From: Cognatundibacterium squillarum
Lineage (GTDB): Bacteria; Pseudomonadota; Gammaproteobacteria; Burkholderiales; Burkholderiaceae_D
Direction of reading: 5' to 3'
DNA length: 64,000 nt
Assembly (NCBI RefSeq): GCF_014652435.1
Contig: NZ_BMYU01000001.1
Location: 434,001-498,000, forward strand
This document shows, one piece after another, positions 1 through 64,000 of this stretch. Position numbers and translations under genes: made by a program. The notes under the pieces were generated by a model. It was not told the DNA's origin, did not search any database, and saw only the letters and a list, made by a program, of their open reading frames with translations. Position 1 is the stretch's first letter, and each line of letters begins with the position of its first letter.

Positions 1-1
1 T

Positions 2-418
<417 letters not shown>

Positions 419-436
419 TATCGCTCACGGACGGCT

Positions 437-1072
437 ATGGCAAATCTGAAAAATTTCGCTGATCTCAAGTCACTTTCCGCTCAGTTAAAAGCAGAAAGTG
501 AGAAAAAAGCGCGCGAAAGAGCCTTACGTGAAGAAGAAATGCGTAAGGCAGCTGCAGAAGCTAACATTTTCAGAACTGCAGTGGCCGGCGTCACACCGGT
601 ACGTACAGTGCAACGTCACGTACCGGAAACTCAACGCCCTGCTCCACTGCCGTTTCAGCATATCGCTGATGAGCAGGCGGCGTTAATGGAGTCCCTTTCT
701 GATGAATTTGACGCTGAGTCCTTGCTGGAAACGGATGAAGCACTGAGCTATGCCCGCCCGGGGGTAGGCCCTGATGTCGTCAGAAAATTACGTAAAGGCA
801 ACTGGGTTATTCAGGCGCAACTGGATTTGCATGGGAAGCGTCGCGATCAGGCCAGAGAAAGTCTCGGAGAGTTTCTGAGAAAATGCTGCAAAAACGGGAC
901 ACGCTGCGTACGCATTATTCATGGCAAAGGAAATGGCTCGATGAATAAAGAACCAGTTCTGAAGCACAAAGTCAGAACATGGCTGGTACAGAAAGAGGAA
1001 GTTCTGGCATTTTCGCAGGCAACAGCCGCAGACGGCGGATCTGGCGCCCTGATCGTTTTACTGCAATCATAG
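437..1072 (+). CDS. Smr-domain (MutS2 C-terminal type) protein
   Basis: A 211-residue cytoplasmic protein. Residues 1-45 form a charged, probably coiled-coil helix. The Smr domain covers about residues 125-211, with LDLHG at 129-133 and the IHGKGNGS loop at 161-168; these are the two hallmarks of stand-alone Smr proteins (YdaL/SmrA-like). In this family the LDxH and HGxG motifs belong to nucleic-acid nicking or RNA-cleavage activity. The target here is unknown. It sits just downstream of trxB and converges on the binding-protein gene at 1127. No terminator is obvious in the 54-base gap. Confidence 0.85.
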   Translation: MANLKNFADLKSLSAQLKAESEKKARERALREEEMRKAAAEANIFRTAVAGVTPVRTVQRHVPETQRPAPLPFQHIADEQAALMESLSDEFDAESLLETDEALSYARPGVGPDVVRKLRKGNWVIQAQLDLHGKRRDQARESLGEFLRKCCKNGTRCVRIIHGKGNGSMNKEPVLKHKVRTWLVQKEEVLAFSQATAADGGSGALIVLLQS

Positions 1073-1126
1073 AGATAATTGCCAAACAGGCCGTAGGCAT
1101 ACATTTTGGCGAAGGTGGTACAAAAT

Positions 1127-2281
1127 TCAGTTTTTGAACTTGCCGTCTGCCCCGATTACCGTCATTTCAACAAACCTGGAACCATTATGACTGGTTCGAG
1201 AAAACTGAATATCAAAGCCGCTAAGGGCGTAAGTCCGCGTATTGATGGTCTCAAGTGCTGAAATGAATTTCTCACGCGTCAGTTCAGGGCCTGCCCTCCT
1301 CAGCCCCTCGACAAACACTTTTGCCGCGATATAGCCCTCAAAGCTGGAAAAATTCAACTGTTCATAGCCAGCTTTTCGCATTACGGCTGCGTACTCATTC
1401 ACCAGAGGATTTGCCGTTGTCCATGGAAACGGAACAACCTGAGATATCACGACGCCATGCGCATCTTTACCAAGCAAATCCATCAAGGCCTGACCACCGA
1501 CAAATGAAACGTTGTAGAACTGTCCGGCAAATCCACGATCACGCATTTGTCGTATCAACGCTGCAGAGGAACTGTACGCACTGATCTGAACAACGACTTC
1601 TGGCTTCTTCAGCATCAGCCGCTGAACGGCTGCACCCACATCCGTACTGTTACGCTCGACTGTCGCCGTTTCGACCAGACTCAGATTACGTTTTCTGAGT
1701 GCATTTTCGATGCCGGCTAAACCAGCAAGACCGTAGGCATCATTCTGATAAAAAACGGCAATCTTCCGAATTCCCATTCTTACAGAACGGTCAATCAGAA
1801 ATTCCGTTTCATCGTTATATCCTGCACGGATATTAAAAACAAACCGGTTGAATGGCTCACGCATCGAGGACGCACCAGTCAACGGTGCAAAAAACGGAAT
1901 CCGGACCGCATTCACGATCGGAATTGCCGCATTGCTGGTAGGTGTACCGACATAGCCAAACAATGCAAATACATTCTCTTTTGCAATCAGTATTCTTGTG
2001 TTCGCAGCGGCGTGATCCGCCTCATACTGATCGTCTCGGGTCAGCAGACGAATCTGACGTTTATGAACGCCCCCGATTGTATTGACGTAATCAAAATAGG
2101 CCAGAGCTCCTGCCCGATATTGCGTACCAAGTTCTGCTGCCGGTCCGGAGAACGCGGCAGATTGCCCGATCACAATCTGCGCCGGCGTCACCCCCGGAAC
2201 ATCCGCAGACATACTTATTCCGGGAGTTAATACCGCGAATAATGTTACAACCCGGATAATCTGACGCCGGACTGAAGACAT
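1127..2281 (-). CDS. Periplasmic amino-acid-type ABC substrate-binding protein (LivK-like, orphan)
   Basis: A 384-residue type-I periplasmic binding protein. The N-terminus is basic, then hydrophobic, ending around GISMSA, consistent with export. The mature part starts with the family-typical IVIGQSAAFSGPAAELG and continues with GGVHKRQIRLLTRDDQYEAD, as in Leu/Ile/Val-type receptors. No permease or ATPase gene is near, so the partner is elsewhere or the protein acts as a sensor or receptor. It starts only 6 bases after glnB ends and follows nadE-glnB on the same strand, so co-transcription is likely. Ligand not predictable from sequence. Confidence 0.85.
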   Translation of the reverse strand: MSSVRRQIIRVVTLFAVLTPGISMSADVPGVTPAQIVIGQSAAFSGPAAELGTQYRAGALAYFDYVNTIGGVHKRQIRLLTRDDQYEADHAAANTRILIAKENVFALFGYVGTPTSNAAIPIVNAVRIPFFAPLTGASSMREPFNRFVFNIRAGYNDETEFLIDRSVRMGIRKIAVFYQNDAYGLAGLAGIENALRKRNLSLVETATVERNSTDVGAAVQRLMLKKPEVVVQISAYSSSAALIRQMRDRGFAGQFYNVSFVGGQALMDLLGKDAHGVVISQVVPFPWTTANPLVNEYAAVMRKAGYEQLNFSSFEGYIAAKVFVEGLRRAGPELTREKFISALETINTRTYALSGFDIQFSRTSHNGSRFVEMTVIGADGKFKN

Positions 2282-2287
2282 ATCTTA

Positions 2288-2635
<348 letters not shown>

Positions 2636-2644
2636 CTATGCTAC

Positions 2645-4261
2645 TTAGTCTCTGAATTTAGATGTAATCGGATGACGCCAGTCACGACCGAATGCACGAT
2701 GCGTTATACGTATCCCCACTGGTGCCTGACGTCGTTTATATTCGTTCAGCTTAATCAGACGCGTCACTTTCTCAACGTCTTCGGCAGCAAATCCTGTCGC
2801 AATAATTGCCTCGCGCGACTGATTTTCTTCCATATACATACGCATGATAGCGTCGAGAATTTCGTATTCCGGCAAAGAATCCTGGTCCTTCTGATCCGGA
2901 CGCAACTCTGCTGACGGCGGGCGCGTGATAATACGTTCAGGAATCACCTCGGATAAACTATTTCTGTAATGACATAACTTATACACGAGTGTCTTTGCAA
3001 TATCTTTAATTACCGCAAAGCCACCAGCCATATCGCCGTACAAGGTACAGTAACCCACGGCCATCTCGCTTTTATTACCAGTCGTCAGCACAATTGAGCC
3101 ATACTTGTTCGACATTGCCATCAGGATCGTTCCCCTGATTCGCGCCTGAATATTTTCCTCGGTAGTATCTACAGGCAAACCCGAAAATTCTTGCGCAAGC
3201 GTTGCATTAAAAGCATCAAAACATGGATTAATCGATATTTCGTCGTAACGCACACCGAGACGCCGAACCATGTCCCGAGAGTCAGTCAGCGAAATGTCCG
3301 CTGTATATGGAGATGGCATCATCACCGCCCGGACTTTCTCAGCACCAAGCGCATCACACGCAATTGCCAACGTCAAAGCTGAATCAACACCACCGGACAG
3401 GCCAAGAAGCACGCCCGGGAAACCATTTTTACTGACGTAATCCCTCACCCCCAGAACAAGCGCTTGGTATACATCTGCTTCCTGCGACTGCACCGGATTC
3501 AGTGACTTATTACTGGAAAATGCTTTTCCATTCCATTCAACTAGACCAAAGTCTTCCGCACAGTGCAAAAGGGTAGTAACGATTGCACCGTCCGAATTCA
3601 AAACAAACGAGCTACCGTCAAAAACCAACTCGTCCTGCCCGCCAACAAGATTGCAATAGACTAACGCAAGCCCCTGTTCACAGACGTTTTTACGCATCAC
3701 ATCCAGGCGTTGCGCCTGCTTACCCATGTGATAAGGAGAACCATTTGGAACTAACAGAATTTCAGCACCAGCGGCCTTGGCCATTGCCGGAGCATCAGGG
3801 AACCAGGTATCCTCACAGATATTGATACCGACTCTCGTACCTTTTACATCAAATACACAAGCGGAATTGCCCGCAGAGAAATAGCGGACTTCATCAAACA
3901 CCATATTATTCGGCAAATTGTGCTTGAGATAAGTGCATTTTATCGCGCCATTCGCCAGCACAGAAACTGCATTAAAGTAATCGTGACCGGCAACAGCCGG
4001 ATGTCCTACCAGGACATGGAGACCGGGAAAAACCGCGAGCCTTTCAGCTAGTTTATAAAGTTCTTGTTCACATTGCCTGTAAAATCCCGGCCGCAGCAAT
4101 AAATCTTCAGGTGGATAGCCCGCAATACTAAGCTCTGGAGTAACAACAATATCCGAGCTATCGGTTGAAGCCCGAGATGCTGCCTGAAAAATTTTTTCTG
4201 CATTTCCGGCCAGATCACCAACAAGGCTGTTTATTTGTGCAACTGCTATCTTTAAATTCAT
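2645..4261 (-). CDS. nadE: Glutamine-dependent NAD+ synthetase
   Basis: A 538-residue two-domain enzyme that makes NAD from deamido-NAD, ATP and glutamine. The N-terminal nitrilase-like glutaminase domain shows the catalytic triad Glu43 (TPELSIAGYP), Lys113 (YLKHNLPNN) and Cys149 (GINICEDTW). The C-terminal synthetase domain has the ATP pyrophosphatase loop SGGVDS at 289-294 and a later TTGNKSEMAVGY motif. It is the first gene of the nadE-glnB-binding protein run. nadB, nadA and nadC also occur in this window, so most of the aspartate route to NAD lies here. Confidence 0.96.
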   Translation of the reverse strand: MNLKIAVAQINSLVGDLAGNAEKIFQAASRASTDSSDIVVTPELSIAGYPPEDLLLRPGFYRQCEQELYKLAERLAVFPGLHVLVGHPAVAGHDYFNAVSVLANGAIKCTYLKHNLPNNMVFDEVRYFSAGNSACVFDVKGTRVGINICEDTWFPDAPAMAKAAGAEILLVPNGSPYHMGKQAQRLDVMRKNVCEQGLALVYCNLVGGQDELVFDGSSFVLNSDGAIVTTLLHCAEDFGLVEWNGKAFSSNKSLNPVQSQEADVYQALVLGVRDYVSKNGFPGVLLGLSGGVDSALTLAIACDALGAEKVRAVMMPSPYTADISLTDSRDMVRRLGVRYDEISINPCFDAFNATLAQEFSGLPVDTTEENIQARIRGTILMAMSNKYGSIVLTTGNKSEMAVGYCTLYGDMAGGFAVIKDIAKTLVYKLCHYRNSLSEVIPERIITRPPSAELRPDQKDQDSLPEYEILDAIMRMYMEENQSREAIIATGFAAEDVEKVTRLIKLNEYKRRQAPVGIRITHRAFGRDWRHPITSKFRD

Positions 4262-4501
4262 ATCTAATTCAAAAAACCGGTCAGCAAAGAAGCTACCATT
4301 ATCGCATGCTCACTCCGGGCATACAAAAACAGCCTGAAAAGGAGATTTTTTCGAATCAGCAACCAGTGCCGGAAGATGGCATCCGTAGTTGTATTCAGGT
4401 TAAATTTCGATGAAATTCGGAGTATGTGTGCATACCTTGTGTCATTGAATTAACAATTTGCGTATTCACTGACCTGCAGACTTGAAATTTTGTAAGGTTC
4501 A

Positions 4502-5542
4502 GTGCATCCTCCGTACATGCAATCAGAATCAAACTTCGAAAAAGACCCGAATTCGCTCACACCGTTGAACAAACGGGCAGGACGTTTTTTGCTTACCGAA
4601 AAACTGGGGAGTGGCACAGACGGCACTGTCTACAAAGGGCATGATCCTGTCATTGATCGTGACGTTGCGATCAAAATTTTAACTCCGCCGGCAAATCCAG
4701 CCGAAAGGAAGTCTCGGGAACAACAGTTTATTAATGAAGCCCGCGCGGCTGGTCGCTTATCACACCCGAACATAGTTACCATTTTCGACACATCTGTTGA
4801 GAATGGCACCACTTTTATTGCAATGGAGTTTCTTCCGGGACGCGATTTAAGGGGTGAGCTGAACTCTGGCAGAAAATTCGATATTATTGAAGCTGCTAAT
4901 ATCGTTCAGAAAATTGCTGAAGCTCTGCACTTTGCACACCAGAACGGTGTAATTCACCGAGATATTAAACCAGGCAATATTTTTGTCTTACCCAACGGGC
5001 AACCCAAAGTGGTCGATTTTGGGATTGCACGTGCACCTAATAGAGTCCACACCCCGGGGAATACCAGTGGAGCTACCCTTTTCCACAATAATGTGATGGG
5101 TACACCAAACTATATGTCGCCCGAACAGGCAATGGGTCGAAATGTTGATGAAAAAACAGACATTTACTCCCTTGGAGCGGTCTTGTACGAATTAATTGCT
5201 GGCGTGAAACCATTTCCAAGTCAGGATATGGATAAACTACTTCAGCAAATCATTCACAAGTCACCAAAACCAATCGCAAATTATGCACCAAATGTGCCAG
5301 AGCAATTAGTCAGAGTTATTGTGAAGGCAATGCAAAAAGACCCGAAACAGCGATATCAGACAGCAGGTGAAATGTCGGCTGCGTTGATACAATTTCTCGA
5401 GCGTGACAGAAAGCTTAAACGGAAAAGAAAAAACGGCGACGCAGGGGCGACACCGGAAACAGGGAATGCATTGCCCTGGGTTAGCATTGTCGCCATTGTC
5501 ATAGCGATTGCGTGTATCGGTTTATATTATTTTTTACGTTAA
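4502..5542 (+). CDS. Membrane-anchored Hanks-type Ser/Thr protein kinase
   Basis: A 346-residue PknB-like kinase. The glycine loop GSGTDGTVY is at 36-44, the ATP lysine Lys58 in VAIKIL, the helix-C Glu near 79, the catalytic HRDIKPGN at 152-159, the DFG Asp172, and GTPNYMSPEQ at 200-209. A basic linker is followed by a single C-terminal membrane segment (about 326-345), so the kinase domain faces the cytoplasm and no extracytoplasmic sensor domain follows. The GTG at 4502 has a TAAGG site just upstream; ATG at 4517 is the alternative start. No phosphatase or FHA gene is adjacent. It is divergent from nadE. Confidence 0.92.
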   Translation: MHPPYMQSESNFEKDPNSLTPLNKRAGRFLLTEKLGSGTDGTVYKGHDPVIDRDVAIKILTPPANPAERKSREQQFINEARAAGRLSHPNIVTIFDTSVENGTTFIAMEFLPGRDLRGELNSGRKFDIIEAANIVQKIAEALHFAHQNGVIHRDIKPGNIFVLPNGQPKVVDFGIARAPNRVHTPGNTSGATLFHNNVMGTPNYMSPEQAMGRNVDEKTDIYSLGAVLYELIAGVKPFPSQDMDKLLQQIIHKSPKPIANYAPNVPEQLVRVIVKAMQKDPKQRYQTAGEMSAALIQFLERDRKLKRKRKNGDAGATPETGNALPWVSIVAIVIAIACIGLYYFLR

Positions 5543-5570
5543 AATTTAACGAACAATTTAAAGCACAATA

Positions 5571-5606
5571 AAAAAAGAGCGATGAATATTCATCGCGCTT
5601 TTTTTA
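5571..5606. terminator. Bidirectional terminator between kinase gene and ppa
   Basis: A perfect 18-base palindrome at 5579-5596 (GCGATGAA-TA-TTCATCGC) is flanked by an A-run on the left and a T-run on the right. It can therefore end transcription of both convergent genes. Confidence 0.85.
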
Positions 5607-5621
5607 TTGTACTTTGAGAAC

Positions 5622-6158
5622 TTATTTGTCAGCGTCTGCAAAATTTTTCACGCCATCCAGGATTTCCTGTTTAGCTTCTTCGGCGCCAGTCCATCCTTCA
5701 ACTTTGACCCATTTGCCTTTTTCCAGATCTTTGTAGTGCTCAAAGAAATGCTGTATCTGACGCAAAGTTAATTCATTCAGATCTTCAGGCTTTTGAATAT
5801 TGCTATAAATCGGCAGCAATTTATCAACCGGAACAGCAAGAACTTTTGCATCCGAACCGCCTTCGTCGGTCATACGCAGCATACCAACCGCGCGGCATCG
5901 CACTACTACGCCTGGCAACAGCGGGAATGGAGTAATAACCAATACATCCACAGGATCGCCATCACCAGCGATAGTTTGCGGAACATACCCATAATTGCAC
6001 GGATAATGCATCGCAGTGCCCATGAAACGATCAACAAAAATTGCGCCAGACTCTTTATCCACTTCGTATTTGATCGGATCAGAGTTCATCGGAATTTCAA
6101 TGATGACGTTAAAGTCATTTGGCACATCACGCCCTGCAGGCACATTATTCAGGCTCAT
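5622..6158 (-). CDS. ppa: Inorganic pyrophosphatase (family I)
   Basis: A cytoplasmic enzyme that hydrolyses pyrophosphate and so drives biosynthetic reactions. It has 178 residues from the chosen ATG at 6158, close to the 176 of E. coli Ppa. That ATG has an AGAAAG site just upstream; an in-frame ATG at 6188 would add ten atypical residues. Visible motifs are [29 protein letters not shown] and the metal-binding [10 protein letters not shown]. It is convergent with the kinase gene and shares its terminator. Identification is secure. Confidence 0.95.
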
Positions 6159-6252
6159 TGCTTTCTTTCTGATAGAAAATTTAGTCAATAAAACAGACGA
6201 TTAGCGATTATATCGGGATTTAACTGAGTTTGGCGCGTTGCAACAAAAAAGC

Positions 6253-7449
6253 TTAAAGACTGGTCGCCAGCGCACAGCGTTTGTAGCAACGCGCAGCATC
6301 CTCTTCCTGACCGAGCGATTCAAACAGTTGAGCAAGTTTAAGATTAGCTTCACGAACAGTTTCGCCAGCAATTGCATCATCAATTGCCTGCTCAAAATGT
6401 CGTTGTGCTTTTCCCCAAAGTTTTTGCCGGTTGCAAAGAGTACCCAGCGTCAACGCCAGTTCTGCATCGGAAGGATGCTCTGCTACCCAGCGTTCGCAAT
6501 TTTCGATCTGGCTCAACAAGGCTGCGGATCCTTCTGGTGCAGCAGCATCACGATACGGTTTCAGTAAGCGCTCATCCCACTTCTCTTCCATCGCTTTTTC
6601 CACAACCAGACGGGACTCATCAAACAGTCCGCGGTCATTAAATGCCACAGCCGCATGAAGTGCAATAGAGGCGCGCTTTCTCTCGGCAGAAGGAATCTCA
6701 AACCAGACACGCTTCAATGACTCCCCGTCATGCCCATGATCTTTCAGTAAATCTTCATATGACAAATCTTTTAAGCGTGCCGCAAGTGCCGGGTGAATTG
6801 CATGATGCTTCTCCAGCGTCTTTACTAGCTTTAAAACATCTTGCCAGCGACGAGCCTGCTGGTTTGCTTTCAGCGCCCAACGCAAAACCTGAATGTGGCG
6901 ACTGCCGTTTGCTTGCAATTCCCTCACTGACTCAAGTGCTTTTTCAGAATCATGCTGATCAACATGCAATTCCGTAGACGTCACCAGTCGTGCAACTTTG
7001 TGACTGGCATCTGATGCTGCGTTCTCCAGCCATTCGTCACGCCGCCCGAACTGTCCCATGTGATGTGCAGCACGCGCTCCGATAAGCGCAGCAATACTAC
7101 TGTTCTCCGGCAACTCCGCAGCTCGACTCGCAGCTTTTTCCGCATAGCCAAAACGACCTTCAAACAAGGTACGTATAGACTCACGAAGTGCTTTATTTGC
7201 ATCACGCTCTTTCTTACCCTGACGATACTCCGCAACCCTCGCAGGCATTTTACGAGCCGATTCAAGAGCATTTAATGCAATATGCAAAGCGACAAATAAA
7301 AACAGGATAGCAATGATTGCGAGATTCAGTGACAGGTCTATTCTGTAAGGTGGAAAGAAAACCACTATATTGCCCGGGTTGTACCTTGCGCCAATTGCCA
7401 ACCCCACGGCAAAAGTGAATAAGACCAGTAGGCGAATAAAAATACGCAT
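6253..7449 (-). CDS. hemY: HemY-like heme biosynthesis membrane protein (TPR)
   Basis: A 398-residue inner-membrane protein of the proteobacterial HemY family (not the Gram-positive protoporphyrinogen oxidase of the same name). Two N-terminal membrane helices (about 6-22 and 42-60) are followed by a long alpha-helical region with TPR-like repeats reaching the C-terminus, ending in LFESLGQEEDAARCYKRCA. It is the last gene of hemC-hemD-hemX-hemY and lies 2 bases after hemX. In this family the protein is thought to help organise late heme synthesis, but its exact role is unsettled. Confidence 0.88.
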   Translation of the reverse strand: MRIFIRLLVLFTFAVGLAIGARYNPGNIVVFFPPYRIDLSLNLAIIAILFLFVALHIALNALESARKMPARVAEYRQGKKERDANKALRESIRTLFEGRFGYAEKAASRAAELPENSSIAALIGARAAHHMGQFGRRDEWLENAASDASHKVARLVTSTELHVDQHDSEKALESVRELQANGSRHIQVLRWALKANQQARRWQDVLKLVKTLEKHHAIHPALAARLKDLSYEDLLKDHGHDGESLKRVWFEIPSAERKRASIALHAAVAFNDRGLFDESRLVVEKAMEEKWDERLLKPYRDAAAPEGSAALLSQIENCERWVAEHPSDAELALTLGTLCNRQKLWGKAQRHFEQAIDDAIAGETVREANLKLAQLFESLGQEEDAARCYKRCALATSL

Positions 7450-7451
7450 AA

Positions 7452-8591
7452 TCAGGGCTTCACTTTGTAATTACGGACTGCTGTCAGACTTTCAGATAAA
7501 TTCGGCATTTCAATTGACAAATTACTACCCTGAATTTGTCTTAACAAAGTTTGTACTGTTTGGGTTTGTTTGGCCCTGCTGTCGAAATACTTACCGAGCA
7601 CATCCTGAGCAAGGATAATGTCATTGCGAAAAACACCTTCATTTCGTGACAGCAGCGCCAGCCTTGCATTCAGCAATCGCAGCTTCAGATTCTCGCGAGC
7701 GAAATAGGCTTGCTCAGGAGCCAGCAGCAATGCATCCGGATGCTCAACATTTCGCACACGAATCAACTGCCTCAATTCAGACCACATTTCAGTAGAGAAG
7801 CTCTGCCATCCATCCTGAAGCCGCGCAGAGAAAGTCAGCTCATCGGCTACGGGTTGCTCGTTTTTACCCAATTTAGCATTGTTCGATTTTGGTAAAACCC
7901 GCAGTGGCGCTTTTGGAGCCGTAGCAGCAGGTACTGTTTTTTCTGCAGACCAGAGCGGGATATGATCAACCTGTGCGATCACGCTATCCAGACGCAATGC
8001 AATGCCAGGCAAATCAAGTGCAGGCAAAGACTTGAGTCGCTCAATGTCTTTAGCGATCGCTCTCCGAATCGCAATAAACTGCGGCTTATCCGACTTTGCA
8101 AGGCGATTATCCGCGTTTTGCAGTGCAATCAACGCCCCTGGTACATTGCCAGCGAGTTGAAGCTGCTGACTTGCCGTCGAAAGCACTTGCTCAATTTCTG
8201 CAAGTGCCCATTCATCTCGATTCCGAGACAAATCCTGATACACCTGCTCCAGAGCCAGTTGCTGACTTTGCGCCTCTGACTGCTTACCTTCAAGCAAAAT
8301 AATTTTTGCCTGCATTTCTTTTACGGTTTCCTGAGCGCTCTTTGCAACTACTCTGGTTTCGTTACCGCTCAGATCAGAAGTCTGCAAACGACGGGCAACT
8401 TCCTCTCGTAACGAAGAAATCTGATTTTGAGAAGTCCACCAATTCGCTGCAAGCAGAATCGCCAGCACACCAGACATAACATATGCCGGATGAACCCATC
8501 CCCCCTGCGGAGAATGGACGATCGCAGGCGCGACAACCGGAGACACGGTAGTCGGAGCTGACGCTCCGTTTGGATTTTCCTGTTCGTTCAT
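7452..8591 (-). CDS. hemX: HemX family membrane protein
   Basis: A 379-residue protein often labelled uroporphyrinogen-III C-methyltransferase because of gene fusions elsewhere. No methyltransferase motif is visible here, so that activity should not be assumed. The N-terminus is a disordered Pro/Ala-rich stretch, followed by one membrane segment (about 37-53, YVMSGVLAILLAANWW) and then coiled-coil helices and the HemX domain in the periplasm. Its start overlaps the end of hemD by 4 bases, and hemY follows, giving a tightly coupled operon. Confidence 0.88.
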   Translation of the reverse strand: MNEQENPNGASAPTTVSPVVAPAIVHSPQGGWVHPAYVMSGVLAILLAANWWTSQNQISSLREEVARRLQTSDLSGNETRVVAKSAQETVKEMQAKIILLEGKQSEAQSQQLALEQVYQDLSRNRDEWALAEIEQVLSTASQQLQLAGNVPGALIALQNADNRLAKSDKPQFIAIRRAIAKDIERLKSLPALDLPGIALRLDSVIAQVDHIPLWSAEKTVPAATAPKAPLRVLPKSNNAKLGKNEQPVADELTFSARLQDGWQSFSTEMWSELRQLIRVRNVEHPDALLLAPEQAYFARENLKLRLLNARLALLSRNEGVFRNDIILAQDVLGKYFDSRAKQTQTVQTLLRQIQGSNLSIEMPNLSESLTAVRNYKVKP

Positions 8592-9364
8592 ACTTTGTTT
8601 GAAAGTGCGATCATTAAATTCTGATCACCAGAACCTGTCAGCTCAATACGGGAAAACCCGAGTTGCCTGGCAGTTTCTGCAATTCTGACATGCGGGACAA
8701 AAAGCCGCTGCGATTGCAATTTTGCCACGAATGCGCGATCTTCACCGAGTCTTTCTGCGAAGCTTATCAGGAAACGCAGTGATTCCGAGCTGGTAATTAT
8801 CCAATCGTTTTGTTCTGACAACAAAGAAACCAGCAATTTCGCGCGCTCAGCATCGAATACCGGTGGCAAGCGGCGATAGGCAACCAGCGTTTCCAATTCC
8901 ATACCCCGCGCCGTCAATTGTTCAGGTAACAGCTCACGACCCGATTGACCTCTTACGAGCAATACCTTTCTGCCCTTGAACCGCGCTACATCAATTAACG
9001 CAAGCAAAGCTTCTGAATCCATCCTGTCCGAAGGACCAGGGGCAAGGATTTCAACACTTTGCCCGTTCAGGTATTGCCGGATCGCTTTGGCACCTGAAAA
9101 ACCAACAGCCGACGCAACAGTGTCTTGCGGCCATACTCTTGATTGTTTGTCAAAAAAAGCGTCCACTGCGTTTGGACTAACAAACACAACCAGCGAAAAT
9201 CTTTGTAAATTACGCCAGACTTTCTCAATTTCTGCTCGGTCTTCCAGCGCAACAATTTCCAGCATTGGAAATGCAACTGCCGTAAATCCATCCGCGCACA
9301 AAGCATCACATAAAATCTGCGCCTGCCTGTCCGGTCTGGTTACAATGACTTTCGGATTAGCCAT
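8588..9364 (-). CDS. hemD: Uroporphyrinogen-III synthase
   Basis: A 258-residue cytoplasmic enzyme that cyclises hydroxymethylbilane with inversion of ring D. The family is poorly conserved. Recognisable parts are the start VIVTRPDRQAQILCDALCADGF, the middle VVFVSPNAVDAFF and the late DWIITSSESLRFL. It follows hemC after 23 bases on the same strand and is followed by hemX with a 4-base overlap. The operon order supports the call strongly. Confidence 0.93.
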   Translation of the reverse strand: MANPKVIVTRPDRQAQILCDALCADGFTAVAFPMLEIVALEDRAEIEKVWRNLQRFSLVVFVSPNAVDAFFDKQSRVWPQDTVASAVGFSGAKAIRQYLNGQSVEILAPGPSDRMDSEALLALIDVARFKGRKVLLVRGQSGRELLPEQLTARGMELETLVAYRRLPPVFDAERAKLLVSLLSEQNDWIITSSESLRFLISFAERLGEDRAFVAKLQSQRLFVPHVRIAETARQLGFSRIELTGSGDQNLMIALSNKV

Positions 9365-9387
9365 AACAGAGATAGCTCACGCAATCA

Positions 9388-10329
9388 CTATGCAACCGAG
9401 CGACAAGCAGCGAGAATTGCTGCTGCATCCTGATCCTCTAAAGACTGAATAATCGCTTTTGTCAGTTGATCCAGGTCCTGAACACTCGCTGACATATCAG
9501 CTTTGGCAACATTGACGCCGTCAACAGATGCAATCATCGCTCTGAAACGCGCTTGCCCGTCAGCAATTTCCACATGCGCGGCTAATGGTACCTGGCAACT
9601 ACCGCCAAATGCCCGAGACACGACGCGTTCAGCATGAACACTCAACGCTGTATCTGTATGATTCAGTGGAGCCAAAATCGCTGCAATTTCCGGCCGCCCG
9701 GCTGGAATTTCAATCGCCATGGCACCCTGCCCCGCAGCGGGCAGACTATCTTCCGGATCCAGAATTGCACGAATTCGCTCTGGCATACCAAGCCGCTTCA
9801 AGCCTGCTGCTGCCAGAATAATGGCTGCATACTCGCCTTCATCCAGCTTACGCAAACGGGTACCGAGATTCCCCCTTAATGGACGAATTTCAAGGTGCGG
9901 ATAGCGTTGAGCAATCATTGCCTGACGACGAAGACTGCTGGTGCCAACAATACTGCCGGCGGGCAATTCCGATAAATTTGCATACACGGAAGACACAAAC
10001 GCATCGCGCGGATCTTCACGCTCCAGAATGGCAGCCAGATCGAATCCATCCGGTAGCTCCATTGGAACATCTTTCAGGGAATGCACCGCCAGATCTGCAC
10101 GCCCCTCGCTCATTGCCACTTCCAGCTCTTTGACGAACAACCCTTTACCACCAACTTTAGACAAGGCGCGATCGAGGATCTGGTCGCCACGCGTTGTCAT
10201 TCCCAATATCTGGACATCACATGCCGGATATAAAGCTTTCAGGCGATCTCTGACATGCTCAGCTTGCCACATTGCAAGCGGACTCTCACGCGACGCGATC
10301 ACGAGTTTCTCAGGTACGGAAAAATTCAA
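9388..10329 (-). CDS. hemC: Hydroxymethylbilane synthase (porphobilinogen deaminase)
   Basis: A 313-residue cytoplasmic enzyme that joins four porphobilinogens into hydroxymethylbilane. Visible signatures are [12 protein letters not shown] at the start, [11 protein letters not shown], the AVHSLKDVP motif, [10 protein letters not shown] and the dipyrromethane-cofactor cysteine Cys245 in [10 protein letters not shown]. It is the first gene of hemCDXY. In Pseudomonas this operon directly follows argH-algZ-algR. Here those genes lie more than 40 kb away at 52.4-55.7 kb. Confidence 0.97.
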
Positions 10330-10445
10330 GATAGGCTTCCTAAATCAAAACGAATGTCGGATAAAACCGGATGCGGCGCATTCTAACACTGGCCGCATTG
10401 ACAATCCCCCGTTTTCGTCAATGTTTCAGGTTAAAATTAGGACAG

Positions 10446-10464
10446 GATCTGCAATTTGCAGATC
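10446..10464. other. Inverted repeat in the hemC-trpS intergenic region
   Basis: The 231-base region between divergent hemC and trpS holds a dyad GATCTGCA-ATT-TGCAGATC. No T-run follows on either strand, so it is not an obvious terminator. It could be an operator. A second small hairpin, TGAGC-ttattc-GCTCA at 10535-10550, sits just ahead of trpS, where no clear ribosome binding site is seen. Confidence 0.4.
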
Positions 10465-10561
10465 AAAAGCCAGCGTCGGTGTGCATTCTGATCGCAATCA
10501 GCGTACACATCAGTGGTCAATTTACTTACGAGACTGAGCTTATTCGCTCACACAAATTCTT

Positions 10562-11587
10562 ATGCAAGAAACAATACAAACAGAAAAAAAAGAGCACCTT
10601 ATTCTGACCGGTGACCGCCCTACCGGCCCGTTACACATCGGCCACTACGTTGGCAGTTTGCGCAACCGCGTTAGTTACCAGCATCAGTATAAGCAATACA
10701 TCATGATTGCCGATGCGCAGGCGCTGACCGACAACATGGACAACCCTGTTAAAGTTCACAACAATGTGATCGAGGTTGCTCTGGATTATCTGGCTGTTGG
10801 TATTGATCCATCGAAAACAACGATTTTTATTCAGTCTCAGATTCCCGAACTGACTGAGCTGACTTTTTATTACATGAATCTGGTCACTGTTTCACGCCTG
10901 GAACGTAACCCGACCATCAAGCAGGAAATCGTTATGCGTAATTTTGAGCGTGATATTCCTGCCGGTTTTCTGACCTATCCGGTAAGTCAGGCTGCTGACA
11001 TTACCGCATTTAAAGCATCACTTGTTCCGGTTGGCGAAGATCAGATCCCGATGATTGAGCAAACCAACGAAATTGTGCGCCGCTTCAATCGTCTGGTGAA
11101 TAAAGATGTTCTGGTTGAATGCGAAGCGTTCGTTCCGGAAATTGGCCGCTTGCCTGGCATTGACGGCAAAGCGAAAATGAGTAAATCACTGGGCAACGCG
11201 ATTAATCTCTGCTCCAGTGCACAAGAAATCACCGCAGCAGTTCGCAACATTTACACAGACCCGCTGCACCTGAAAGTCAGTGATCCCGGTCACCTTGAGG
11301 GCAATGTCGCGTTCATGTATCTGGATGCGTTTGACCCCGACAAAGAAGGTCTGCAAGCAATGAAAGATCATTACGTTCGCGGTGGTCTCGGTGATTCGGT
11401 CGTTAAAAAGCGGCTGGAAGGGATTCTGCAAGAATTACTCGGTCCAATTCGTGAACGACGCGAAGAATTTGCTAAAGATAAAGCTCAGGTACTGGAAATT
11501 CTGCGTCAGGGCACGATTCGTGCGCGTGAGGTTGCTGCGCAAACGACGGACGAGGTCAAATCCGCAATTGGCCTGAAGCATTTCTGA
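10562..11587 (+). CDS. trpS: Tryptophanyl-tRNA synthetase
   Basis: A class I aminoacyl-tRNA synthetase of 341 residues that charges tRNA-Trp. The signature HIGH is at 25-28 within [18 protein letters not shown], and KMSKS is at 205-209. The [11 protein letters not shown] form is the variant also seen in many Gram-positive bacteria. ATG 10562 has no strong ribosome binding site; no better upstream or downstream start is visible. Its TGA overlaps the next ATG by one base, so translation of the YcaQ-like gene is probably coupled. Confidence 0.95.
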
Positions 11588-12813
11588 TGACGATCGTGCA
11601 GGAAATTTCGCAACGGCATGCGCGCTTCCTGCACCTGAACGCACAAGGACTGCTGCGCTATCCGCAAGGAACGCCTCAGAAAGAGCATGTACTTTCATGC
11701 ATACAAAAAATGGGCGTACTTCAGATTGACACAATCAATGTGGTAGCGCGCAGCCCGTATCTGGTACTCTGGTCCAGACTTGGGCAATACCAACCGGAGT
11801 TTTTGCGCGACCTTCTGGTTGAAACCAGGCTGTTTGAATTCTGGGCACACGAAGCAAGCTTCCTTCCTATCGAAGATTTCGCCCATTTCCGGCATCAAAT
11901 GTTAGATCCGGCTCACCTTGGCTGGCGCTTTAATCACCGATGGCTGAATGAGCAATCAGAGAACATTCGCAAGGTTCTCAAAAAAATCTCAGAATCAGGG
12001 CCAATGCGCTCAAAAGATTTTGAACGTCGCAACGACGGCAACAGCGGCTGGTGGGACTGGAAGCCGGAAAAAAAGTCGCTTGAAGTTTTACTTACAACTG
12101 GTCAATTAATGGTTCGGGATCGCGATCAGTTTCAGCGCGTTTACGACCTGACATCCCGTGTTCTGCCCGAGTGGTCAGACGAAAACAATCCTTATTCACC
12201 AAAAGACAGCGAAGCTTATTTGCTAAGCAAATCTGTAGCAGCACTTGGTATTTGTTGTGCAGACTGGGTGCCTGACTATTTCAGAATGCGCCTTAAACAT
12301 ATAAATCTGCAGGCATTTCTGAAAGCGCAAGCAGACGCGGGTAATTTTATTCCCGTCAGAATTGAGGGCGATCATCGCCAGTTTTATGTGCATCAGGAAT
12401 TTTCTGAACTCCTGCACAATCCTCCTCCCCTTTCCAACGCACTGAAAGCAACCAGAATTCTGTCGCCATTTGACCCCGCAGTTTGGGACAGGCGCAGAGC
12501 AAAAGAACTATTTGAATTTGATTACAAACTGGAGTGTTATACACCAGAGAATAAGCGACGTTACGGCTACTTCTGCTTACCGATACTGCGAGACGGACAA
12601 ATGATTGCACGTATGGACGCGAAAGCACACCGACAACACAAAATATTTGAAGTGAAGTCCCTGCACCTTGAGTCGGGCATCAGACAGTCTGCTGCTATGT
12701 TCAGTGACGTGAATAAAAAAATACAGGAAATGGCTTCATGGCATGACTGCAACAGCATCCGGTATGGCGCTGATGTTCCGTCCGGATTTCAACTCGCTGA
12801 TATTTCGTGTTAA
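11587..12813 (+). CDS. YcaQ/AlkZ-type winged-helix DNA glycosylase
   Basis: A 408-residue protein of the HTH_42 superfamily, members of which unhook DNA interstrand crosslinks. Length matches E. coli YcaQ (about 410). The conserved catalytic Gln-hydrophobic-Asp motif appears as Gln46-Ile47-Asp48 in KMGVLQIDTINVV. The middle FEFWAHEASFLP and the later LSPFDPAVWDRRRAKELFEFDY are also typical of the family. It overlaps the trpS stop codon by one base. No resistance or biosynthetic cluster is nearby, so a general repair role (YcaQ subgroup) is more likely than self-protection. Confidence 0.88.
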   Translation: MTIVQEISQRHARFLHLNAQGLLRYPQGTPQKEHVLSCIQKMGVLQIDTINVVARSPYLVLWSRLGQYQPEFLRDLLVETRLFEFWAHEASFLPIEDFAHFRHQMLDPAHLGWRFNHRWLNEQSENIRKVLKKISESGPMRSKDFERRNDGNSGWWDWKPEKKSLEVLLTTGQLMVRDRDQFQRVYDLTSRVLPEWSDENNPYSPKDSEAYLLSKSVAALGICCADWVPDYFRMRLKHINLQAFLKAQADAGNFIPVRIEGDHRQFYVHQEFSELLHNPPPLSNALKATRILSPFDPAVWDRRRAKELFEFDYKLECYTPENKRRYGYFCLPILRDGQMIARMDAKAHRQHKIFEVKSLHLESGIRQSAAMFSDVNKKIQEMASWHDCNSIRYGADVPSGFQLADISC

Positions 12814-12953
12814 TCCGCAACGGATTACTGAGCTTACTTTTCCATCACCGATTGATGAATATCTTTCCAGTCAGAAAACTTTTTAACTTCTTATAAACCC
12901 GATACAATGCACGTCTGACTTGTTTTACTCCGTACTTTGTACAACGCCTGACT

Positions 12954-13589
12954 ATGATCCGAATTCTGATTGCCGACGACCACACCATAATGCGCGAAGG
13001 ACTTAAGCGTATTCTGGATGGTATTGATGACATTCGGGTAATCGGGGAAGCAGTAGACGGGTTTGATACACTGGATAAAGTCCGGCACAATGAATTTGAT
13101 GTCCTGCTGATGGATCTTTCAATGCCAGGACGCAGTGGTGTTGACCTGATCCGGCAAATCAAAGATGAATTTCCCAAGCTGCCAATTCTGATTCTGACTA
13201 TGCACGAAGAGGAACAGTACGCAGTCCGCGCCATTCGTGCGGGTGCGCGTGGATATCTAACGAAAGAAAGTGCGGGTACCCAGCTGGTAACTGCTCTTCG
13301 TAAAGTTGCTTCCGGTCGCCCTTACATCAGCATTGAAGTTGCTGAGCAACTAGCAATGAATGCGATGCCGGCAAGTGACGATATGCCGCATACCGCCTTA
13401 TCCGACCGAGAATTCGAAGTCTTTTGCCATCTGGTGAAAGGCAAGTCGATTACCGAAATTGGCGACTTACTGCATCTGAGCGTTAAAACCGTCAGCACTC
13501 ACAAAATGCGTATTATGCAGAAGATGAACATGAGTAATCTCTCTGACATGGTCCAGTACGCTATCACCCACAATCTGCTGCAATCCTGA
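12954..13589 (+). CDS. NarL/FixJ-family response regulator
   Basis: A 211-residue two-component regulator. Residues 1-120 are the receiver domain, with an acidic pocket at residues 8-9 (ADDH), the phospho-acceptor Asp54 (LLMDLSMPG) and a conserved Lys in LTKES. Residues 145-211 form a LuxR-type helix-turn-helix (LSDREFEVFCHLVKGKS, then LHLSVKTVSTHKMRIMQKM). It heads a run that includes a lone receiver, a Crp/Fnr protein, a universal stress protein and a HisKA_3 histidine kinase. That kinase is of the type that pairs with this regulator class, so it is the likely partner. Confidence 0.93.
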   Translation: MIRILIADDHTIMREGLKRILDGIDDIRVIGEAVDGFDTLDKVRHNEFDVLLMDLSMPGRSGVDLIRQIKDEFPKLPILILTMHEEEQYAVRAIRAGARGYLTKESAGTQLVTALRKVASGRPYISIEVAEQLAMNAMPASDDMPHTALSDREFEVFCHLVKGKSITEIGDLLHLSVKTVSTHKMRIMQKMNMSNLSDMVQYAITHNLLQS

Positions 13590-13600
13590 TTTCGTGCTTG

Positions 13601-13614
13601 TAGGAATATTCCTA
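13601..13614. promoter_or_regulatory. Perfect 14-base palindrome, possible operator
   Basis: TAGGAATATTCCTA is a perfect dyad lying 12 bases after the response regulator gene and 113 bases before the next start codon. No T-run follows, so it is not a terminator. Its length and position fit a dimeric regulator site, possibly for the LuxR-type regulator encoded just upstream. That assignment is inference. Confidence 0.45.
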
Positions 13615-13655
13615 TAACAGCGACGCGGAATCTGACATTTCAATTCAGCATCCCC

Positions 13656-13669
13656 CTGATTTAAATCAA
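13656..13669. promoter_or_regulatory. FNR/Crp-like box upstream of the receiver-fnr pair
   Basis: CTGAT-TTAA-ATCAA differs from the FNR consensus TTGAT-N4-ATCAA at one position. Its right edge lies 57 bases before the ATG at 13727, a plausible distance for activation. The gene after the receiver encodes a Crp/Fnr protein, so autoregulation is possible. Confidence 0.6.
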
Positions 13670-13726
13670 GTACTTATTTCCTGATAATACTCATACGCAA
13701 CAAGCGGTGATGTGTATCAAGAAATC

Positions 13727-14110
13727 ATGAATTTATTTATCGTTGAAGACTCCATTCTGATTCAGAACAGGCTTGTCAGATTTATCGAAGAAATCCCTGG
13801 CATGCATGTTGTTGGCGTTAGCGCTGACATCCGTTCTGCGTATGAAGGTGTTATGCGTCACAACACTGACGCGATGATTCTTGATCTGCAACTTGGTGAA
13901 GAAAGTGGTCTGACTCTGCTGCGGGAAATCAAAAAAACCCGCCCTGAAATTAAAGTTGTCGTACTGACCAATCATTCGACTGAGGATTACCGCACACAGG
14001 CATTACGTGCCGGCGCTGATGGTTTTTTAGATAAATCCCGGGATTTCGCCGAAATCCCTGCTTATCTGATGCGCTGGCAAGGACCAGATTTCAATTCTCA
14101 GATTAACTAA
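13727..14110 (+). CDS. Stand-alone receiver-domain response regulator
   Basis: A CheY-like protein of 127 residues with no output domain. The acidic pair EDS is at 7-9, the phospho-acceptor Asp53 in AMILDLQLGE, the Thr in VVLTNHST and the Lys in FLDKSRDF, so the phosphorylation site is intact. ATG 13727 is preferred over a GTG at 13712 because the protein then begins directly with the first receiver strand (MNLFIVEDS). The Crp/Fnr gene follows after 22 bases. It may relay or sink phosphate from the nearby kinase. Confidence 0.87.
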   Translation: MNLFIVEDSILIQNRLVRFIEEIPGMHVVGVSADIRSAYEGVMRHNTDAMILDLQLGEESGLTLLREIKKTRPEIKVVVLTNHSTEDYRTQALRAGADGFLDKSRDFAEIPAYLMRWQGPDFNSQIN

Positions 14111-14132
14111 CTTTTTCGTGCGGAGACTTAAA

Positions 14133-15002
14133 ATGACTACTGCAGCATTCCAAACCCAGGGCAGCACAACTAAACGTATGGTCAGCATGGGCGGATCAAA
14201 TGAAGCCGGCTGGCGCTGCCATGGCAACCTCTGGTCAAATCTGCGCGAAATTTGCGATCTGTTGCACATTCAGGCACCGGTTGCCTGCCAGGATGACGAA
14301 GTTCTGTTTCAGCACGTTCGCTTCAAAGCAGGTCAGCGCGTTCATACTATCGGCCAGACATTCGACACGCTGTATCTGGTGAATTCCGGATTCCTGAAAA
14401 CGGTGCTGATCGATGAATACGGCAATGAGCAAGTGTTGAGTTTCCCGATGAAAGGTGACTTGCTGGGTATTGATGGTATTCATTCGCAACATCATGCATC
14501 AGAAGCAGTTGCATTATCTGATTGTGACATTATCCTGATTCCATACAAAGTGTTTGCAGCACTGGGTCGCAGCCATGCTGAGCTGGAACATGCGATGTTC
14601 TCTGTACTGAGCCGTGAACTGGTACGCGAACAGATTATGATTGGTATGCTGAGCGCGCTGAGTGCAGAAGCGAAAGTTGCGCGCTTCCTGACCAACCTCG
14701 GTGAACGCTTCAGTATGCTGGGTTATTCCGGCAAATCATTTAACCTGCGTATGACCCGTCATGAAATCGGCAGCTATCTGGGGCTGACACTGGAAACAGT
14801 CAGCCGTACACTGTCTGCGTTTAATGAAATGGGGCTGATCCAGGTTGATCAGCGCGAAATCACCCTGCTGGACACGAATGCATTGAAAACACTGCGTCGC
14901 CTGCCACCTGCAAAAGCACGCGCAAAAGTAACAGATAAAGTGCAGGCGCTGGTTGGCAAAAAACTGCTGCCTCAATGGAGTGGCGACGCTGTTGCAGCCT
15001 GA
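14133..15002 (+). CDS. Crp/Fnr-family regulator with degenerate Fe-S ligand motif
   Basis: A 289-residue transcription factor. The cyclic-nucleotide-binding-like domain (about 55-175) is followed by a Crp-type helix-turn-helix with the FNR-like recognition helix LETVSRTLSAFNEMG. ATG 14133 has a GGAG site. In E. coli FNR the oxygen-labile cluster needs Cys-x2-Cys-x5-Cys; aligning LREIC here leaves only Cys41, with Asn32 and Ser35 at the other two positions. Cys29 and Cys52 exist but with different spacing, and one Cys lies near the fourth-ligand region. DNA specificity thus looks FNR-like while oxygen sensing may be lost or altered. Confidence 0.88.
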   Translation: MTTAAFQTQGSTTKRMVSMGGSNEAGWRCHGNLWSNLREICDLLHIQAPVACQDDEVLFQHVRFKAGQRVHTIGQTFDTLYLVNSGFLKTVLIDEYGNEQVLSFPMKGDLLGIDGIHSQHHASEAVALSDCDIILIPYKVFAALGRSHAELEHAMFSVLSRELVREQIMIGMLSALSAEAKVARFLTNLGERFSMLGYSGKSFNLRMTRHEIGSYLGLTLETVSRTLSAFNEMGLIQVDQREITLLDTNALKTLRRLPPAKARAKVTDKVQALVGKKLLPQWSGDAVAA

Positions 15003-15064
15003 TTAAGGCTCAGAACAGAACTAAGCGTACATTTCAGTAATCTGCATTTCACCGGGAGAACACA

Positions 15065-15904
15065 ATGGCTTACAAAACCATCCTTGTCCATGTTGATGAA
15101 TCCGAGCGCTGCCAGTTACGTGTTGACGTTGCGGCCGAAATCGCAAGAAAATCAGATTCACACCTGATTGGAGCGGCAATTACCGGCGTGTCACGCTTCA
15201 TTTATCAGGATGGCAATCTGGGTGCTGCCGATCCGAATCTGGCTTTACATCTGAACTATCTGAAAGAGCGGGCTGAGGCTGCAGCAGCGAAATTTCGTGT
15301 ACGCACCGATGCATTAGGTGTACGTTCGTCCGAACTGGCAGTAGTGAATGATGAGGCGGGTGGCGGTATGGGCTTACTGGCGCGTTACAGCGACCTGCTG
15401 GTCATCGGACAAACCAACCGTGACGAACCGTCGCCAAGTGTTTTGCCGGATTTCCCGGAATATCTGGTTCTGAATACCGGTCGTCCAGTGCTGATTATTC
15501 CGTATGCCGGCAGCTTCCCGACGATTGGGAAACGTCCAATGATTGCCTGGGATGCCAGCCGTGCTGCAACCCGCGCAGTGACCGACGCCCTGCCTTTGCT
15601 TAAGGAAGCAGATCTGGTGCAGGTCGCAATCTTTAATGTTAAAGCTGATCCGGATGCACACGGTGACCAGCCTGGCGCAGACATCGCGACATATCTTGCG
15701 CGCCATGGTGTTCGTGTCGCGGTCTCCGTACACAAAACGAAAACAGATATCGGAAATGCAATCCTGTCTTTGGCACACGATCTCGACAGCGACTTACTTG
15801 TCATGGGCGGATACGGACACTCGCGGTTCCGCGAAATGATTATGGGCGGTGCCACTCGCACTATCCTTGAAAGCATGACAATTCCGGTGCTGATGTCACA
15901 CTGA
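15065..15904 (+). CDS. Universal stress protein, tandem UspA domains
   Basis: A 279-residue protein made of two Usp domains. The first starts MAYKTILVHVDESERCQLR; the second, near residue 160, starts RPMIAWDASRAATRAV. The second domain ends with the ATP-binding type pattern LVMGGYGHSRFREMIMGGATRTIL. The start has a GGGAGAA ribosome binding site. Usp genes next to FNR and cbb3 genes are common and often respond to low oxygen. A strong terminator follows, so this is the end of the receiver-fnr-usp transcription unit. Confidence 0.92.
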   Translation: MAYKTILVHVDESERCQLRVDVAAEIARKSDSHLIGAAITGVSRFIYQDGNLGAADPNLALHLNYLKERAEAAAAKFRVRTDALGVRSSELAVVNDEAGGGMGLLARYSDLLVIGQTNRDEPSPSVLPDFPEYLVLNTGRPVLIIPYAGSFPTIGKRPMIAWDASRAATRAVTDALPLLKEADLVQVAIFNVKADPDAHGDQPGADIATYLARHGVRVAVSVHKTKTDIGNAILSLAHDLDSDLLVMGGYGHSRFREMIMGGATRTILESMTIPVLMSH

Positions 15905-15938
15905 TTGACAGCACAAACTGTCAGCAACACCGACGAAG

Positions 15939-15975
15939 CCGTTCACTGATTTTCAGTGAACGGATTTTTGTTTTT
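15939..15975 (+). terminator. Rho-independent terminator after the usp gene
   Basis: A perfect 11-base-pair stem CCGTTCACTGA / TCAGTGAACGG (15939-15949 and 15953-15963) with a 3-base loop is followed by ATTTTTGTTTTT. It separates the usp unit from the histidine kinase gene. Confidence 0.92.
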
Positions 15976-16020
15976 AAGCCCCACTGCACATGGGATTTCC
16001 GCAGCACCCTTTATCTTTAA

Positions 16021-16103
16021 ATGTGCAGAAATCTGCATTTGTATTTTCTGGACGGCCAGACTCTCTGCCGACGAGCGGGATATTGATATGCAGAAATCCG
16101 CAA
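16021..16103 (-). repeat. Dispersed intergenic repeat, copy E (inverted, diverged)
   Basis: On the minus strand this matches the right part of the repeat family: CTCGTCGGCAGAGAGTCTGG, then AAATGCAGATTTCTGCACAT. It includes a small hairpin TGCAGA-AA-TCTGCA at one end. It fills the gap between the usp terminator and the start of the histidine kinase gene. See the copies at 31010, 41723, 55845 and 60577. Confidence 0.7.
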
Positions 16104-16225
16104 ATCAGCCAGAAACCGGCACTTTCAGCGCGCCAGACAAATCTCCGAATAACCCTGCGCCAGGTAGGCGCTTTGACAATAAATTTTTCGCTACAATGCA
16201 GACTTTTGATTTTCGGAATATCGCT

Positions 16226-18166
16226 ATGACCAGCACTCCCCGGTCGACCGCCCCCGCATTGAAACAGGCAATTGCCGCTGCAGTCTTCGCATTGATAGCA
16301 TCGCTGATCCTCTGGACTAACCAGCAGCATGTTTCGCGCTTTTTCATGCTCTCGCCGTTGCTGGTGCATACGCTTCTTGAAACCATCACGATTACCATTT
16401 TCGTATCCGTTTTCATCGTCTGCTGGAATGCTTTTGGCGGATACCGCAGTCGCAGCAGCGTCGTACTGGCCGTCACATTTTTAAGCGCTGCGATTCTGGG
16501 ATTTGTACATGCGATCAGTTTTCAGGGGATGCCGGAATTTACCGGTCCGTCTGACATGCACAAGTCTTTCTCAGCATGGATCGCCAGCAGAGCCATCATC
16601 GCCCTGACACTGCTGGGCTTATCGATGAATCCGAAAGACCCGAACCTGTCTCAAAAGCAGTCAGATGCTTTTCTGATGACCGGACTTGTTCTGACTGCGG
16701 TTATTTGCGGGATTATTTTTCTGTTTCCCCATGCTGTGCCGCTGATGTATTCCGAACAGCATGGACAGACGAATTTCAAGATCGCATGTGAGATCGTTCT
16801 GATCCTCATCAATCTGATTTCCGCAGCACTTTTTCTGAAACACAGCCTGAAAGGGCCTGATCAACAGGTAGAAGACCGGCTTGAGATTGCACGCGTACCC
16901 CTGTTTCTCGCCAGCTGGCTGATGGGTATTTCTGAAGTTTATTTTTCACTCTATGCTGAACGCAGTGACGTGAATGTTGCGATTGGTCACTTTCTCCAGC
17001 TCGCTGCAGCAATTGCAATTTACCGCAGCATGGTTGCGATCAACATTCATAAACCCTACACCCGCCTCGCCACGCAAACCATCGAAATCGCACGTTCTGC
17101 CAGTGAGCTTGCTGCTCAGCGCGAACGTCTGCACCGCATGATCGACACTGCAATTGACGGCATCATTACCGTTGATGAACATCAGACTATCCTCATGATC
17201 AACCCGGCAGCGGCGGCTATTTTCGGATATGACGCAGAATATCTGATGGGAAAAAGCCTGACGCTTCTGCTCCCTGAGCGCCATCGTGCCGGACATGGCG
17301 GCCATTTAAAAAAATTCGGAGAAACAGGTTCAACCCGACGCAAAATGGGAAGTCACTACGAAGATTTCTACATTACAGGTCGCCGCGCTGATGGTACAGA
17401 GTTCCCGATGGAAGCTTCTATCGCTCATCAGCTGGAAAATGGTGCCCGTATTTATACTGTGATCTTCCGCGATATCACGGACCGTAAAATCGCCAAAGAA
17501 AAGATGGCGCAATACCATGAAGAACTGAGCCAGCTGTCTGCAGCGTTGCAGTCTATCCGTGAAGAAGAGCGCAAGCATATCGCACGTGAGCTGCACGATG
17601 ATCTGGGGCAGTTGCTGGCAGCCTTGCGGATGGATCTGACGCTGGTGCAACGGGCGCCGGAACTTGCTGCAAAGAGTCAGTCCGCGATTCAGAGTATGGA
17701 CCAGTTAATTCTGACCGCGATCACCACCCTGAGACGAATCGCCACAGATTTGCGCCCGCGTGCGCTGGATGAGGGTGGGCTCTACTTTGCACTACAAACT
17801 TTGCAACGTGAATTTTCGCATCGGCACATGATTGACTGTGAGCTGATCGCAGACGAAGACCAACTGACGCTGGATGATGCACGCAGTACAGCAATTTTCC
17901 GTATCGTTCAGGAGTCGCTGACTAATGTTGCCCGGCACGCAGAAGCAAGTGCTGTCACCATTGAGTTCGAACATTTCCCCGACAAAATCGTCTTCAGTAT
18001 CTGTGACAACGGTAAAGGGATCGATGAAGAAGATATGCGCAAATCGCGTTCGTTCGGGCTGGTTGGTATGCGTGAACGCGTCAAAGCGATGCATGGCCAT
18101 TTTCATGTTTCCGGCAATGCAGGTGAAGGCACTTGCCTGCATGTTGAGTTACCGTTTTCCCGTTAA
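16226..18166 (+). CDS. Membrane histidine kinase, MASE3-PAS-HisKA_3
   Basis: A 646-residue inner-membrane sensor kinase. About seven N-terminal membrane helices carry MASE3-like features (HTLLETITITIF; ILGFVHAISFQGM), then a PAS domain (about 300-420, IDGIITVDEHQTILMINPAA), a NarX-type dimerisation region with the phospho-His in IARELHDDLGQ (about 455) and a HATPase domain (NVARHAEA, DNGKGI, GLVGMRERV). The frame stays open upstream to 15956, but that stretch overlaps the usp terminator and a repeat, so ATG 16226 (or 16196) is preferred. Its likely partner is the LuxR-type regulator at 12954; the signal is unknown. Confidence 0.88.
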   Translation: MTSTPRSTAPALKQAIAAAVFALIASLILWTNQQHVSRFFMLSPLLVHTLLETITITIFVSVFIVCWNAFGGYRSRSSVVLAVTFLSAAILGFVHAISFQGMPEFTGPSDMHKSFSAWIASRAIIALTLLGLSMNPKDPNLSQKQSDAFLMTGLVLTAVICGIIFLFPHAVPLMYSEQHGQTNFKIACEIVLILINLISAALFLKHSLKGPDQQVEDRLEIARVPLFLASWLMGISEVYFSLYAERSDVNVAIGHFLQLAAAIAIYRSMVAINIHKPYTRLATQTIEIARSASELAAQRERLHRMIDTAIDGIITVDEHQTILMINPAAAAIFGYDAEYLMGKSLTLLLPERHRAGHGGHLKKFGETGSTRRKMGSHYEDFYITGRRADGTEFPMEASIAHQLENGARIYTVIFRDITDRKIAKEKMAQYHEELSQLSAALQSIREEERKHIARELHDDLGQLLAALRMDLTLVQRAPELAAKSQSAIQSMDQLILTAITTLRRIATDLRPRALDEGGLYFALQTLQREFSHRHMIDCELIADEDQLTLDDARSTAIFRIVQESLTNVARHAEASAVTIEFEHFPDKIVFSICDNGKGIDEEDMRKSRSFGLVGMRERVKAMHGHFHVSGNAGEGTCLHVELPFSR

Positions 18167-18221
18167 AGTTCCGGGCAAACTGCGTAACCAGGTGCTACAC
18201 TGAAACGTCAGACAGGAGAAT

Positions 18222-18545
18222 ATGATGAGTATCGGTGCAATTTCCAGCGGACTTTCGGGCTTACGTTCAGCACAGATGGCGCTGGATGTCAGCGCACATA
18301 ACATCGCAAACGCCAATACTGCCGGCTTTAAACCACAAACGATTCAGCATCAGGAATCACCGACGGGAGGTGTGAGTTCTTCTGTTTCAGCACCGCAAGC
18401 CGCCGGCCAGGCAGCAGAATCGGGGACCGATCTTGCCACTGAAACAGTCAACTCACTGGTCTACAAGCATCAGTTTGGCATCAATGCAAAAGTAATTCAG
18501 ACGGCTGACCAGAATCTCGGCACGCTGGTAAACATAAAAGCCTGA
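18222..18545 (+). CDS. Orphan flagellar basal-body rod-like small protein
   Basis: A 107-residue protein with the N-terminal rod motif SGLRSAQMALDVSAHNIANANTAGFK, as in FlgB/FlgC/FlgG. It has a short Ala/Ser/Gly-rich middle and a C-terminal helix resembling the FlgC end (NSLVYKHQFGINAKVIQTADQNLGTLVNI). A strong AGGAGAA site precedes tandem ATGs at 18222 and 18225. It is shorter than true FlgC (about 134) and no other rod or hook gene is near. It follows the histidine kinase by 55 bases and may be co-transcribed with it. Confidence 0.8.
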   Translation: MMSIGAISSGLSGLRSAQMALDVSAHNIANANTAGFKPQTIQHQESPTGGVSSSVSAPQAAGQAAESGTDLATETVNSLVYKHQFGINAKVIQTADQNLGTLVNIKA

Positions 18546-18560
18546 AAAAACACCCCTGAT

Positions 18561-19286
18561 TCACTTAGGTGGCACAACACACAGCCAGTCAGGCATATGA
18601 CCTGACTGAATTCCTGCGATCCCGGCAACAGCCAACCCGATCAGTAACAGCCCCGCACCCAGCGAGAACCATTTGCGCTTCTCCTGCAATCCAATCACCG
18701 TCAGCAATTTTTGTGATACCAGCAAATGGGGCAATGCACACAAGCCAAACACTGCCATCAGAAGCGCTCCGGACAGCATGTCTCCCGAAAAAATCGCGAG
18801 CGGAACTACTGCATACAGCAAGCCACAAGGCAGTGTCCCCCATAACAGCCCGGCAATATAAGGTTGTCGTTGAATAATCCTTTGCGCAGCATCCAGGCTG
18901 CGCTCTTGCCAGGTAGCGAAGCCTGAGGGCAAACGGAAATTTGGTATCGATACACCGGTCAGACGGAGACCGAGAATCGCCAGCGCCAGATATCCGGCAA
19001 TCATTACCGCAATATGGGTTTTCCCACCGAAAAAGAATAAACCCTTCTGCCCTGCCAATCCCAGAACACCGCCCGCCGACATATAGACACTGAGACGCCC
19101 TGTGTGTAACCAGAATTTTGTCGCACCAGAATACGCTTGCTTTGCATTTACAATTGCAATGACTTTTTGAGATGTTGTCTGAGGACGCATGAGTAAGCTG
19201 GTCAGGCTACCGCACATAGCAGCGCAGTGGATACCTCCCAGCAGTCCGGCAGATGCCGCCGCGGTCAGCAACGGTATCGTCAGCAT
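18561..19286 (-). CDS. SafE/TauE-family membrane protein of the cbb3 region
   Basis: A 241-residue multi-pass inner-membrane protein of the DsbD_2/SafE type. It starts with a hydrophobic helix containing GGIHCAAMCGSL, a conserved pair of cysteines in the first segment, and has a later PCGLLYAVVPLAI segment. In proteobacteria this protein (called CcoI-associated or SafE) is regularly found next to hemN and cco genes and is suspected to help copper or thiol handling during oxidase assembly. Its ATG follows the hemN stop codon with a 1-base gap, so it is the last gene of the cco-hemN run. Confidence 0.85.
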   Translation of the reverse strand: MLTIPLLTAAASAGLLGGIHCAAMCGSLTSLLMRPQTTSQKVIAIVNAKQAYSGATKFWLHTGRLSVYMSAGGVLGLAGQKGLFFFGGKTHIAVMIAGYLALAILGLRLTGVSIPNFRLPSGFATWQERSLDAAQRIIQRQPYIAGLLWGTLPCGLLYAVVPLAIFSGDMLSGALLMAVFGLCALPHLLVSQKLLTVIGLQEKRKWFSLGAGLLLIGLAVAGIAGIQSGHMPDWLCVVPPK

Positions 19287-19287
19287 G

Positions 19288-20685
19288 TCAGATTAATTTC
19301 GAATAACGCGCTGTCGTTTGTTGCTGCAGGAATGCATCAAAAACCATTCCGAAAGCGCGGACAAAGAAGCGACCTTTCGGCAAAACGGATATCCGGTCAT
19401 CCGTTACTTGCAGCAAACCATGCTCTTCGTACTGTCGTAAAGTTGCAATTTCATCGGCAAAATGCGCAGAAAGATCGCGCCCGGTTTCACGTCCGAGTTC
19501 GGCAAAATCAATCCCGTTACTGCACATCAGATCAAGAATAATTTGTCTGCGTAACACATCCTCATCACTCAAATGTATGCCTTTCTCAACCGGCAACTGA
19601 TGCTCGTCAATCGCTGCATAATACTCATCGAGTGTACGAAGATTCTGAACATAGGATTTACCAAGCTTGCCAATTGCTGACAAACCCAATGCAATCAGAT
19701 CACACTCAGCACGGGTTGTATATCCCTGAAAATTCCGGTGCAAACTGCCATCATCCATTGCTTTCGCCAGGCCATCATCCGGCTTCGCAAAATGGTCCAG
19801 ACCAATGTAGACATAACCGGCCTCGATCAGACGACGAAGGGACATGAAAAAAATCTCCAGTCTTTGCTCAGCAGTCGGCAAGTCTGCCTCTGCAATCCGT
19901 CTCTGAGGCTTAAAACGCTCAGGTAAATGCGCGTAATTGTATAAAGCAATACGATCCGGACTGAGTTCAATCACCTGATCAAGCGTGCGTGTAAAACTGG
20001 CAAGATTTTGTTTTGGTAAACCGTAAATCAGATCGAAGTTAATTGAACTGAATCCGTGTGCACGTGACTGTTCAATGGTTCGCTTAACCATTTCAAAATC
20101 CTGAATCCGGTGCACTGCTTTCTGCACTTCCGGATCAAAATCCTGAACTCCGAGGCTGGTACGGTTAAATCCAACTTCCTGCAACAGTGCCAGCGTCGAT
20201 TCATCTACGGTACGCGGATCGATTTCAATGGAAATTTCAGCATCTGGCGCAAAATCAAAATGCGTCCTTAATAAATTCATCAGGCGACGAATTTCATCAT
20301 GACTGAGAAATGTAGGCGTACCACCACCCAGGTGAAGCTGGCTCAGTGTCTCACGCGCTCCCAGGTGCGCTAATACCAGATTCAGTTCTTTCTCAAGATA
20401 ATCCAGATACTTAGCTGACCGTCCGTGATCCTTCGTAATGACTTTATTACACGCACAGTAATAGCAAAGCGACGCACAAAACGGAATGTGTATGTACAGA
20501 GAAAGTGGTTTCTTCTCGGTTTGTGACGCGCGCTCCTGCAAATAGGCGATATAGTCTTCAGCCTTAAAATCTGCATGAAAACGATCAGCGGTCGGATATG
20601 AAGTATAACGAGGACCGAGTTTATCAAAGCGGCGAATGAGTTGTTCCGGGATATCCAGAACAGAATTAGTCAACATCGAAGTCAT
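19288..20685 (-). CDS. hemN: Oxygen-independent coproporphyrinogen III oxidase
   Basis: A radical-SAM enzyme of 465 residues that makes protoporphyrinogen IX without oxygen. The cluster motif Cys70-x3-Cys74-x2-Cys77 is seen in HIPFCASLCYYCACNK, and HLGGGTPTFL follows. ATG 20685 is preferred over an upstream in-frame start because the protein then begins MTSMLTNSVLDIPEQLIRRFDKLGPRYTSYPTADRF, of which the GPRYTSYPTADRF part is family-typical. It lies within the cbb3 oxidase operon, where it would supply heme under low oxygen. Confidence 0.95.
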   Translation of the reverse strand: MTSMLTNSVLDIPEQLIRRFDKLGPRYTSYPTADRFHADFKAEDYIAYLQERASQTEKKPLSLYIHIPFCASLCYYCACNKVITKDHGRSAKYLDYLEKELNLVLAHLGARETLSQLHLGGGTPTFLSHDEIRRLMNLLRTHFDFAPDAEISIEIDPRTVDESTLALLQEVGFNRTSLGVQDFDPEVQKAVHRIQDFEMVKRTIEQSRAHGFSSINFDLIYGLPKQNLASFTRTLDQVIELSPDRIALYNYAHLPERFKPQRRIAEADLPTAEQRLEIFFMSLRRLIEAGYVYIGLDHFAKPDDGLAKAMDDGSLHRNFQGYTTRAECDLIALGLSAIGKLGKSYVQNLRTLDEYYAAIDEHQLPVEKGIHLSDEDVLRRQIILDLMCSNGIDFAELGRETGRDLSAHFADEIATLRQYEEHGLLQVTDDRISVLPKGRFFVRAFGMVFDAFLQQQTTARYSKLI

Positions 20686-20696
20686 TTTATTTTTGC

Positions 20697-20948
20697 TTAA
20701 CGGGCCTTCTGAACCAGCAATACAGTGAGGCCACTGGAGAGAATACCGAGCAACCAGAAAGCAAAAAAACCAATCGTATATACGCCGGTAATATGCATCT
20801 GCAGTCGCTCGTCGAATATGATCAGCTCCATCGGGTCGACCAGACTGAATACCAGCCCGGTAGCAGCACATGCCATCAAAAATGCTGGCCACAACACAAT
20901 CATCATTGCCGGACCAAAGAAAAAACGTCCTGATTTTCGGGTTTCCAT
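20697..20948 (-). CDS. Small two-helix membrane protein in the cbb3 operon
   Basis: An 83-residue protein between ccoH and hemN on the same strand. Two hydrophobic segments (about 12-34 and 54-78) are separated by a short loop with acidic and basic residues (DPMELIIFDERLQMH). A GGGGGAGAT-type ribosome binding site precedes the start. It is longer than, and unlike, the usual CcoS. I do not recognise the family. The context suggests a part in oxidase assembly or stability. Confidence 0.7.
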   Translation of the reverse strand: METRKSGRFFFGPAMMIVLWPAFLMACAATGLVFSLVDPMELIIFDERLQMHITGVYTIGFFAFWLLGILSSGLTVLLVQKAR

Positions 20949-21006
20949 GCTATCTCCCCCTCTGTTATTGAAGCTGATGTCAATCGCCAGGGAAGCGCTG
21001 ACTATT

Positions 21007-21558
21007 TTAAAGTGCAGATAGCTGCGCCACCTTCACTTCGGGGTTATACCAGTCCCCCGTCAGTCGCCAATCTGTAGTCTCTAATTTGATATGAAACAAT
21101 TTAACAGAACCTGATGAAAGTTTCGATATGAAATTCAGATCACCTTCATAGCTGCCATCTGCGTTGCGGTTAAGTGGCAAACGATGTATTACTTCGTTAA
21201 CACTCGAGGCGTTATCCGAAGCACGCGCCAGACTCAACTGGACTTTTTCAGGCAGCACAGTGTCCGGAGCGGCACTGTTTAGTTGCATACGGATTTTCGA
21301 TGTTTTCAGATCGATATACAGGCTGGCATTCAGTCCCAGAGCCTTTGCTTTGGCATCGCGCTGAATATCTTTGTTGATCATTAAACCCTGTTTGTAGTAG
21401 TCGTCCGCCACAACCTTATCAGATCCTTTTATCGCGATGTATCCTGTAATGACACTGGCAACGACGACAAACGCAGGCCCACCTGCCACGAGCAACAGCC
21501 ACGGCTCTTTGTACCAGACATCACGTTTCTTAGGCTTCAGGTTCAGTGTTGCTTCCAT
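21007..21558 (-). CDS. ccoH: FixH/CcoH-family oxidase assembly protein
   Basis: A 183-residue single-span membrane protein. The hydrophobic helix is at about 20-46 (PWLLLVAGGPAFVVVASVITGYIAI), followed by DDYYKQGLMINKDIQRD, a signature of FixH proteins, then a periplasmic beta-rich domain. FixH/CcoH is needed for assembly and stability of cbb3 oxidase. A CAGGAGAAC ribosome binding site sits before the ATG. It follows ccoG after 25 bases. Confidence 0.9.
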   Translation of the reverse strand: MEATLNLKPKKRDVWYKEPWLLLVAGGPAFVVVASVITGYIAIKGSDKVVADDYYKQGLMINKDIQRDAKAKALGLNASLYIDLKTSKIRMQLNSAAPDTVLPEKVQLSLARASDNASSVNEVIHRLPLNRNADGSYEGDLNFISKLSSGSVKLFHIKLETTDWRLTGDWYNPEVKVAQLSAL

Positions 21559-21583
21559 TTAGTTCTCCTGATGTTCCGCCAGA

Positions 21584-22996
21584 TTATCGCGGAACGATAA
21601 ATACGGCCTTTTCACTTACTTTTATTGCTGGCTCGTCGGTATTCTGAATTTCAAACCGGATACGGTTTGAACCTGTTTGAACCGACGAAGCTGGAATTCG
21701 TACGCGAACAGGGAAAGCTTTGGTTGTTGCTGCATTTACTTCAATCTGTTCATTCATCAGCAACTCTGCACCTGCAGCACCCGTCACTTTAACGGTGTAG
21801 TGCTGCTTCTGCTCCTTCGTATTCATTACCTGCAGTCGATACACATTTTCTATTGCACCCGTCTCGGTAATTTTTGGCATGCCACGATCTCTCAGCACAT
21901 CGACCTTTAACGGGATATGCAGGTAAAGAGAAATCCCGGACAAAATAATTATCAACAGTAAAATGCCCGAATAAATCAGGGTACGAAGCCGGAATACACG
22001 TTGCCACATCGCTTTCTTATCCAGTTTACGATCGAGTGCGTGCTCGGTGGTATAACGGATTAAGCCCCGCTCATATCCCATTTTATCCATCACCTGATTG
22101 CAACTGTCTGCGCATAATCCGCATGCGATGCACTCATATTGCAATCCATTGCGGATATCAATTCCCATCGGGCAGACCTGAACACAAATACCGCAGTCAA
22201 CACAAGAACCAAGACCCTGGGCTTTGTAGTCAACTTTTTTATTTCGAGAACCACGTGGGTCACCGCGCTCTTTGTCGTACGTAACGATCAGCGTATCCTT
22301 GTCAAACATGGCACTTTGAAAGCGCGCATATGGACACATGTATTTGCACACCTGTTCACGCATCCAGCCTGCGTTACCATAGGTAGCAAAACCGTAAAAC
22401 AGCAGCCAGAAAATTTCCCATGGGCCGAGCGTAAAATTCAAGATCTCGACTGACAGGTCACGGATCGGAGTGAAATAGCCGACAAAGGTAAATCCCGTCC
22501 ACAAACTCAGTACAAGCCAGATAAAGTGCTTAAGGAATTTCAGCGAAAATTTACGGGCGGTCAGTGGCGATGCATCCAGTTTCAGACGGGCATTGCGATC
22601 ACCTTCGACTTTATATTCAATCCACAGAAATATTTGCGTATACACCGACTGCGGACATGCATATCCGCAAAACAAGCGGCCAGCAATAGCTGTAAATAAG
22701 AATAGTGATAAAGCGGAGATCACCAACAAAACGGCGAGATAAATAAAATCCTGTGGCCAGAAGACAAAGCCGAAAATATAAAATTTCCGAGTGACCAGAT
22801 CAAACAAAACAGCCTGGCGCTCGTTCCAGTTGAGCCAGGCTGTTCCGTAAAATAGTAACTGAGTAAACGCGACCAGTACCCAGCGCCAGGAGGCAAACCA
22901 ACCAGTCTGATGGCGGGGATAGATTTTCTTCCGTTCTTCGAAAAGAGCTATTTCCTTTTCTTCGGGCTCAATGGGTATGATCGGGATTTGCTTCAT
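21584..22996 (-). CDS. ccoG: Cytochrome c oxidase accessory protein CcoG (ferredoxin-type)
   Basis: A 470-residue inner-membrane iron-sulfur protein. About four or five membrane helices precede two 4Fe-4S motifs (CVDCGICVQVCPMGI and CIACGLCADSC). A further membrane helix near residue 340 leads to a periplasmic Ig-like domain at the C-terminus. CcoG (FixG/RdxA) reduces copper during cbb3 oxidase maturation. A further CGYACPQSVY motif in the membrane part matches the family. It lies between ccoP and ccoH. Confidence 0.95.
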   Translation of the reverse strand: MKQIPIIPIEPEEKEIALFEERKKIYPRHQTGWFASWRWVLVAFTQLLFYGTAWLNWNERQAVLFDLVTRKFYIFGFVFWPQDFIYLAVLLVISALSLFLFTAIAGRLFCGYACPQSVYTQIFLWIEYKVEGDRNARLKLDASPLTARKFSLKFLKHFIWLVLSLWTGFTFVGYFTPIRDLSVEILNFTLGPWEIFWLLFYGFATYGNAGWMREQVCKYMCPYARFQSAMFDKDTLIVTYDKERGDPRGSRNKKVDYKAQGLGSCVDCGICVQVCPMGIDIRNGLQYECIACGLCADSCNQVMDKMGYERGLIRYTTEHALDRKLDKKAMWQRVFRLRTLIYSGILLLIIILSGISLYLHIPLKVDVLRDRGMPKITETGAIENVYRLQVMNTKEQKQHYTVKVTGAAGAELLMNEQIEVNAATTKAFPVRVRIPASSVQTGSNRIRFEIQNTDEPAIKVSEKAVFIVPR

Positions 22997-23066
22997 AAAT
23001 CGCTTCTCAAAAAAAATGAGTTACAGTCTTCCTCATATACAGGAGCGACTGTAACCCAATTTTGTC

Positions 23067-24059
23067 TTACTTAGATTGTGCTACATCAGTACCAGCTGCG
23101 ATTTGTTTTACGGAGTCCATCTCGGCTGCAGAAACTTTTGCACCATTGCTCGACAGGCCCCAAACATATGCCGCTAACAAGTGAATCTTACCTTTTGTCA
23201 GAATGTCTTTATGGGCAGGCATCTGATTGGTTCGACCTTTATTAATCGTTTCCATAATGGTATCGATACTGCCGCCATACAACCAAGTTTTATCAGTCAA
23301 ATTCGGCGCGCCGATTGCCTGATTACCTTTACCGTCAGCCCCGTGACATGCCGCACAAGCTGCAAATTTAGGTTTGCCGAGTGCTGCTTTGATCGGATCA
23401 TGTGCACCACCAGACAGACTAAGGACGTAGTTAGCGACATTTTTAACATCTTCGTCGCCACCAATTGCAGCTCCCATCGGAGGCATTACGCCATGACGGC
23501 CTTCAGTAATTGTCGTTTTAATTACCTCCGGATCACCACCATACAACCAGTCTGTATCAGTCAGATTTGGATAGCCTTTTCCGCCTTGCGCGTCAGAACC
23601 ATGACACTGAGCGCAAGTATTCAGAAATAAACGCTGACCGATTTCTTTCGCTGCAGGATCTTTCGAAACATCCTTCAGATCCATCGCCAGATATTTATCA
23701 AAAATTTTGGCGTATTGCTCTTCACCCGCCTTCATTTCTTTTTCATAGGCACCTACCTGACTCCAGCCGAAGGTTCCCTGGCGATCACCAAAACCCGGAT
23801 AAACAACCAGATATCCAATACTGAAAATGATGGTCAGATAGAACAACCATTGCCACCATTTAGGCAAGGGATTATTTTCTTCCATCAAGTCGGCATCCCA
23901 AACGTGACCGGTTGTTTCAGCTGGTAAAGGCTTGCCGTCCGCACCAACTTTAACCTTTACGTGCGACTGAGACCATAACAGCAACGCACAGGCGACGATA
24001 CTGATGGTGACAACAATAGCAATACCGATGCCCCACCATTCACTAAAAAAATCTGCCAT
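23067..24059 (-). CDS. ccoP: cbb3-type cytochrome c oxidase subunit III (diheme)
   Basis: A 330-residue membrane-anchored diheme cytochrome c. Two N-terminal membrane helices (about 8-30 and 70-88) precede two heme sites: CAQCH at 149-153 and CAACH near 235. The sequences GGKGYPNLTDTDWLYGG and GAPNLTDKTWLYGG are the paired distal segments of the two domains. It passes electrons from soluble cytochromes to CcoO/CcoN. It starts 2 bases after ccoQ ends. Confidence 0.97.
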   Translation of the reverse strand: MADFFSEWWGIGIAIVVTISIVACALLLWSQSHVKVKVGADGKPLPAETTGHVWDADLMEENNPLPKWWQWLFYLTIIFSIGYLVVYPGFGDRQGTFGWSQVGAYEKEMKAGEEQYAKIFDKYLAMDLKDVSKDPAAKEIGQRLFLNTCAQCHGSDAQGGKGYPNLTDTDWLYGGDPEVIKTTITEGRHGVMPPMGAAIGGDEDVKNVANYVLSLSGGAHDPIKAALGKPKFAACAACHGADGKGNQAIGAPNLTDKTWLYGGSIDTIMETINKGRTNQMPAHKDILTKGKIHLLAAYVWGLSSNGAKVSAAEMDSVKQIAAGTDVAQSK

Positions 24060-24061
24060 GA

Positions 24062-24208
24062 CTATTTTCCATTCTCATTATCAATTGGCAAACGTGCCAG
24101 TTTCTCGAAGCGCTCTTTGTTATCCGAACTGAATGCCCAGTAAACAATACCCAAAAAAACAAGCAGGCTGATCACTGTGACAACACTACTGATAATTGTA
24201 AAATTCAT
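24062..24208 (-). CDS. ccoQ: cbb3-type oxidase small subunit CcoQ
   Basis: A 48-residue protein read directly from the sequence. One membrane helix (about 10-26, VTVISLLVFLGIVYWAF) is followed by a charged tail starting SSDNKERFEKLARLP. This is the standard CcoQ layout and it lies between ccoO and ccoP. A strong GGAAGGA site precedes the ATG at 24208. The protein stabilises the complex in related bacteria. Confidence 0.92.
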   Translation of the reverse strand: MNFTIISSVVTVISLLVFLGIVYWAFSSDNKERFEKLARLPIDNENGK

Positions 24209-24242
24209 AATTATTCCTTCCGGCAACAAAAAGCGTTTTCAA

Positions 24243-24860
24243 TCAGTTCTTATTTTTGATCGCAGTACCCAGAACCTGCAGATAAGCAATCAGCGCATCG
24301 AGCTCTGTCTTATTTTCAAGTTCAGCAGGACCTGCCTGAATTTCCGCATCGGAATAAGGTACACCCAGCGTTTTCATCGCAGACATTTTCGGTGCGATAC
24401 TCTTTGGGTCCAGTGCATTTTTTGCGAGCCATGGGTAAGCAGGCATATTGGACTCAACGACAACAGAGCGCGGGTCATTCAAATGATCACGATGCCAGTT
24501 ATCGCTGTAACGGCCACCTACACGAGCCAGATCCGGGCCTGTACGCTTACTACCCCATTGGAACGGATGATCATAAACAGACTCACCTGCAACCGAGTAG
24601 TGACCATAACGTTCGGTTTCAGCACGGAACGGACGAATCATCTGAGAATGACAACCGTAGCAACCCTCGCGAAGATAAATATCCCGACCAGCCAGTTGAA
24701 GCGCGGTGTATGGCTTCAGACCAGCAACAGGTTGCGTGGTTGATTTTTGAAAGAACAACGGAACAATCTCAACCAGTCCGCCAACACTGATCGTCAGAAT
24801 CACCAGCACAAGCAACAGGCCAACATTACGTTCAATCAGGTCATGTGTAAATTTACTCAT
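24243..24860 (-). CDS. ccoO: cbb3-type cytochrome c oxidase subunit II (monoheme)
   Basis: A 205-residue membrane-anchored monoheme cytochrome c. One N-terminal membrane helix (about 12-37) precedes [14 protein letters not shown], with CYGCH at 67-71. [16 protein letters not shown] and the late MPAYPWL provide the family-typical distal Met region. A GGAAGGAGAAAT ribosome binding site precedes the ATG. It is the second gene of the ccoNOQP operon. Confidence 0.97.
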
Positions 24861-24877
24861 TCTATTTCTCCTTCCGG

Positions 24878-26308
24878 TTAAGCGTGTGCAGACACAGCAG
24901 GAATTGCATTGTTTGCAGGCTTCGCTGTCATCAGGGTACGCACAACGTTGTAACCCATGACCACCATACCGGACAGATACATCAGGCCACCGGTCAGACG
25001 AATCAGATAGTACGGATAGGTTGCTTTCACAGATTCAACAAAGGTGTATGTCAAGGTACCGTCTTCGTTAACTGCACGCCACATCAGACCCTGCATCACA
25101 CCTGCAATCCACATTGCGGCGATATACAGAACCACACCGATCGTTGCAACCCAGAAGTGCACTTCAATCAGGCGCTTGCTGTACATTTGTGTCTGACCAA
25201 ACAAGCGAGGCACCAGGTAGTACAAACTGCCGATAGAAATAAAGCCAACCCAGCCCAGCGCACCAGAGTGAACGTGACCAACCGTCCAGTCTGTGTAATG
25301 CGACAGCGCATTGACTGTTTTGATCGCCATCATCGGGCCTTCAAAGGTGGACATACCGTAGAAAGACAGCGAAACAATCAGGAAGCGCAGGATAGGATCT
25401 GAGCGGAGTTTACTCCATGCACCGGACAAGGTCATGATACCGTTGACCATACCACCCCAGGATGGTGCCAGCAAAATCAGGGAGAACAGCATACCCAGCG
25501 ATTGCGCCCAGTCAGGCAGTGCTGTGTAGTGCAGATGGTGAGGACCCGCCCACATATATGTGAAGATCAGCGCCCAGAAGTGAACGATAGAAAGGCGATA
25601 AGAATAAACCGGACGTTCGATTTGCTTAGGAATGAAATAGTACATCATGCCAAGGAAACCGGCAGTCAGGAAGAAACCAACCGCATTATGGCCGTACCAC
25701 CACTGAACCATTGCGTCCTGTACGCCAGCGTATGCAGAGTAAGACTTTGTCAGGCCAACTGGCAATGCTGCACTATTAACGATATGCAAAACCGCAACCG
25801 CAACGATAAATGCACCGTAGAACCAGTTCGCCACATAAATGTGTTCAACTTTACGTTTTACCAGCGTACCGAAGAAAACAACTGCGTAGGCAACCCAAAC
25901 CACAGCGATCAGCAGATCGATTGGCCATTCCAGTTCAGCATATTCTTTACCCTGAGAAATACCCAGCGGCAAACTCACCACTGCGCCCAGCAAAACAAGT
26001 TGCCAGCCCCAGAACGTGAACTCAGGCAACCAGCCACCGAACAGGCGCGCATTGGTTGTACGCTGAACGACATAGTAGGAAGTTGCAAACAAGGCACAGC
26101 CACCGAATGCAAAAATAACCGCATTCGTGTGTAACGGTCGTAACCGCCCATAGCTAAGCCATGGTATGCCACCCAGGAATTCGGGCCATGCCAGCTGGGT
26201 TGCAATAACGACACCAACCAGCATGCCGATAATGCCCCAGATAACAGCCATGACCGCAAATTGACGCACAACTCGATAGTTGTATGTGTTTTCTTTAGTT
26301 ATCGTCAT
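24878..26308 (-). CDS. ccoN: cbb3-type cytochrome c oxidase subunit I
   Basis: Catalytic subunit of the high-affinity oxidase, 476 residues with about twelve membrane helices. The heme and copper histidines fall in [40 protein letters not shown] and [16 protein letters not shown] 26308 ([20 protein letters not shown]) has a GAGTGAG site and matches the usual CcoN start; a further upstream in-frame ATG at 26347 is less likely. An FNR-like box lies 72-85 bases upstream, fitting induction at low oxygen. First gene of ccoNOQPGH. Confidence 0.97.
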
Positions 26309-26379
26309 GATCTCACTCTGTTGTAACACTCTGTTGTAAAAATCCACAGCTAGAATAACAATCGCACTGTGTAAACATC

Positions 26380-26393
26380 TTGATACAAGTCAA
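26380..26393. promoter_or_regulatory. FNR-like box upstream of ccoN
   Basis: TTGAT-ACAA-GTCAA on the plus strand matches the FNR/ANR consensus TTGAT-N4-ATCAA at nine of ten fixed positions. It is 72 bases before the ccoN start. This is the classic arrangement for cbb3 operons activated under oxygen limitation. Confidence 0.75.
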
Positions 26394-26472
26394 ACGTCAC
26401 CGGAATCCAAATCAGGATGGAATACCGAACAACAAAAGCAAGCATAGTCCTGCAAATGCATGACGAAAATAG

Positions 26473-26503
26473 AAACGGCGCCACAGGGGCGCCGTTTTTT
26501 TGA
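26473..26503 (-). terminator. Terminator downstream of ppiD
   Basis: A ten-base-pair stem AAACGGCGCC / GGCGCCGTTT at 26473-26482 and 26488-26497 with a 5-base loop lies 23 bases after the ppiD stop. On the minus strand the stem runs into GTTTCTATTTT. T-residues also follow on the plus strand. Confidence 0.75.
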
Positions 26504-26519
26504 TCTGAGACAAGTCAGC

Positions 26520-28439
26520 TTAATTTGCTGGCTTAGGTACTGTCAGAGCACTTTTATTTACCGTTGTTTTCGCTTTCTTTTTCAAAGCTTCCACATAAGC
26601 AGCTAACTCCTGCTCAGCATAAATAGAGGCCAGCTGTTGCTGCTCCTGAGCGCGTCGCGCCTGGTCTGGCGTACCGTCAGAAACTTTATTAACACGGATC
26701 ACCGCATAACCCAGCCCAGGGATTTCAACACCCGTCATTGCCGGCAATTGACGTGTATCAGCCTTCATGATTTGAGGAACCGCAATTGCAGGCACACCTT
26801 CAGGTTTCGTACGCGAGATAGTGACAGGCGCTGCAAATCCTTCTGCAGAAGGTGCCTTTTGCAGAGCTGCGAGCTTTGCCTTGCCTTCGGATGCCGCCAG
26901 TTTCGCTGACTCCTCTTCTGTCAGTCGCGTCACAATCAATTGACGTACCTGATCCAGTGGACGGCGCGACGCCGCTTTGTACTCGGTAACATGCGCTGCA
27001 ATGATATTGCCGCCACCGATGTCAACCGCTTCTGTGTTGTGATTTTTCTTAATCACATCATCAGCAAACAAGGCCTTCAGGAATTTCTGATTGTTCAAAG
27101 GCAATGTAGCCGGTGCTGCAGGAATACCTTTTCGGGTAATACCTTCCGCGGTTTCAATTTTCAGTTTCCACTTGTCTGCCACGCCTTTCAGGCTGTCAGG
27201 CTGCTGATACACAGCATCGGTAAATGCTTCTACTGCTTCACCATATGCTTTACCTGCTTTTTGCTTCTTAATATCTGCAACAATCTGATCTTTCACTTCT
27301 GCCAGAGGTTTTACGCTTCCCGCACTCAATGAAGTCAGCTGAATAATGTGGTAGCCGTACTGGGTTTGCACCAGATCACTGATCTCGTCTTTTTTCAAAC
27401 GGAATACAGCGTCTTCGAATGGCTTAACCATTGCATTTTTGGCGACAACACCCAGATCGCCGCCCGCTTCTTTCGAACCAGGATCGTCAGAGTTTTCTTT
27501 TGCCAGCTTTGCAAACAAATCCGGATTTTTGCGGATCTGTTCCAGCAAAGCCTGCGCTTTTGCGCGTGCTTTTTCTTTATCCGCCGGCGCTGCTTTTTCA
27601 GATGCTGCGATCAGGATATGTCGCGCAGAACGCTGTTCTTCGGTAGTGAATTGCTTCGCATTTGCTTTGTAGAATTCATTGATTTCGGTGTCATTGACAC
27701 TTACCTGCGCTGCCAGTGCTTCCGCATTCAGAATCACATATTCAGCTTTGACAGCTTCCGGTACTTCGAAGTTTGCTGCGTTCTTCTCGTAATACGCCTT
27801 CACCATCTCATCCGTGATGTTTACCTTGGATGCAAAATCAGCGTTTTTCAGAATCATCAACTGCACTTCACGTTCCTGCTCACTCAGCAAAGCAATACGC
27901 TGTGCGACAGATTTCGGAACGATGGCGGTATTTTGCACTGCGCCGATCAGCTGCTGGAAAGCCAGTGTCTGGCGACGCTCATATTCATAACCTGCTTTGG
28001 TATAACCGCTGCGGGCGAGCAATTGTTCGAATTTATCTTTATCGAGTTTGCCGTCAGCACCGATCAGCGCCGGGTTGTTCATATAGTCATTCGCCAGAAC
28101 ACGGTCAGGAATGACGATGCGCTCTTCCTGCACTTCAGCGGTGATTGCGCGCTGGGCAAGAATTTCATCCAGAATGGCCTCACGTGCTTCCGGTGTATTC
28201 AGCATTTTCGGATCGAACTGCGGACCGTATGCCTGACGTAAAGAGTCCGCTTTATTACGAACGGCAATTTCAAGCTCTTGCTGGGTGATCGACTGACCAG
28301 CAACGCTTGCAACCTCAGCACCAGCCTCCGCTTTAGAGCGGGTGTAGCTTTCAATGCCAAACAAAGCAAAAGACGGGAAAATAATCAGCAACAGCAAAAA
28401 CTGCATTAAACGCTGATGGGTACGGATGTATTCAAACAT
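26520..28439 (-). CDS. ppiD: Membrane-anchored periplasmic peptidyl-prolyl isomerase
   Basis: A 639-residue folding factor near the Sec translocon. ATG 28439 is chosen since the protein then starts MFEYIRTHQRLMQFLLLLII, the normal PpiD N-terminus with one membrane helix (about 12-30). A SurA_N-like region (30-180) is followed by a parvulin domain (about 245-345, RHILIA and GGDLGVVAKNAMVKPFEDAVF) and a second, non-catalytic C-terminal region. It lies just downstream of the tRNA-Asp/tRNA-Val cluster, on the same strand, with a terminator between. Confidence 0.93.
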   Translation of the reverse strand: MFEYIRTHQRLMQFLLLLIIFPSFALFGIESYTRSKAEAGAEVASVAGQSITQQELEIAVRNKADSLRQAYGPQFDPKMLNTPEAREAILDEILAQRAITAEVQEERIVIPDRVLANDYMNNPALIGADGKLDKDKFEQLLARSGYTKAGYEYERRQTLAFQQLIGAVQNTAIVPKSVAQRIALLSEQEREVQLMILKNADFASKVNITDEMVKAYYEKNAANFEVPEAVKAEYVILNAEALAAQVSVNDTEINEFYKANAKQFTTEEQRSARHILIAASEKAAPADKEKARAKAQALLEQIRKNPDLFAKLAKENSDDPGSKEAGGDLGVVAKNAMVKPFEDAVFRLKKDEISDLVQTQYGYHIIQLTSLSAGSVKPLAEVKDQIVADIKKQKAGKAYGEAVEAFTDAVYQQPDSLKGVADKWKLKIETAEGITRKGIPAAPATLPLNNQKFLKALFADDVIKKNHNTEAVDIGGGNIIAAHVTEYKAASRRPLDQVRQLIVTRLTEEESAKLAASEGKAKLAALQKAPSAEGFAAPVTISRTKPEGVPAIAVPQIMKADTRQLPAMTGVEIPGLGYAVIRVNKVSDGTPDQARRAQEQQQLASIYAEQELAAYVEALKKKAKTTVNKSALTVPKPAN

Positions 28440-28483
28440 GTTCAACCAATCAAATGACTGAAAAAATAAACACGGAAAACAGA

Positions 28484-28516
28484 TATAAAAAAAGGCGAAC
28501 ATATGTTCGCCTTTTC
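28484..28516 (-). terminator. Terminator of the tRNA-Val/tRNA-Asp unit
   Basis: A 24-base perfect palindrome AAAGGCGAACAT / ATGTTCGCCTTT at 28491-28514. On the minus strand it ends in a run of seven T. It lies 9 bases after tRNA-Asp and keeps tRNA transcription from running into ppiD. Confidence 0.9.
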
Positions 28517-28522
28517 GGAATC

Positions 28523-28599
28523 TGGCGGAGCGGACGGGGCTCGAACCCGCGACCCCCGGCGTGACAGGCCGGTATTCTAACCAACTGAACTACCGCTCC
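28523..28599 (-). tRNA. tRNA-Asp (GUC)
   Basis: The 77-base cloverleaf reads on the minus strand from GGAGCGG to CCGCTCC-GCCA. The acceptor arms pair, and the anticodon loop CTGTCAC gives anticodon GUC. TTCGAGCC is in the T-arm, and CCA is encoded. It is downstream of tRNA-Val with a 16-base gap. Confidence 0.97.
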
Positions 28600-28615
28600 G
28601 AATATCTGTGTACGC

Positions 28616-28691
28616 TGGTGGGTGCTGAGAGGGTCGAACTCCCGACCTACGCCTTGTAAGGGCGCCGCTCTACCAACTGAGCTAAGCACCC
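28616..28691 (-). tRNA. tRNA-Val (UAC)
   Basis: A 76-base tRNA on the minus strand, GGGTGCT to AGCACCC-ACCA. The anticodon loop CTTACAA gives anticodon UAC. The D-arm TAGCTCAGTTGGTAGAGC and T-arm GTTCGAC are normal. A TATAAT -10-like box lies upstream (plus-strand 28713-28718), so this is probably the first gene of the tRNA-Val/tRNA-Asp unit. Confidence 0.97.
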
Positions 28692-28740
28692 AGCGCTTTG
28701 CAGATGCGCCGCATTATAACATAACGCGGCAACAAAGGCA

Positions 28741-29013
28741 TTAGTTTACTGCATCTTTTAACGCTTTACCAGGTTTAAATTTAGGCACCTTGGCTGCCTT
28801 GATCTTAATTGCTGCGCCGGTTTGCGGATTGCGGCCGGTTCTGGCAGCGCGTTTGCCGACAGAAAACGTGCCGAAACCCACCAGCGTTACCGTTCCGTTT
28901 TTCTTCAGCGTCGTTTTGATTGCGCCGACCAATGCGTCCAGCGCACGTGCAGATGCTGCTTTAGAAATATCTGCCGTCTTCGCAATATGGTCGATCAACT
29001 CAGTCTTATTCAC
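28741..29013 (-). CDS. DNA-binding protein HU
   Basis: A 90-residue nucleoid protein read from GTG 29013, which has a GAGGGG ribosome binding site. The protein begins (M)[18 protein letters not shown] and contains the DNA-arm signature [21 protein letters not shown]. An in-frame ATG upstream would add ten non-typical residues. It lies 50 bases upstream of the tRNA pair on the same strand. hupB would be the usual name in this group; the paralogue cannot be decided here. Confidence 0.95.
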
Positions 29014-29171
29014 GTAAAGCCCCCTCACAAAATTTAGTATCACGCAATTGTTTTGTATGCCAGATCTTGTTGCCGGCGAATCCTCAGGGAGCCGCCGCGA
29101 CTGCGCACAGTATTAGAACAAGTGCCAAACTGCCATGTCAAGCAAATTACCTGAGCATGCAATCAGGCTGT

Positions 29172-29200
29172 AGGTTTGTCACATAAATAGTCGCTATAAT
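29172..29200 (+). promoter_or_regulatory. Possible nadB promoter
   Basis: A perfect TATAAT at 29195-29200 lies 80 bases before the nadB ATG. The best -35 match, TTGTCA at 29176-29181, is too close (13 bases), and at the standard 17-base spacing only AGGTTT is found. So the -10 is convincing but the -35 is weak, which may mean an activator is needed. Confidence 0.4.
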
Positions 29201-29279
29201 CGCAGATTCGCGCCGGTTTGCCGCAACACAGAGGCAAGTGCCGCGCGGAAACACCGGAGACTCTGAAAAGCAACGTGTT

Positions 29280-30887
29280 ATGAAAACCTATGATGTCGTG
29301 ATTGTTGGCAGCGGACTGGCCGGATTATCGGTGGCCCTGCATCTGGCAAAAACCCGCAAAGTGGCGGTGATTACAAAACGAAAACTGCTGGATGGTGCCA
29401 GCGACTGGGCACAAGGCGGCATTGCTGCCGTTCTGGATTCTCATGACAGTCATGAAGAACATGTCAGCGATACTCTGATTGCCGGTGCTGGCTTGTGCGA
29501 TGAAGGCGCCACCCGCTACATCATTGAGCATGGCCGTGAAGCCATTGAGTGGCTGATTGAACAAGGCGTGCCATTTACTCGCGATGATGAAGCTGAACTG
29601 GGTTTTCATCTGACCCGCGAAGGTGGTCACAGCCAGCGCCGCATTATTCATGCCGCTGACGCCACCGGCCACGCCGTTCAGGTAACACTGGAACAGAAAG
29701 TCCGTGCGCATCCGAACATCGCTCTGTACGAACATCATTACGCAATTGATCTGATCACCAGCGCCAAGCTAGGCGACAGCTCGCCGACACCACGCTGTCT
29801 CGGTTTGTATGCACAGGATATTAAGACCGGCGAAGTACATACCTTCTCCGCTCAGCATACGATTATGGCGACCGGCGGTGCCGGTAAAGTGTATTTATAT
29901 ACGACAAATCCTGACACTGCGACAGGTGACGGCATTGCGATGGCGTGGCGCGCAGGATGCCGCGTCGGGAATATGGAATTTATTCAGTTCCATCCAACCT
30001 GCCTGTATCACCCTTACGCCAAATCTTTCCTGATCACGGAAGCTGTGCGTGGCGAAGGCGGCGTACTGAAATTACCGGCAGAAGCCGGCGCCGCGGCAGG
30101 CAAGCGCTTCATGCTGGATCATGACGAGCGCGCCGAACTCGCGCCGCGCGATGTCGTTGCACGCGCGATCGACTTCGAAATGAAAAAACGTGGTCTGGAT
30201 TATGTGGAACTGGATATTTCCCACCAGCCGCCGGAATTCCTGAAAGAGCACTTCCCGACCATTTATGCGCGCTGTCTGGAACTGGGAATCGACATGACGA
30301 AACAAGCGATTCCGGTGGTTCCGGCAGTCCATTTCACCTGCGGTGGCGTGGTGACGGACACCAATGGCCGCACTGATATTCCGGGCCTGTATGCAATCGG
30401 TGAAACTGCATACACCGGCCTGCACGGTGCGAATCGTCTGGCCTCCAATTCGCTGCTGGAATGTCTGGTGATTGGCAAAGCGGCTGCTGGTTTTATTGAA
30501 GCTCAGCAACGCGTGAATCCGATTGCCCTGCCCGACTGGGATGAAAGCCGCGTGTCGGATGCTGACGAAGAAGTGGTGATCGCCCATAACTGGGATGAGC
30601 TGCGTCGCTTCATGTGGAATTACGTGGGCATTGTGCGTACGACCAAACGGCTGGAACGTGCCAAACACCGCATTCGCCTGCTGAAAGAAGAAATCGATGA
30701 ATACTATTCGCACTTCCGCATCTCCAGCGATTTGCTGGAATTGCGGAATCTGGTGGAAGTTGCATCACTGATCGTCAATTCTGCGCTGTCGCGCCGTGAA
30801 AGCCGTGGCCTGCATTTCAGCCGCGATTATCCGGATACCCTGCCGAAAGCACTGCCGACGGTGTTATCACCGAAACGCAAACGCTGA
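29280..30887 (+). CDS. nadB: L-aspartate oxidase
   Basis: A 535-residue flavoenzyme that oxidises L-aspartate to iminoaspartate, the first step of de novo NAD synthesis. ATG 29280 gives [20 protein letters not shown], the FAD dinucleotide-binding start. Further signatures are [25 protein letters not shown], the active-site [12 protein letters not shown] and the succinate dehydrogenase-like C-terminal helix bundle. Its partners nadA and nadC lie at 41.9-44.0 kb on the other strand, not in one operon. A terminator follows. Confidence 0.96.
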
Positions 30888-30939
30888 CGCCCTTCCGGTG
30901 CACATCGTGTCGGCCGGAACTCAGCAGAAACACCCATAC

Positions 30940-30968
30940 AGCCCGGCACTGCGCCGGGCTTTTGTTTT
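30940..30968 (+). terminator. Terminator after nadB
   Basis: Stem AGCCCGGC / GCCGGGCT with a 5-base loop (30940-30947 and 30953-30960) followed by TTTGTTTTG. Confidence 0.85.
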
Positions 30969-31009
30969 GCGTCACTGGCCAGCTTCCGTCCGCAACGGTT
31001 ACAAACCGT

Positions 31010-31110
31010 CAAAAAAAGGCTCAAATGCGGTGTTCAGCACAGCTACCGGCTGGTTGTCGGCAGAAAGTCCGGGGCTTGGCAAACGTGCAATGACGATTCC
31101 TGCATCATAT
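31010..31110 (+). repeat. Dispersed intergenic repeat, copy A
   Basis: It contains the family start AAATGCGGTGTTCAGCACAG at 31023 and the core GTCGGCAGAAAGTCCGG. The tail then diverges. It lies between the nadB terminator and the methyltransferase start. The tail ends near a TATAAT at 31107-31112, which could serve as a -10 box for the methyltransferase gene. Confidence 0.8.
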
Positions 31111-31151
31111 AATTGTTGCCTGCCCTTTTATTTCAGAGAGTGAGCGAGGTT

Positions 31152-31805
31152 ATGGATCAAAGCGCACAGGATATGCAAACCTATTACAGTGCCCGCGCCT
31201 CGTATTACGACGCTGTGTATCTGAAGCCGGAGCGGCAGGCGGATATCCAATTTCTGAGCGCCTATTTACCGGCGCAATTTGCAGGCAGGAATGTGCTTGA
31301 AATCGCTTGCGGCACGGGTTACTGGACGCAGCACATTGCGCCGGTGACGCGCAGCATGCTGGCGACTGACGGCAATGCCGATCCGCTCTCCTTTGCCCGT
31401 CAGCGTCCCGGCACTGCACACATTGCATTTCAGGTTGCAGATGCGTTTGCGCTGGAAAATATCAGCAGTGAGTTTGACGCCGCCTTTGCCGGACTGTGGT
31501 TTTCACACGTTCTGAAGCAGGATCAGCAAAGATTTCTGAATGGCTTATATTCACGGTTGCAGCCCGGAGCCAGAGTCATCATGATCGACAACAATGCATC
31601 GCAGTTGCTGGATTTTCCGATCACGGAAACCGATGCAGACGGCAATACCTTCCAGCACCGCGATTTACGCGATGGTTCGGTGCACCGCATACTGAAAAAT
31701 TTTCCGGCCGAAGCAGAACTGCGCGCACTGGTGGACGGTTGCGCAACGGACATTTCCTATCAGAACCTCGGTCATTTCTGGCTGTTCAGTTACACCCTGA
31801 AGTAA
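31152..31805 (+). CDS. Class I SAM-dependent methyltransferase
   Basis: A 217-residue cytoplasmic methyltransferase read from ATG 31152, which has a GCGAGG site. Motif I is VLEIACGTGYW (48-58), the acidic residue after strand 2 is in MLATDGNADPL, and a later VADAFAL segment contacts the adenine. It resembles the Methyltransf_11/UbiE-like group. The substrate cannot be told. It is flanked by repeat copy A upstream and the decayed copy F downstream, and shares no operon with its neighbours. Confidence 0.85.
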   Translation: MDQSAQDMQTYYSARASYYDAVYLKPERQADIQFLSAYLPAQFAGRNVLEIACGTGYWTQHIAPVTRSMLATDGNADPLSFARQRPGTAHIAFQVADAFALENISSEFDAAFAGLWFSHVLKQDQQRFLNGLYSRLQPGARVIMIDNNASQLLDFPITETDADGNTFQHRDLRDGSVHRILKNFPAEAELRALVDGCATDISYQNLGHFWLFSYTLK

Positions 31806-31860
31806 AGCCTCTGCACGAACCAACGGAAGACACTTAACAAAACCGGAAGTCCGGATGCGT

Positions 31861-31930
31861 AAAAGCACTGAAAATGCCTGAAATGCGGTTTATGGCACAA
31901 CCATCTGCCGCTTGCCCGCGAAAACAGTGC
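31861..31930 (+). repeat. Dispersed intergenic repeat, decayed copy F; AT-rich gap
   Basis: AAAATGCCTGAAATGCGGT at 31871 matches the left edge of copy C (AAAATGCCCCAAATGCGGT). A diverged run to about 31920 follows. The rest of the 324-base gap to the ABC ATPase gene is AT-rich and holds no convincing gene or terminator; it probably carries the export operon's promoter. Confidence 0.5.
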
Positions 31931-32129
31931 GTCTCTGTATTTGGCTCTTGCCGATTTTTGCACAATCAAACCACCATTCCGCCGCTCTCAAAGGCGAATT
32001 CTCACAACTTCTTACACAAATATTGACTTTTAGTCTTTTCATAGTCACATTGTCGGCTCTTTCTTTTCAGAACTGTTTTTTGTACCTAACAGCAAAAAGC
32101 ATTCTCAGATACTCCGCGGTGACTCAGGC

Positions 32130-32795
32130 ATGATTCAGCTAGACAATATACAGCGCCACTACAAACAGGGCGGCGGCACGATACAGGCATTACGCGGACT
32201 CAGTTTACGCATCGCGCCCGGTGAATTTGTCGCGATTATGGGCTCTTCCGGTTCCGGCAAATCCACTTTACTGAATATTCTTGGCGCACTGGATAAACCC
32301 AGCGCCGGCAGTTACCGGCTGAACGGTACGGAAGTCGGCGCAATGGATGACGATGCAGCATCTGCCCTGCGCAGCCGGCAAATCGGCTTTGTATTTCAGT
32401 CATTCCACTTGCTGCCACGCTTAACCGTACTGGAAAACGTGCTGCTGCCGCAGCGCTACTTGCCGGAACAAGACCCGGAAGCACCGCAGCGTGCACGCGC
32501 ACTGCTGGAACGCATGGGTCTCGGTCATCGCATTGATCACCGCCCCGGAGAACTGTCCGGTGGTCAGCTGCAGCGTGCCGCAATTGCGCGCGCCTTGCTG
32601 AATCAGCCTTCCCTGTTACTGGCGGATGAACCCACCGGCAATCTGGACAGCAAAAGTGCGACCGACGTACTGCAGTTATTTTCTGAATTACACAGTCTGG
32701 GTCAGACCATCGTACTGGTTACACATGATCCGAATGTCGCAGCAAAAGCGCAACGCACTATCCTCTTAAACGACGGCAATCTGGTTTCCGCATGA
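32130..32795 (+). CDS. ABC exporter ATPase (MacB/LolD type)
   Basis: A 221-residue nucleotide-binding protein. Walker A is GSSGSGKST at 38-46, the signature LSGGQLQRAAIARAL is near 145 and Walker B is LLLADEPTGNLD near 165. The TGNLD ending and overall length are typical of the MacB/LolD/FtsE mechanotransmission class, which pairs with an FtsX-like permease. Its partner permease is the last gene of this operon at 35970. Its stop codon overlaps the next start by 4 bases (ATGA). The ATG has a GGTGA site. Confidence 0.94.
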   Translation: MIQLDNIQRHYKQGGGTIQALRGLSLRIAPGEFVAIMGSSGSGKSTLLNILGALDKPSAGSYRLNGTEVGAMDDDAASALRSRQIGFVFQSFHLLPRLTVLENVLLPQRYLPEQDPEAPQRARALLERMGLGHRIDHRPGELSGGQLQRAAIARALLNQPSLLLADEPTGNLDSKSATDVLQLFSELHSLGQTIVLVTHDPNVAAKAQRTILLNDGNLVSA

Positions 32796-34753
32796 CATCC
32801 CCTCAGTTTCTTATGACGCGGCTGGCCAGCGCCACCGCAATCGCCCTGCTCTGCCTGCAGGCTCACGCTGACACAAGCAATGCGACTACGCCAGCGAAAC
32901 CCGCAGCAGCAAGCCAAAGACTGGTTATTCTGAATGGCAGTGTGGATTCGCTGAACAGTCAGTCACTGTTTATTCCCGTCTCTGACATTAATCCGGTTAC
33001 TTTGAAATTTTTTGTACCGGAAGGCGGCAAAGTCAAAAAAGGCGATGTGGTGTTATCGATAGGCACTTCGGGCAACAACACGCAGGAAATGCAAACCCGT
33101 CAGGAACAGCAGCAAGTGAAAATGGCGCTGGAACTGGCAAAGCTGGAAGTGGTGGCGATTGAGGCAGAACGGGCACTGCATACGGCCCAGATCGCGCTGG
33201 CGAAAGCACGACTGGACGCCAGCCTGCCGCAAGGTCAGATCAGTGCGCTGGATTACGACAAATACCAGACCGATAAAGAAAAAGCGCTCAAAGAACTGGA
33301 AATCCGTAAAACTGCGGTCGAGATCGCGCGTAAAAACATCGCCAAAACCAAAACTGACGGCGAACTGGAAGCACGTAAAAACCAGTTGCAAATGGCGTAT
33401 CTGCTGAAGGAAAACGCAAACACGTCGGTTCATGCAGAAGTGGATGGTGTCGTTATTCATGCATTTAACCAGTGGCGTGGCGAACGTTATGACGAAGGCG
33501 TACCCGGATTTTCCGGGCACCGTGCCGGTCAGGTAATGACAGATGGTGCTTTTGAACTGATTGCCTGGGCACTGGAAGCCGACCGCCTGTCGCTGAAAGA
33601 AGGCATGCCAGTCTATCTGACGCCAGACGCTTATCCCGGGAAAACGATCAGCAGCACGATCAAGCGCATCAGCCCGGCACCGGAAGCCGGCCCTTCCGGA
33701 GAAAAAGGACGTTTTTTCAAAGTCACGATTCCTTTACCGCCGCAAGCCGGCCTGACTTACGCACCGGGAATGAGCATTCGCGTCAGTACCGCACCAGCAC
33801 CAGCGCGCCATCTGAGCCAGTCCCTGCCCGACAATCTGACCATTGATGGCGAAGTCTTATCGCGCAATTACCGGTCGATTATTCCGCCATCCATTCGCTA
33901 CATCTGGAATTACACCGTTGGCCAGATCGTGCCGGAAGGCACGCATCTGAAGGCTGGTGAACAAGTCTTGCAACTGCAATCGACCGAGGTGCAGGAGCGA
34001 CTGGTCACATCGCGCAATTTACTGAATGAAAAAAATAAAGCGTTAGAAAAATTACTGCTGGAACAGAAAGAAGCGGAAAGACTGGGCGAAATCCAGATTG
34101 CGGAAGCCCGTGCAGCAGCAGAAAAGGCGGCGCGTAAAGCGACGATGCCGAAAGAGCTGATACGACGTATTGATTACGACAAACTGGTGATTGATAAAGA
34201 AGCCGGTCAGGCACAGCTCGAATTGCAGCAAAAGCTGGTCGCAGCACAATCTGCGCAGCGCAATGCAGAGAAACGTTTCCTGCAAACTGAAATGCAGATG
34301 GAACAAAAGAATCTGAACGATTTGCAGGCTGGCATTAAAGCACTGACCATCACGGCACCAACTGCCGGTATCGTGCAATACCGGATGTCTTATGACGATG
34401 AAAAAATCAAGAAAGGCAGCAAAGTCTGGATGGGACAAACCATTGCCGGACTGGCAGACCCGGACAACATGTATATCAAAGCAAAAGTGCCGGAAGCCCA
34501 ATACGGTTTAATCAGCATGGGGCAAACCGTGACTGTCAAACTGCCCGGTGGCAATCAGACTGCACAGGCAAAAATACTGAGACCGGGACTGGCTTTTCAG
34601 TCACGCTCTCATACCGACAACAGCATTGTCCGTGATCTGGAACTGGAATTTACACAACGCCCGGCCAATCTGAAACCCGGCTCCGCTGTGCAAGTCATTA
34701 TCCCGCTGACGAAGGCGGCCACCTCTGCTCAGCCAAAATCCACTGCAAAATGA
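32792..34753 (+). CDS. Double-length periplasmic adaptor protein (two HlyD-like modules)
   Basis: A 653-residue exported protein with a signal peptide (about 1-27, ending LQAHA). The sequence falls into two successive adaptor modules. Module 1 (about 45-345) has a lipoyl half-motif VPEGGKVKKGDVVLSIG, a Lys/Glu-rich coiled coil (about 100-210), the return strand VHAEVDGVVIHAF and a barrel. Module 2 (about 350-645) repeats this: VPEGTHLKAGEQVLQLQ, coiled coil (about 405-520), ITAPTAGIVQY and a barrel with MGQTIAGLADPDNMYIKAKVPE. Usual adaptors are 350-420 residues with one module. It overlaps both neighbours by 4 bases. Confidence 0.87.
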   Translation: MTSPQFLMTRLASATAIALLCLQAHADTSNATTPAKPAAASQRLVILNGSVDSLNSQSLFIPVSDINPVTLKFFVPEGGKVKKGDVVLSIGTSGNNTQEMQTRQEQQQVKMALELAKLEVVAIEAERALHTAQIALAKARLDASLPQGQISALDYDKYQTDKEKALKELEIRKTAVEIARKNIAKTKTDGELEARKNQLQMAYLLKENANTSVHAEVDGVVIHAFNQWRGERYDEGVPGFSGHRAGQVMTDGAFELIAWALEADRLSLKEGMPVYLTPDAYPGKTISSTIKRISPAPEAGPSGEKGRFFKVTIPLPPQAGLTYAPGMSIRVSTAPAPARHLSQSLPDNLTIDGEVLSRNYRSIIPPSIRYIWNYTVGQIVPEGTHLKAGEQVLQLQSTEVQERLVTSRNLLNEKNKALEKLLLEQKEAERLGEIQIAEARAAAEKAARKATMPKELIRRIDYDKLVIDKEAGQAQLELQQKLVAAQSAQRNAEKRFLQTEMQMEQKNLNDLQAGIKALTITAPTAGIVQYRMSYDDEKIKKGSKVWMGQTIAGLADPDNMYIKAKVPEAQYGLISMGQTVTVKLPGGNQTAQAKILRPGLAFQSRSHTDNSIVRDLELEFTQRPANLKPGSAVQVIIPLTKAATSAQPKSTAK

Positions 34754-35973
34754 AGATGCGATTCCCACTCTCTGCCGCTGCGCTCGGCGTTTCTTTATTA
34801 ATCAGCGCATGCAGCCAGCCCGCCGAGCAGAATGCGACCACTGAAATCCTGCAAGAAGCGGCATGGCGCGAAACCATGGAAATTCAGGGTGAAGTCATTG
34901 CCCCTGAAAAAACACCGGTCAACGTACCCGGCTCGGGCTGGGCTCCGCGCATTCTTGAATACATCGCGCAAAACGGCAACGCTGTCAAAAAAGGTGATCT
35001 GATTGCGCGTTACCGTGCACCACGATCGGAAACAGAGCTGGCAAAAGCAGAACTGGAACTGGACCGCAAAGAACTGGCACGCGAAGAGCTGGAACGCAAC
35101 GATACCAAACGCCGTGCCGAAATCCATGCAGACCAGAGCAAAGTCAATGCTGATCTGCATTTAAGCGAACGCTATTCAGGTGCGGATCAGCAATTATTCT
35201 CGCGCAATAAAGTCCTCGACACGATTCAGGATCAGGCGTTTCTGAAACAAAAACAAGGCTATCTGAACTGGCAATTGTCACAAACCAGTGTGCGTACGCA
35301 GTCGGATCAGGCACTGCTGCGTTCGCAACTGGAATCTGTCACGCAAAAAAGAGATACCGAAGCGAATGCTTTGCAGCAACTGGAAGTCCGCGCACCGCAT
35401 GATGGCTTTCTGATGCTGGAAAAAAACTGGAGCGGTATGACACCGATGGTCGGTGCAACCGCAAGGCCGGGCGATGTGATCGGGAATTTGCCGGATCTTT
35501 CGCATCTGGTTGCTAATTTTCAGATTCCTGAACAGCGCACCTTTGCACTGCAAACCGGCCAGACCATTGAAGTCAGGCTGATGGGCAGCGGCAAACATGT
35601 GCCGCTGAAAGTCACCCGTATCGGCACTACTGCCAGCCCGATCGGCGAAAAATCGCCGGTTAAATTTATCGAAGTGGATGCGGCATTCAGTGCAGAACAT
35701 ATTCAGCAAATGCAATTAACACCGGGGCAATCGCTGAGCGGCAATCTGATTTTCGCGAATAAGGAAAAAATCCTGACCGTACCGAACATTGCACTGAAAG
35801 AAGAAAACGGCCAGTTCTTCGTATTCCGGATCGAACAGGGAAAACCCGTCAAAACCGCCGTCAAACTCGGGTTACGCGGCCCTACCCGCTCTGAAATCAC
35901 CGAGGGCTTACGTGCCGGCATGCAAATCAGCCTGATTCCGACCACTGAACAAAAAGAAAAATCCGCATCATGA
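34750..35973 (+). CDS. Lipoprotein periplasmic adaptor (MacA/RND type)
   Basis: A 407-residue adaptor with a lipoprotein signal (LLISACSQ, lipid Cys about residue 21). The lipoyl half-motif YIAQNGNAVKKGDLIARY is followed by a coiled coil (about 95-195) and the return strand VRAPHDGFLMLEKNW. Then come a barrel (LPDLSHLVANFQIPEQ) and a membrane-proximal domain (VPNIALKEENGQFFVFRI). The operon thus supplies three adaptor modules on two polypeptides. It overlaps both neighbours by 4 bases, so the four proteins are probably made in fixed proportion. Confidence 0.92.
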   Translation: MKMRFPLSAAALGVSLLISACSQPAEQNATTEILQEAAWRETMEIQGEVIAPEKTPVNVPGSGWAPRILEYIAQNGNAVKKGDLIARYRAPRSETELAKAELELDRKELAREELERNDTKRRAEIHADQSKVNADLHLSERYSGADQQLFSRNKVLDTIQDQAFLKQKQGYLNWQLSQTSVRTQSDQALLRSQLESVTQKRDTEANALQQLEVRAPHDGFLMLEKNWSGMTPMVGATARPGDVIGNLPDLSHLVANFQIPEQRTFALQTGQTIEVRLMGSGKHVPLKVTRIGTTASPIGEKSPVKFIEVDAAFSAEHIQQMQLTPGQSLSGNLIFANKEKILTVPNIALKEENGQFFVFRIEQGKPVKTAVKLGLRGPTRSEITEGLRAGMQISLIPTTEQKEKSAS

Positions 35974-37208
35974 ATATTCCGTTTGCCCTGATCACCGAAG
36001 CGGTGGATGAGCTCAGCCGACGCAAACTGCGTACCGGTTTAACCCTGCTGGGCATGTTGTTCGGCGTGGCTTCGATTGTTGCGATGCTGGCGGTTGGCGA
36101 AGGCAGCCGGCGCGAGGCGTTGCGTCTGGTATCGGAGCTGGGTCTGCAGAATCTGATCGTGGAATCCAAGAACCTCAGCAATGAACAATTGAAAGAGATC
36201 CGCGGACGCAGTCTGGGCCTGAGCAGTGATGACGGCGCCGCTGCGTTGCTGGCAGTACCCGGTGCGGAATCCGTTGCCTTGCGCACCGAAATCAAAACCG
36301 ACCAGATTGTGTACGGTCAGAAAGTCGAAACCGGCCATACTTTTGCTGTGACGGAACCGTATGCACAGCAATCCGGATTACAAACCGGCGCTGGCCGCTG
36401 GTTTAATGCATCGGATTTTGCAACACAGGCTGCCGTTGCCGTGATCGGCCCGCGTATCGCGGCGCAGTTATTCGGTCAGGTAAATCCGGTCGGAGAATTT
36501 ATCCGCGTCAATAATGTCTGGCTGCAGGTGGTTGGCGTACTGGCTGACCGCGCCAAAAGCAAATCGGAATTTGAAGGCATTAAGCTGGGGCTGGATGATG
36601 AACGGATTTTTGTACCGTGGGACAGCGCAAAAATGCGCTTTCCCGTGCGTGAACTGGAAGATGAAGTCAGTTCTCTGAGCCTGCGTTTGCGCGAAGGCAC
36701 ATCGCCGGAAGCGGCAGCCCGCGTACTGCAACGCCTGATCGAAGCACGCCATAACGGTGCAGACGACACCACCCTGATCGTACCGATGGGTTTGTACCGC
36801 CAGAACCAGCAAACCCAGAAAATTTTTACGATTGTAATGAGTTCCATTGCCGCCGTTTCATTACTGGTTGGCGGCATTGGCATCATGAATATCATGCTCG
36901 CGAATGTACTGGAACGTAAAAAAGAAATCGGTTTAAAGCGTGCTCTGGGAGCAACCCAGCGCGATATCGTGCGCCAGTTTCTGGCCGAAGCACTGGTGAT
37001 TTCCGGAATGGGTGCGCTGCTCGGCTTGCTGGCCGGTATTGCGGCCGCTTACAGTATTGCAGCGCTGGCAGGCTGGTCGGTGGCATGGTCACCACTGACG
37101 CTGATCATCGCCGTTTCTGCCTGCGTTGCCACCGGTCTGGGCTTCGGTGTTTTCCCCGCCCGTCAGGCCGCACAGCTTGATCCGATTGCGGCGTTACGCA
37201 GCGAATAA
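35970..37208 (+). CDS. FtsX/MacB-type ABC permease
   Basis: A 412-residue inner-membrane permease. One N-terminal helix (about 20-42, RTGLTLLGMLFGVASIVAMLAVG) precedes a large periplasmic MacB_PCD domain (about 45-260). Three C-terminal helices follow (from about 285, KIFTIVMSSIAAVSLLVGGIGIMNIM, to LGFGVFPARQAAQLDPIAALR). The ATPase is a separate gene at 32130, unlike E. coli MacB where it is fused. It is the last gene of the operon and ends in a strong terminator. No outer-membrane TolC partner is encoded in the window; cargo unknown. Confidence 0.94.
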   Translation: MNIPFALITEAVDELSRRKLRTGLTLLGMLFGVASIVAMLAVGEGSRREALRLVSELGLQNLIVESKNLSNEQLKEIRGRSLGLSSDDGAAALLAVPGAESVALRTEIKTDQIVYGQKVETGHTFAVTEPYAQQSGLQTGAGRWFNASDFATQAAVAVIGPRIAAQLFGQVNPVGEFIRVNNVWLQVVGVLADRAKSKSEFEGIKLGLDDERIFVPWDSAKMRFPVRELEDEVSSLSLRLREGTSPEAAARVLQRLIEARHNGADDTTLIVPMGLYRQNQQTQKIFTIVMSSIAAVSLLVGGIGIMNIMLANVLERKKEIGLKRALGATQRDIVRQFLAEALVISGMGALLGLLAGIAAAYSIAALAGWSVAWSPLTLIIAVSACVATGLGFGVFPARQAAQLDPIAALRSE

Positions 37209-37220
37209 ATTCTGCAGTTC

Positions 37221-37250
37221 ACGGTGTCCCGCAAACGGACACCGTTTTCT
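37221..37250 (+). terminator. Terminator of the ABC export operon
   Basis: Stem ACGGTGTCC / GGACACCGT (37221-37229 and 37237-37245) with a 7-base loop, followed by TTTT. Confidence 0.88.
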
Positions 37251-37301
37251 ATCTTTCCTGTAAATTTCACATTAATTTAAATATTTACAAAATCTAACCA
37301 C

Positions 37302-38156
37302 TCACATCTGCTGAAACAAATGTGTATGGTTGCGACTGACTTCCAGTTTCTCTGTACTGCCTTTGATGCTGACTAACTGGCGGCCACGAAAATCGCGGGT
37401 GACTTCTGCAATCGCGGAAACGCGCACCAGCGACGAGCGGTGGATACGCCAGAATTCATCCGGGTCCAGTTCATCTTCCAGCTCTTTCAGCGATTTACGA
37501 ATCAGATATTGCGCCTGCTCGGTTTGCACCAGCGTGTATTTTTCATCCGATTTAAAAAACAGAATTTCTTTGGTGCTGATCATGCGCAGGCTGGTACCGA
37601 CACTGGCCTGCACCCAGCGCAGATAATCGCGCTTCTGCCCCTGCTGCATTTGCTGCTGTATCAGCTGGGTCAGCATGGTTTGCACATCGGTGGCAACCGG
37701 CAGATTTTCACTGGCGTTGCCCGCTGCAATCGCGGGACGTGACTGCGCCTGTGCTGCTTCTGCTGCTTTGCGCTTTTCGGAGATGCGTTCTTTCAGGCGG
37801 TCACAGGTCTGCGCTAAACGCTCTGCATCCACTGGTTTGAGCAGGTAATCCATCGCACCGCGTTCAAACGCTGCAATCGCATATTCGTTATATGCGGTGA
37901 CAAACACCACCTGTGCCATCGCAGCCAGCTGTGCTGCCGCTTCAATGCCGTTTTTACCGGGCATACGAATATCCAGAAACACCACATCCGGTTGCAGCGC
38001 CTGCGCCTGTTCAATCGCAGCGATACCATTACCCGCTTCGCCGGCGATTTCCAGTTCCGGCCACACCTGCGCAAGACGGCTGCGCAGCCAGTCGCGCATT
38101 GGCGCTTCGTCATCTACCAGTAAAGCCCGCACTGTGCTTATATTTCCGATACTCAT
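37302..38156 (-). CDS. LytTR-family response regulator
   Basis: A 284-residue regulator. The receiver domain spans 8-125 with the acidic DDE at 15-17 and phospho-acceptor Asp62 (VVFLDIRMPG). A Gln/Ala-rich linker with a KRKAAEAAQAQ coil follows. The LytTR DNA-binding domain is at about 180-284 (ISTKEILFFKSDEKYTLVQT, RIHRSSLVRVSAI). It lies 14 bases after its histidine kinase and converges on the ABC export operon. This is the closest regulator to that operon, but a regulatory link is only inferred from position. Confidence 0.92.
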   Translation of the reverse strand: MSIGNISTVRALLVDDEAPMRDWLRSRLAQVWPELEIAGEAGNGIAAIEQAQALQPDVVFLDIRMPGKNGIEAAAQLAAMAQVVFVTAYNEYAIAAFERGAMDYLLKPVDAERLAQTCDRLKERISEKRKAAEAAQAQSRPAIAAGNASENLPVATDVQTMLTQLIQQQMQQGQKRDYLRWVQASVGTSLRMISTKEILFFKSDEKYTLVQTEQAQYLIRKSLKELEDELDPDEFWRIHRSSLVRVSAIAEVTRDFRGRQLVSIKGSTEKLEVSRNHTHLFQQM

Positions 38157-38170
38157 GCCCTTTTGTCTCC

Positions 38171-39070
38171 TTAAGTTTGGCTTACTGTGTCTGCAGCCGG
38201 AACACGCAGAATAAATGTCGCGCCACCCGCTGCCGGAATTTCTGTCAGCAGACTTGCCTGCCCTTTGTACAAGGCGCGTAAGCGTTCACGGATGTTTGAT
38301 AAACCCACACCGTCGTCGGCATGCATGTCTAAGCCGACACCATTGTCGCTGACTTCCACTTCCATAAACCCGTCCTGCAATCTCGCACTAATACGAATCT
38401 CGCCACCTTCGGTACTCGGCTCCAGCCCGTGCTTGATCGCGTTTTCGACCAGCGTCTGTACCATCATTGAAGGAAAGGCTTCCAGCGCCAGCGCTTCCGG
38501 CACATCAATGCTGAAGCGTAATCGCTGCTGCATCCTTGCCTGCATGATGTTCAGATAGGCGCGTGACAATTCGATTTGCTGTCCCAGCGTCCCCATCCCC
38601 TGCTGACGCATTTGCGGCATGGCAGAACGCAGATAGCGAATCAGGTCGGCATGGACTTTCGATGCCTGTTGCGGCTGTGTTTCAATCAGCTGACCAATCA
38701 GCGCCAGCGTATTAAATAAAAAGTGCGGTTCAATCTGTGCCTGCAGCGCAGCCATTTCTGCTTCTAACACGCGCCGCTCCAGTGCCTCCATATCGGCTCG
38801 CGATGCTGCAGCCACCGCTGCCAGTTCCGCACGGTGCTTACCACCGGCCAGACTTTTGATCAGGATGGACACCACAATCAGCCAGAATGCCAGCGGCCCC
38901 AGCCCCATCGTTCCGCCGATGATCAGCACCAGAAACGATACAAAAAACAGATACTTCCACGAGATGACTGCCAGCCAGTCAAAAAACTTCCACCAGCCCT
39001 CCCGCAACAAATCGCGTACCTCCAGCACAATACTGCGCAGTGACGGAGGTACAAACTCAGGCTTATTCAT
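38171..39070 (-). CDS. LytS/AlgZ-type sensor histidine kinase
   Basis: A 299-residue inner-membrane kinase. Two hydrophobic segments are near 32-80 (a short hairpin with little periplasmic exposure). The His_kinase motif is IEPHFLFNTLALIGQLIETQP, with the phospho-His in PHFLFN near 115. The ATPase domain has VENAIKHGLEP and SDNGVGLDM, then GLSNIRERLRALYKG. Its start overlaps the end of the small membrane protein gene at 39063 by 8 bases. It pairs with the LytTR regulator just downstream. Confidence 0.92.
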   Translation of the reverse strand: MNKPEFVPPSLRSIVLEVRDLLREGWWKFFDWLAVISWKYLFFVSFLVLIIGGTMGLGPLAFWLIVVSILIKSLAGGKHRAELAAVAAASRADMEALERRVLEAEMAALQAQIEPHFLFNTLALIGQLIETQPQQASKVHADLIRYLRSAMPQMRQQGMGTLGQQIELSRAYLNIMQARMQQRLRFSIDVPEALALEAFPSMMVQTLVENAIKHGLEPSTEGGEIRISARLQDGFMEVEVSDNGVGLDMHADDGVGLSNIRERLRALYKGQASLLTEIPAAGGATFILRVPAADTVSQT

Positions 39071-39371
39071 GATCTTCTTTTTTCTCGCTGTCAGGTGCCG
39101 GTAATGCGATCGCGGCAGGCTCGCTCTTTTCTGCGCTGTCTTCTGCCGGATTCACAAAGCATTTTACCAACAGTGCTGTCAGAACAAACACATTTGCCAG
39201 TGGCACCAGTGCCAGAATGCCACTCAGTATCCACACCAGCAAAATCACCGCAAACAGGCGCAGCCAGCTCATCGCAACAATCTTGGTGACAAACCACATC
39301 CAGCAATAATGGATGGTTTCGCCGGTTTGAATGACGGTTTCCAGAATCGGGTTACGTTGTGTGCTGTTCAT
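39063..39371 (-). CDS. Small membrane protein ahead of the LytS/LytTR pair
   Basis: A 102-residue protein read from ATG 39371, which has an excellent GAGGAGAGAG ribosome binding site. Two hydrophobic stretches (about 24-52 and 54-72) are followed by an acidic/Ala-rich tail rich in Glu and Asp to the C-terminus. It is the first gene of a three-gene unit with the kinase and regulator and overlaps the kinase start. It may modulate the kinase, whose own sensor region is short. Family not recognised. Confidence 0.75.
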   Translation of the reverse strand: MNSTQRNPILETVIQTGETIHYCWMWFVTKIVAMSWLRLFAVILLVWILSGILALVPLANVFVLTALLVKCFVNPAEDSAEKSEPAAIALPAPDSEKKEDHE

Positions 39372-39562
39372 GATCTCTCTCCTCGGGTGTGTGTTGAAAT
39401 GTGCTGCTGATGGACACAGTGTGCACCGCCCCCGCCCCTGCTTCCAGCTGCCTGCGACTAAGTGCAGCAGCAACGGGTTTAATGGCAGGATGGCGGGTTA
39501 AACGGGAGTGAGATTTTTCGTTACGACAGAACGGATGCTGAAACTGCGGTGTGAATGTGCGG

Positions 39563-40510
39563 TTAAGGGCGGATAAGTCGGGAGAAATCTCTGGTTTGAA
39601 ATGCTGTGACGATGATGTCACGCAATATGATCAACTGTTGAAACAGAGCAGGCTTAGAGGCGTACTTGTCGCGGTAGTAAGAGTCTATGCTGTCAAAACA
39701 CTTGCTATCGTGCACACAAAAGGTCAGCAATATCAGACTATTAGCCTTGCAATCCACGCCCAACTGGCAGGAGGCCCAACGCCAGGCATCTTCAACCAAT
39801 TCTCTGCGTCCATTGTCGGCATATGTCTCACCGTTGACCCAGTAACTTTGCTCACCCTTTTCGTTGTAATAACGGCTTGCTTCAGTCGCATAGAGTGCAA
39901 TCGTGGCGGGATCCTGCAACTCTGCAAGTCCGCTCATCAGTTTCAGGCGCTGTGTCGCAGTGAACCTACTTTCTTGTACCAACTGAAAAAAATCATTTCT
40001 GACGCGCTCAAGCAAATCTCCGGACTCGACAATTCCGCCAACAAATTCATTTATACCTTCAAGGCTGAGTTCCCTGCTGGTAAATCCATGACAGCGATAG
40101 CGCAAATCATTGAGTGCAGCCTGTTTTTTTGCAAACAAGCCGGCATCGGTGTAATCGGTTGCTTTGACATCTGCAACCTTTCTAATGAAGAGACAAATAT
40201 TGATCGCATCAAAAGCATACGTCCCACCACCTTCCTGCGGACGTTTTTTCGCCATTTCCGCAAAGGCACGCAAGTCCTTGCTGGCGTAAAACGCCTTTGC
40301 AATCTCCAGCGTTTTCCCTTTGGTCGGGTTTGGTGCAGCAGCAGGCTCAGAACTTGCCTGTACAGGTACAGCGGGCTGTTTATTGATCGCAACAAGCTGC
40401 GCAGGATTAGCCGGCCCAAGCGTGAGATCGGGCGACGTCTGATACCAGCGCCAAACGGCAAAGCCACTCACTGCCAGCAAAACTGCGACGCCTGCAATGC
40501 GCTTATTCAC
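39563..40510 (-). CDS. Unknown membrane-anchored/exported protein, duplicate copy 1
   Basis: A 315-residue protein of unknown function. The N-terminus MNKRIAGVAVLLAVSGFAVW is a signal anchor. A Pro/Ala-rich linker to about residue 65 leads to an alpha-helical domain with cysteines in INICLFI, RYRCHGF, ASCQLGVDC and CVHDSKC, which may form disulfides in the periplasm. It is about 95% identical over its full length to the neighbour at 40663 (about 16 differences by eye). It is downstream of copy 2 on the same strand with a 152-base spacer. Confidence 0.8.
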   Translation of the reverse strand: MNKRIAGVAVLLAVSGFAVWRWYQTSPDLTLGPANPAQLVAINKQPAVPVQASSEPAAAPNPTKGKTLEIAKAFYASKDLRAFAEMAKKRPQEGGGTYAFDAINICLFIRKVADVKATDYTDAGLFAKKQAALNDLRYRCHGFTSRELSLEGINEFVGGIVESGDLLERVRNDFFQLVQESRFTATQRLKLMSGLAELQDPATIALYATEASRYYNEKGEQSYWVNGETYADNGRRELVEDAWRWASCQLGVDCKANSLILLTFCVHDSKCFDSIDSYYRDKYASKPALFQQLIILRDIIVTAFQTRDFSRLIRP

Positions 40511-40662
40511 CGGTTTCTCCCATTCTTTGTAACGATTAACTGTGTACGCCGTTATGCAAACGCTGCCAGCGACATTGTCTGCGGAAAAACAGACAAGAAT
40601 TTCGCATCGCGGTCATCACACATAGATGTCTGTTTTGAATTGCCTCGTACCGAATACTGTCA

Positions 40663-41610
40663 TTACGGCTTAATCAGCTTAGAAAAATCTCTGTTTTGAA
40701 ATGCAGTGACGATGATGTCACGCAATACGATCAACTGTTGAAACAGAGCGGGTTTAGAGGCGTACTTGTCGCGGTAGTAAGAGTCTATGCTGTCAAAACA
40801 TTTGCTATCGTGCACACAAAGGGTCAGCAATTTCAGGCTGTTAGCCTTGCAATCTACCCCCAGCTGGCAGGAGGCCCAACGCCAGGCATCTTCAACCAAC
40901 TCTCTGCGTCCATTGTCTGCATAGGTCTCTCCATTAATCCAGTAACTTTGCTCATTTTTTTCGTTGTAATAACGGCTTGCTTCAGTCGCATAGAGTGCAA
41001 TCGTGGCGGGATCCTGCAACTCTGCAAGTCCGTTCATCAGTTTCAGGCGCTGTGTCGCAGTGAACCTACTTTCTTGTACCAGCCGAAAAAAATCATTTCT
41101 GACGCGCTCAAGCAAATCTCCGGACTCGACAATTCCCCCAACAAATTCATTCATACCTTCAAGGCTGAGTTCCCTGCTGGTAAATCCATGACAGCGGTAG
41201 CGCAAATCATTGAGTGCAGCCTGTTTTTTTGCAAACAAGCCGGCATCGGTGTAATCGGTTGCTTTGACATCTGCAACCTTTCTAATGAAGAGACAAATAT
41301 TGATCGCATCAAAAGCATACGTCCCACCACCTTCCTGCGGACGTTTTTTCGCCATTTCCGCAAAGGCACGCAAGTCCTTACTGGCGTAATACGCCTTTGC
41401 AATTTCCAGTGTTTTCCCTTTGGTCGGGTTTGGTGCAGCAGCAGGCTCAGAACTTGCCGGTACAGGTACAGCGGGCTGTTTATTGATAGCAACAAGCTGC
41501 GCAGGATTAGCCGGCACAAGCGTGAGATCGGGCGACGTCTGATACCAGCGCCAAACGGCAAAGCCACCCACTACCAGCAGAACTGCAACGCCTGCAATAC
41601 GTTTATTCAT
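40663..41610 (-). CDS. Unknown membrane-anchored/exported protein, duplicate copy 2
   Basis: A 315-residue paralogue of the preceding gene with the same signal anchor, linker and Cys pattern. The ATG at 41610 is chosen by comparison with copy 1; an in-frame upstream start would add 23 residues with no counterpart there. Differences are scattered, with a long identical block at about residues 75-150, and several are conservative (I/V, K/R). Both frames are intact, so both copies appear to be used. No domain name is recognised. Confidence 0.8.
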   Translation of the reverse strand: MNKRIAGVAVLLVVGGFAVWRWYQTSPDLTLVPANPAQLVAINKQPAVPVPASSEPAAAPNPTKGKTLEIAKAYYASKDLRAFAEMAKKRPQEGGGTYAFDAINICLFIRKVADVKATDYTDAGLFAKKQAALNDLRYRCHGFTSRELSLEGMNEFVGGIVESGDLLERVRNDFFRLVQESRFTATQRLKLMNGLAELQDPATIALYATEASRYYNEKNEQSYWINGETYADNGRRELVEDAWRWASCQLGVDCKANSLKLLTLCVHDSKCFDSIDSYYRDKYASKPALFQQLIVLRDIIVTAFQNRDFSKLIKP

Positions 41611-41722
41611 CCGGTTTTCCTGTTTTTGTCTATTTGCGTATTCCGTGCTTCCTGGTAATTCATGTCGCCAGAGAAACATTTTCTCAGCAGATTAACGGTG
41701 AAGTGCAAAAAGCGCAATAAAA

Positions 41723-41818
41723 CAGGTGAAATGCGGTGTTCAGCACAAGGATCCGGCGGTCGTCGGCAGAAAGTCTGGCTGTCAGAAAATAGTAAATGAC
41801 GATGGCTGCACAGTACCT
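41723..41818 (+). repeat. Dispersed intergenic repeat, copy B
   Basis: It starts GAAATGCGGTGTTCAGCACA at 41728 and carries the core GGCGGTCGTCGGCAGAAAGT. The tail is GATGGCTGCACAGTACC. It lies in the 316-base gap between duplicate copy 2 and nadC, next to a terminator. Confidence 0.85.
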
Positions 41819-41830
41819 AGCCGCATAGCC

Positions 41831-41874
41831 AAAAAAAACCACCGCAGACCAGCAGGTTTGCAGTGGTTTTTTTT
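41831..41874 (-). terminator. Terminator after nadA-nadC
   Basis: Imperfect 12-base-pair stem CCACTGCAAACC / GGTCTGCGGTGG (minus-strand reading) flanked by long A and T runs on both sides, so it can act in either direction. It lies 53 bases after nadC. Confidence 0.85.
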
Positions 41875-41926
41875 GCAGCCGACCAGCGCTGAAACTGCGC
41901 GCTAATCAAATTGCTAATCACATCAT

Positions 41927-42793
41927 TTACAGCACGCGCAGCGAGTAATCGGTGGCTTTGACGTCTTTGGTCAGGCTGCCGATGGAAATGCGGTCGACGC
42001 CGGTTTCGGCGATGGCGCGCAGCGTGGAATGATCGACGCCGCCGGAGGCTTCCAGCAAAGCGCGGCCTGCGTTGATGCTGACCGCTTCGCGCATCATGTC
42101 CGTACTGAAGTTATCGAGCAGAATCGATGTCGCACCGGCGTCCAGTGCCTGATGCAGTTCGTCCAGATTTTCAACTTCAACCTGAATGCTGACACCGGCG
42201 TTCAGCGCGAATGCCTGTTGCATCGCCGGCGCGATACCGCCCGCGGCGGCGATATGGTTTTCCTTGATCAGAATGCCGTCGTACAGTGCCAGACGCTGGT
42301 TTTTACCGCCGCCGACGCGAACTGCGTATTTCTGCGCCAGACGCAGGCCAGGCAGCGTTTTGCGGGTATCCAGCACGGCAGCGCGGGTGCCTTCGGTCAG
42401 TACTGCGTAGTGACGGGTTTTAGTGGCAACACCGGACAGCAATTGCAGGAAGTTCAGCGCGGAACGTTCTGCGGTCAGCAGCGCGCGTGCGGGTGCTTCG
42501 ATGCGGCATACCACGCTGTCGGCACGCATCAGATCGCCTTCGGCATATTGCCAGTCAACGACGATACTGGAATCGCAGGCTTGCATCACCGCATCAAACC
42601 ACGGTGCGCCGCACAGTACGGCATCTTCGCGCACAATCACTTGTGCTTTCACACGTTCTTCCGCCGGTACCAGCAGGCCGGTCAGATCGCCGCTGCCGAC
42701 ATCTTCTGCCAGTGCGTCGCGGATATTGCGCTCAAACGCTTGCTGCAGGTCTGCATCAAACGGTGCATGCGCATTGTTGAGGTTGCTAGACAT
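41927..42793 (-). CDS. nadC: Nicotinate-nucleotide pyrophosphorylase (quinolinate phosphoribosyltransferase)
   Basis: A 288-residue enzyme that converts quinolinate and PRPP to nicotinate mononucleotide. ATG 42793 is chosen as it gives the normal N-terminus with IRDALAEDVGSGDLTG; the frame stays open further upstream only as read-through in nadA. Signatures are ERSALNFLQLLSGVAT, DTRKTLPGLRLAQKYAVRVGGG, IQVEVENLDEL and the closing ASGGVDHSTLRAIAETGVDRISIG. It follows nadA after 28 bases on the same strand. Confidence 0.96.
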   Translation of the reverse strand: MSSNLNNAHAPFDADLQQAFERNIRDALAEDVGSGDLTGLLVPAEERVKAQVIVREDAVLCGAPWFDAVMQACDSSIVVDWQYAEGDLMRADSVVCRIEAPARALLTAERSALNFLQLLSGVATKTRHYAVLTEGTRAAVLDTRKTLPGLRLAQKYAVRVGGGKNQRLALYDGILIKENHIAAAGGIAPAMQQAFALNAGVSIQVEVENLDELHQALDAGATSILLDNFSTDMMREAVSINAGRALLEASGGVDHSTLRAIAETGVDRISIGSLTKDVKATDYSLRVL

Positions 42794-42821
42794 AAGAGAC
42801 TTTCTCTGAAAATAAAGCGGA

Positions 42822-43958
42822 TCAGGCCGGACCGATGTTCTGGAACAGCGCACCGTCTTTGGCCAGATCGCCGGACGGACGCACATTCGCTTTCTTCGCT
42901 GCAGCGAAGTCCAGCATACGGTCGATACAGGTTTTGGCTTTCTGTGCGATGGCGGTATCAACGTTGATTTCATTGCTGCCGGTTTCCAGCACGTGCAGCA
43001 GATTGCGCAAGCCATTCATCGCCATCCACGGGCAATGCGCGCAGCTCTTGCAAGTGGCGCTGTTGCCGGCAGTCGGCGCAACGATAAAGCGTTTGCCCGG
43101 CGCAGCCATTTGCATTTTGTGCAGAATGCCGTTGTCGGTGGCGACGATGAATTCCTGCGCATCCATGGTTTGCGCGGCATGAATCAGTTGCGAAGTGGAG
43201 CCGACCACATCGGCCTGTGCCACTACAGACGCTGGCGATTCCGGATGCACCAGCACTTTGGCGTTCGGATATTCCGCCTTCATCACATCCAGTTCCACGC
43301 CTTTGAATTCATCATGCACCAGACAGGAACCCTGCCACAGCAGCATGTCAGCGCCGGTTTCTTTCTGAATGTAGCTGCCCAGATGTTTGTCCGGCGCCCA
43401 CAGAATTTTTTTGCCTTGTGCATGCAGGTAGCGCACGATGTCCAGACCGATGCTGGAAGTCACCATCCAGTCGGCGCGTGCTTTGACGGCGGCGCTGGTG
43501 TTGGCATACACCACCACGGTGCGGTCAGGATGGGCATCGCAGAACGCCGCGAATTCATTCGCATCACAGCCCAGATCCAGCGAACAGGTCGCATCCAGAT
43601 CCGGCATCAGAATGGTTTTTTCCGGGCTCAGAATTTTGGCGGTTTCGCCCATAAAGCGCACACCGGCCACGATCAGGGTTTTAGCTTCATGATCACGGCC
43701 AAAACGCGCCATTTCCAGCGAATCAGATACGCAGCCGCCGGTTTCTTCGGCCAGATCCTGCAAGTCCGCATCCACATAGTAATGCGCCACCAGTACCGCC
43801 TGCTTTTCTTTCAGCAAGGCACGGATACGGTTTTTCAGGGCGATTTTTTCTTCCGGTGTCGGCATATCCGGCACTTTGGCCCACGCATTGGCGACACAAC
43901 TGCTGCCTTCTTCCATTAAAGGACGTTCAAATTCAACGACTTTGGTAGCTTCCATCAT
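42822..43958 (-). CDS. nadA: Quinolinate synthase
   Basis: A 378-residue 4Fe-4S enzyme that condenses iminoaspartate with dihydroxyacetone phosphate. Signatures are [29 protein letters not shown] (substrate and cluster region), FMGETAKIL, the [10 protein letters not shown] region and the late [13 protein letters not shown], together giving the three cluster cysteines typical of the family. It forms a two-gene unit with nadC. The upstream region carries near-palindromic TATAC/GGGG sequences that may be an operator. Confidence 0.96.
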
Positions 43959-44004
43959 TCTCTGCCTATCGCCGGAAGCACGCTGGAAGGCGTTCCGGCA
44001 TCAA

Positions 44005-44028
44005 AATATACTCCCCCGGGGTATATAA
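44005..44028. promoter_or_regulatory. Near-palindrome upstream of nadA, possible operator
   Basis: TATACTCCCCCGGGGTATA is an inverted repeat with one unpaired base, about 50 bases before the nadA start. A related half, CATATACCCCCTG, lies at 44068-44080 in the same region. No matching regulator gene is adjacent, so the role is inferred only from position and symmetry. Confidence 0.4.
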
Positions 44029-44101
44029 AAAGGCCCAGTGTTTACGCTGACAATAGGCCGGTTTTGGCATATACCCCCTGTTTTTCAGGGAAATTGAGGA
44101 T

Positions 44102-44140
44102 AAAAAACGCCGGTTGCGCTGTGGGCGGAACCGGCGTTGG
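44102..44140 (-). terminator. Terminator after the M13 peptidase gene
   Basis: Ten-base-pair stem AACGCCGGTT / AACCGGCGTT (44106-44115 and 44129-44138). On the minus strand it is followed by TTTT. It lies 31 bases after the peptidase stop. Confidence 0.8.
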
Positions 44141-44169
44141 GATCACAGCAAAGGCGATAGTATACGCTG

Positions 44170-46233
44170 TTACCAGATATTCACACGCTTTGCCTCAGTA
44201 CGCAGTGGCGAACGCTTGCCTTCGCAACGGAAAGCCGCACTGAATTCCGGCATATTTGCCAGCGGTGCCAGCACACGGTATTTGTCCGGCGAGTGCGGAT
44301 CAGTTGCCAGCGTCATGCGCAGCATTTCATCACGGATATTGCTGCGGAAGCTTTGCGCATTTGCGACGAAGAAGCGTTGTTCGGCTGTCAGACCATCCAG
44401 TTCCGGTTGCGGGTTTTTCGCCAGCGCTTTACGCAATGCCGCCAGCGCAATCTTCATCCCGCCCAGATCGGCAATGTTTTCACCGGCAGTCAGCTTGCCG
44501 TTGATATGCAGCTTGTCGATAGGATTGTATTCGCCAAACTGCACTTCAATCGCTTTGGCACGGCGCACGAATTCTTTTTCATCCGACTTGGTCCACCAGC
44601 TTTTCAGATTGCCTTCGGCATCAAACTGACGGCCTTCATCATCAAATGCATGGGTCAGTTCATGGCCGATGGTGGCACCGGTATTGCCGTAATTCGCTGC
44701 CAGATCGCCCTGCACATGGTACAGCGGCGCCTGCAGAATACCGGCCGGGAACACGATTTCATTCATGCTCGGGTTGTAATACGCATTCACGGTTTGCGGT
44801 GTCATACCCCATTCGGTGCGGTCTATCGGCTTGCCGAGGCGATTAATCATGCGCTGATATTCAAATGCAGACGCACGTTTCACGTTACCGGCGTAATCAT
44901 CACGCTTGATTTGCAGACCGCTGTAATCGCGCCAGACATCCGGATAACCGATCTTCACCATAATGCTGTCCAGCTTTTTGTAAGCCTGCTGCTTGGTCAC
45001 ATCCGACATCCAGCTCAGGCCGGCGATGTTTTCACGCATCGCTTCTTTGATGTTATTCACCATGTCCAGCACACCTGCCTTGGCTTCCGGCCCGAATTGC
45101 TGTGCCACATACAATTGCCCCAGCGATTCGCCTGCACTGTGATCCAGCACTTCGAGCACGCGCTTCCAGCGCGGCGATAATTCTTTGGTGCCTGCCAGTT
45201 TCTGTCCGTTGAACGCAAAATTCTGTTCAACAAAGGCTTTGCTCAGATACGGCGCATAGCTGCTGACCACATCCCAGCGCAACAGCAATTGCCAGTCGCT
45301 GACCGGTACGGATTGCATTAACTGATCCAGACCTTTAAAGAAGGCAGGATGGGCGATATTCAGCGGGCCCGGATCTTTCACGCCTGCCGCTTCAAAGAAG
45401 GCTTTCCAGTCGGTGCGCGGTGCCATTTTTTGCAAGCCGGCCAGATCGGATAAGTGATAGCTGGCTTCCGGATCGCGTAATGCCACTTTATCCATACTGA
45501 CTTTCGCCAGACGGGTTTCCAGCGCCAGAATGCGTTTTGCCGCATCAGCCGCCGCCGCTTCGCTGTCGCCCGCCAGCACCAGCATGCTGGCCACATGCTT
45601 CAGGTAAGCGGCGCGGATGTCTTTGCTTGCTTTATCCTGTTTCAGATAATAGTCGCGGTCTGGCAGACTCAAACCACCCTGTGAGATTTGTGCGATATAA
45701 CGGCTGGCGTTTTTGGTATCCTGATCCACCACGAAGCCAAAACCACTGCTGATGCCTTCACGGTGAAATTCACCAATTACCTGCATTAACTGCGTGCGGT
45801 CTTTGATCGCAGCCACTTTTTGCAAGGCTGGCTGCATCGGTTGCGCACCCAGTTGCTCAATCCGCGCTTCATCCATGCCACTGGCGAAAAAATCACCGAC
45901 CAGTTTTTCACTGCCTTTCGCATCCGCTTTATTCACCGCTGCTTCCGCCAGCGTGCGCAGAATATTCAGGTTGCGCTCGTTCACTTCTTCGTAGGCGCTG
46001 TAGCGGGAACGGTCTGCCGGTACCGGATTATTTTTCAGCCAGACACCATTCGCAAATTCGTAAAAGTCAGTACAGGCATCGGCTTTGCGGTTCATGGTAT
46101 CTGCCTGCAGTACCAGCGCATTCGAGACAGTAGTTACAGGAGTCACAGCAACCGCAGACGCTGAGACACCGGCAATGGCCAGCGCCATCAGGCAAGGTTT
46201 CAGTTTCTTCAAAAAGTGAGACTGGATTTTCAT
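44170..46233 (-). CDS. M13 (neprilysin/PepO-like) zinc metallopeptidase, exported
   Basis: A 687-residue secreted or periplasmic endopeptidase. A signal peptide (about 1-30, ending ASAVA) is followed by the M13_N domain with ADACTDFYEFANGVWLKNNPVPAD. The catalytic domain has NAYYNPSMNEIVFPAGILQ, the zinc site HELTHAFDDEGRQFD (near 525) and the third ligand in AGENIADLGG. The C-terminus FRCEGKRSPL is the usual M13 ending, followed by a short extension to VNIW. M13 enzymes cleave small peptides; the role here is probably nutrient peptide use. Confidence 0.94.
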   Translation of the reverse strand: MKIQSHFLKKLKPCLMALAIAGVSASAVAVTPVTTVSNALVLQADTMNRKADACTDFYEFANGVWLKNNPVPADRSRYSAYEEVNERNLNILRTLAEAAVNKADAKGSEKLVGDFFASGMDEARIEQLGAQPMQPALQKVAAIKDRTQLMQVIGEFHREGISSGFGFVVDQDTKNASRYIAQISQGGLSLPDRDYYLKQDKASKDIRAAYLKHVASMLVLAGDSEAAAADAAKRILALETRLAKVSMDKVALRDPEASYHLSDLAGLQKMAPRTDWKAFFEAAGVKDPGPLNIAHPAFFKGLDQLMQSVPVSDWQLLLRWDVVSSYAPYLSKAFVEQNFAFNGQKLAGTKELSPRWKRVLEVLDHSAGESLGQLYVAQQFGPEAKAGVLDMVNNIKEAMRENIAGLSWMSDVTKQQAYKKLDSIMVKIGYPDVWRDYSGLQIKRDDYAGNVKRASAFEYQRMINRLGKPIDRTEWGMTPQTVNAYYNPSMNEIVFPAGILQAPLYHVQGDLAANYGNTGATIGHELTHAFDDEGRQFDAEGNLKSWWTKSDEKEFVRRAKAIEVQFGEYNPIDKLHINGKLTAGENIADLGGMKIALAALRKALAKNPQPELDGLTAEQRFFVANAQSFRSNIRDEMLRMTLATDPHSPDKYRVLAPLANMPEFSAAFRCEGKRSPLRTEAKRVNIW

Positions 46234-46298
46234 CGTGTTAATTTTTTCTTTATATAAATCGTTAAAGCAGTTCGGCTGGCATTTTCGATAATGCGCCG

Positions 46299-48266
46299 TC
46301 AGGGCTGATGCTGCGTAGGATTGGCACGCTGCAACACCGGTAACACCAGTGCCGAATACTGGCCGGGCGCATGATAGACGCGCTGCGTGGCTTTGACAAA
46401 ATCTTCCGGTTTAGCGGAAGGAATGTGCATAAACTTTTGCGGATTCAGATCCACCAGCGGAAACCAGCTGCTTTGTATCTGCACCATAATGCGGTGCCCG
46501 CGGCGGAAAGTGTGATTCACATCCGGCAGTGCAAAATGCAGTTTGCTGACTTCACCGGGGACGAAGGCTTCCGGCTTTTCAAAACTGTTGCGGAACTTAC
46601 CGCGGAAAGGTTCGCCGCGCACCAGTTGCTGATAACCACCCATTGCCAGCTCCGGCGCAGGCACATCTTCACCGCGTTTGCGTCGTTGCGGCGCATCCGG
46701 ATAATCGTCCGGATACACGTCAATCAGTTTCACTACAAAGTCCGCATCCGTGCCGGTGGTAGAGACAAACAATTGCGGCTGCACCGGACCAGCGACCGTC
46801 ACGTCATCTTCCAGCACATCGGTCATATACGTCAGCACATCCGGACGCTGCGAGGCAAAACGCTGATCGCCAACCATGTACTCGCGCGGCGCACCGGTGG
46901 CCGGATAATTGATAAATGGCACCGGTTTTTTCGGATCGGCAATGTATTCGTCAAACGCTGCGCCCGCTGCCGGTTGCTGCCAGCTGAGTTTGCCATCGGC
47001 CTGCAAATACAAGCTGACTTGCTTGGCCTGCTTTGGCGGCCAGCTCGCATATTCACGCCAGACATTGGTGCCGGTTTCAAACGCATGCACTTCCGGCAGC
47101 GTTTTTCCCTGTACGCCTTTCAGATGCTGTTCAAAGAAAGGGAACAGAATATTCTTGCGATAGTATTCCGAGGTTTTGCTGCCGAATTGCACCAGCCCCA
47201 GCGATTTGCCATCGGCGCCAGCCCAGCCACCGTGTACCCACGGGCCAATCACCAGTCCGTTATACGGCGCTTTGGCATTGGCCGGGCGATTGGCGCGAAT
47301 GGACTGATAGGTATAAAACGGACCTGCCACATCTTCCGCATCAAACAAACCGCCGACAGTCAGCACGGCAGCGCTGATATTGCGCAGATGGCGGGAAATA
47401 TCACGGCTTTGCCAGAACGCATCATAGGTATCGTGCTGTATGGTTGGCATCAGCAGCTCGCGCTGTTCCGGCGACATTTGCGCCAGAATATTCCCCAGCG
47501 ATAAATGCTTCAGAAAATAACGGTAACCATCCGGTGTGCCGTAATCAAATTTCTGCCAGCCGCGCGGTTCCTGTGTCGGATTTTTCTGTTCGGTGAAGCT
47601 GGCGTAAAAGTCAAAATTCGCCGCCAGCATCAGCGCACCGTTGTGATAGGTATCGTCACCTTTGTAAAGGTTCGTCACTGGTGCCTGCGGAGAAGCCGCT
47701 TTGATCGCCGGATGCGAATCGATGATACTGGCCGAGGTGTAGAAACCCGGATACGAAATGCCCCAGATACCGACTTTACCGTTATTGCCACCGATATTCT
47801 TCAGCAGCCACTCTACGGTGTCGTACATATCCTGACTTTCGATCCCCTCACCCGGTTTCTTCGCAGGATTCTGATGCGGCGTCATTTCCTGCCATTTGCC
47901 TTCCGACATAAAACGTCCACGCACATCCTGATTCACAAAGATATAACCGGCTTCCTGAAATTCTTTTCCAGGACCCAGCGAGGAAGGATAAAAATCAACG
48001 CCGTAATGATTTTCTGCACCTGAAAAATTGCCGCTGCCGTAAGGTGTGCGCACCATCAGAAACGGATAGGTTTTACTGCTGTCTTTCGGCACATACACTA
48101 CTGTCATCAGCTTTACGCCATCGCGCATCGGAATACGGAACTCGTATTTGGTATATTTTTCCTGCACCAGATTTGCCGGTGGTTCGTCTGCTGCCAGCGT
48201 CTGAGGTGCAAAGGCCGCTGCGCCGAGCGCCAGCAACATTGCCTGACATAATCGCTTGAGTTTCAT
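46299..48266 (-). CDS. CocE/NonD-family hydrolase (X-Pro dipeptidase-like acylase), exported
   Basis: A 655-residue alpha/beta hydrolase with a signal peptide (about 1-25, ending TLAADE). The N-terminal catalytic domain has MRDGVKLMTVVYVP, LVRTPYG and the nucleophile elbow GIWGISYPGF with Ser near 169. The C-terminal jelly-roll domain (about 420-655) ends with LDLNPQKF and VYHAPGQYSALVLPVL. This layout matches cocaine esterase and alpha-amino-acid ester hydrolases. ATG 48266 is preferred over the adjacent ATG 48269 for spacing to AAGGGA. It lies 65 bases upstream of the M13 peptidase, so the pair may be co-transcribed. Confidence 0.9.
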   Translation of the reverse strand: MKLKRLCQAMLLALGAAAFAPQTLAADEPPANLVQEKYTKYEFRIPMRDGVKLMTVVYVPKDSSKTYPFLMVRTPYGSGNFSGAENHYGVDFYPSSLGPGKEFQEAGYIFVNQDVRGRFMSEGKWQEMTPHQNPAKKPGEGIESQDMYDTVEWLLKNIGGNNGKVGIWGISYPGFYTSASIIDSHPAIKAASPQAPVTNLYKGDDTYHNGALMLAANFDFYASFTEQKNPTQEPRGWQKFDYGTPDGYRYFLKHLSLGNILAQMSPEQRELLMPTIQHDTYDAFWQSRDISRHLRNISAAVLTVGGLFDAEDVAGPFYTYQSIRANRPANAKAPYNGLVIGPWVHGGWAGADGKSLGLVQFGSKTSEYYRKNILFPFFEQHLKGVQGKTLPEVHAFETGTNVWREYASWPPKQAKQVSLYLQADGKLSWQQPAAGAAFDEYIADPKKPVPFINYPATGAPREYMVGDQRFASQRPDVLTYMTDVLEDDVTVAGPVQPQLFVSTTGTDADFVVKLIDVYPDDYPDAPQRRKRGEDVPAPELAMGGYQQLVRGEPFRGKFRNSFEKPEAFVPGEVSKLHFALPDVNHTFRRGHRIMVQIQSSWFPLVDLNPQKFMHIPSAKPEDFVKATQRVYHAPGQYSALVLPVLQRANPTQHQP

Positions 48267-48448
48267 CATTTCCCTTGTTATTCCGTATAGATACAGAGCC
48301 TGCATGCCGCCACCCGGGGCAGCCGTCTGTGCGCTGTTACAAAACGCAAAGCTGCAGAAGCGCCACTTTGCTATGATGCACAGATACGCCGCATGAAAGA
48401 TGCAGTGACCGGAAGTTCGTCAAAAAGTTTCCGGTTTCACACGAAAAA

Positions 48449-48492
48449 ACCTGTATCCGCCTTGATGTGCGGAATACGGGTTTCCTTTTTAC
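48449..48492 (+). terminator. Hairpin with T-run ahead of a small secreted-protein gene
   Basis: An imperfect stem (AAACCTGTAT-CCGC paired with GCGGAATACGGGTTT) is followed by TCCTTTTT. No plus-strand gene ends upstream, so it may be a leader attenuator for the gene at 48522, or a stray terminator. Confidence 0.45.
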
Positions 48493-48521
48493 CGTGCGGT
48501 ATTCTCCAGAACAGGATTGCT

Positions 48522-48986
48522 ATGAATACCTTACTCCGTTTGTTCCTTACTGCCGCAGTAATGTGCAGTGCCGGGGCAGTTCAGGCTGAAGTACGCACCA
48601 GCATTTCAATCGGCTTCGGTACCGGATGGCACAGTCACGGGCACAGCATTTACCGCCCGTATTATGGTCATCATCATTATTACCGGCCTGCTCCGGTGTA
48701 TTTCGGCCCGACAGTCACCTATTACAGCTCGCCGACGGTCTATGTCGCTCCCGCACCAGGCTATACCGTGTACAGCGCGCCAGTTGTCAGCAGCGCACCT
48801 GTCACGGTCTACAACGATATTCCCATCACCCGTGAAACCGTGACCGTCTACGACAGCCCGCGTCCGGCTGGCGCACCACCGGTCGATGGTTCCGGCGACT
48901 GGTGGTACTGCCATCAGCCTGATGGTTTTTATCCTGCAATAAAAACCTGCCCGTCCGGCTGGCAACGCGTACCGGCAAACCGCTGA
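48522..48986 (+). CDS. Small secreted protein, His/Tyr-rich, function unknown
   Basis: A 154-residue exported protein. ATG 48522 has an AGGA site and gives a clear signal peptide (about 1-22, ending AVQAEV). The mature part has a His/Tyr-rich stretch (YYGHHHYYRP), low-complexity Tyr/Ser/Pro/Val repeats and a C-terminal cap with two Cys (WYCHQPDGFYPAIKTCPSGWQRV). That cap pattern recurs in many short Burkholderiales envelope proteins of unknown role. The His cluster could bind metal. It stands alone between divergent and convergent neighbours. Confidence 0.82.
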   Translation: MNTLLRLFLTAAVMCSAGAVQAEVRTSISIGFGTGWHSHGHSIYRPYYGHHHYYRPAPVYFGPTVTYYSSPTVYVAPAPGYTVYSAPVVSSAPVTVYNDIPITRETVTVYDSPRPAGAPPVDGSGDWWYCHQPDGFYPAIKTCPSGWQRVPANR

Positions 48987-49074
48987 TCCATACACAGCTG
49001 TTCTGAGATACTGCACGTCGTTTGCGCAAGACAATCAGGAGATTCAGCCCCGTCACAGCAACAACAGCGCCAAT

Positions 49075-49112
49075 AAAAAACCCGCGCCGGACAACACCGG
49101 AGCGGGTTTTCA
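49075..49112. terminator. Terminator shared by the 48522 gene and cheV
   Basis: Stem CCCGCGCCGG / CCGGAGCGGG (49081-49090 and 49097-49106) is flanked by an A-run on the left and TTTT on the right. It can serve both convergent genes. Confidence 0.88.
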
Positions 49113-49141
49113 TCATCAGGCGGCATTCACCGCCGAAGGAA

Positions 49142-50101
49142 TTACTTTTTCGCGAGAATGTTCCGAATCGTTGCAGCCAGCTCTTCCGCAACGAACTTCG
49201 CCACATATGCATCCGCACCAACCGCACGGATATGTTCTTCGTTCGTCGAGCCAGACAGCGACGAGTGAATAATCACAGGCAGCGACTTATACCGGTCATC
49301 CTGTTTAATCTTGCGTGTCAGGGTGAAGCCGTCCATTTCCGGCATTTCCAGATCGGTCAGCACCAGCGCAATTTTTTCACGCAAAGGTTTACCTTCAGCT
49401 GCAGCACCGGCAGCAATCGCCTGCAGTTTATCCCAGGCTTCTTTACCGGTTTTGGTCATAATGAATGGCGCATGAATCGCACCCAGTGTCTGCTCGATCA
49501 GGCTGCGCGCCACACCGGAATCATCGGCTGCCAGAATTACCGCACCCGGATTCAGCTGCAATTTACTACCAACCGTTTCAGGATCAACATCCTTGCCTTC
49601 CGGCGGGGCAATCTGGCGCAGAATCTGCTCCACATCGAGCACCTGTGCCAGACGGGTCGCTTCATTATCACCGTCCAGGCGCGCAATACTGGTCACCATA
49701 CCACCAACCGCACTGTTCTCCGCAGACAGAACCTGGTTCCAGTCCAGACGAACGATTTCTTCCACTGACTCCACCGCGAACGCCTGCGTAGTGCGCGCAT
49801 ATTCCGTGACCAGCATAATATTCAGACCGGTTTTCGGTTTGCAGCCGACGACCGAAGGCAAATCCACCACGGGAATAATCTGTCCGCGCAAATTCACCAC
49901 ACCCAGCATATGCGGCATAGAACCGGCTACCGCCGTGATTGCCGGCATCGCGACGATTTCCCGCACCTTAAACACGTTTATGCCGAACAATTCGGAACGG
50001 GTTTCAGAAGCATCCATGCCCAGTCTGAACAGCAACAATTCAAACTTATTCGAGCCGGTCAGATTGGTACGCTCATCGACTTCTTGTTGTACGGTGCTCA
50101 T
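49142..50101 (-). CDS. cheV: Chemotaxis coupling protein CheV (CheW + receiver)
   Basis: A 319-residue cytoplasmic adaptor linking chemoreceptors to CheA. The CheW-like domain (about 20-165) includes FGINVFKVREIV and MLGVVNLRGQIIPVVDL. The receiver (about 190-319) has the acidic ADDSG, the phospho-acceptor Asp in LVLTDLEMPEMDG and a late Lys in YVAKF. ATG 50101 gives the normal N-terminus MSTVQQEVDERTNL. No other chemotaxis gene is adjacent, which is common for cheV. Confidence 0.93.
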   Translation of the reverse strand: MSTVQQEVDERTNLTGSNKFELLLFRLGMDASETRSELFGINVFKVREIVAMPAITAVAGSMPHMLGVVNLRGQIIPVVDLPSVVGCKPKTGLNIMLVTEYARTTQAFAVESVEEIVRLDWNQVLSAENSAVGGMVTSIARLDGDNEATRLAQVLDVEQILRQIAPPEGKDVDPETVGSKLQLNPGAVILAADDSGVARSLIEQTLGAIHAPFIMTKTGKEAWDKLQAIAAGAAAEGKPLREKIALVLTDLEMPEMDGFTLTRKIKQDDRYKSLPVIIHSSLSGSTNEEHIRAVGADAYVAKFVAEELAATIRNILAKK

Positions 50102-50262
50102 AAATATTCCTATCTCAATTGGAAAACAGTGTTCAGTACCCCCCCTGTCTGCTGGCTTAATCTGATACAACACACAGCTTCATGCAGGGTAAAGATGACA
50201 TCATCTTAGATTACCGCAGCCACAGAGAACAAGGCTAACTGTCAAATTCCGAAAAGTTGATG

Positions 50263-51633
50263 TTATTTAACAATACGATAGCAAGGCTGATACGCTTTGC
50301 CGGGTAGCTTCATCCTGTGTTGCGCAACAAACGATGTCAGCAATTTATCCATACGCTCCATGATATCGGCGTCACCATGAATTTCGAACAATCCATTTTC
50401 CTCAATCGCCCGGATTCCCTGCGCCTTCACGTTACCGGCAACAATACCGGAAAACGCTCTGCGCAACTGCGCAGCCAGCATATGTACAGGCTGATCGCGG
50501 CATATAGCGAGATTACGCATATTGTCATGCGTCGGGTCAAACGGACGCTGAAATTCCGGATCAATATGCAGCAACCAGTTGAAGTAGTACGCATCCCCTT
50601 TTTGCTTACGAAATGCACGTACATCACGAATACCATCAACCACTGCACTCGCCACCGCCTCAGGATTCTGTATGATTATCTGATAACGCTTTTGCGCTTC
50701 AGCACCAAGTGTATCGCCGATAAACTGATCAATCTGACGGAAATAAGCCTCTGCTGACGCCGGTCCGGTAAAAATCAGCGGGAATGGCAAATCCCGATTT
50801 TCAGGATGCAACAGAATTCCCAGCAAATACAAAATTTCTTCCGCAGTACCCGCACCGCCGGGAAACACAATCACGGCATGTCCGATACGCACAAAGGCTT
50901 CGAGGCGCTTTTCGATGTCCGGCATAATCACCAGATCATTCACGATCGGGTTCGGCGCTTCTGCAGCAATAATACCTGGCTCGGTCAACCCGATATAACG
51001 CCCCTGGCCTACACGCTGTTTTGCATGGCCTATGGTCGCCCCTTTCATCGGGCCTTTCATCGCCCCCGGACCACAACCGGTACAGATATCCTGACCGCGC
51101 AGGCCAAGCTGATATCCGACCTGCTTGGTGTAATCGTATTCTTCGCCGGAAATCGAATGCCCGCCCCAGCACACCACCAGATTCGGGTTAACTTGCGGCT
51201 GCAGCAGATTGGCATTGCGCAGAATATGAAATACCGCATTCGTGACACCCTCGGTATCACTCAGGTCAAATTGCGGATTGGACGTAATGTCTGCATGAAT
51301 AAACAGGATATCGCGCAACACCGCAAATAAATGTTCCTGTATCCCCTTGATCATCACGCCGTCAACAAAAGCTTTTGCCGGCGCATTTTTCACTTCCAGC
51401 TTAATACCGCGCTCACGCTGGATGATGTTGACTTCAAAATTCTTATAACGCTCCAGCAATTCTTTCCCATCATCCAGACCGCTGCCGGTATTTAATACGG
51501 CCAGCGCACAATTTCTGAATACGGTGTACAAACCACCATGGCTGCTGTCGAGCAGTTTTCCGACTTCCGCTTTCGACAACACTTCCATCCGCCCTTCCGG
51601 CGAAATCACACTGTCGATTGTTGCGTATTCCAT
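50263..51633 (-). CDS. ppnN: Pyrimidine/purine nucleotide 5'-monophosphate nucleosidase (LOG family)
   Basis: A 456-residue protein, close to E. coli PpnN (454). ATG 51633 has a GAAGGAGAA site. The central LOG-type domain has VCWGGHSISGEEYDYTKQVG, TGCGPGAMKGPMKGA and the hallmark FPGGAGTAEEILYLLG. The long N- and C-terminal extensions are those of the PpnN group rather than the short LOG cytokinin enzymes. In E. coli it cleaves nucleoside monophosphates and is regulated by (p)ppGpp. Confidence 0.92.
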   Translation of the reverse strand: MEYATIDSVISPEGRMEVLSKAEVGKLLDSSHGGLYTVFRNCALAVLNTGSGLDDGKELLERYKNFEVNIIQRERGIKLEVKNAPAKAFVDGVMIKGIQEHLFAVLRDILFIHADITSNPQFDLSDTEGVTNAVFHILRNANLLQPQVNPNLVVCWGGHSISGEEYDYTKQVGYQLGLRGQDICTGCGPGAMKGPMKGATIGHAKQRVGQGRYIGLTEPGIIAAEAPNPIVNDLVIMPDIEKRLEAFVRIGHAVIVFPGGAGTAEEILYLLGILLHPENRDLPFPLIFTGPASAEAYFRQIDQFIGDTLGAEAQKRYQIIIQNPEAVASAVVDGIRDVRAFRKQKGDAYYFNWLLHIDPEFQRPFDPTHDNMRNLAICRDQPVHMLAAQLRRAFSGIVAGNVKAQGIRAIEENGLFEIHGDADIMERMDKLLTSFVAQHRMKLPGKAYQPCYRIVK

Positions 51634-51787
51634 AGCATTCTCCTTCTGTGACAGGCTGACTGTTATCAATCGCCAGCCGCCTGTTTGCCCATTATGCACA
51701 CAACTTTCCGGCGCGGAAGCTTGTCGCAGAGAAATCATGCATTTTTTAACATCCTGTTTGATTTTCATATCAAACACCCGCAAGGCC

Positions 51788-51816
51788 TTGCTTTTACGCC
51801 CTTACCTGTATATACT
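51788..51816 (+). promoter_or_regulatory. Promoter of the initiator tRNA gene
   Basis: TTGCTT at 51788-51793 and TATACT at 51811-51816 are separated by exactly 17 bases. They place the transcription start a few bases before the mature tRNA end at 51831. Confidence 0.8.
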
Positions 51817-51830
51817 TCATGCCTCTCAGA

Positions 51831-51907
<77 letters not shown>

Positions 51908-52038
51908 AATCTCTCTTCAGCGTGCGTCCGCACCAGCTCAAACAATACCCATAACACCAACAGGAAAATTTTCTGATGGCGGATTATTGCGTTTTGCGTG
52001 ACGCGCAGGCTGATTCGTAACCAGGCTGATACGGGCAC

Positions 52039-52296
52039 ATGAAAGATCACAAAGACAATGCGACACTGGAGTTGCCGGGCTTTGAGCTCCCGCTTCCCTT
52101 TGATCTGCCTGATCAGAAAAAAATAATTCCGACCGGACGCAAACCGCGCCGCCGGCAGGAGCAACTAGATTTACTGGCCGAACTGGGGCCAACGGATGTC
52201 ACCGGCTTACCGGCATGGATCAAAGACGAATCACTCGATGATACCGGCCTGCCGGTCTGGCGATCCGAAGATGACGGACAGGATCAGCAAACCTGA
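52039..52296 (+). CDS. Small acidic/basic protein of unknown function
   Basis: An 85-residue predicted soluble protein with no membrane segment. It has a Pro/Leu-rich start (LELPGFELPLPFDLPDQ), a basic patch GRKPRRRQEQ and an acidic tail with a repeated TGLPAWIKDES / TGLPVWRSED motif. That internal near-repeat and a nearby downstream terminator suggest a real gene. No strong ribosome binding site is seen. It is the first gene after tRNA-fMet and converges on algR. Family not recognised. Confidence 0.6.
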   Translation: MKDHKDNATLELPGFELPLPFDLPDQKKIIPTGRKPRRRQEQLDLLAELGPTDVTGLPAWIKDESLDDTGLPVWRSEDDGQDQQT

Positions 52297-52348
52297 TTTC
52301 AATAATGTCAAAGCCAGAAAATGTCTTGATCCGGAAATTCTTTTAAAA

Positions 52349-52379
52349 CAAAAAGCCCGCAATTAAGCGGGCTTTTTAT
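52349..52379. terminator. Terminator between the small gene and algR
   Basis: Stem AAAAGCCCGC / GCGGGCTTTT (52351-52360 and 52367-52376) with a 6-base loop. A and T runs flank it on both sides, so it can act on both convergent genes. Confidence 0.9.
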
Positions 52380-52415
52380 TGATTTCCCGTCGCAAGAACG
52401 GGAAACACTCACACA

Positions 52416-53210
52416 TTATCGCAGCAGCGGCTTGATGACCGACCACTGACGGCGCGAAACCGGCAGTTTTTCCGCGCAGCCGGCAACCAGCACCTGCCAG
52501 CCTTCTGAGACTTTTTCATCGCCATTCGGGCGACTGACTGACTGCACCACCTTCTCGACACCTGCGATTGCACTGCGGCGCACCAGCGCATTGCGGTGTA
52601 CGCGCACAAAGCGGTCCGGAAATTCTGCTTCCAGCGATGTCAGCGAATCTTCGATCAGGTAAGAACGGAAAGATGTGTGCAGAGACACATATTTCTGATC
52701 CGCTTTCATAAACAGCACCTCGGAGACCGGCACCATCACAACACGACCGCGCTCCATAATTGAGAAGCTGGTGCGCGCAGGACGACGATCATCAGTACCG
52801 GAAATCTCGGGTTGCGGCAGACGCGCACGAACACGGCGCAGCGATTCCAGCAAGCGACTTGCGCGCACCGGTTTCAGCAGATAATCGGTTGCCTGCACTT
52901 CAAATGCTGGCAATGCAAATTCTTCGTATGCGGTGATATAAATAATTTGCGGACGATCACCCTCACCGGAAGCTGCACGCAGCGCTTTCGCGAATTCAAT
53001 GCCCGTCATGACTGGCATCTGCACATCCAGCAGAATGACATCCGGTTTCACAGTCTGCATCAGACGCAATGCTTCCTGCGCATCACCAGTCTCTGCCACC
53101 ACTTCGTGCGGAAATTCGTGTGCAATGTCATCCAGCAGGGTGCGCAAACGCACACGTGCAGGGGCTTCGTCATCCACAATTGCTATTTTGAACATTTGCT
53201 CAGTTTTCAT
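52416..53210 (-). CDS. algR: AlgR-like LytTR response regulator
   Basis: A 264-residue regulator. The receiver domain has DDE near 13-15 and the phospho-acceptor Asp in VILLDVQMPVMTG (near 62), followed by YEEFALPAFEVQATDYLLKP. The LytTR domain is at about 155-260 (PVSEVLFMKADQKYVSLHT, RVHRNALVRRSAI). Its ATG overlaps the kinase stop as ATGA. The unit is divergent from argH, the same order as argH-algZ-algR in Pseudomonas, which is the reason for the name. It probably controls envelope or motility traits. Confidence 0.88.
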   Translation of the reverse strand: MKTEQMFKIAIVDDEAPARVRLRTLLDDIAHEFPHEVVAETGDAQEALRLMQTVKPDVILLDVQMPVMTGIEFAKALRAASGEGDRPQIIYITAYEEFALPAFEVQATDYLLKPVRASRLLESLRRVRARLPQPEISGTDDRRPARTSFSIMERGRVVMVPVSEVLFMKADQKYVSLHTSFRSYLIEDSLTSLEAEFPDRFVRVHRNALVRRSAIAGVEKVVQSVSRPNGDEKVSEGWQVLVAGCAEKLPVSRRQWSVIKPLLR

Positions 53211-54244
53211 TTTTTCGCCGGGAAATACAGTTTTACTACAAATTCTGAATTGAGCGCCTCACTGGTCATCCCTGCCTCGACATCGTATAACAAAGACAGT
53301 CTTTGTCGGATATTGTCTAGTGCAATCTGATTACCGGACGCTGCATAACCAGGCGTATGCTGCGGATTTTTAACAGTGACATCAACTTTATTTAAACTTT
53401 TTTTCAAATGTATCGAAACGGTTGCAACTTGTAACGAAGGTTCGACACCGTAATGCACGGCATTTTCGATTAACGGCTGCAATAACAGCGCAGGTACTTG
53501 TATCTCCCTGATATCCGCATCAGATAAGCCGGTAATCTGCCAGTCCGTTTGCAAGCGCTCTCCGAGCCGTACACTTTCAATTGCCAGATATTGTTTACAA
53601 AGCTGCAATTCATCTTCCAGAGAAATCATGATGCGGGCGTCACGCATCAGTGCACGGAACAAATCTGACAAATCCTCCAGCACGCGTTCGGCGCGACGCG
53701 GGTCCTGCCGGATCAGCGACAACACGGTGTTCAGGCTGTTAAATAAAAAGTGCGGACGTATCCGCGCCTGCAAAGCTTGCAGCCTGGCTTCTGCCAGTAC
53801 CGGCGAATACGCGCGGGTGCGCAGTTCGAAGTAGCGCTGCAGCGCCATCCCCGTTACAAAGACAATTGTCATCACCGGCAAACGCTGAAATCGCGGATAA
53901 ATCACATCCAGCACATCCGCAAGCCGGAACAGCTCCGCCACCACCCAGATCAGCAGAGCCGGAACAAGCCCGCAGGACAATCGTTGCAACCACGGGTGCA
54001 AACCAGCTTTCGGCATCAGCATACGCAATTTGCACAGCATAAGAACCGAACCGAGTACAACGGGCACCATCAGCGCGACCGCTTCGGCAAAATTTTGCAC
54101 AAGCAGCAATCCCGATTCACCGCGCGCAGCAAGAATCAGAAACAAACCACCACTGACCGCTGCGAGTATGCGAAAAAGTACGCCAGTGTTGCAGCAATCG
54201 GGAATGAAGGCTTCTAAAACCTGAGTATTTTCTGTTTTCCGCAT
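53207..54244 (-). CDS. algZ: AlgZ/FimS-like sensor histidine kinase
   Basis: A 345-residue membrane kinase read from ATG 54244. About four membrane helices in residues 20-150 precede the His_kinase motif ARIRPHFLFNSLNTVLSLIRQDP, with the phospho-His in PHFLFN. The ATPase region has PLIENAVHYGVEP, but the glycine-rich region is weak (VKNPQHTPGYAASGNQIALDNIRQRL). That fits the FimS/AlgZ group, whose kinase activity is unusual. It is divergent from argH with a 92-base gap. Confidence 0.87.
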   Translation of the reverse strand: MRKTENTQVLEAFIPDCCNTGVLFRILAAVSGGLFLILAARGESGLLLVQNFAEAVALMVPVVLGSVLMLCKLRMLMPKAGLHPWLQRLSCGLVPALLIWVVAELFRLADVLDVIYPRFQRLPVMTIVFVTGMALQRYFELRTRAYSPVLAEARLQALQARIRPHFLFNSLNTVLSLIRQDPRRAERVLEDLSDLFRALMRDARIMISLEDELQLCKQYLAIESVRLGERLQTDWQITGLSDADIREIQVPALLLQPLIENAVHYGVEPSLQVATVSIHLKKSLNKVDVTVKNPQHTPGYAASGNQIALDNIRQRLSLLYDVEAGMTSEALNSEFVVKLYFPAKK

Positions 54245-54336
54245 AGCAAAAAATGGCTGATTATCTGAGGGAATTATGCGCCATTGCTTTATAATCGTAT
54301 GGAAATTTCCGACAAAAACGCAGTAATCTACGGCGA

Positions 54337-55740
54337 ATGAGCAACATGACATCACAATTCCAGAAAAAAAGCGAAGCCTGGTCGGCGCGCTTTTCCGAGC
54401 CGGTTTCCGATCTCGTCAAACGTTATACAGCCTCTGTTTTTTTCGATAACCGCATGGCGGAAGTCGATATTCAGGGTTCGTTAGCCCATGCAGAAATGCT
54501 GTGCGCACAAGGCATCATCACAACACAGGATCATGCAGATATCCAGCGCGGAATGGCGCAGATTCTTGACGAAATCCGCAACGGCCAGTTCACCTGGCTG
54601 CTGGACCTGGAAGATGTGCATCTGAATATCGAAAAACGTCTGACCGAACTGGTAGGCGATGCCGGCAAACGTCTGCATACCGGCCGTTCGCGTAATGATC
54701 AGGTTGCAACAGATATCCGCCTGTATCTGCGTGGTGCGATCGATAATATCGTTGGCTTGCTGAAAGATTTACGCGCTGCGCTGATTAATCTGGCGGAACA
54801 AAACACCGACACCATTCTGCCGGGCTTTACCCATATGCAGGTAGCGCAGCCGATTACTTTCGGCCATCACATGCTGGCCTATGTGGAAATGTTCAGCCGC
54901 GATACCGAACGTTTGCTGGATTGCCGCAAACGTGTTAACCGCCTGCCGCTGGGTGCAGCGGCGCTGGCTGGCACCACCTTCCCGATTGACCGTGAACGTG
55001 TTGCTGCCACACTGGGCTTTGATGCGGTGTGCTACAACTCACTGGATGCCGTGTCTGACCGCGATTTCGCGATTGAATTCTGTGCGGCAGCTGCACTGAT
55101 CATGACGCATATTTCGCGTATGTCAGAAGAGCTGATTATCTGGATGAGCCCGCGCGTCGGCTTCATTGATATGGCAGACCGTTTCTGCACCGGCTCGTCC
55201 ATCATGCCGCAAAAGAAAAATCCGGACGTTCCGGAACTGGCACGTGGCAAAACCGGCCGCGTGAACGGTCATCTGATTGCATTGCTGACCCTGATGAAAG
55301 GCCAGCCGCTGGCATACAACAAAGACAATCAGGAAGACAAAGAACCGCTGTTCGACACCGTGGATACGCTGGTCGATACCCTGCGTATTTTTGCTGATCT
55401 GGCCACCGGCATCCGCGTGAAGCCGGACGCAATGCGCGCTGCTGCATTCCAGGGCTACGCGACAGCAACCGATCTGGCCGATTATCTGGTCAAAAAAGGT
55501 CTGCCTTTCCGTGACGCGCACGAAGCTGTGGCGCATGCTGTGCGTACCTGCGTGGAGAAAAACTGCGATCTCAGCGAATTACCGCTGGCAGAGCTGCAGG
55601 CTTACTCACCGCTGATCGCTGACGATGTGTTTGAAGTGCTGACACTGGAAGGTTCGGTTGCAGCACGTAATCACGTTGGCGGCACGGCACCGGAACAAGT
55701 GCGTCTGGCAATTGCCCGCGCCCGTGCAGCGCTGAACTGA
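54337..55740 (+). CDS. argH: Argininosuccinate lyase
   Basis: A 467-residue cytoplasmic enzyme that splits argininosuccinate to arginine and fumarate, the last step of arginine synthesis. Signatures are [14 protein letters not shown], the [14 protein letters not shown] segment and the fumarase-superfamily [12 protein letters not shown]. An alternative ATG lies 9 bases downstream. It is divergent from algZ-algR and ends in a clear terminator. Confidence 0.97.
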
Positions 55741-55763
55741 TCGCTGTTTCTACTGAAAACAGG

Positions 55764-55792
55764 AAAGCCACCTGCGGGTGGCTTTTTCTTTT
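55764..55792 (+). terminator. Terminator after argH
   Basis: Stem AAAGCCACC / GGTGGCTTT with the tetraloop TGCG (55773-55776), followed by TTCTTTT. Confidence 0.9.
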
Positions 55793-55844
55793 GCAGACTG
55801 GAAAATGAAGCTGCTACCGATCAGACTTACTCAAAGACCGGTCT

Positions 55845-55952
55845 GAAGCACCCAAAATGCCCCAAATGCGGTGTTCAGCACAGCGATCCGGCGGTCGTCG
55901 GCAGAAAGTCCGGCTCTCCGGAAATGATCAATGCGGATAGCTGCACAATACG
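55845..55952 (+). repeat. Dispersed intergenic repeat, copy C (most complete)
   Basis: Left edge AAAATGCCCCAAATGCGGT, then GTTCAGCACAGCGATCCGG, the core GGCGGTCGTCGGCAGAAAGT and the tail AATGCGGATAGCTGCACAAT. The left and right edges resemble each other (AATGCGG...C-GCACA), so the unit has imperfect terminal direct repeats. It lies between the argH terminator and the end of truC. Confidence 0.85.
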
Positions 55953-55962
55953 AGCCACTATC

Positions 55963-56757
55963 TCAGACTGAAATGTCGGCAGCTGGCGGCGTACAGACAT
56001 ACGCCTGCATCGCATTCAGCGTGTCTGCAAACATCGCTGCAGGCGGACAATCCAGTCGCAATGCTTCACCGCTGACCGGATGCTGCAAGCTCATCGCAGT
56101 ACACGCCAGCATCAGCCGGTGACAATCAAAATGCTCACGAAAATAGCGGTTATACGCACCGCGTCCGTAACGCACATCGCCAATCAGCGGATGAAAAATA
56201 TGTTTGAAGTGGCGGCGTATCTGGTGCTGGCGTCCGGTTTCCGGAAACACATTCACCAGCGAGAACCTGCTGACCGGATAACGCTCGATCAGCGCCGGAA
56301 TTTCAAAACACTGCACACGTTCATAGCGGGTTTGCGCGCTTTGTTTTTCTTCGGTAGTCGCATCGTCATAATCATCTTCCACCCGTCCCAGAGCATGATC
56401 AATGTAACCCTGTGCAGGCACGAAGCCACGCACCAGCGCCTGATACTGCTTATGAATGCGCTGCTCTGCAAATTGGCGCATCAGATGCTGGGCCGTTTCC
56501 TTTTGCAAAGCCATCAGCAGAATGCCGGAAGTCGGTTTATCCAGCCGGTGCACAGGATGCACATACTGTCCGATCTGATCGCGCACGATCTGCAATGCGA
56601 AACGGGTTTCGTGACGATCGATTTCACTGCGGTGCACCAGTAAGCCAGAAGGTTTATGCACGGCAATCAGGTATTCATCGCGATAAATCACATCCAGTGT
56701 TTCCGCTGCGGTTTCTGCGGGAGTTTCAGTATTCACAGACAGCATCAGCGCACCCAT
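55963..56757 (-). CDS. truC: RluA-family tRNA pseudouridine synthase (TruC-like)
   Basis: A 264-residue enzyme that isomerises uridine in RNA. The catalytic motif is VHPVHRLDKPTSGILLMAL with Asp near 73. HKPSGLLVHRSEIDRHE, VRDQIGQYVHPVHRLD and FPETGRQHQIRRHFKHIFHPLIGD match E. coli TruC (tRNA U65) closely, including length (260). No S4 domain is present, as expected for TruC. It stands alone between repeat copy C and pmbA on the minus strand. Confidence 0.9.
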   Translation of the reverse strand: MGALMLSVNTETPAETAAETLDVIYRDEYLIAVHKPSGLLVHRSEIDRHETRFALQIVRDQIGQYVHPVHRLDKPTSGILLMALQKETAQHLMRQFAEQRIHKQYQALVRGFVPAQGYIDHALGRVEDDYDDATTEEKQSAQTRYERVQCFEIPALIERYPVSRFSLVNVFPETGRQHQIRRHFKHIFHPLIGDVRYGRGAYNRYFREHFDCHRLMLACTAMSLQHPVSGEALRLDCPPAAMFADTLNAMQAYVCTPPAADISV

Positions 56758-56805
56758 TTACTCATTTTTGATTTGTTTAATAAACTGATTCAGAAAATCC
56801 GGATT

Positions 56806-56842
56806 CTGAAAAGCACAACGCGTCCATTGCTGGACGCGTTGT
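56806..56842 (-). terminator. Terminator after pmbA
   Basis: Perfect 12-base-pair stem ACAACGCGTCCA / TGGACGCGTTGT with a 4-base loop (56815-56842). On the minus strand it is followed by GCTTTTC, a short T tract. Confidence 0.75.
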
Positions 56843-56869
56843 CGGAAAAAGCTCAGGCTGCAGTGGCGT

Positions 56870-58222
56870 TTAGTTACCTGCCACCATCATTTCTTCAATC
56901 AGAATCGAGCCGGTTTCTTTGTTGCCGCGTATCAGCGTATCGTTACCGATGGCAGCGATCTGCATATACATACTGCGCAGATTTCCGGCAATCGTCACCT
57001 CTTCCACCGGATACTGAATCACACCGTTTTCCACCCAGTAACCGGATGCGCCGCGCGAATAATCGCCGCTGACATAATTCACGCCCTGTCCCATCAGTTC
57101 CGTCACCAGCAAACCGGTACCCATTTTGCGCAGCATGCCTTCAAACGTATCTGCCTTGCGGGTCAGCTTCGATGCGAAGCGCAGATTGTGCGAGCCACCG
57201 GCGTTACCGGTCGTTGTCATGCCAAGTTTGCGGGCGGAATACGAAGACAGGAAATAACCTTGCAGCACACCGTCTTTCACCAGATCACGCTTCTGTGTAC
57301 GCACGCCTTCATCATCAAACGGCGCAGAACCGGAACCGCCAATCACATGCGGATCTTCGATCACGCTGATATGTTCCGGGAAAATCTGTGTACCCAGCGA
57401 ATCCAGCAGGAAAGTGGATTTGCGGTACAGCGCAGTACCCGCCGTTGCCTGCACCAGCGAACCGAGCAAACCTGCTGCCAGCGGCGCTTCAAACAACACC
57501 GGACATTTGCGCGTATCCAGCTTGCGGCCATTCAGACGGGCCAGTGCACGTTCGGCGGCGTAGCGGCCGATATCTTCCGGCGCTGCCAGTTTTTTCGGAT
57601 TACGCTGTGATGAATACCAGTCGTCACGCTGCATTTTTGCACCGCGACCGGCAATCGGACAAACCGAAATCGTATGACGCGAAACAGGATAACCACCGAT
57701 AAAACCACGCGAATTCGCATGTACGAAATGCGACTGCTGCAAATGCACGCCAGCGCCTTCGCTATTGGTAATGCGCTTATCAACGGCAAACGCTGCGTTT
57801 TCTGCGCGCAGTGCGATTTCCATCGCTTCTTCCGCAGAAATTTTCCACGGATAGCAAAGCTTCAGATCACGCGGACTGGTTTCCATCAACGCTTCATCCG
57901 GCAAACCGGCGCAGTCATCTTCTGCGGTAAAACGCGCAATGTTGTAAGCCGCATCGACGGTATCGCGCAGCGATTGCAGCGAAAAATCGGAAGTGCTGGC
58001 ATTACCGCGACGCTGTCCCAGATACACGGTCACGCCGATACCTTTGTCACGGTTTTGTTCAATCGTTTCTACTTTTCCTTTACGTACGCCCACCGACAGG
58101 CCTTCGCCCTCACTGATTTCCACCGCGGCGTCGCTTGCGCCTTTTTCGCGTGCGAACTGCAACACATCGGCGGCGATTTGCTTTAACTGTTCCTGCGTGT
58201 GGGTAAATACGGGTTTGCTCAT
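56870..58222 (-). CDS. pmbA: TldE/PmbA metalloprotease subunit
   Basis: A 450-residue cytoplasmic protein that with TldD forms a protease acting on unfolded peptides, including microcin precursors and CcdA in E. coli. Recognisable segments are ISEGEGLSVGVRKGKVETIEQN near the start, the central VLFEAPLAAGLLGSLVQATAG and the end LGMTTTGNAGGSHNL to VEEVTIAGNLRSMYMQIAAIGND. It is divergent from darP, as in many proteobacteria (the pmbA-yjgA pair). Identification is firm. Confidence 0.94.
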   Translation of the reverse strand: MSKPVFTHTQEQLKQIAADVLQFAREKGASDAAVEISEGEGLSVGVRKGKVETIEQNRDKGIGVTVYLGQRRGNASTSDFSLQSLRDTVDAAYNIARFTAEDDCAGLPDEALMETSPRDLKLCYPWKISAEEAMEIALRAENAAFAVDKRITNSEGAGVHLQQSHFVHANSRGFIGGYPVSRHTISVCPIAGRGAKMQRDDWYSSQRNPKKLAAPEDIGRYAAERALARLNGRKLDTRKCPVLFEAPLAAGLLGSLVQATAGTALYRKSTFLLDSLGTQIFPEHISVIEDPHVIGGSGSAPFDDEGVRTQKRDLVKDGVLQGYFLSSYSARKLGMTTTGNAGGSHNLRFASKLTRKADTFEGMLRKMGTGLLVTELMGQGVNYVSGDYSRGASGYWVENGVIQYPVEEVTIAGNLRSMYMQIAAIGNDTLIRGNKETGSILIEEMMVAGN

Positions 58223-58451
58223 AAGCGGAAGTTTCTGGTTGTAAGAGAAAAGACAGAGATTACCAAAACAATATCAATATTGCCGGACAGCGTGCAGACA
58301 GGCGGATCTGCGATATCTTGCCGCACGCCGGATTTTGCGATCTTTTTCAGGGACTTAGCGCCTTGCAGCAGCCCAAAATCGCATCTATCCTCAGTAAAAC
58401 GGTTATCATAGCAGCCGTTTCAATGAGTTTATATAGTAAAGGCGCTGAATT

Positions 58452-59060
58452 ATGCCAAATCCGAACCGTGGCTCCTGCGGATTCCAGTCCAATGAGTTTG
58501 AGCAAGAGTACGACCGTCCGTCCAAATCCCAGTTAAAGCGCGAAATGGATGCCCTGCAAAAGCTGGGCGGCGAGCTGGTTGACCAGCCGCGTGACCGCGT
58601 TAAACGTGTACCAATGCCAGAAGATGTGCGCGACGCCATTCTGGAATGCCAGAAAATCAAAAACCATGAAGGCCGCCGTCGCCAGATGCAATACGTCGGC
58701 AAGAAAATGCGCTCGCTGACGGAAGAAGAAGTTGCAACCATCCAGCGCACCATCGATAGCTGGAAAGGCAGCTCCAAAGCAGAAACCGCACTGATGCATT
58801 CTCTGGAACGCCGCCGCGATCTGCTGCTGACCGATGAAAATGCACTGACTGAGCTGCTGACTGAATACCCAGAACTGGATGCGCAGCAAATGCGTACGCT
58901 GATTCGTAACGCACGCAAAGAACAGGCTGAAAGCAAACCGCCAAAAGCCTATCGTGAAATTTTCCAGATTCTGAAACAGTGCGCACATCAGGCTGCACTG
59001 GATGCCAAAGCGGCTGCTGATGCTGCGTCCGGCGATGATGACGAGGAAGACGATGCGTAA
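58452..59060 (+). CDS. darP: Ribosome-associated protein DarP (YjgA)
   Basis: A 202-residue basic/acidic helical protein that binds the 50S subunit late in assembly. EYDRPSKSQLKREMDALQKLGGELV and IQRTIDSWKGSSKAETALMHSLERRRD are family-typical. The C-terminus ends in an acidic tract (GDDDEEDDA). It is divergent from pmbA, a conserved pairing. Its last codons overlap the mog start by 8 bases. Confidence 0.93.
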   Translation: MPNPNRGSCGFQSNEFEQEYDRPSKSQLKREMDALQKLGGELVDQPRDRVKRVPMPEDVRDAILECQKIKNHEGRRRQMQYVGKKMRSLTEEEVATIQRTIDSWKGSSKAETALMHSLERRRDLLLTDENALTELLTEYPELDAQQMRTLIRNARKEQAESKPPKAYREIFQILKQCAHQAALDAKAAADAASGDDDEEDDA

Positions 59061-59673
59061 TGATCTGACCGAACGCGCTTTGCGCATCGGTCTGGTCTCG
59101 GTGTCCGACCGCGCTTCGTCCGGCACGTATCAGGATCAGGGCATTCCTGCGCTGCGCGAATGGCTCGCCAGCGCACTGAGTTCCCCGTTTGAAATCCATG
59201 ACCGCCTGATTCCGGATGAACGCGCACAAATCGAAACCACGCTGGTGGATTTGTGCGACAACCTGCACTGCGATCTGGTTCTGACCACCGGTGGCACCGG
59301 CCCTGCGCGGCGCGATGTGACACCGGAAGCCACGCTGGCCATCGGCACCAAAGAGATGCCGGGTTTCGGCGAGCAAATGCGCCAGATCAGTCTGCGCTTT
59401 GTGCCGACCGCGATTTTATCGCGTCAGGTTGCCGTCATTCGCGAAACGGATACGCACGCGGCACTGATTATGAATCTGCCGGGCCAGCCAAAATCGATCC
59501 GCGAAACGCTGGAAGGTTTGCGCGATGCCGACGGCAAAGTGATTGTGCCGGGTATTTTCGCGGCAGTGCCTTACTGCATCGATTTAATCGGCGGTCCGTA
59601 TGCGGAAACACGCGGCGAAGTCTGCGCAGCCTTCCGCCCGAAATCGGCCATCCGTCCGGCAAAACCTGCCTGA
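59053..59673 (+). CDS. mog: Molybdopterin adenylyltransferase
   Basis: A 206-residue enzyme that adenylylates molybdopterin before molybdenum insertion. ATG 59053 has a GAGGAAGA site and overlaps the darP stop by 8 bases. The motif LVLTTGGTGPARRDVTPEAT is the molybdopterin-binding signature, and MNLPGQPKSIRETLEG and GIFAAVPYCIDLIGG follow. The length matches Mog rather than the shorter MoaB. Confidence 0.93.
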   Translation: MRNDLTERALRIGLVSVSDRASSGTYQDQGIPALREWLASALSSPFEIHDRLIPDERAQIETTLVDLCDNLHCDLVLTTGGTGPARRDVTPEATLAIGTKEMPGFGEQMRQISLRFVPTAILSRQVAVIRETDTHAALIMNLPGQPKSIRETLEGLRDADGKVIVPGIFAAVPYCIDLIGGPYAETRGEVCAAFRPKSAIRPAKPA

Positions 59674-59705
59674 CACGGCGGGCATCCGCTGACGGATCTG
59701 AATAC

Positions 59706-60527
59706 ATGCCTGCATCACCGAAACGCCGACACACCACCAAAGCCTTGCTGGCACTGACGCTGGCAGCGGGTGGCGTGGGCGCAGCGGCGTATGCGGGCAT
59801 TTCTGCGACTGCAAGTTCAACCTCACAACGAAAGTCACGCTCTATGAGTTCTCTGCTGCACTTTACCGAAGTGGAATCCGGCCAGAATCCGGAATTTGCG
59901 ATTATCTGGATGCATGGTCTCGGCGACGAAGGCCGCTCTTTTGTCTCACTGGTTCAGGAACTGGATTTATCCCGCACCGGCGCAATCCGGTTTATTTTCC
60001 CGGATGCACCGATGATGCCGGTAACCATCAATAATGGTTATGTGATGCGCGCCTGGTACGACATTCTGGGTACCGATATTGCACGCCGCGAAGATGAAGC
60101 GGGTTTGCGCGTTTCGCAAATTGAAATCGAAAAACTGATCCTGCGCGAAATCCAGCGCGGCATTCCGGCTTCGCGTATTTTCCTTGCTGGTTTCTCTCAG
60201 GGTTGCGCCATGACGCTGCAAACCGGTTTGCGTTATCCGGAAAAACTGGCGGGTCTGATCTGTCTGTCCGGTTACATGCCGCTGGCGGACAAAATCACTG
60301 CTGAACGCGATGCCGCCAATCAGAGTACGCCAGTATTTCTGGCACACGGCGTGCATGATCCGGTCGTTCCTCTGCAACGCGCGGAACAGGCACGTGATCT
60401 TCTGAACTCGCTGGGCTACTCCGTTGAATGGCATCAGTATTTTATGCAGCACTCGATGAACATGCAGGAAGTGCAGGATATCTCTGCATGGCTGAACCGC
60501 GTCTGCGCGACGATCCGTCAGGGCTGA
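59706..60527 (+). CDS. Carboxylesterase / acyl-protein thioesterase-like alpha/beta hydrolase
   Basis: A serine hydrolase of the phospholipase/carboxylesterase family. Motifs are WMHGLGDEGRSF, the nucleophile elbow LAGFSQGCAM, the Asp in HGVHDPVVPL and the His in FMQHSMNMQEV. From ATG 59706 the protein has 273 residues with a hydrophobic, signal-like N-terminal extension; from ATG 59844 it has 227, the normal length for the family. Neither start has a strong ribosome binding site, so cytoplasmic versus exported location is undecided. It starts 32 bases after mog. Confidence 0.85.
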   Translation: MPASPKRRHTTKALLALTLAAGGVGAAAYAGISATASSTSQRKSRSMSSLLHFTEVESGQNPEFAIIWMHGLGDEGRSFVSLVQELDLSRTGAIRFIFPDAPMMPVTINNGYVMRAWYDILGTDIARREDEAGLRVSQIEIEKLILREIQRGIPASRIFLAGFSQGCAMTLQTGLRYPEKLAGLICLSGYMPLADKITAERDAANQSTPVFLAHGVHDPVVPLQRAEQARDLLNSLGYSVEWHQYFMQHSMNMQEVQDISAWLNRVCATIRQG

Positions 60528-60574
60528 GCCTGAGACTAAGGCTGAGCCTCAGACCGCTCTGCCGGACAATATAA

Positions 60575-60616
60575 AAAATGCGGATGACTGTGCAGTTATC
60601 CGCATTTGTCTTTTCC
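60575..60616 (+). terminator. Terminator-like hairpin formed by repeat copy D
   Basis: Stem ATGCGGATGACTG / CAGTTATCCGCAT (60578-60590 and 60593-60605) with a 2-base gap and one G-T pair, followed by TTGTCTTTT. It lies 48 bases after the esterase stop. Confidence 0.7.
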
Positions 60617-60695
60617 GGATGACCAGACTTTCTGCCGACGACCGCCGGATTGCTGTGCTGATCGCCGCATTTCGGGCAATTCTGAGCAATTCTGG
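60577..60695 (-). repeat. Dispersed intergenic repeat, copy D (inverted)
   Basis: On the minus strand it reads AAATGCGGCGATCAGCACAG, then AATCCGGCGGTCGTCGGCAG, then AAATGCGGATAACTGCACAG. It has nearly the whole repeat and extra AGAATTGC duplications at its far edge. One end of it forms the terminator hairpin of the esterase gene. Confidence 0.85.
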
Positions 60696-60743
60696 GCACT
60701 CCGGCAGCCGCCCGAACCAGCGCTGGCAAGATGCATCTGTTCA

Positions 60744-60776
60744 GGCAAAAAAACAGGGAGCCTGCGCTCCCTGTTT
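60744..60776 (-). terminator. Terminator after yaeQ
   Basis: Perfect 11-base-pair stem AAACAGGGAGC / GCTCCCTGTTT (60751-60761 and 60766-60776), tetraloop between. On the minus strand it continues into a seven-T run. Confidence 0.9.
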
Positions 60777-60808
60777 TCGTTTAACTCAGAAGGATTTCAG
60801 CAACCGCA

Positions 60809-61351
60809 TTAACCCGGTTGTTTCAGCACTTCCGGCTGCACTTCTACGGTCTGATCACCACTGCTGATCCAGATTTGTCCGTCCTGTATCGTGCATTGCA
60901 ACTGCATGTTGCGGCTGGCAAATTTTTCCAGCGCCTGACTTTGTTCAGACGGAATATTGATGACCTTCAGCACTTTTGCGCGATCCAGACGGCTGTTCAT
61001 CGCTTTCCACCAGACATCGCTGGCGGATGCGTAGCTGTACACCACCACTTGCTCCGAACGACCGCAGGCTTTCAGCAGGCGGCGGTCATCCGGCTGCCCG
61101 ACTTCCACCCATAACTGCACCGCGTCGGTATAGTCTTTTTCCCACAGATCCGGCTCCTCACTGTCGGAAATGCCTTTACCGAATTCCAGACGCTCAGATG
61201 CATGCAGCGCAAAGGCCAGCACGCGGATCATCACGCGCTCTTCGGTTTCAGACGGATGACGGGCAATCGTCAGGGCATGGGTCGCGTAGTAACCGCGGTC
61301 CATATCAGAAATAGTCAGTTCTGCTTTATAGATGGTGGATTTAAGTGCCAT
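60809..61351 (-). CDS. yaeQ: YaeQ family protein
   Basis: A 180-residue protein with a PD-(D/E)XK nuclease-like fold, length equal to E. coli YaeQ (181). MALKSTIYKAELTISDMDRGYYATHALTIARHPSETEERVMIRVL is the family start, and GISDSEEPDLWEKDYT and VVYSYAS carry the acidic core. The biochemical role is not established. Its ATG overlaps the purU stop by one base (TAATG), so translation is likely coupled. Confidence 0.93.
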   Translation of the reverse strand: MALKSTIYKAELTISDMDRGYYATHALTIARHPSETEERVMIRVLAFALHASERLEFGKGISDSEEPDLWEKDYTDAVQLWVEVGQPDDRRLLKACGRSEQVVVYSYASASDVWWKAMNSRLDRAKVLKVINIPSEQSQALEKFASRNMQLQCTIQDGQIWISSGDQTVEVQPEVLKQPG

Positions 61352-62217
61352 TATCGAAATACAACTGTTTTGTGTCCGTTTAAGAGTATGCGGTGCTCAA
61401 CAAACCATTTCACTGCGCGCGCCAGCACCACACACTCCACATCACGTCCGATCGCGGTCAGTTCTTCCGGTGTCATCGCGTGATCAACCCTTTCCACATC
61501 CTGCTCGATAATCGGCCCCTCATCCAGATCCGTGGTGACAAAATGGGCGGTCGCGCCAATCAGTTTGACGCCACGCTCATGGGCCTGATAGTAAGGTTTC
61601 GCCCCTTTAAAGCTGGGCAGAAAAGAATGGTGAATATTGATCGCGCGCCCTTCCAGCGCCTGACACATCGATGCGGACAATATTTGCATGTACCGCGCCA
61701 GCACGACTAATTCTGTCTGATGCTGCGCCAGTACTTCCAGTATCCGCGCTTCCTGTGCCTGCTTTTGTGCATCGTTTGCACCGGCTGGCAAAGGAAAATG
61801 ATGAAACGGAATATTGTAACTTGCCGCCAGCTGATAAAAGTCGGCGTGATTGGAAATAATTGCGCAAATCTCCACCGGCAGCAGACCGCTGCGGTAGCGG
61901 AACAGCAAATCGTTCAGACAATGCCCGATCCGCGACACGAAAATCACCACTCTGGGTTTGTGATGCGCGTCGTGCATTTCCCATTTCATGTGCATCGCTT
62001 CCGCAACCGGCGCGAATGCGGTGCGCAGACCGTCAAGGCTGTGTTCCGGTGTTTCAGCGGCAAAGTGAATACGCATAAAGTAAGTGTCTGATTGCAGATC
62101 ACCGTACTGCGCAGAATCCAGAATATTGCAGCCCTGCTCCACCAGAAAACCGGAAACGCGGTGCACAATGCCGCGCTGATCCGGGCAGGACAAAGTTAAG
62201 ATAAATTCCTGTTGCAT
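61351..62217 (-). CDS. purU: Formyltetrahydrofolate deformylase
   Basis: A 288-residue enzyme that releases formate from 10-formyltetrahydrofolate, supplying formate and free folate. ATG 62217 gives the normal start MQQEFILTLSCPDQRGIVHRV. An N-terminal ACT domain (1-80) is followed by the formyl-transferase fold with SNHADFYQLA, the catalytic INIHHSFLPSFKGAKPY and GATAHFVTTDLDEGPIIEQD. It is the first gene of purU-yaeQ. Confidence 0.95.
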   Translation of the reverse strand: MQQEFILTLSCPDQRGIVHRVSGFLVEQGCNILDSAQYGDLQSDTYFMRIHFAAETPEHSLDGLRTAFAPVAEAMHMKWEMHDAHHKPRVVIFVSRIGHCLNDLLFRYRSGLLPVEICAIISNHADFYQLAASYNIPFHHFPLPAGANDAQKQAQEARILEVLAQHQTELVVLARYMQILSASMCQALEGRAINIHHSFLPSFKGAKPYYQAHERGVKLIGATAHFVTTDLDEGPIIEQDVERVDHAMTPEELTAIGRDVECVVLARAVKWFVEHRILLNGHKTVVFR

Positions 62218-62804
62218 AAAATCCCGTTCTGACGAACACGTCAGTTTCCGTTGAAAAGTGAAAACTGTACCTGATTTTTGCATTCATTTCGAATTTTATT
62301 CAGCCAACTACCGCCTTCGCGCAGTGCAGCAAATTTTGCTATGCAAGACCCCTGACGCTTGCTCAAGCCCGAAAGACATCAGGAATCCGCATTACCATTT
62401 ATCGCCCGATTATTTCCTACAGGCAATTCTTTTAGCATACTCACACTTTTTTACTTGCTAAACAGCAAAGACAGTGGCAGGCGCTCACTTGCCAGATACC
62501 GCTTCGCACAAAATATTGTTCTCAGGAAATTTTCATCATTTTCATTACCTTTTCGCAAAGTCATCCGCTGTTCGTCGCTCGCGATAAACCTATGATTTCC
62601 ATAAAGAAAGCTCATATCAGAGCTATGCATGCGGCATTCGGCATATGCAGAACAACCAAATATGCGTTAGAGGAAGCGCTCGAAACGGAATTTTATTTAC
62701 CGAAATCAACGAAAAATTCAGCCCTCTGCCTTTTTATTCACGCGCATGATTTCCGATATTTCAGAAATACATATCTCATTTTTACAACAAGATTGTTTCA
62801 CTGT

Positions 62805-62819
62805 GACTAATGATTAGTC
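62805..62819. promoter_or_regulatory. Palindrome GACTAAT-G-ATTAGTC, possible operator
   Basis: Perfect 7-base arms around a single central base, in the long AT-rich region 436 bases before the collagenase start. No T-run follows closely, so an operator is more likely than a terminator. No regulator can be named. Confidence 0.4.
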
Positions 62820-63035
62820 GTTTTGTTACATCAAAACCTTCCAAAGCAGCAACTTTGCATACTTTTTTCTGTTTTTTTACAAATCCGCTTTGACTTTCGT
62901 CTGCGCTTCAACAAATATACCAATCGTATATTTTACGAATATCGGCAACACAGCTGATAACGAAGACAGATGAACTCTGGATCCGCTATCAGATTTTGAC
63001 TGAGGGAATGCCAGTGCCCGCATGAAAACTGCATC

Positions 63036-63175
63036 AGGCACAGCAAACCTGAAAGGAGAACGAAAGGCTTTTATACGCAAAATATATTTGAAGGAGGTGC
63101 ACAAAGGGAATGCAAACCACACCCCAGACACGAGCCTGCAAGTTAGCGGTGCAGGAAAAAATGGGGGAGCCTTAA
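63036..63175 (+). promoter_or_regulatory. Candidate structured leader with two strong SD-like sites
   Basis: It contains AAGGAG at 63053 and AAGGAGG at 63091, neither followed by a long frame, and two CACA...GCAAACC stretches about 60 bases apart. A nested hairpin is possible: outer CCCCA/TGGGG (63122-63126 and 63162-63166), inner CCTGCA/TGCAGG (63135-63140 and 63150-63155). A 21-residue peptide could be read from 63110 to 63175. It may be a riboswitch or leader-peptide control of the downstream gene; I cannot assign a known class. Confidence 0.4.
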
Positions 63176-63254
63176 CCGGCGCAATAACAACAAGTCAGTA
63201 CCTGACACATTGAAATAGCAGTACGAAATCTCTCACCTTAGTAAGGAGAACTCA

Positions 63255-64000
63255 GTGAGTACAAGTAACCGTTTCGTTCCAAACACACGTCTGCTCGCCG
63301 TATCCGCAGCTGTGATTTCTGTTTTCGCAACATTCAGTACAGAAGCAAACGCCGCAGGTCAGCACGACAAAGAAATGCGCGGCATGCGTAAATCCGGCTC
63401 GATGGAGTCGATGGTATTCGGTCAGCATCATCAGCACAAAGCACTGAGCCCTGCTGAACGTATGCCGAAGCAGGCAAGCACCTCCACCACCGCAAAAGTT
63501 GACTACAGCAAAAAGCAGACTACTTCGCTGCAACGCCCTTCGCTGCTGAAAGCCAACATGTCCGTCGCTGAAAAAGCGTCTGCACCAAAAGGCGTCAGCA
63601 AAGCCGCCGTTGCTGCATGTGACCGCGCAGCGTTCGCATCTGCTTCCGGCTCCACACTGGTCAATCTGGTGAAATCTTCCAGCACTGACTGTATCAATGA
63701 TCTGTTCGGTGTTTCCGGCTCTCAGGCCGCTGCAATTTTCAAAGAAAGCCAGATGGTTTCTGTGGCGAATGCGTTCCGTACCGCAGCAGCTTCCTATGAC
63801 GGCACGAACTCCAGCAGCATCGAACAGTTAGTCATGTTCCTGCGCGCAGGTTACTACGTTCAGTGGTATGACACTTCTGTCGGTACTTACGGTGCGACAC
63901 TGACCACCGCGATTCAGGGCGCGCTGGATGCATTCTCTTCGAACGCCAACTTTGGCCTGATCAATGATGTACACGGTGAAATTCTGGGCGAAGTTGTGAC
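63255..64000 (+). CDS. Secreted M9 (collagenase) metallopeptidase, N-terminal part
   Basis: Read directly from GTG 63255, which has a strong AAGGAGA site; the frame is open to the window end (248 residues). A signal peptide (about 1-34, LLAVSAAVISVFATF, ending ANAA) is followed by a Lys/Ser/Thr-rich propeptide. From about residue 122 comes the M9 N-terminal domain, seen in AACDRAAFA, STDCINDLFGVSG and LVMFLRAGYYVQWY. The zinc site is beyond the edge. Relatives degrade collagen or other matrix proteins outside the cell. Confidence 0.85.
   Translation, partial: MSTSNRFVPNTRLLAVSAAVISVFATFSTEANAAGQHDKEMRGMRKSGSMESMVFGQHHQHKALSPAERMPKQASTSTTAKVDYSKKQTTSLQRPSLLKANMSVAEKASAPKGVSKAAVAACDRAAFASASGSTLVNLVKSSSTDCINDLFGVSGSQAAAIFKESQMVSVANAFRTAAASYDGTNSSSIEQLVMFLRAGYYVQWYDTSVGTYGATLTTAIQGALDAFSSNANFGLINDVHGEILGEVV

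Follow-up and report, generated by a model that had tools for sequence, protein, structure and literature searches.

Why an ABC export operon should carry an adaptor of double length next to a second adaptor of ordinary size is the question raised by the window, the whole stretch of 64,000 nucleotides analysed here from Cognatundibacterium squillarum. Four open reading frames on the + strand overlap by ATGA at each junction. They encode an ABC ATPase of the MacB/LolD/FtsE type that is separate from the permease (32130..32795, 221 aa), a tandem adaptor whose single chain carries modules A and B (32792..34753, 653 aa), a lipoprotein adaptor that constitutes module C (34750..35973, 407 aa), and a MacB/FtsX-type permease with a MacB periplasmic core domain (35970..37208, 412 aa). 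A sequence scan placed a terminator-like stem of nine pairs with a T-rich tail just past the last stop (37221..37245, + strand); the region holds 11 such sites against a mean of 8.9 (sd 3.2) in shuffles, an excess that is not clear.

Pfam searches matched ABC_tran to the ATPase at 124 bits (cut-off 25; 8.8e-36), so that the operon contains its cognate ATPase, and matched MacB_PCD (118.5 bits, cut-off 27; 6.4e-34) and FtsX (74.1 bits, cut-off 25.5; 1.2e-20) to the permease. The reading frames and domains thus bear out the original prediction of a four-gene operon with ATGA at every junction, a separate ATPase and an FtsX-type permease. The permease domains and the ATPase place the system among the MacB-type (type VII) ABC exporters. 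The NCBIfam models closest to the ATPase are MacB and LolD, both below cut-off. Scores against PRK10535 were 255.2 bits for the ATPase and 186.7 bits for the permease, with a cut-off of 966, indicating that there is no fused ATPase-permease MacB chain. The NCBIfam equivalog models of DarBCD also scored below their cut-offs (DarD 215.7 against 375 bits, DarC 40.7 against 450, DarB 12.7 against 700).

HlyD_3 and HlyD_D23 (Pfam) each match two stretches of the 653-residue protein. The AlphaFold model of this protein (mean pLDDT 83.2, pTM 0.64, 42 alignment rows) contains a beta-sandwich, a long helical hairpin and a beta-barrel, all present twice. Guided by model and profile, module A was assigned to residues 43-335 (32918..33796), with a hairpin at residues 96-209 (33077-33418) made of helices 96-143 and 152-209, and module B to residues 347-640 (33830..34711), with a hairpin at residues 398-517 (33983-34342) made of helices 398-450 and 459-517. 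The linker region between them (33797..33829) comes from the alignment of fused proteins; in 42 of these, 5 to 33 residues separate two chosen points. The two halves match each other in a profile comparison over 297 columns (E 9.6e-36). Modelled alone, the protein therefore proved to hold two adaptor repeats, as had been predicted, and the model and the half-against-half match together rule out a single module with an unrelated extension.

Profile comparison matched module A to HlyD, ZneB, EmrA and MacA chains and module B to MacA and EmrA chains. The adaptor fold, a beta-sandwich split by the hairpin and followed by a beta-barrel, was recognised in the models of modules B and C and in structure searches with them, where EmrA and MacA were the best matches; for module A it is drawn from the model's secondary structure and the profiles, the adaptor rows of the structure search having fallen on B. 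A PDB sequence search with the whole protein returned two chance-level matches only (E 0.88 and 0.92). Judged by eye, the N-terminus of the tandem chain is signal-peptide-like and has no lipobox. The C-terminal membrane-proximal domain of MacA is absent from both repeats, so the two modules claimed originally are true modules but not complete ones.

A separate lipidated adaptor beside the tandem chain had also been predicted, and the lipobox and the MacA-like profile and model of module C agree with this. The lipobox cysteine, Cys21, is invariant in 42 aligned rows, and HlyD_3 scores above its Pfam cut-off. The hairpin occupies residues 91-209, and the module C profile matches MacA up to residue 397-398. 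The model (pLDDT 85.9), for which MacA was the best Foldseek match, has the membrane-proximal domain near the C-terminus; according to the models, this domain is confined to C among the three modules in the window.

Comparison of 56 loci found modules A, B and C once each in every one of them (in L084, C is split into two frames and was counted twice). Each operon joins this set to a single ATPase and a single permease, in a fixed order. Module A, alone or together with B, was the bait for finding the loci, and operons lacking A would escape such a search. Eight came from module A alone, at a match threshold of E 1e-50, and these also contain B, C, the ATPase and the permease in the same order. 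Whether the fused adaptor and the four-gene order always occur together had been put forward as a check; the order is kept, but A and B are separate genes in 11 of the 56 loci. With the same modules spread over three genes in some relatives, the essential feature is the presence of three adaptor modules in each operon rather than double length or fusion. Similar counting in 25 other MacB-type (MacB_PCD) loci gave one adaptor in 21 and none in four, and the four other adaptor-bearing loci in the window's genome have one adaptor each. The junction from ATPase to first adaptor is -4 in 40 of 46 scored junctions and that from lipoprotein to permease in 41 of 48, with the start codon nearest the previous stop used throughout, which biases the scoring toward overlaps.

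On the tree, at least two changes between the fused and the split state are needed, and a single fused clade was rejected (p-AU 0.006 and 0.0001). The fusion partners were always A and B, a B-C fusion never being seen in the 56 loci; A and B are therefore probably neighbours. Modules A, B and C share 14-19% mutual identity in the profile alignment, and module A of two relatives (L023 and L113) is 22% identical to that of the window. The fused profile matched the window's genome only in a class-level genome sample (n = 369, E 1e-15, few candidates scored per genome); the phylum-level sample searched with module A is more telling. An order-level sample of 250 genomes searched with module A gave strong matches in the window's genome and one other (G444) only. 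A lipobox pattern applied to the N-termini of the eight added loci also flagged two proteins, B of L181 and the fused chain in L182, for which a plain signal peptide is equally likely; it passed over L183 and L188 and is thus a weak guide.

Like MacAB-TolC, the window encodes a MacB_PCD/FtsX permease, an ABC ATPase and a MacA-like adaptor with a hairpin and a membrane-proximal domain. It differs in its separate ATPase gene, in having three adaptor modules, two of them without the membrane-proximal domain, rather than one, and in the anchoring of C by a lipid (judging by its lipobox) instead of the N-terminal transmembrane helix of MacA. The system is not MacAB-TolC in the strict sense, with neither a fused ATPase-permease chain nor, at any locus compared, a single adaptor. 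TriABC-OpmH also has more than one adaptor in its operon, both crucial in the account given in passages of PMC13328181, but these are two separately encoded proteins serving an RND transporter, whereas the transporter here is of the MacB_PCD/FtsX type. VarACDEF of Vibrio cholerae is a MacB-like exporter whose ATPase is likewise separate; it has two permeases, one full adaptor and a linked outer-membrane channel, as described in part of PMC5595328. A natural fusion of two adaptors of an ABC transporter is known from DSY0927 of Desulfitobacterium hafniense, in which the N-terminal half lacks a coiled coil; the relevant passages of PMC4338810 treat it under Gram-positive bacteria and mention no third adaptor. 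Since DSY0927 is already in print, fusion of adaptors alone is no novelty. No three-adaptor ABC pump was found in the literature among the matches listed.

The hairpins are nearly constant in length. Measured from landmark to landmark, B has 124 residues in all 56 loci, C has 124 in 53 and A has 123-125 in 55. Among four single adaptors encoded elsewhere in the window's genome, the distance between glycines is 92 and 106 residues in two and 138 and 142 in the other two, the latter close to the 135-137 of the operon modules. A shared ancestral adaptor could account for the equal length. An RLS pattern at the adaptor hairpin tip binds TolC. Its strict form occurs in no A module, in two of the 56 C modules and in 27 of the 56 B modules, there ahead of the tip. 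As the pattern is not conserved at the tips, we are unsure of a TolC-like channel as the partner.

Among open reading frames of at least 100 aa, no outer-membrane-factor gene and no recognisable cargo gene adjoins the operon, as originally stated for TolC and cargo. OEP-family matches in the genome are either on different contigs or separated from the operon by more than 240 kb. E. coli MacAB works with an unlinked TolC, so the absence of a linked one is unremarkable. The longest open frames of 15 OEP loci in the window's genome, at least one of which is probably an adaptor, were compared by tblastn with 48 loci including flanks to about 8 kb. Six loci gave matches; those in L103 and L076 are OEP-like and several kb upstream of the operon, and the other four fall on adaptors. 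The neighbourhoods, proposed as a source of cargo candidates, contained no flanking family common to more than 11 of the 48 loci, counting frames longer than small peptides and with greedy gene calls that are crude in G+C-rich loci.

The operon almost certainly encodes a MacB-type (type VII) exporter whose three adaptor modules all differ. In MacAB-TolC every MacB subunit is in contact with three MacA subunits, whose positions are unequal (PMC5985334), and from this we infer a two-fold ring (A-B-C)x2. An ordered ring A-B-C-A-B-C on the permease dimer has, in our judgement, an even chance of being correct. Two ATPases and two permeases would form the usual ABC dimer, and each of the three unequal adaptor positions per permease would be taken by its own module. 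C, lipid-anchored and equipped with the membrane-proximal domain, would be the main contact to the permease, whose ATP-driven closing would drive cargo from the periplasm through the ring and on into a TolC-like channel encoded elsewhere. The wider proposal, that an exporter family within the Gammaproteobacteria as GTDB defines them, the class of the window, uses three dedicated, non-interchangeable modules in an ordered two-fold hetero-hexamer, part of whose order is fixed by A-B fusion in two lineages, we put marginally below even.

The tandem chain could instead trimerise alone into a six-hairpin ring, (A-B)x3, that matches the TolC trimer, leaving C as an extra clamp on the permease. We regard this as unlikely, although TriABC-OpmH offers a precedent with two adaptors, TriA and TriB, for which a 3:(3+3):3 model is favoured in passages of the review PMC13328181, and fused AcrA dimers complement, as reported in part of PMC4446572. 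Taken together, the two hairpins in the tandem model align to TolC chains (Z about 10), which a mere arrangement of long helices could suffice to explain. The hairpin of C is as long as those of A and B, more than a simple clamp should require; moreover, the membrane-proximal domain is found in C only, and the permease dimer is, by family, two-fold. The original prediction offered either a mixed ring or a module bridging to a different outer-membrane partner. The mixed ring is the reading we favour, and the bridge is weakened by the equal hairpin lengths. A partner of this kind, or no channel at all, with adaptors guiding lipid or lipoprotein in a Lol-like manner, would fit the lack of a linked channel gene in the flanking frames and the OEP comparison, and the unconserved RLS pattern. 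The best structural matches are nevertheless EmrA and MacA, and we consider this reading rather improbable.

All three modules are adaptors with hairpins, and each might build its own homomeric ring, the pump switching partner or cargo. Such alternative use appears quite improbable given that one of each is present at every locus (a count in which the search route would hide loss of A), that fusion forces A and B together, and that the genes overlap. An equally improbable explanation is neutral elaboration, in which adaptor copies arose by duplication and then diverged without gaining a set order or a new role. The modules are homologous, as it would predict, but a full set of one each persists at every locus compared, across the long divergence that module A shows in L023 and L113, and through repeated changes in the A-B fusion state.

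MacAB-TolC has six identical adaptors between a two-fold transporter below and a three-fold channel above, and the roles of the positions therefore cannot be tested by mutating one gene. The three modules suggest a connecting ring in fixed order in place of one protein present six times. Were every position occupied by a dedicated module, deletions or mutations could be aimed at one position at a time, which would open the long-standing question of adaptor stoichiometry and division of labour to direct tests. The tandem chain is moreover a naturally linked adaptor pair, useful for structural work. In part of Undibacterium the operon sits between nadB and nadC, which are adjacent in five of six operon-less genomes examined.

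The four-gene operon at 32130-37208 (+ strand) has ATGA at all junctions, and reading of the open frames placed every gene where the original prediction had it. By their Pfam families, the first gene codes for an ABC ATPase and the last for a MacB/FtsX permease; between them lie the genes for the 653-residue protein and a lipoprotein adaptor. MacB was the best NCBIfam match for both the ATPase and the permease, with both scores far under its equivalog cut-off. The proposal that the 653-residue chain holds two adaptor modules, here termed A and B, was borne out; the predicted model (mean pLDDT 83.2, pTM 0.64, 42 rows) contains the adaptor fold twice, and a profile alignment of the chain's halves spans 297 columns at E 9.6e-36. 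EmrA and MacA were the best PDB matches of the model in Foldseek, and the adaptor rows of a further structural comparison fell on the second half. The lipoprotein adaptor, module C, aligned with each half of the tandem chain in profile comparisons and had MacA as its best match. Profiles and predicted models indicated that A and B stop after the β-barrel and that C continues into a membrane-proximal domain. A terminator-like stem lies just 3′ of the last stop; such sites showed no clear enrichment over shuffles. The window operon is a long branch relative to the other Undibacterium copies in the five-part tree (0.85 changes per column).

In a first draw, 17 of 35 same-genus genomes matched the 653-residue protein strongly (E < 1e-60), and the 24 genomes taken from the order's other families gave no such match. 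Of 294 genomes drawn from the family, 23 had a match with E of 1e-10 or lower. Scanning named genomes yielded 46 loci, mostly in Undibacterium, Massilia, Duganella, and Rugamonas, with others in Pseudoduganella, Telluria, Lysobacteraceae, Rhodanobacteraceae, and unplaced MAGs. Pseudoalteromonas was added by a plasmid search (2 of 72,556 records), and one of the two, L023, was analysed. Among 398 genomes drawn from the phylum, the module A profile matched 40 at E 1e-10 and only 10 at 1e-50, every one of the ten within the window's class; the 30 weaker matches look like generic adaptors. These ten include two found before, the window's genome and another of the same family (G444). All of the other eight loci carry ATPase, A, B, C, and permease in that order, seven with A and B split and one (L182) with them fused.

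Thus 56 loci (the window, the 46, L023, and the eight) each contain a single A, B, and C module; because the search ran through A, either alone or together with B, an operon that had lost A would have gone undetected. The ATPase is missing at the contig end in L104 and L106 and cut in L111, and the permease is cut by the contig end in L090, L104, and L106. Of the 46 loci, 43 have A and B in one open frame, as does the window; L111, L112, L113, and L023 encode them as separate genes. On whether a fused adaptor always accompanies this gene order, as the original prediction asked, all 56 loci compared keep the three modules, and the fusion is not universal among them. In L084, C (9957-11206) is broken into a frame of 334 aa and an overlapping one of 88 aa, which may be a sequencing error in a MAG. 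As a control, we took all 25 MacB_PCD places at E 1e-25 or better, present in 17 of 37 other genomes of the class; one adaptor lay within reach in 21, none in 4 (at one of which, L217, the permease was also missed by the models used), and more than one in no case. The same counting script returned three adaptors in the window, L023, L112, and L183, and one at each of four further MacB-type loci with an adaptor in the window's genome, counts that a highly divergent adaptor could escape.

Measured from landmark to landmark, the B hairpin has 124 residues in 56/56 loci and the C hairpin 124 in 53, 126 in two, and 122 in one; the A hairpin has 124 in 41, 125 in 13, 123 in the window, and 95 in one, probably truncated by a contig end. 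Spans between two conserved glycines are 135, 137, and 137 for the window's modules, as counted by hand in the alignments; four single adaptors that the window's genome also encodes have spans of 92, 106, 142, and 138, two distant and two near. A shared ring would need matching hairpin heights; common descent could also explain them.

According to passages of PMC5985334, the MacAB-TolC pump is built from a MacB dimer with six copies of MacA and three of TolC, and each MacB is contacted by three MacA, whose membrane-proximal domains lie two on the Sabre and one on the Porter subdomain. Given three MacA per MacB and three dedicated modules, A-B-C arranged twice around the permease dimer would be the natural fit. 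Alternatively, the tandem chains may form an (A-B)x3 ring, similar to the TriAB proposal in passages of PMC13328181. In the favoured A-B-C arrangement, C would be the main contact to the permease; by analogy, periplasmic cargo would be pushed by ATP-coupled closing and exit via an unlinked TolC-like channel. A fused adaptor, DSY0927, is already published (in passages of PMC4446572 and PMC4338810), as are the two-adaptor TriABC and functional fused AcrA dimers; no ABC transporter with three adaptors was among the literature matches listed.

In a tree of 53 operons (L090, L104, and L106 excluded), fused L182 groups with split L181, L111, and L112 (L182-L181 support 0.87). Across 26 selected rows there are at least two changes between the fused and the split state, and a single fused clade was rejected (p-AU 0.006 for ATPase plus permease, 0.0001 for all five parts); the group is defined by the trait, although the first tree was already known. 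These quickly built trees have long branches and no fixed root, and the pattern may instead reflect a single early fusion followed by splits. Only A and B are ever joined, since B and C occupy different frames in 56/56 loci. B looks like a lipoprotein in several split lineages, by pattern match in L184, L185, L186, and L187 and by eye in L023, L183, and L188; in L185 and L188 it also seems to have a membrane-proximal domain, because its alignment to the C profile runs to the profile's end. B of L111 and L112 has a plain signal peptide and lacks this domain, which suggests that B probably lost its anchor and membrane-proximal domain before fusion.

In L068 to L075, as in the window, nadB flanks the operon on one side and nadC-nadA on the other; the enclosing window region, 30887-43958, was compared with sites lacking the operon (L226-L229 and L231). 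Eight operon-less genomes of the genus were searched for nadB; among the six with fetched sites, nadB and nadC matches are 99-159 bases apart in five, and in the sixth the nadC match was absent from the stretch examined. The operon therefore resembles an accessory cassette that was acquired or lost here. None of these neighbours occurred within the stretch examined in L080 and L091, from other Undibacterium species. A tandem gene pair at 39563-40510 and 40663-41679 (both − strand), 95% identical over 315 residues, had no Pfam family at E 0.01. A LytTR response regulator and His_kinase pair (37302-39070, − strand) is convergent with the operon, and among the eight loci with these nad neighbours such a pair also lies between permease and nadC in L070, L071, and L073.
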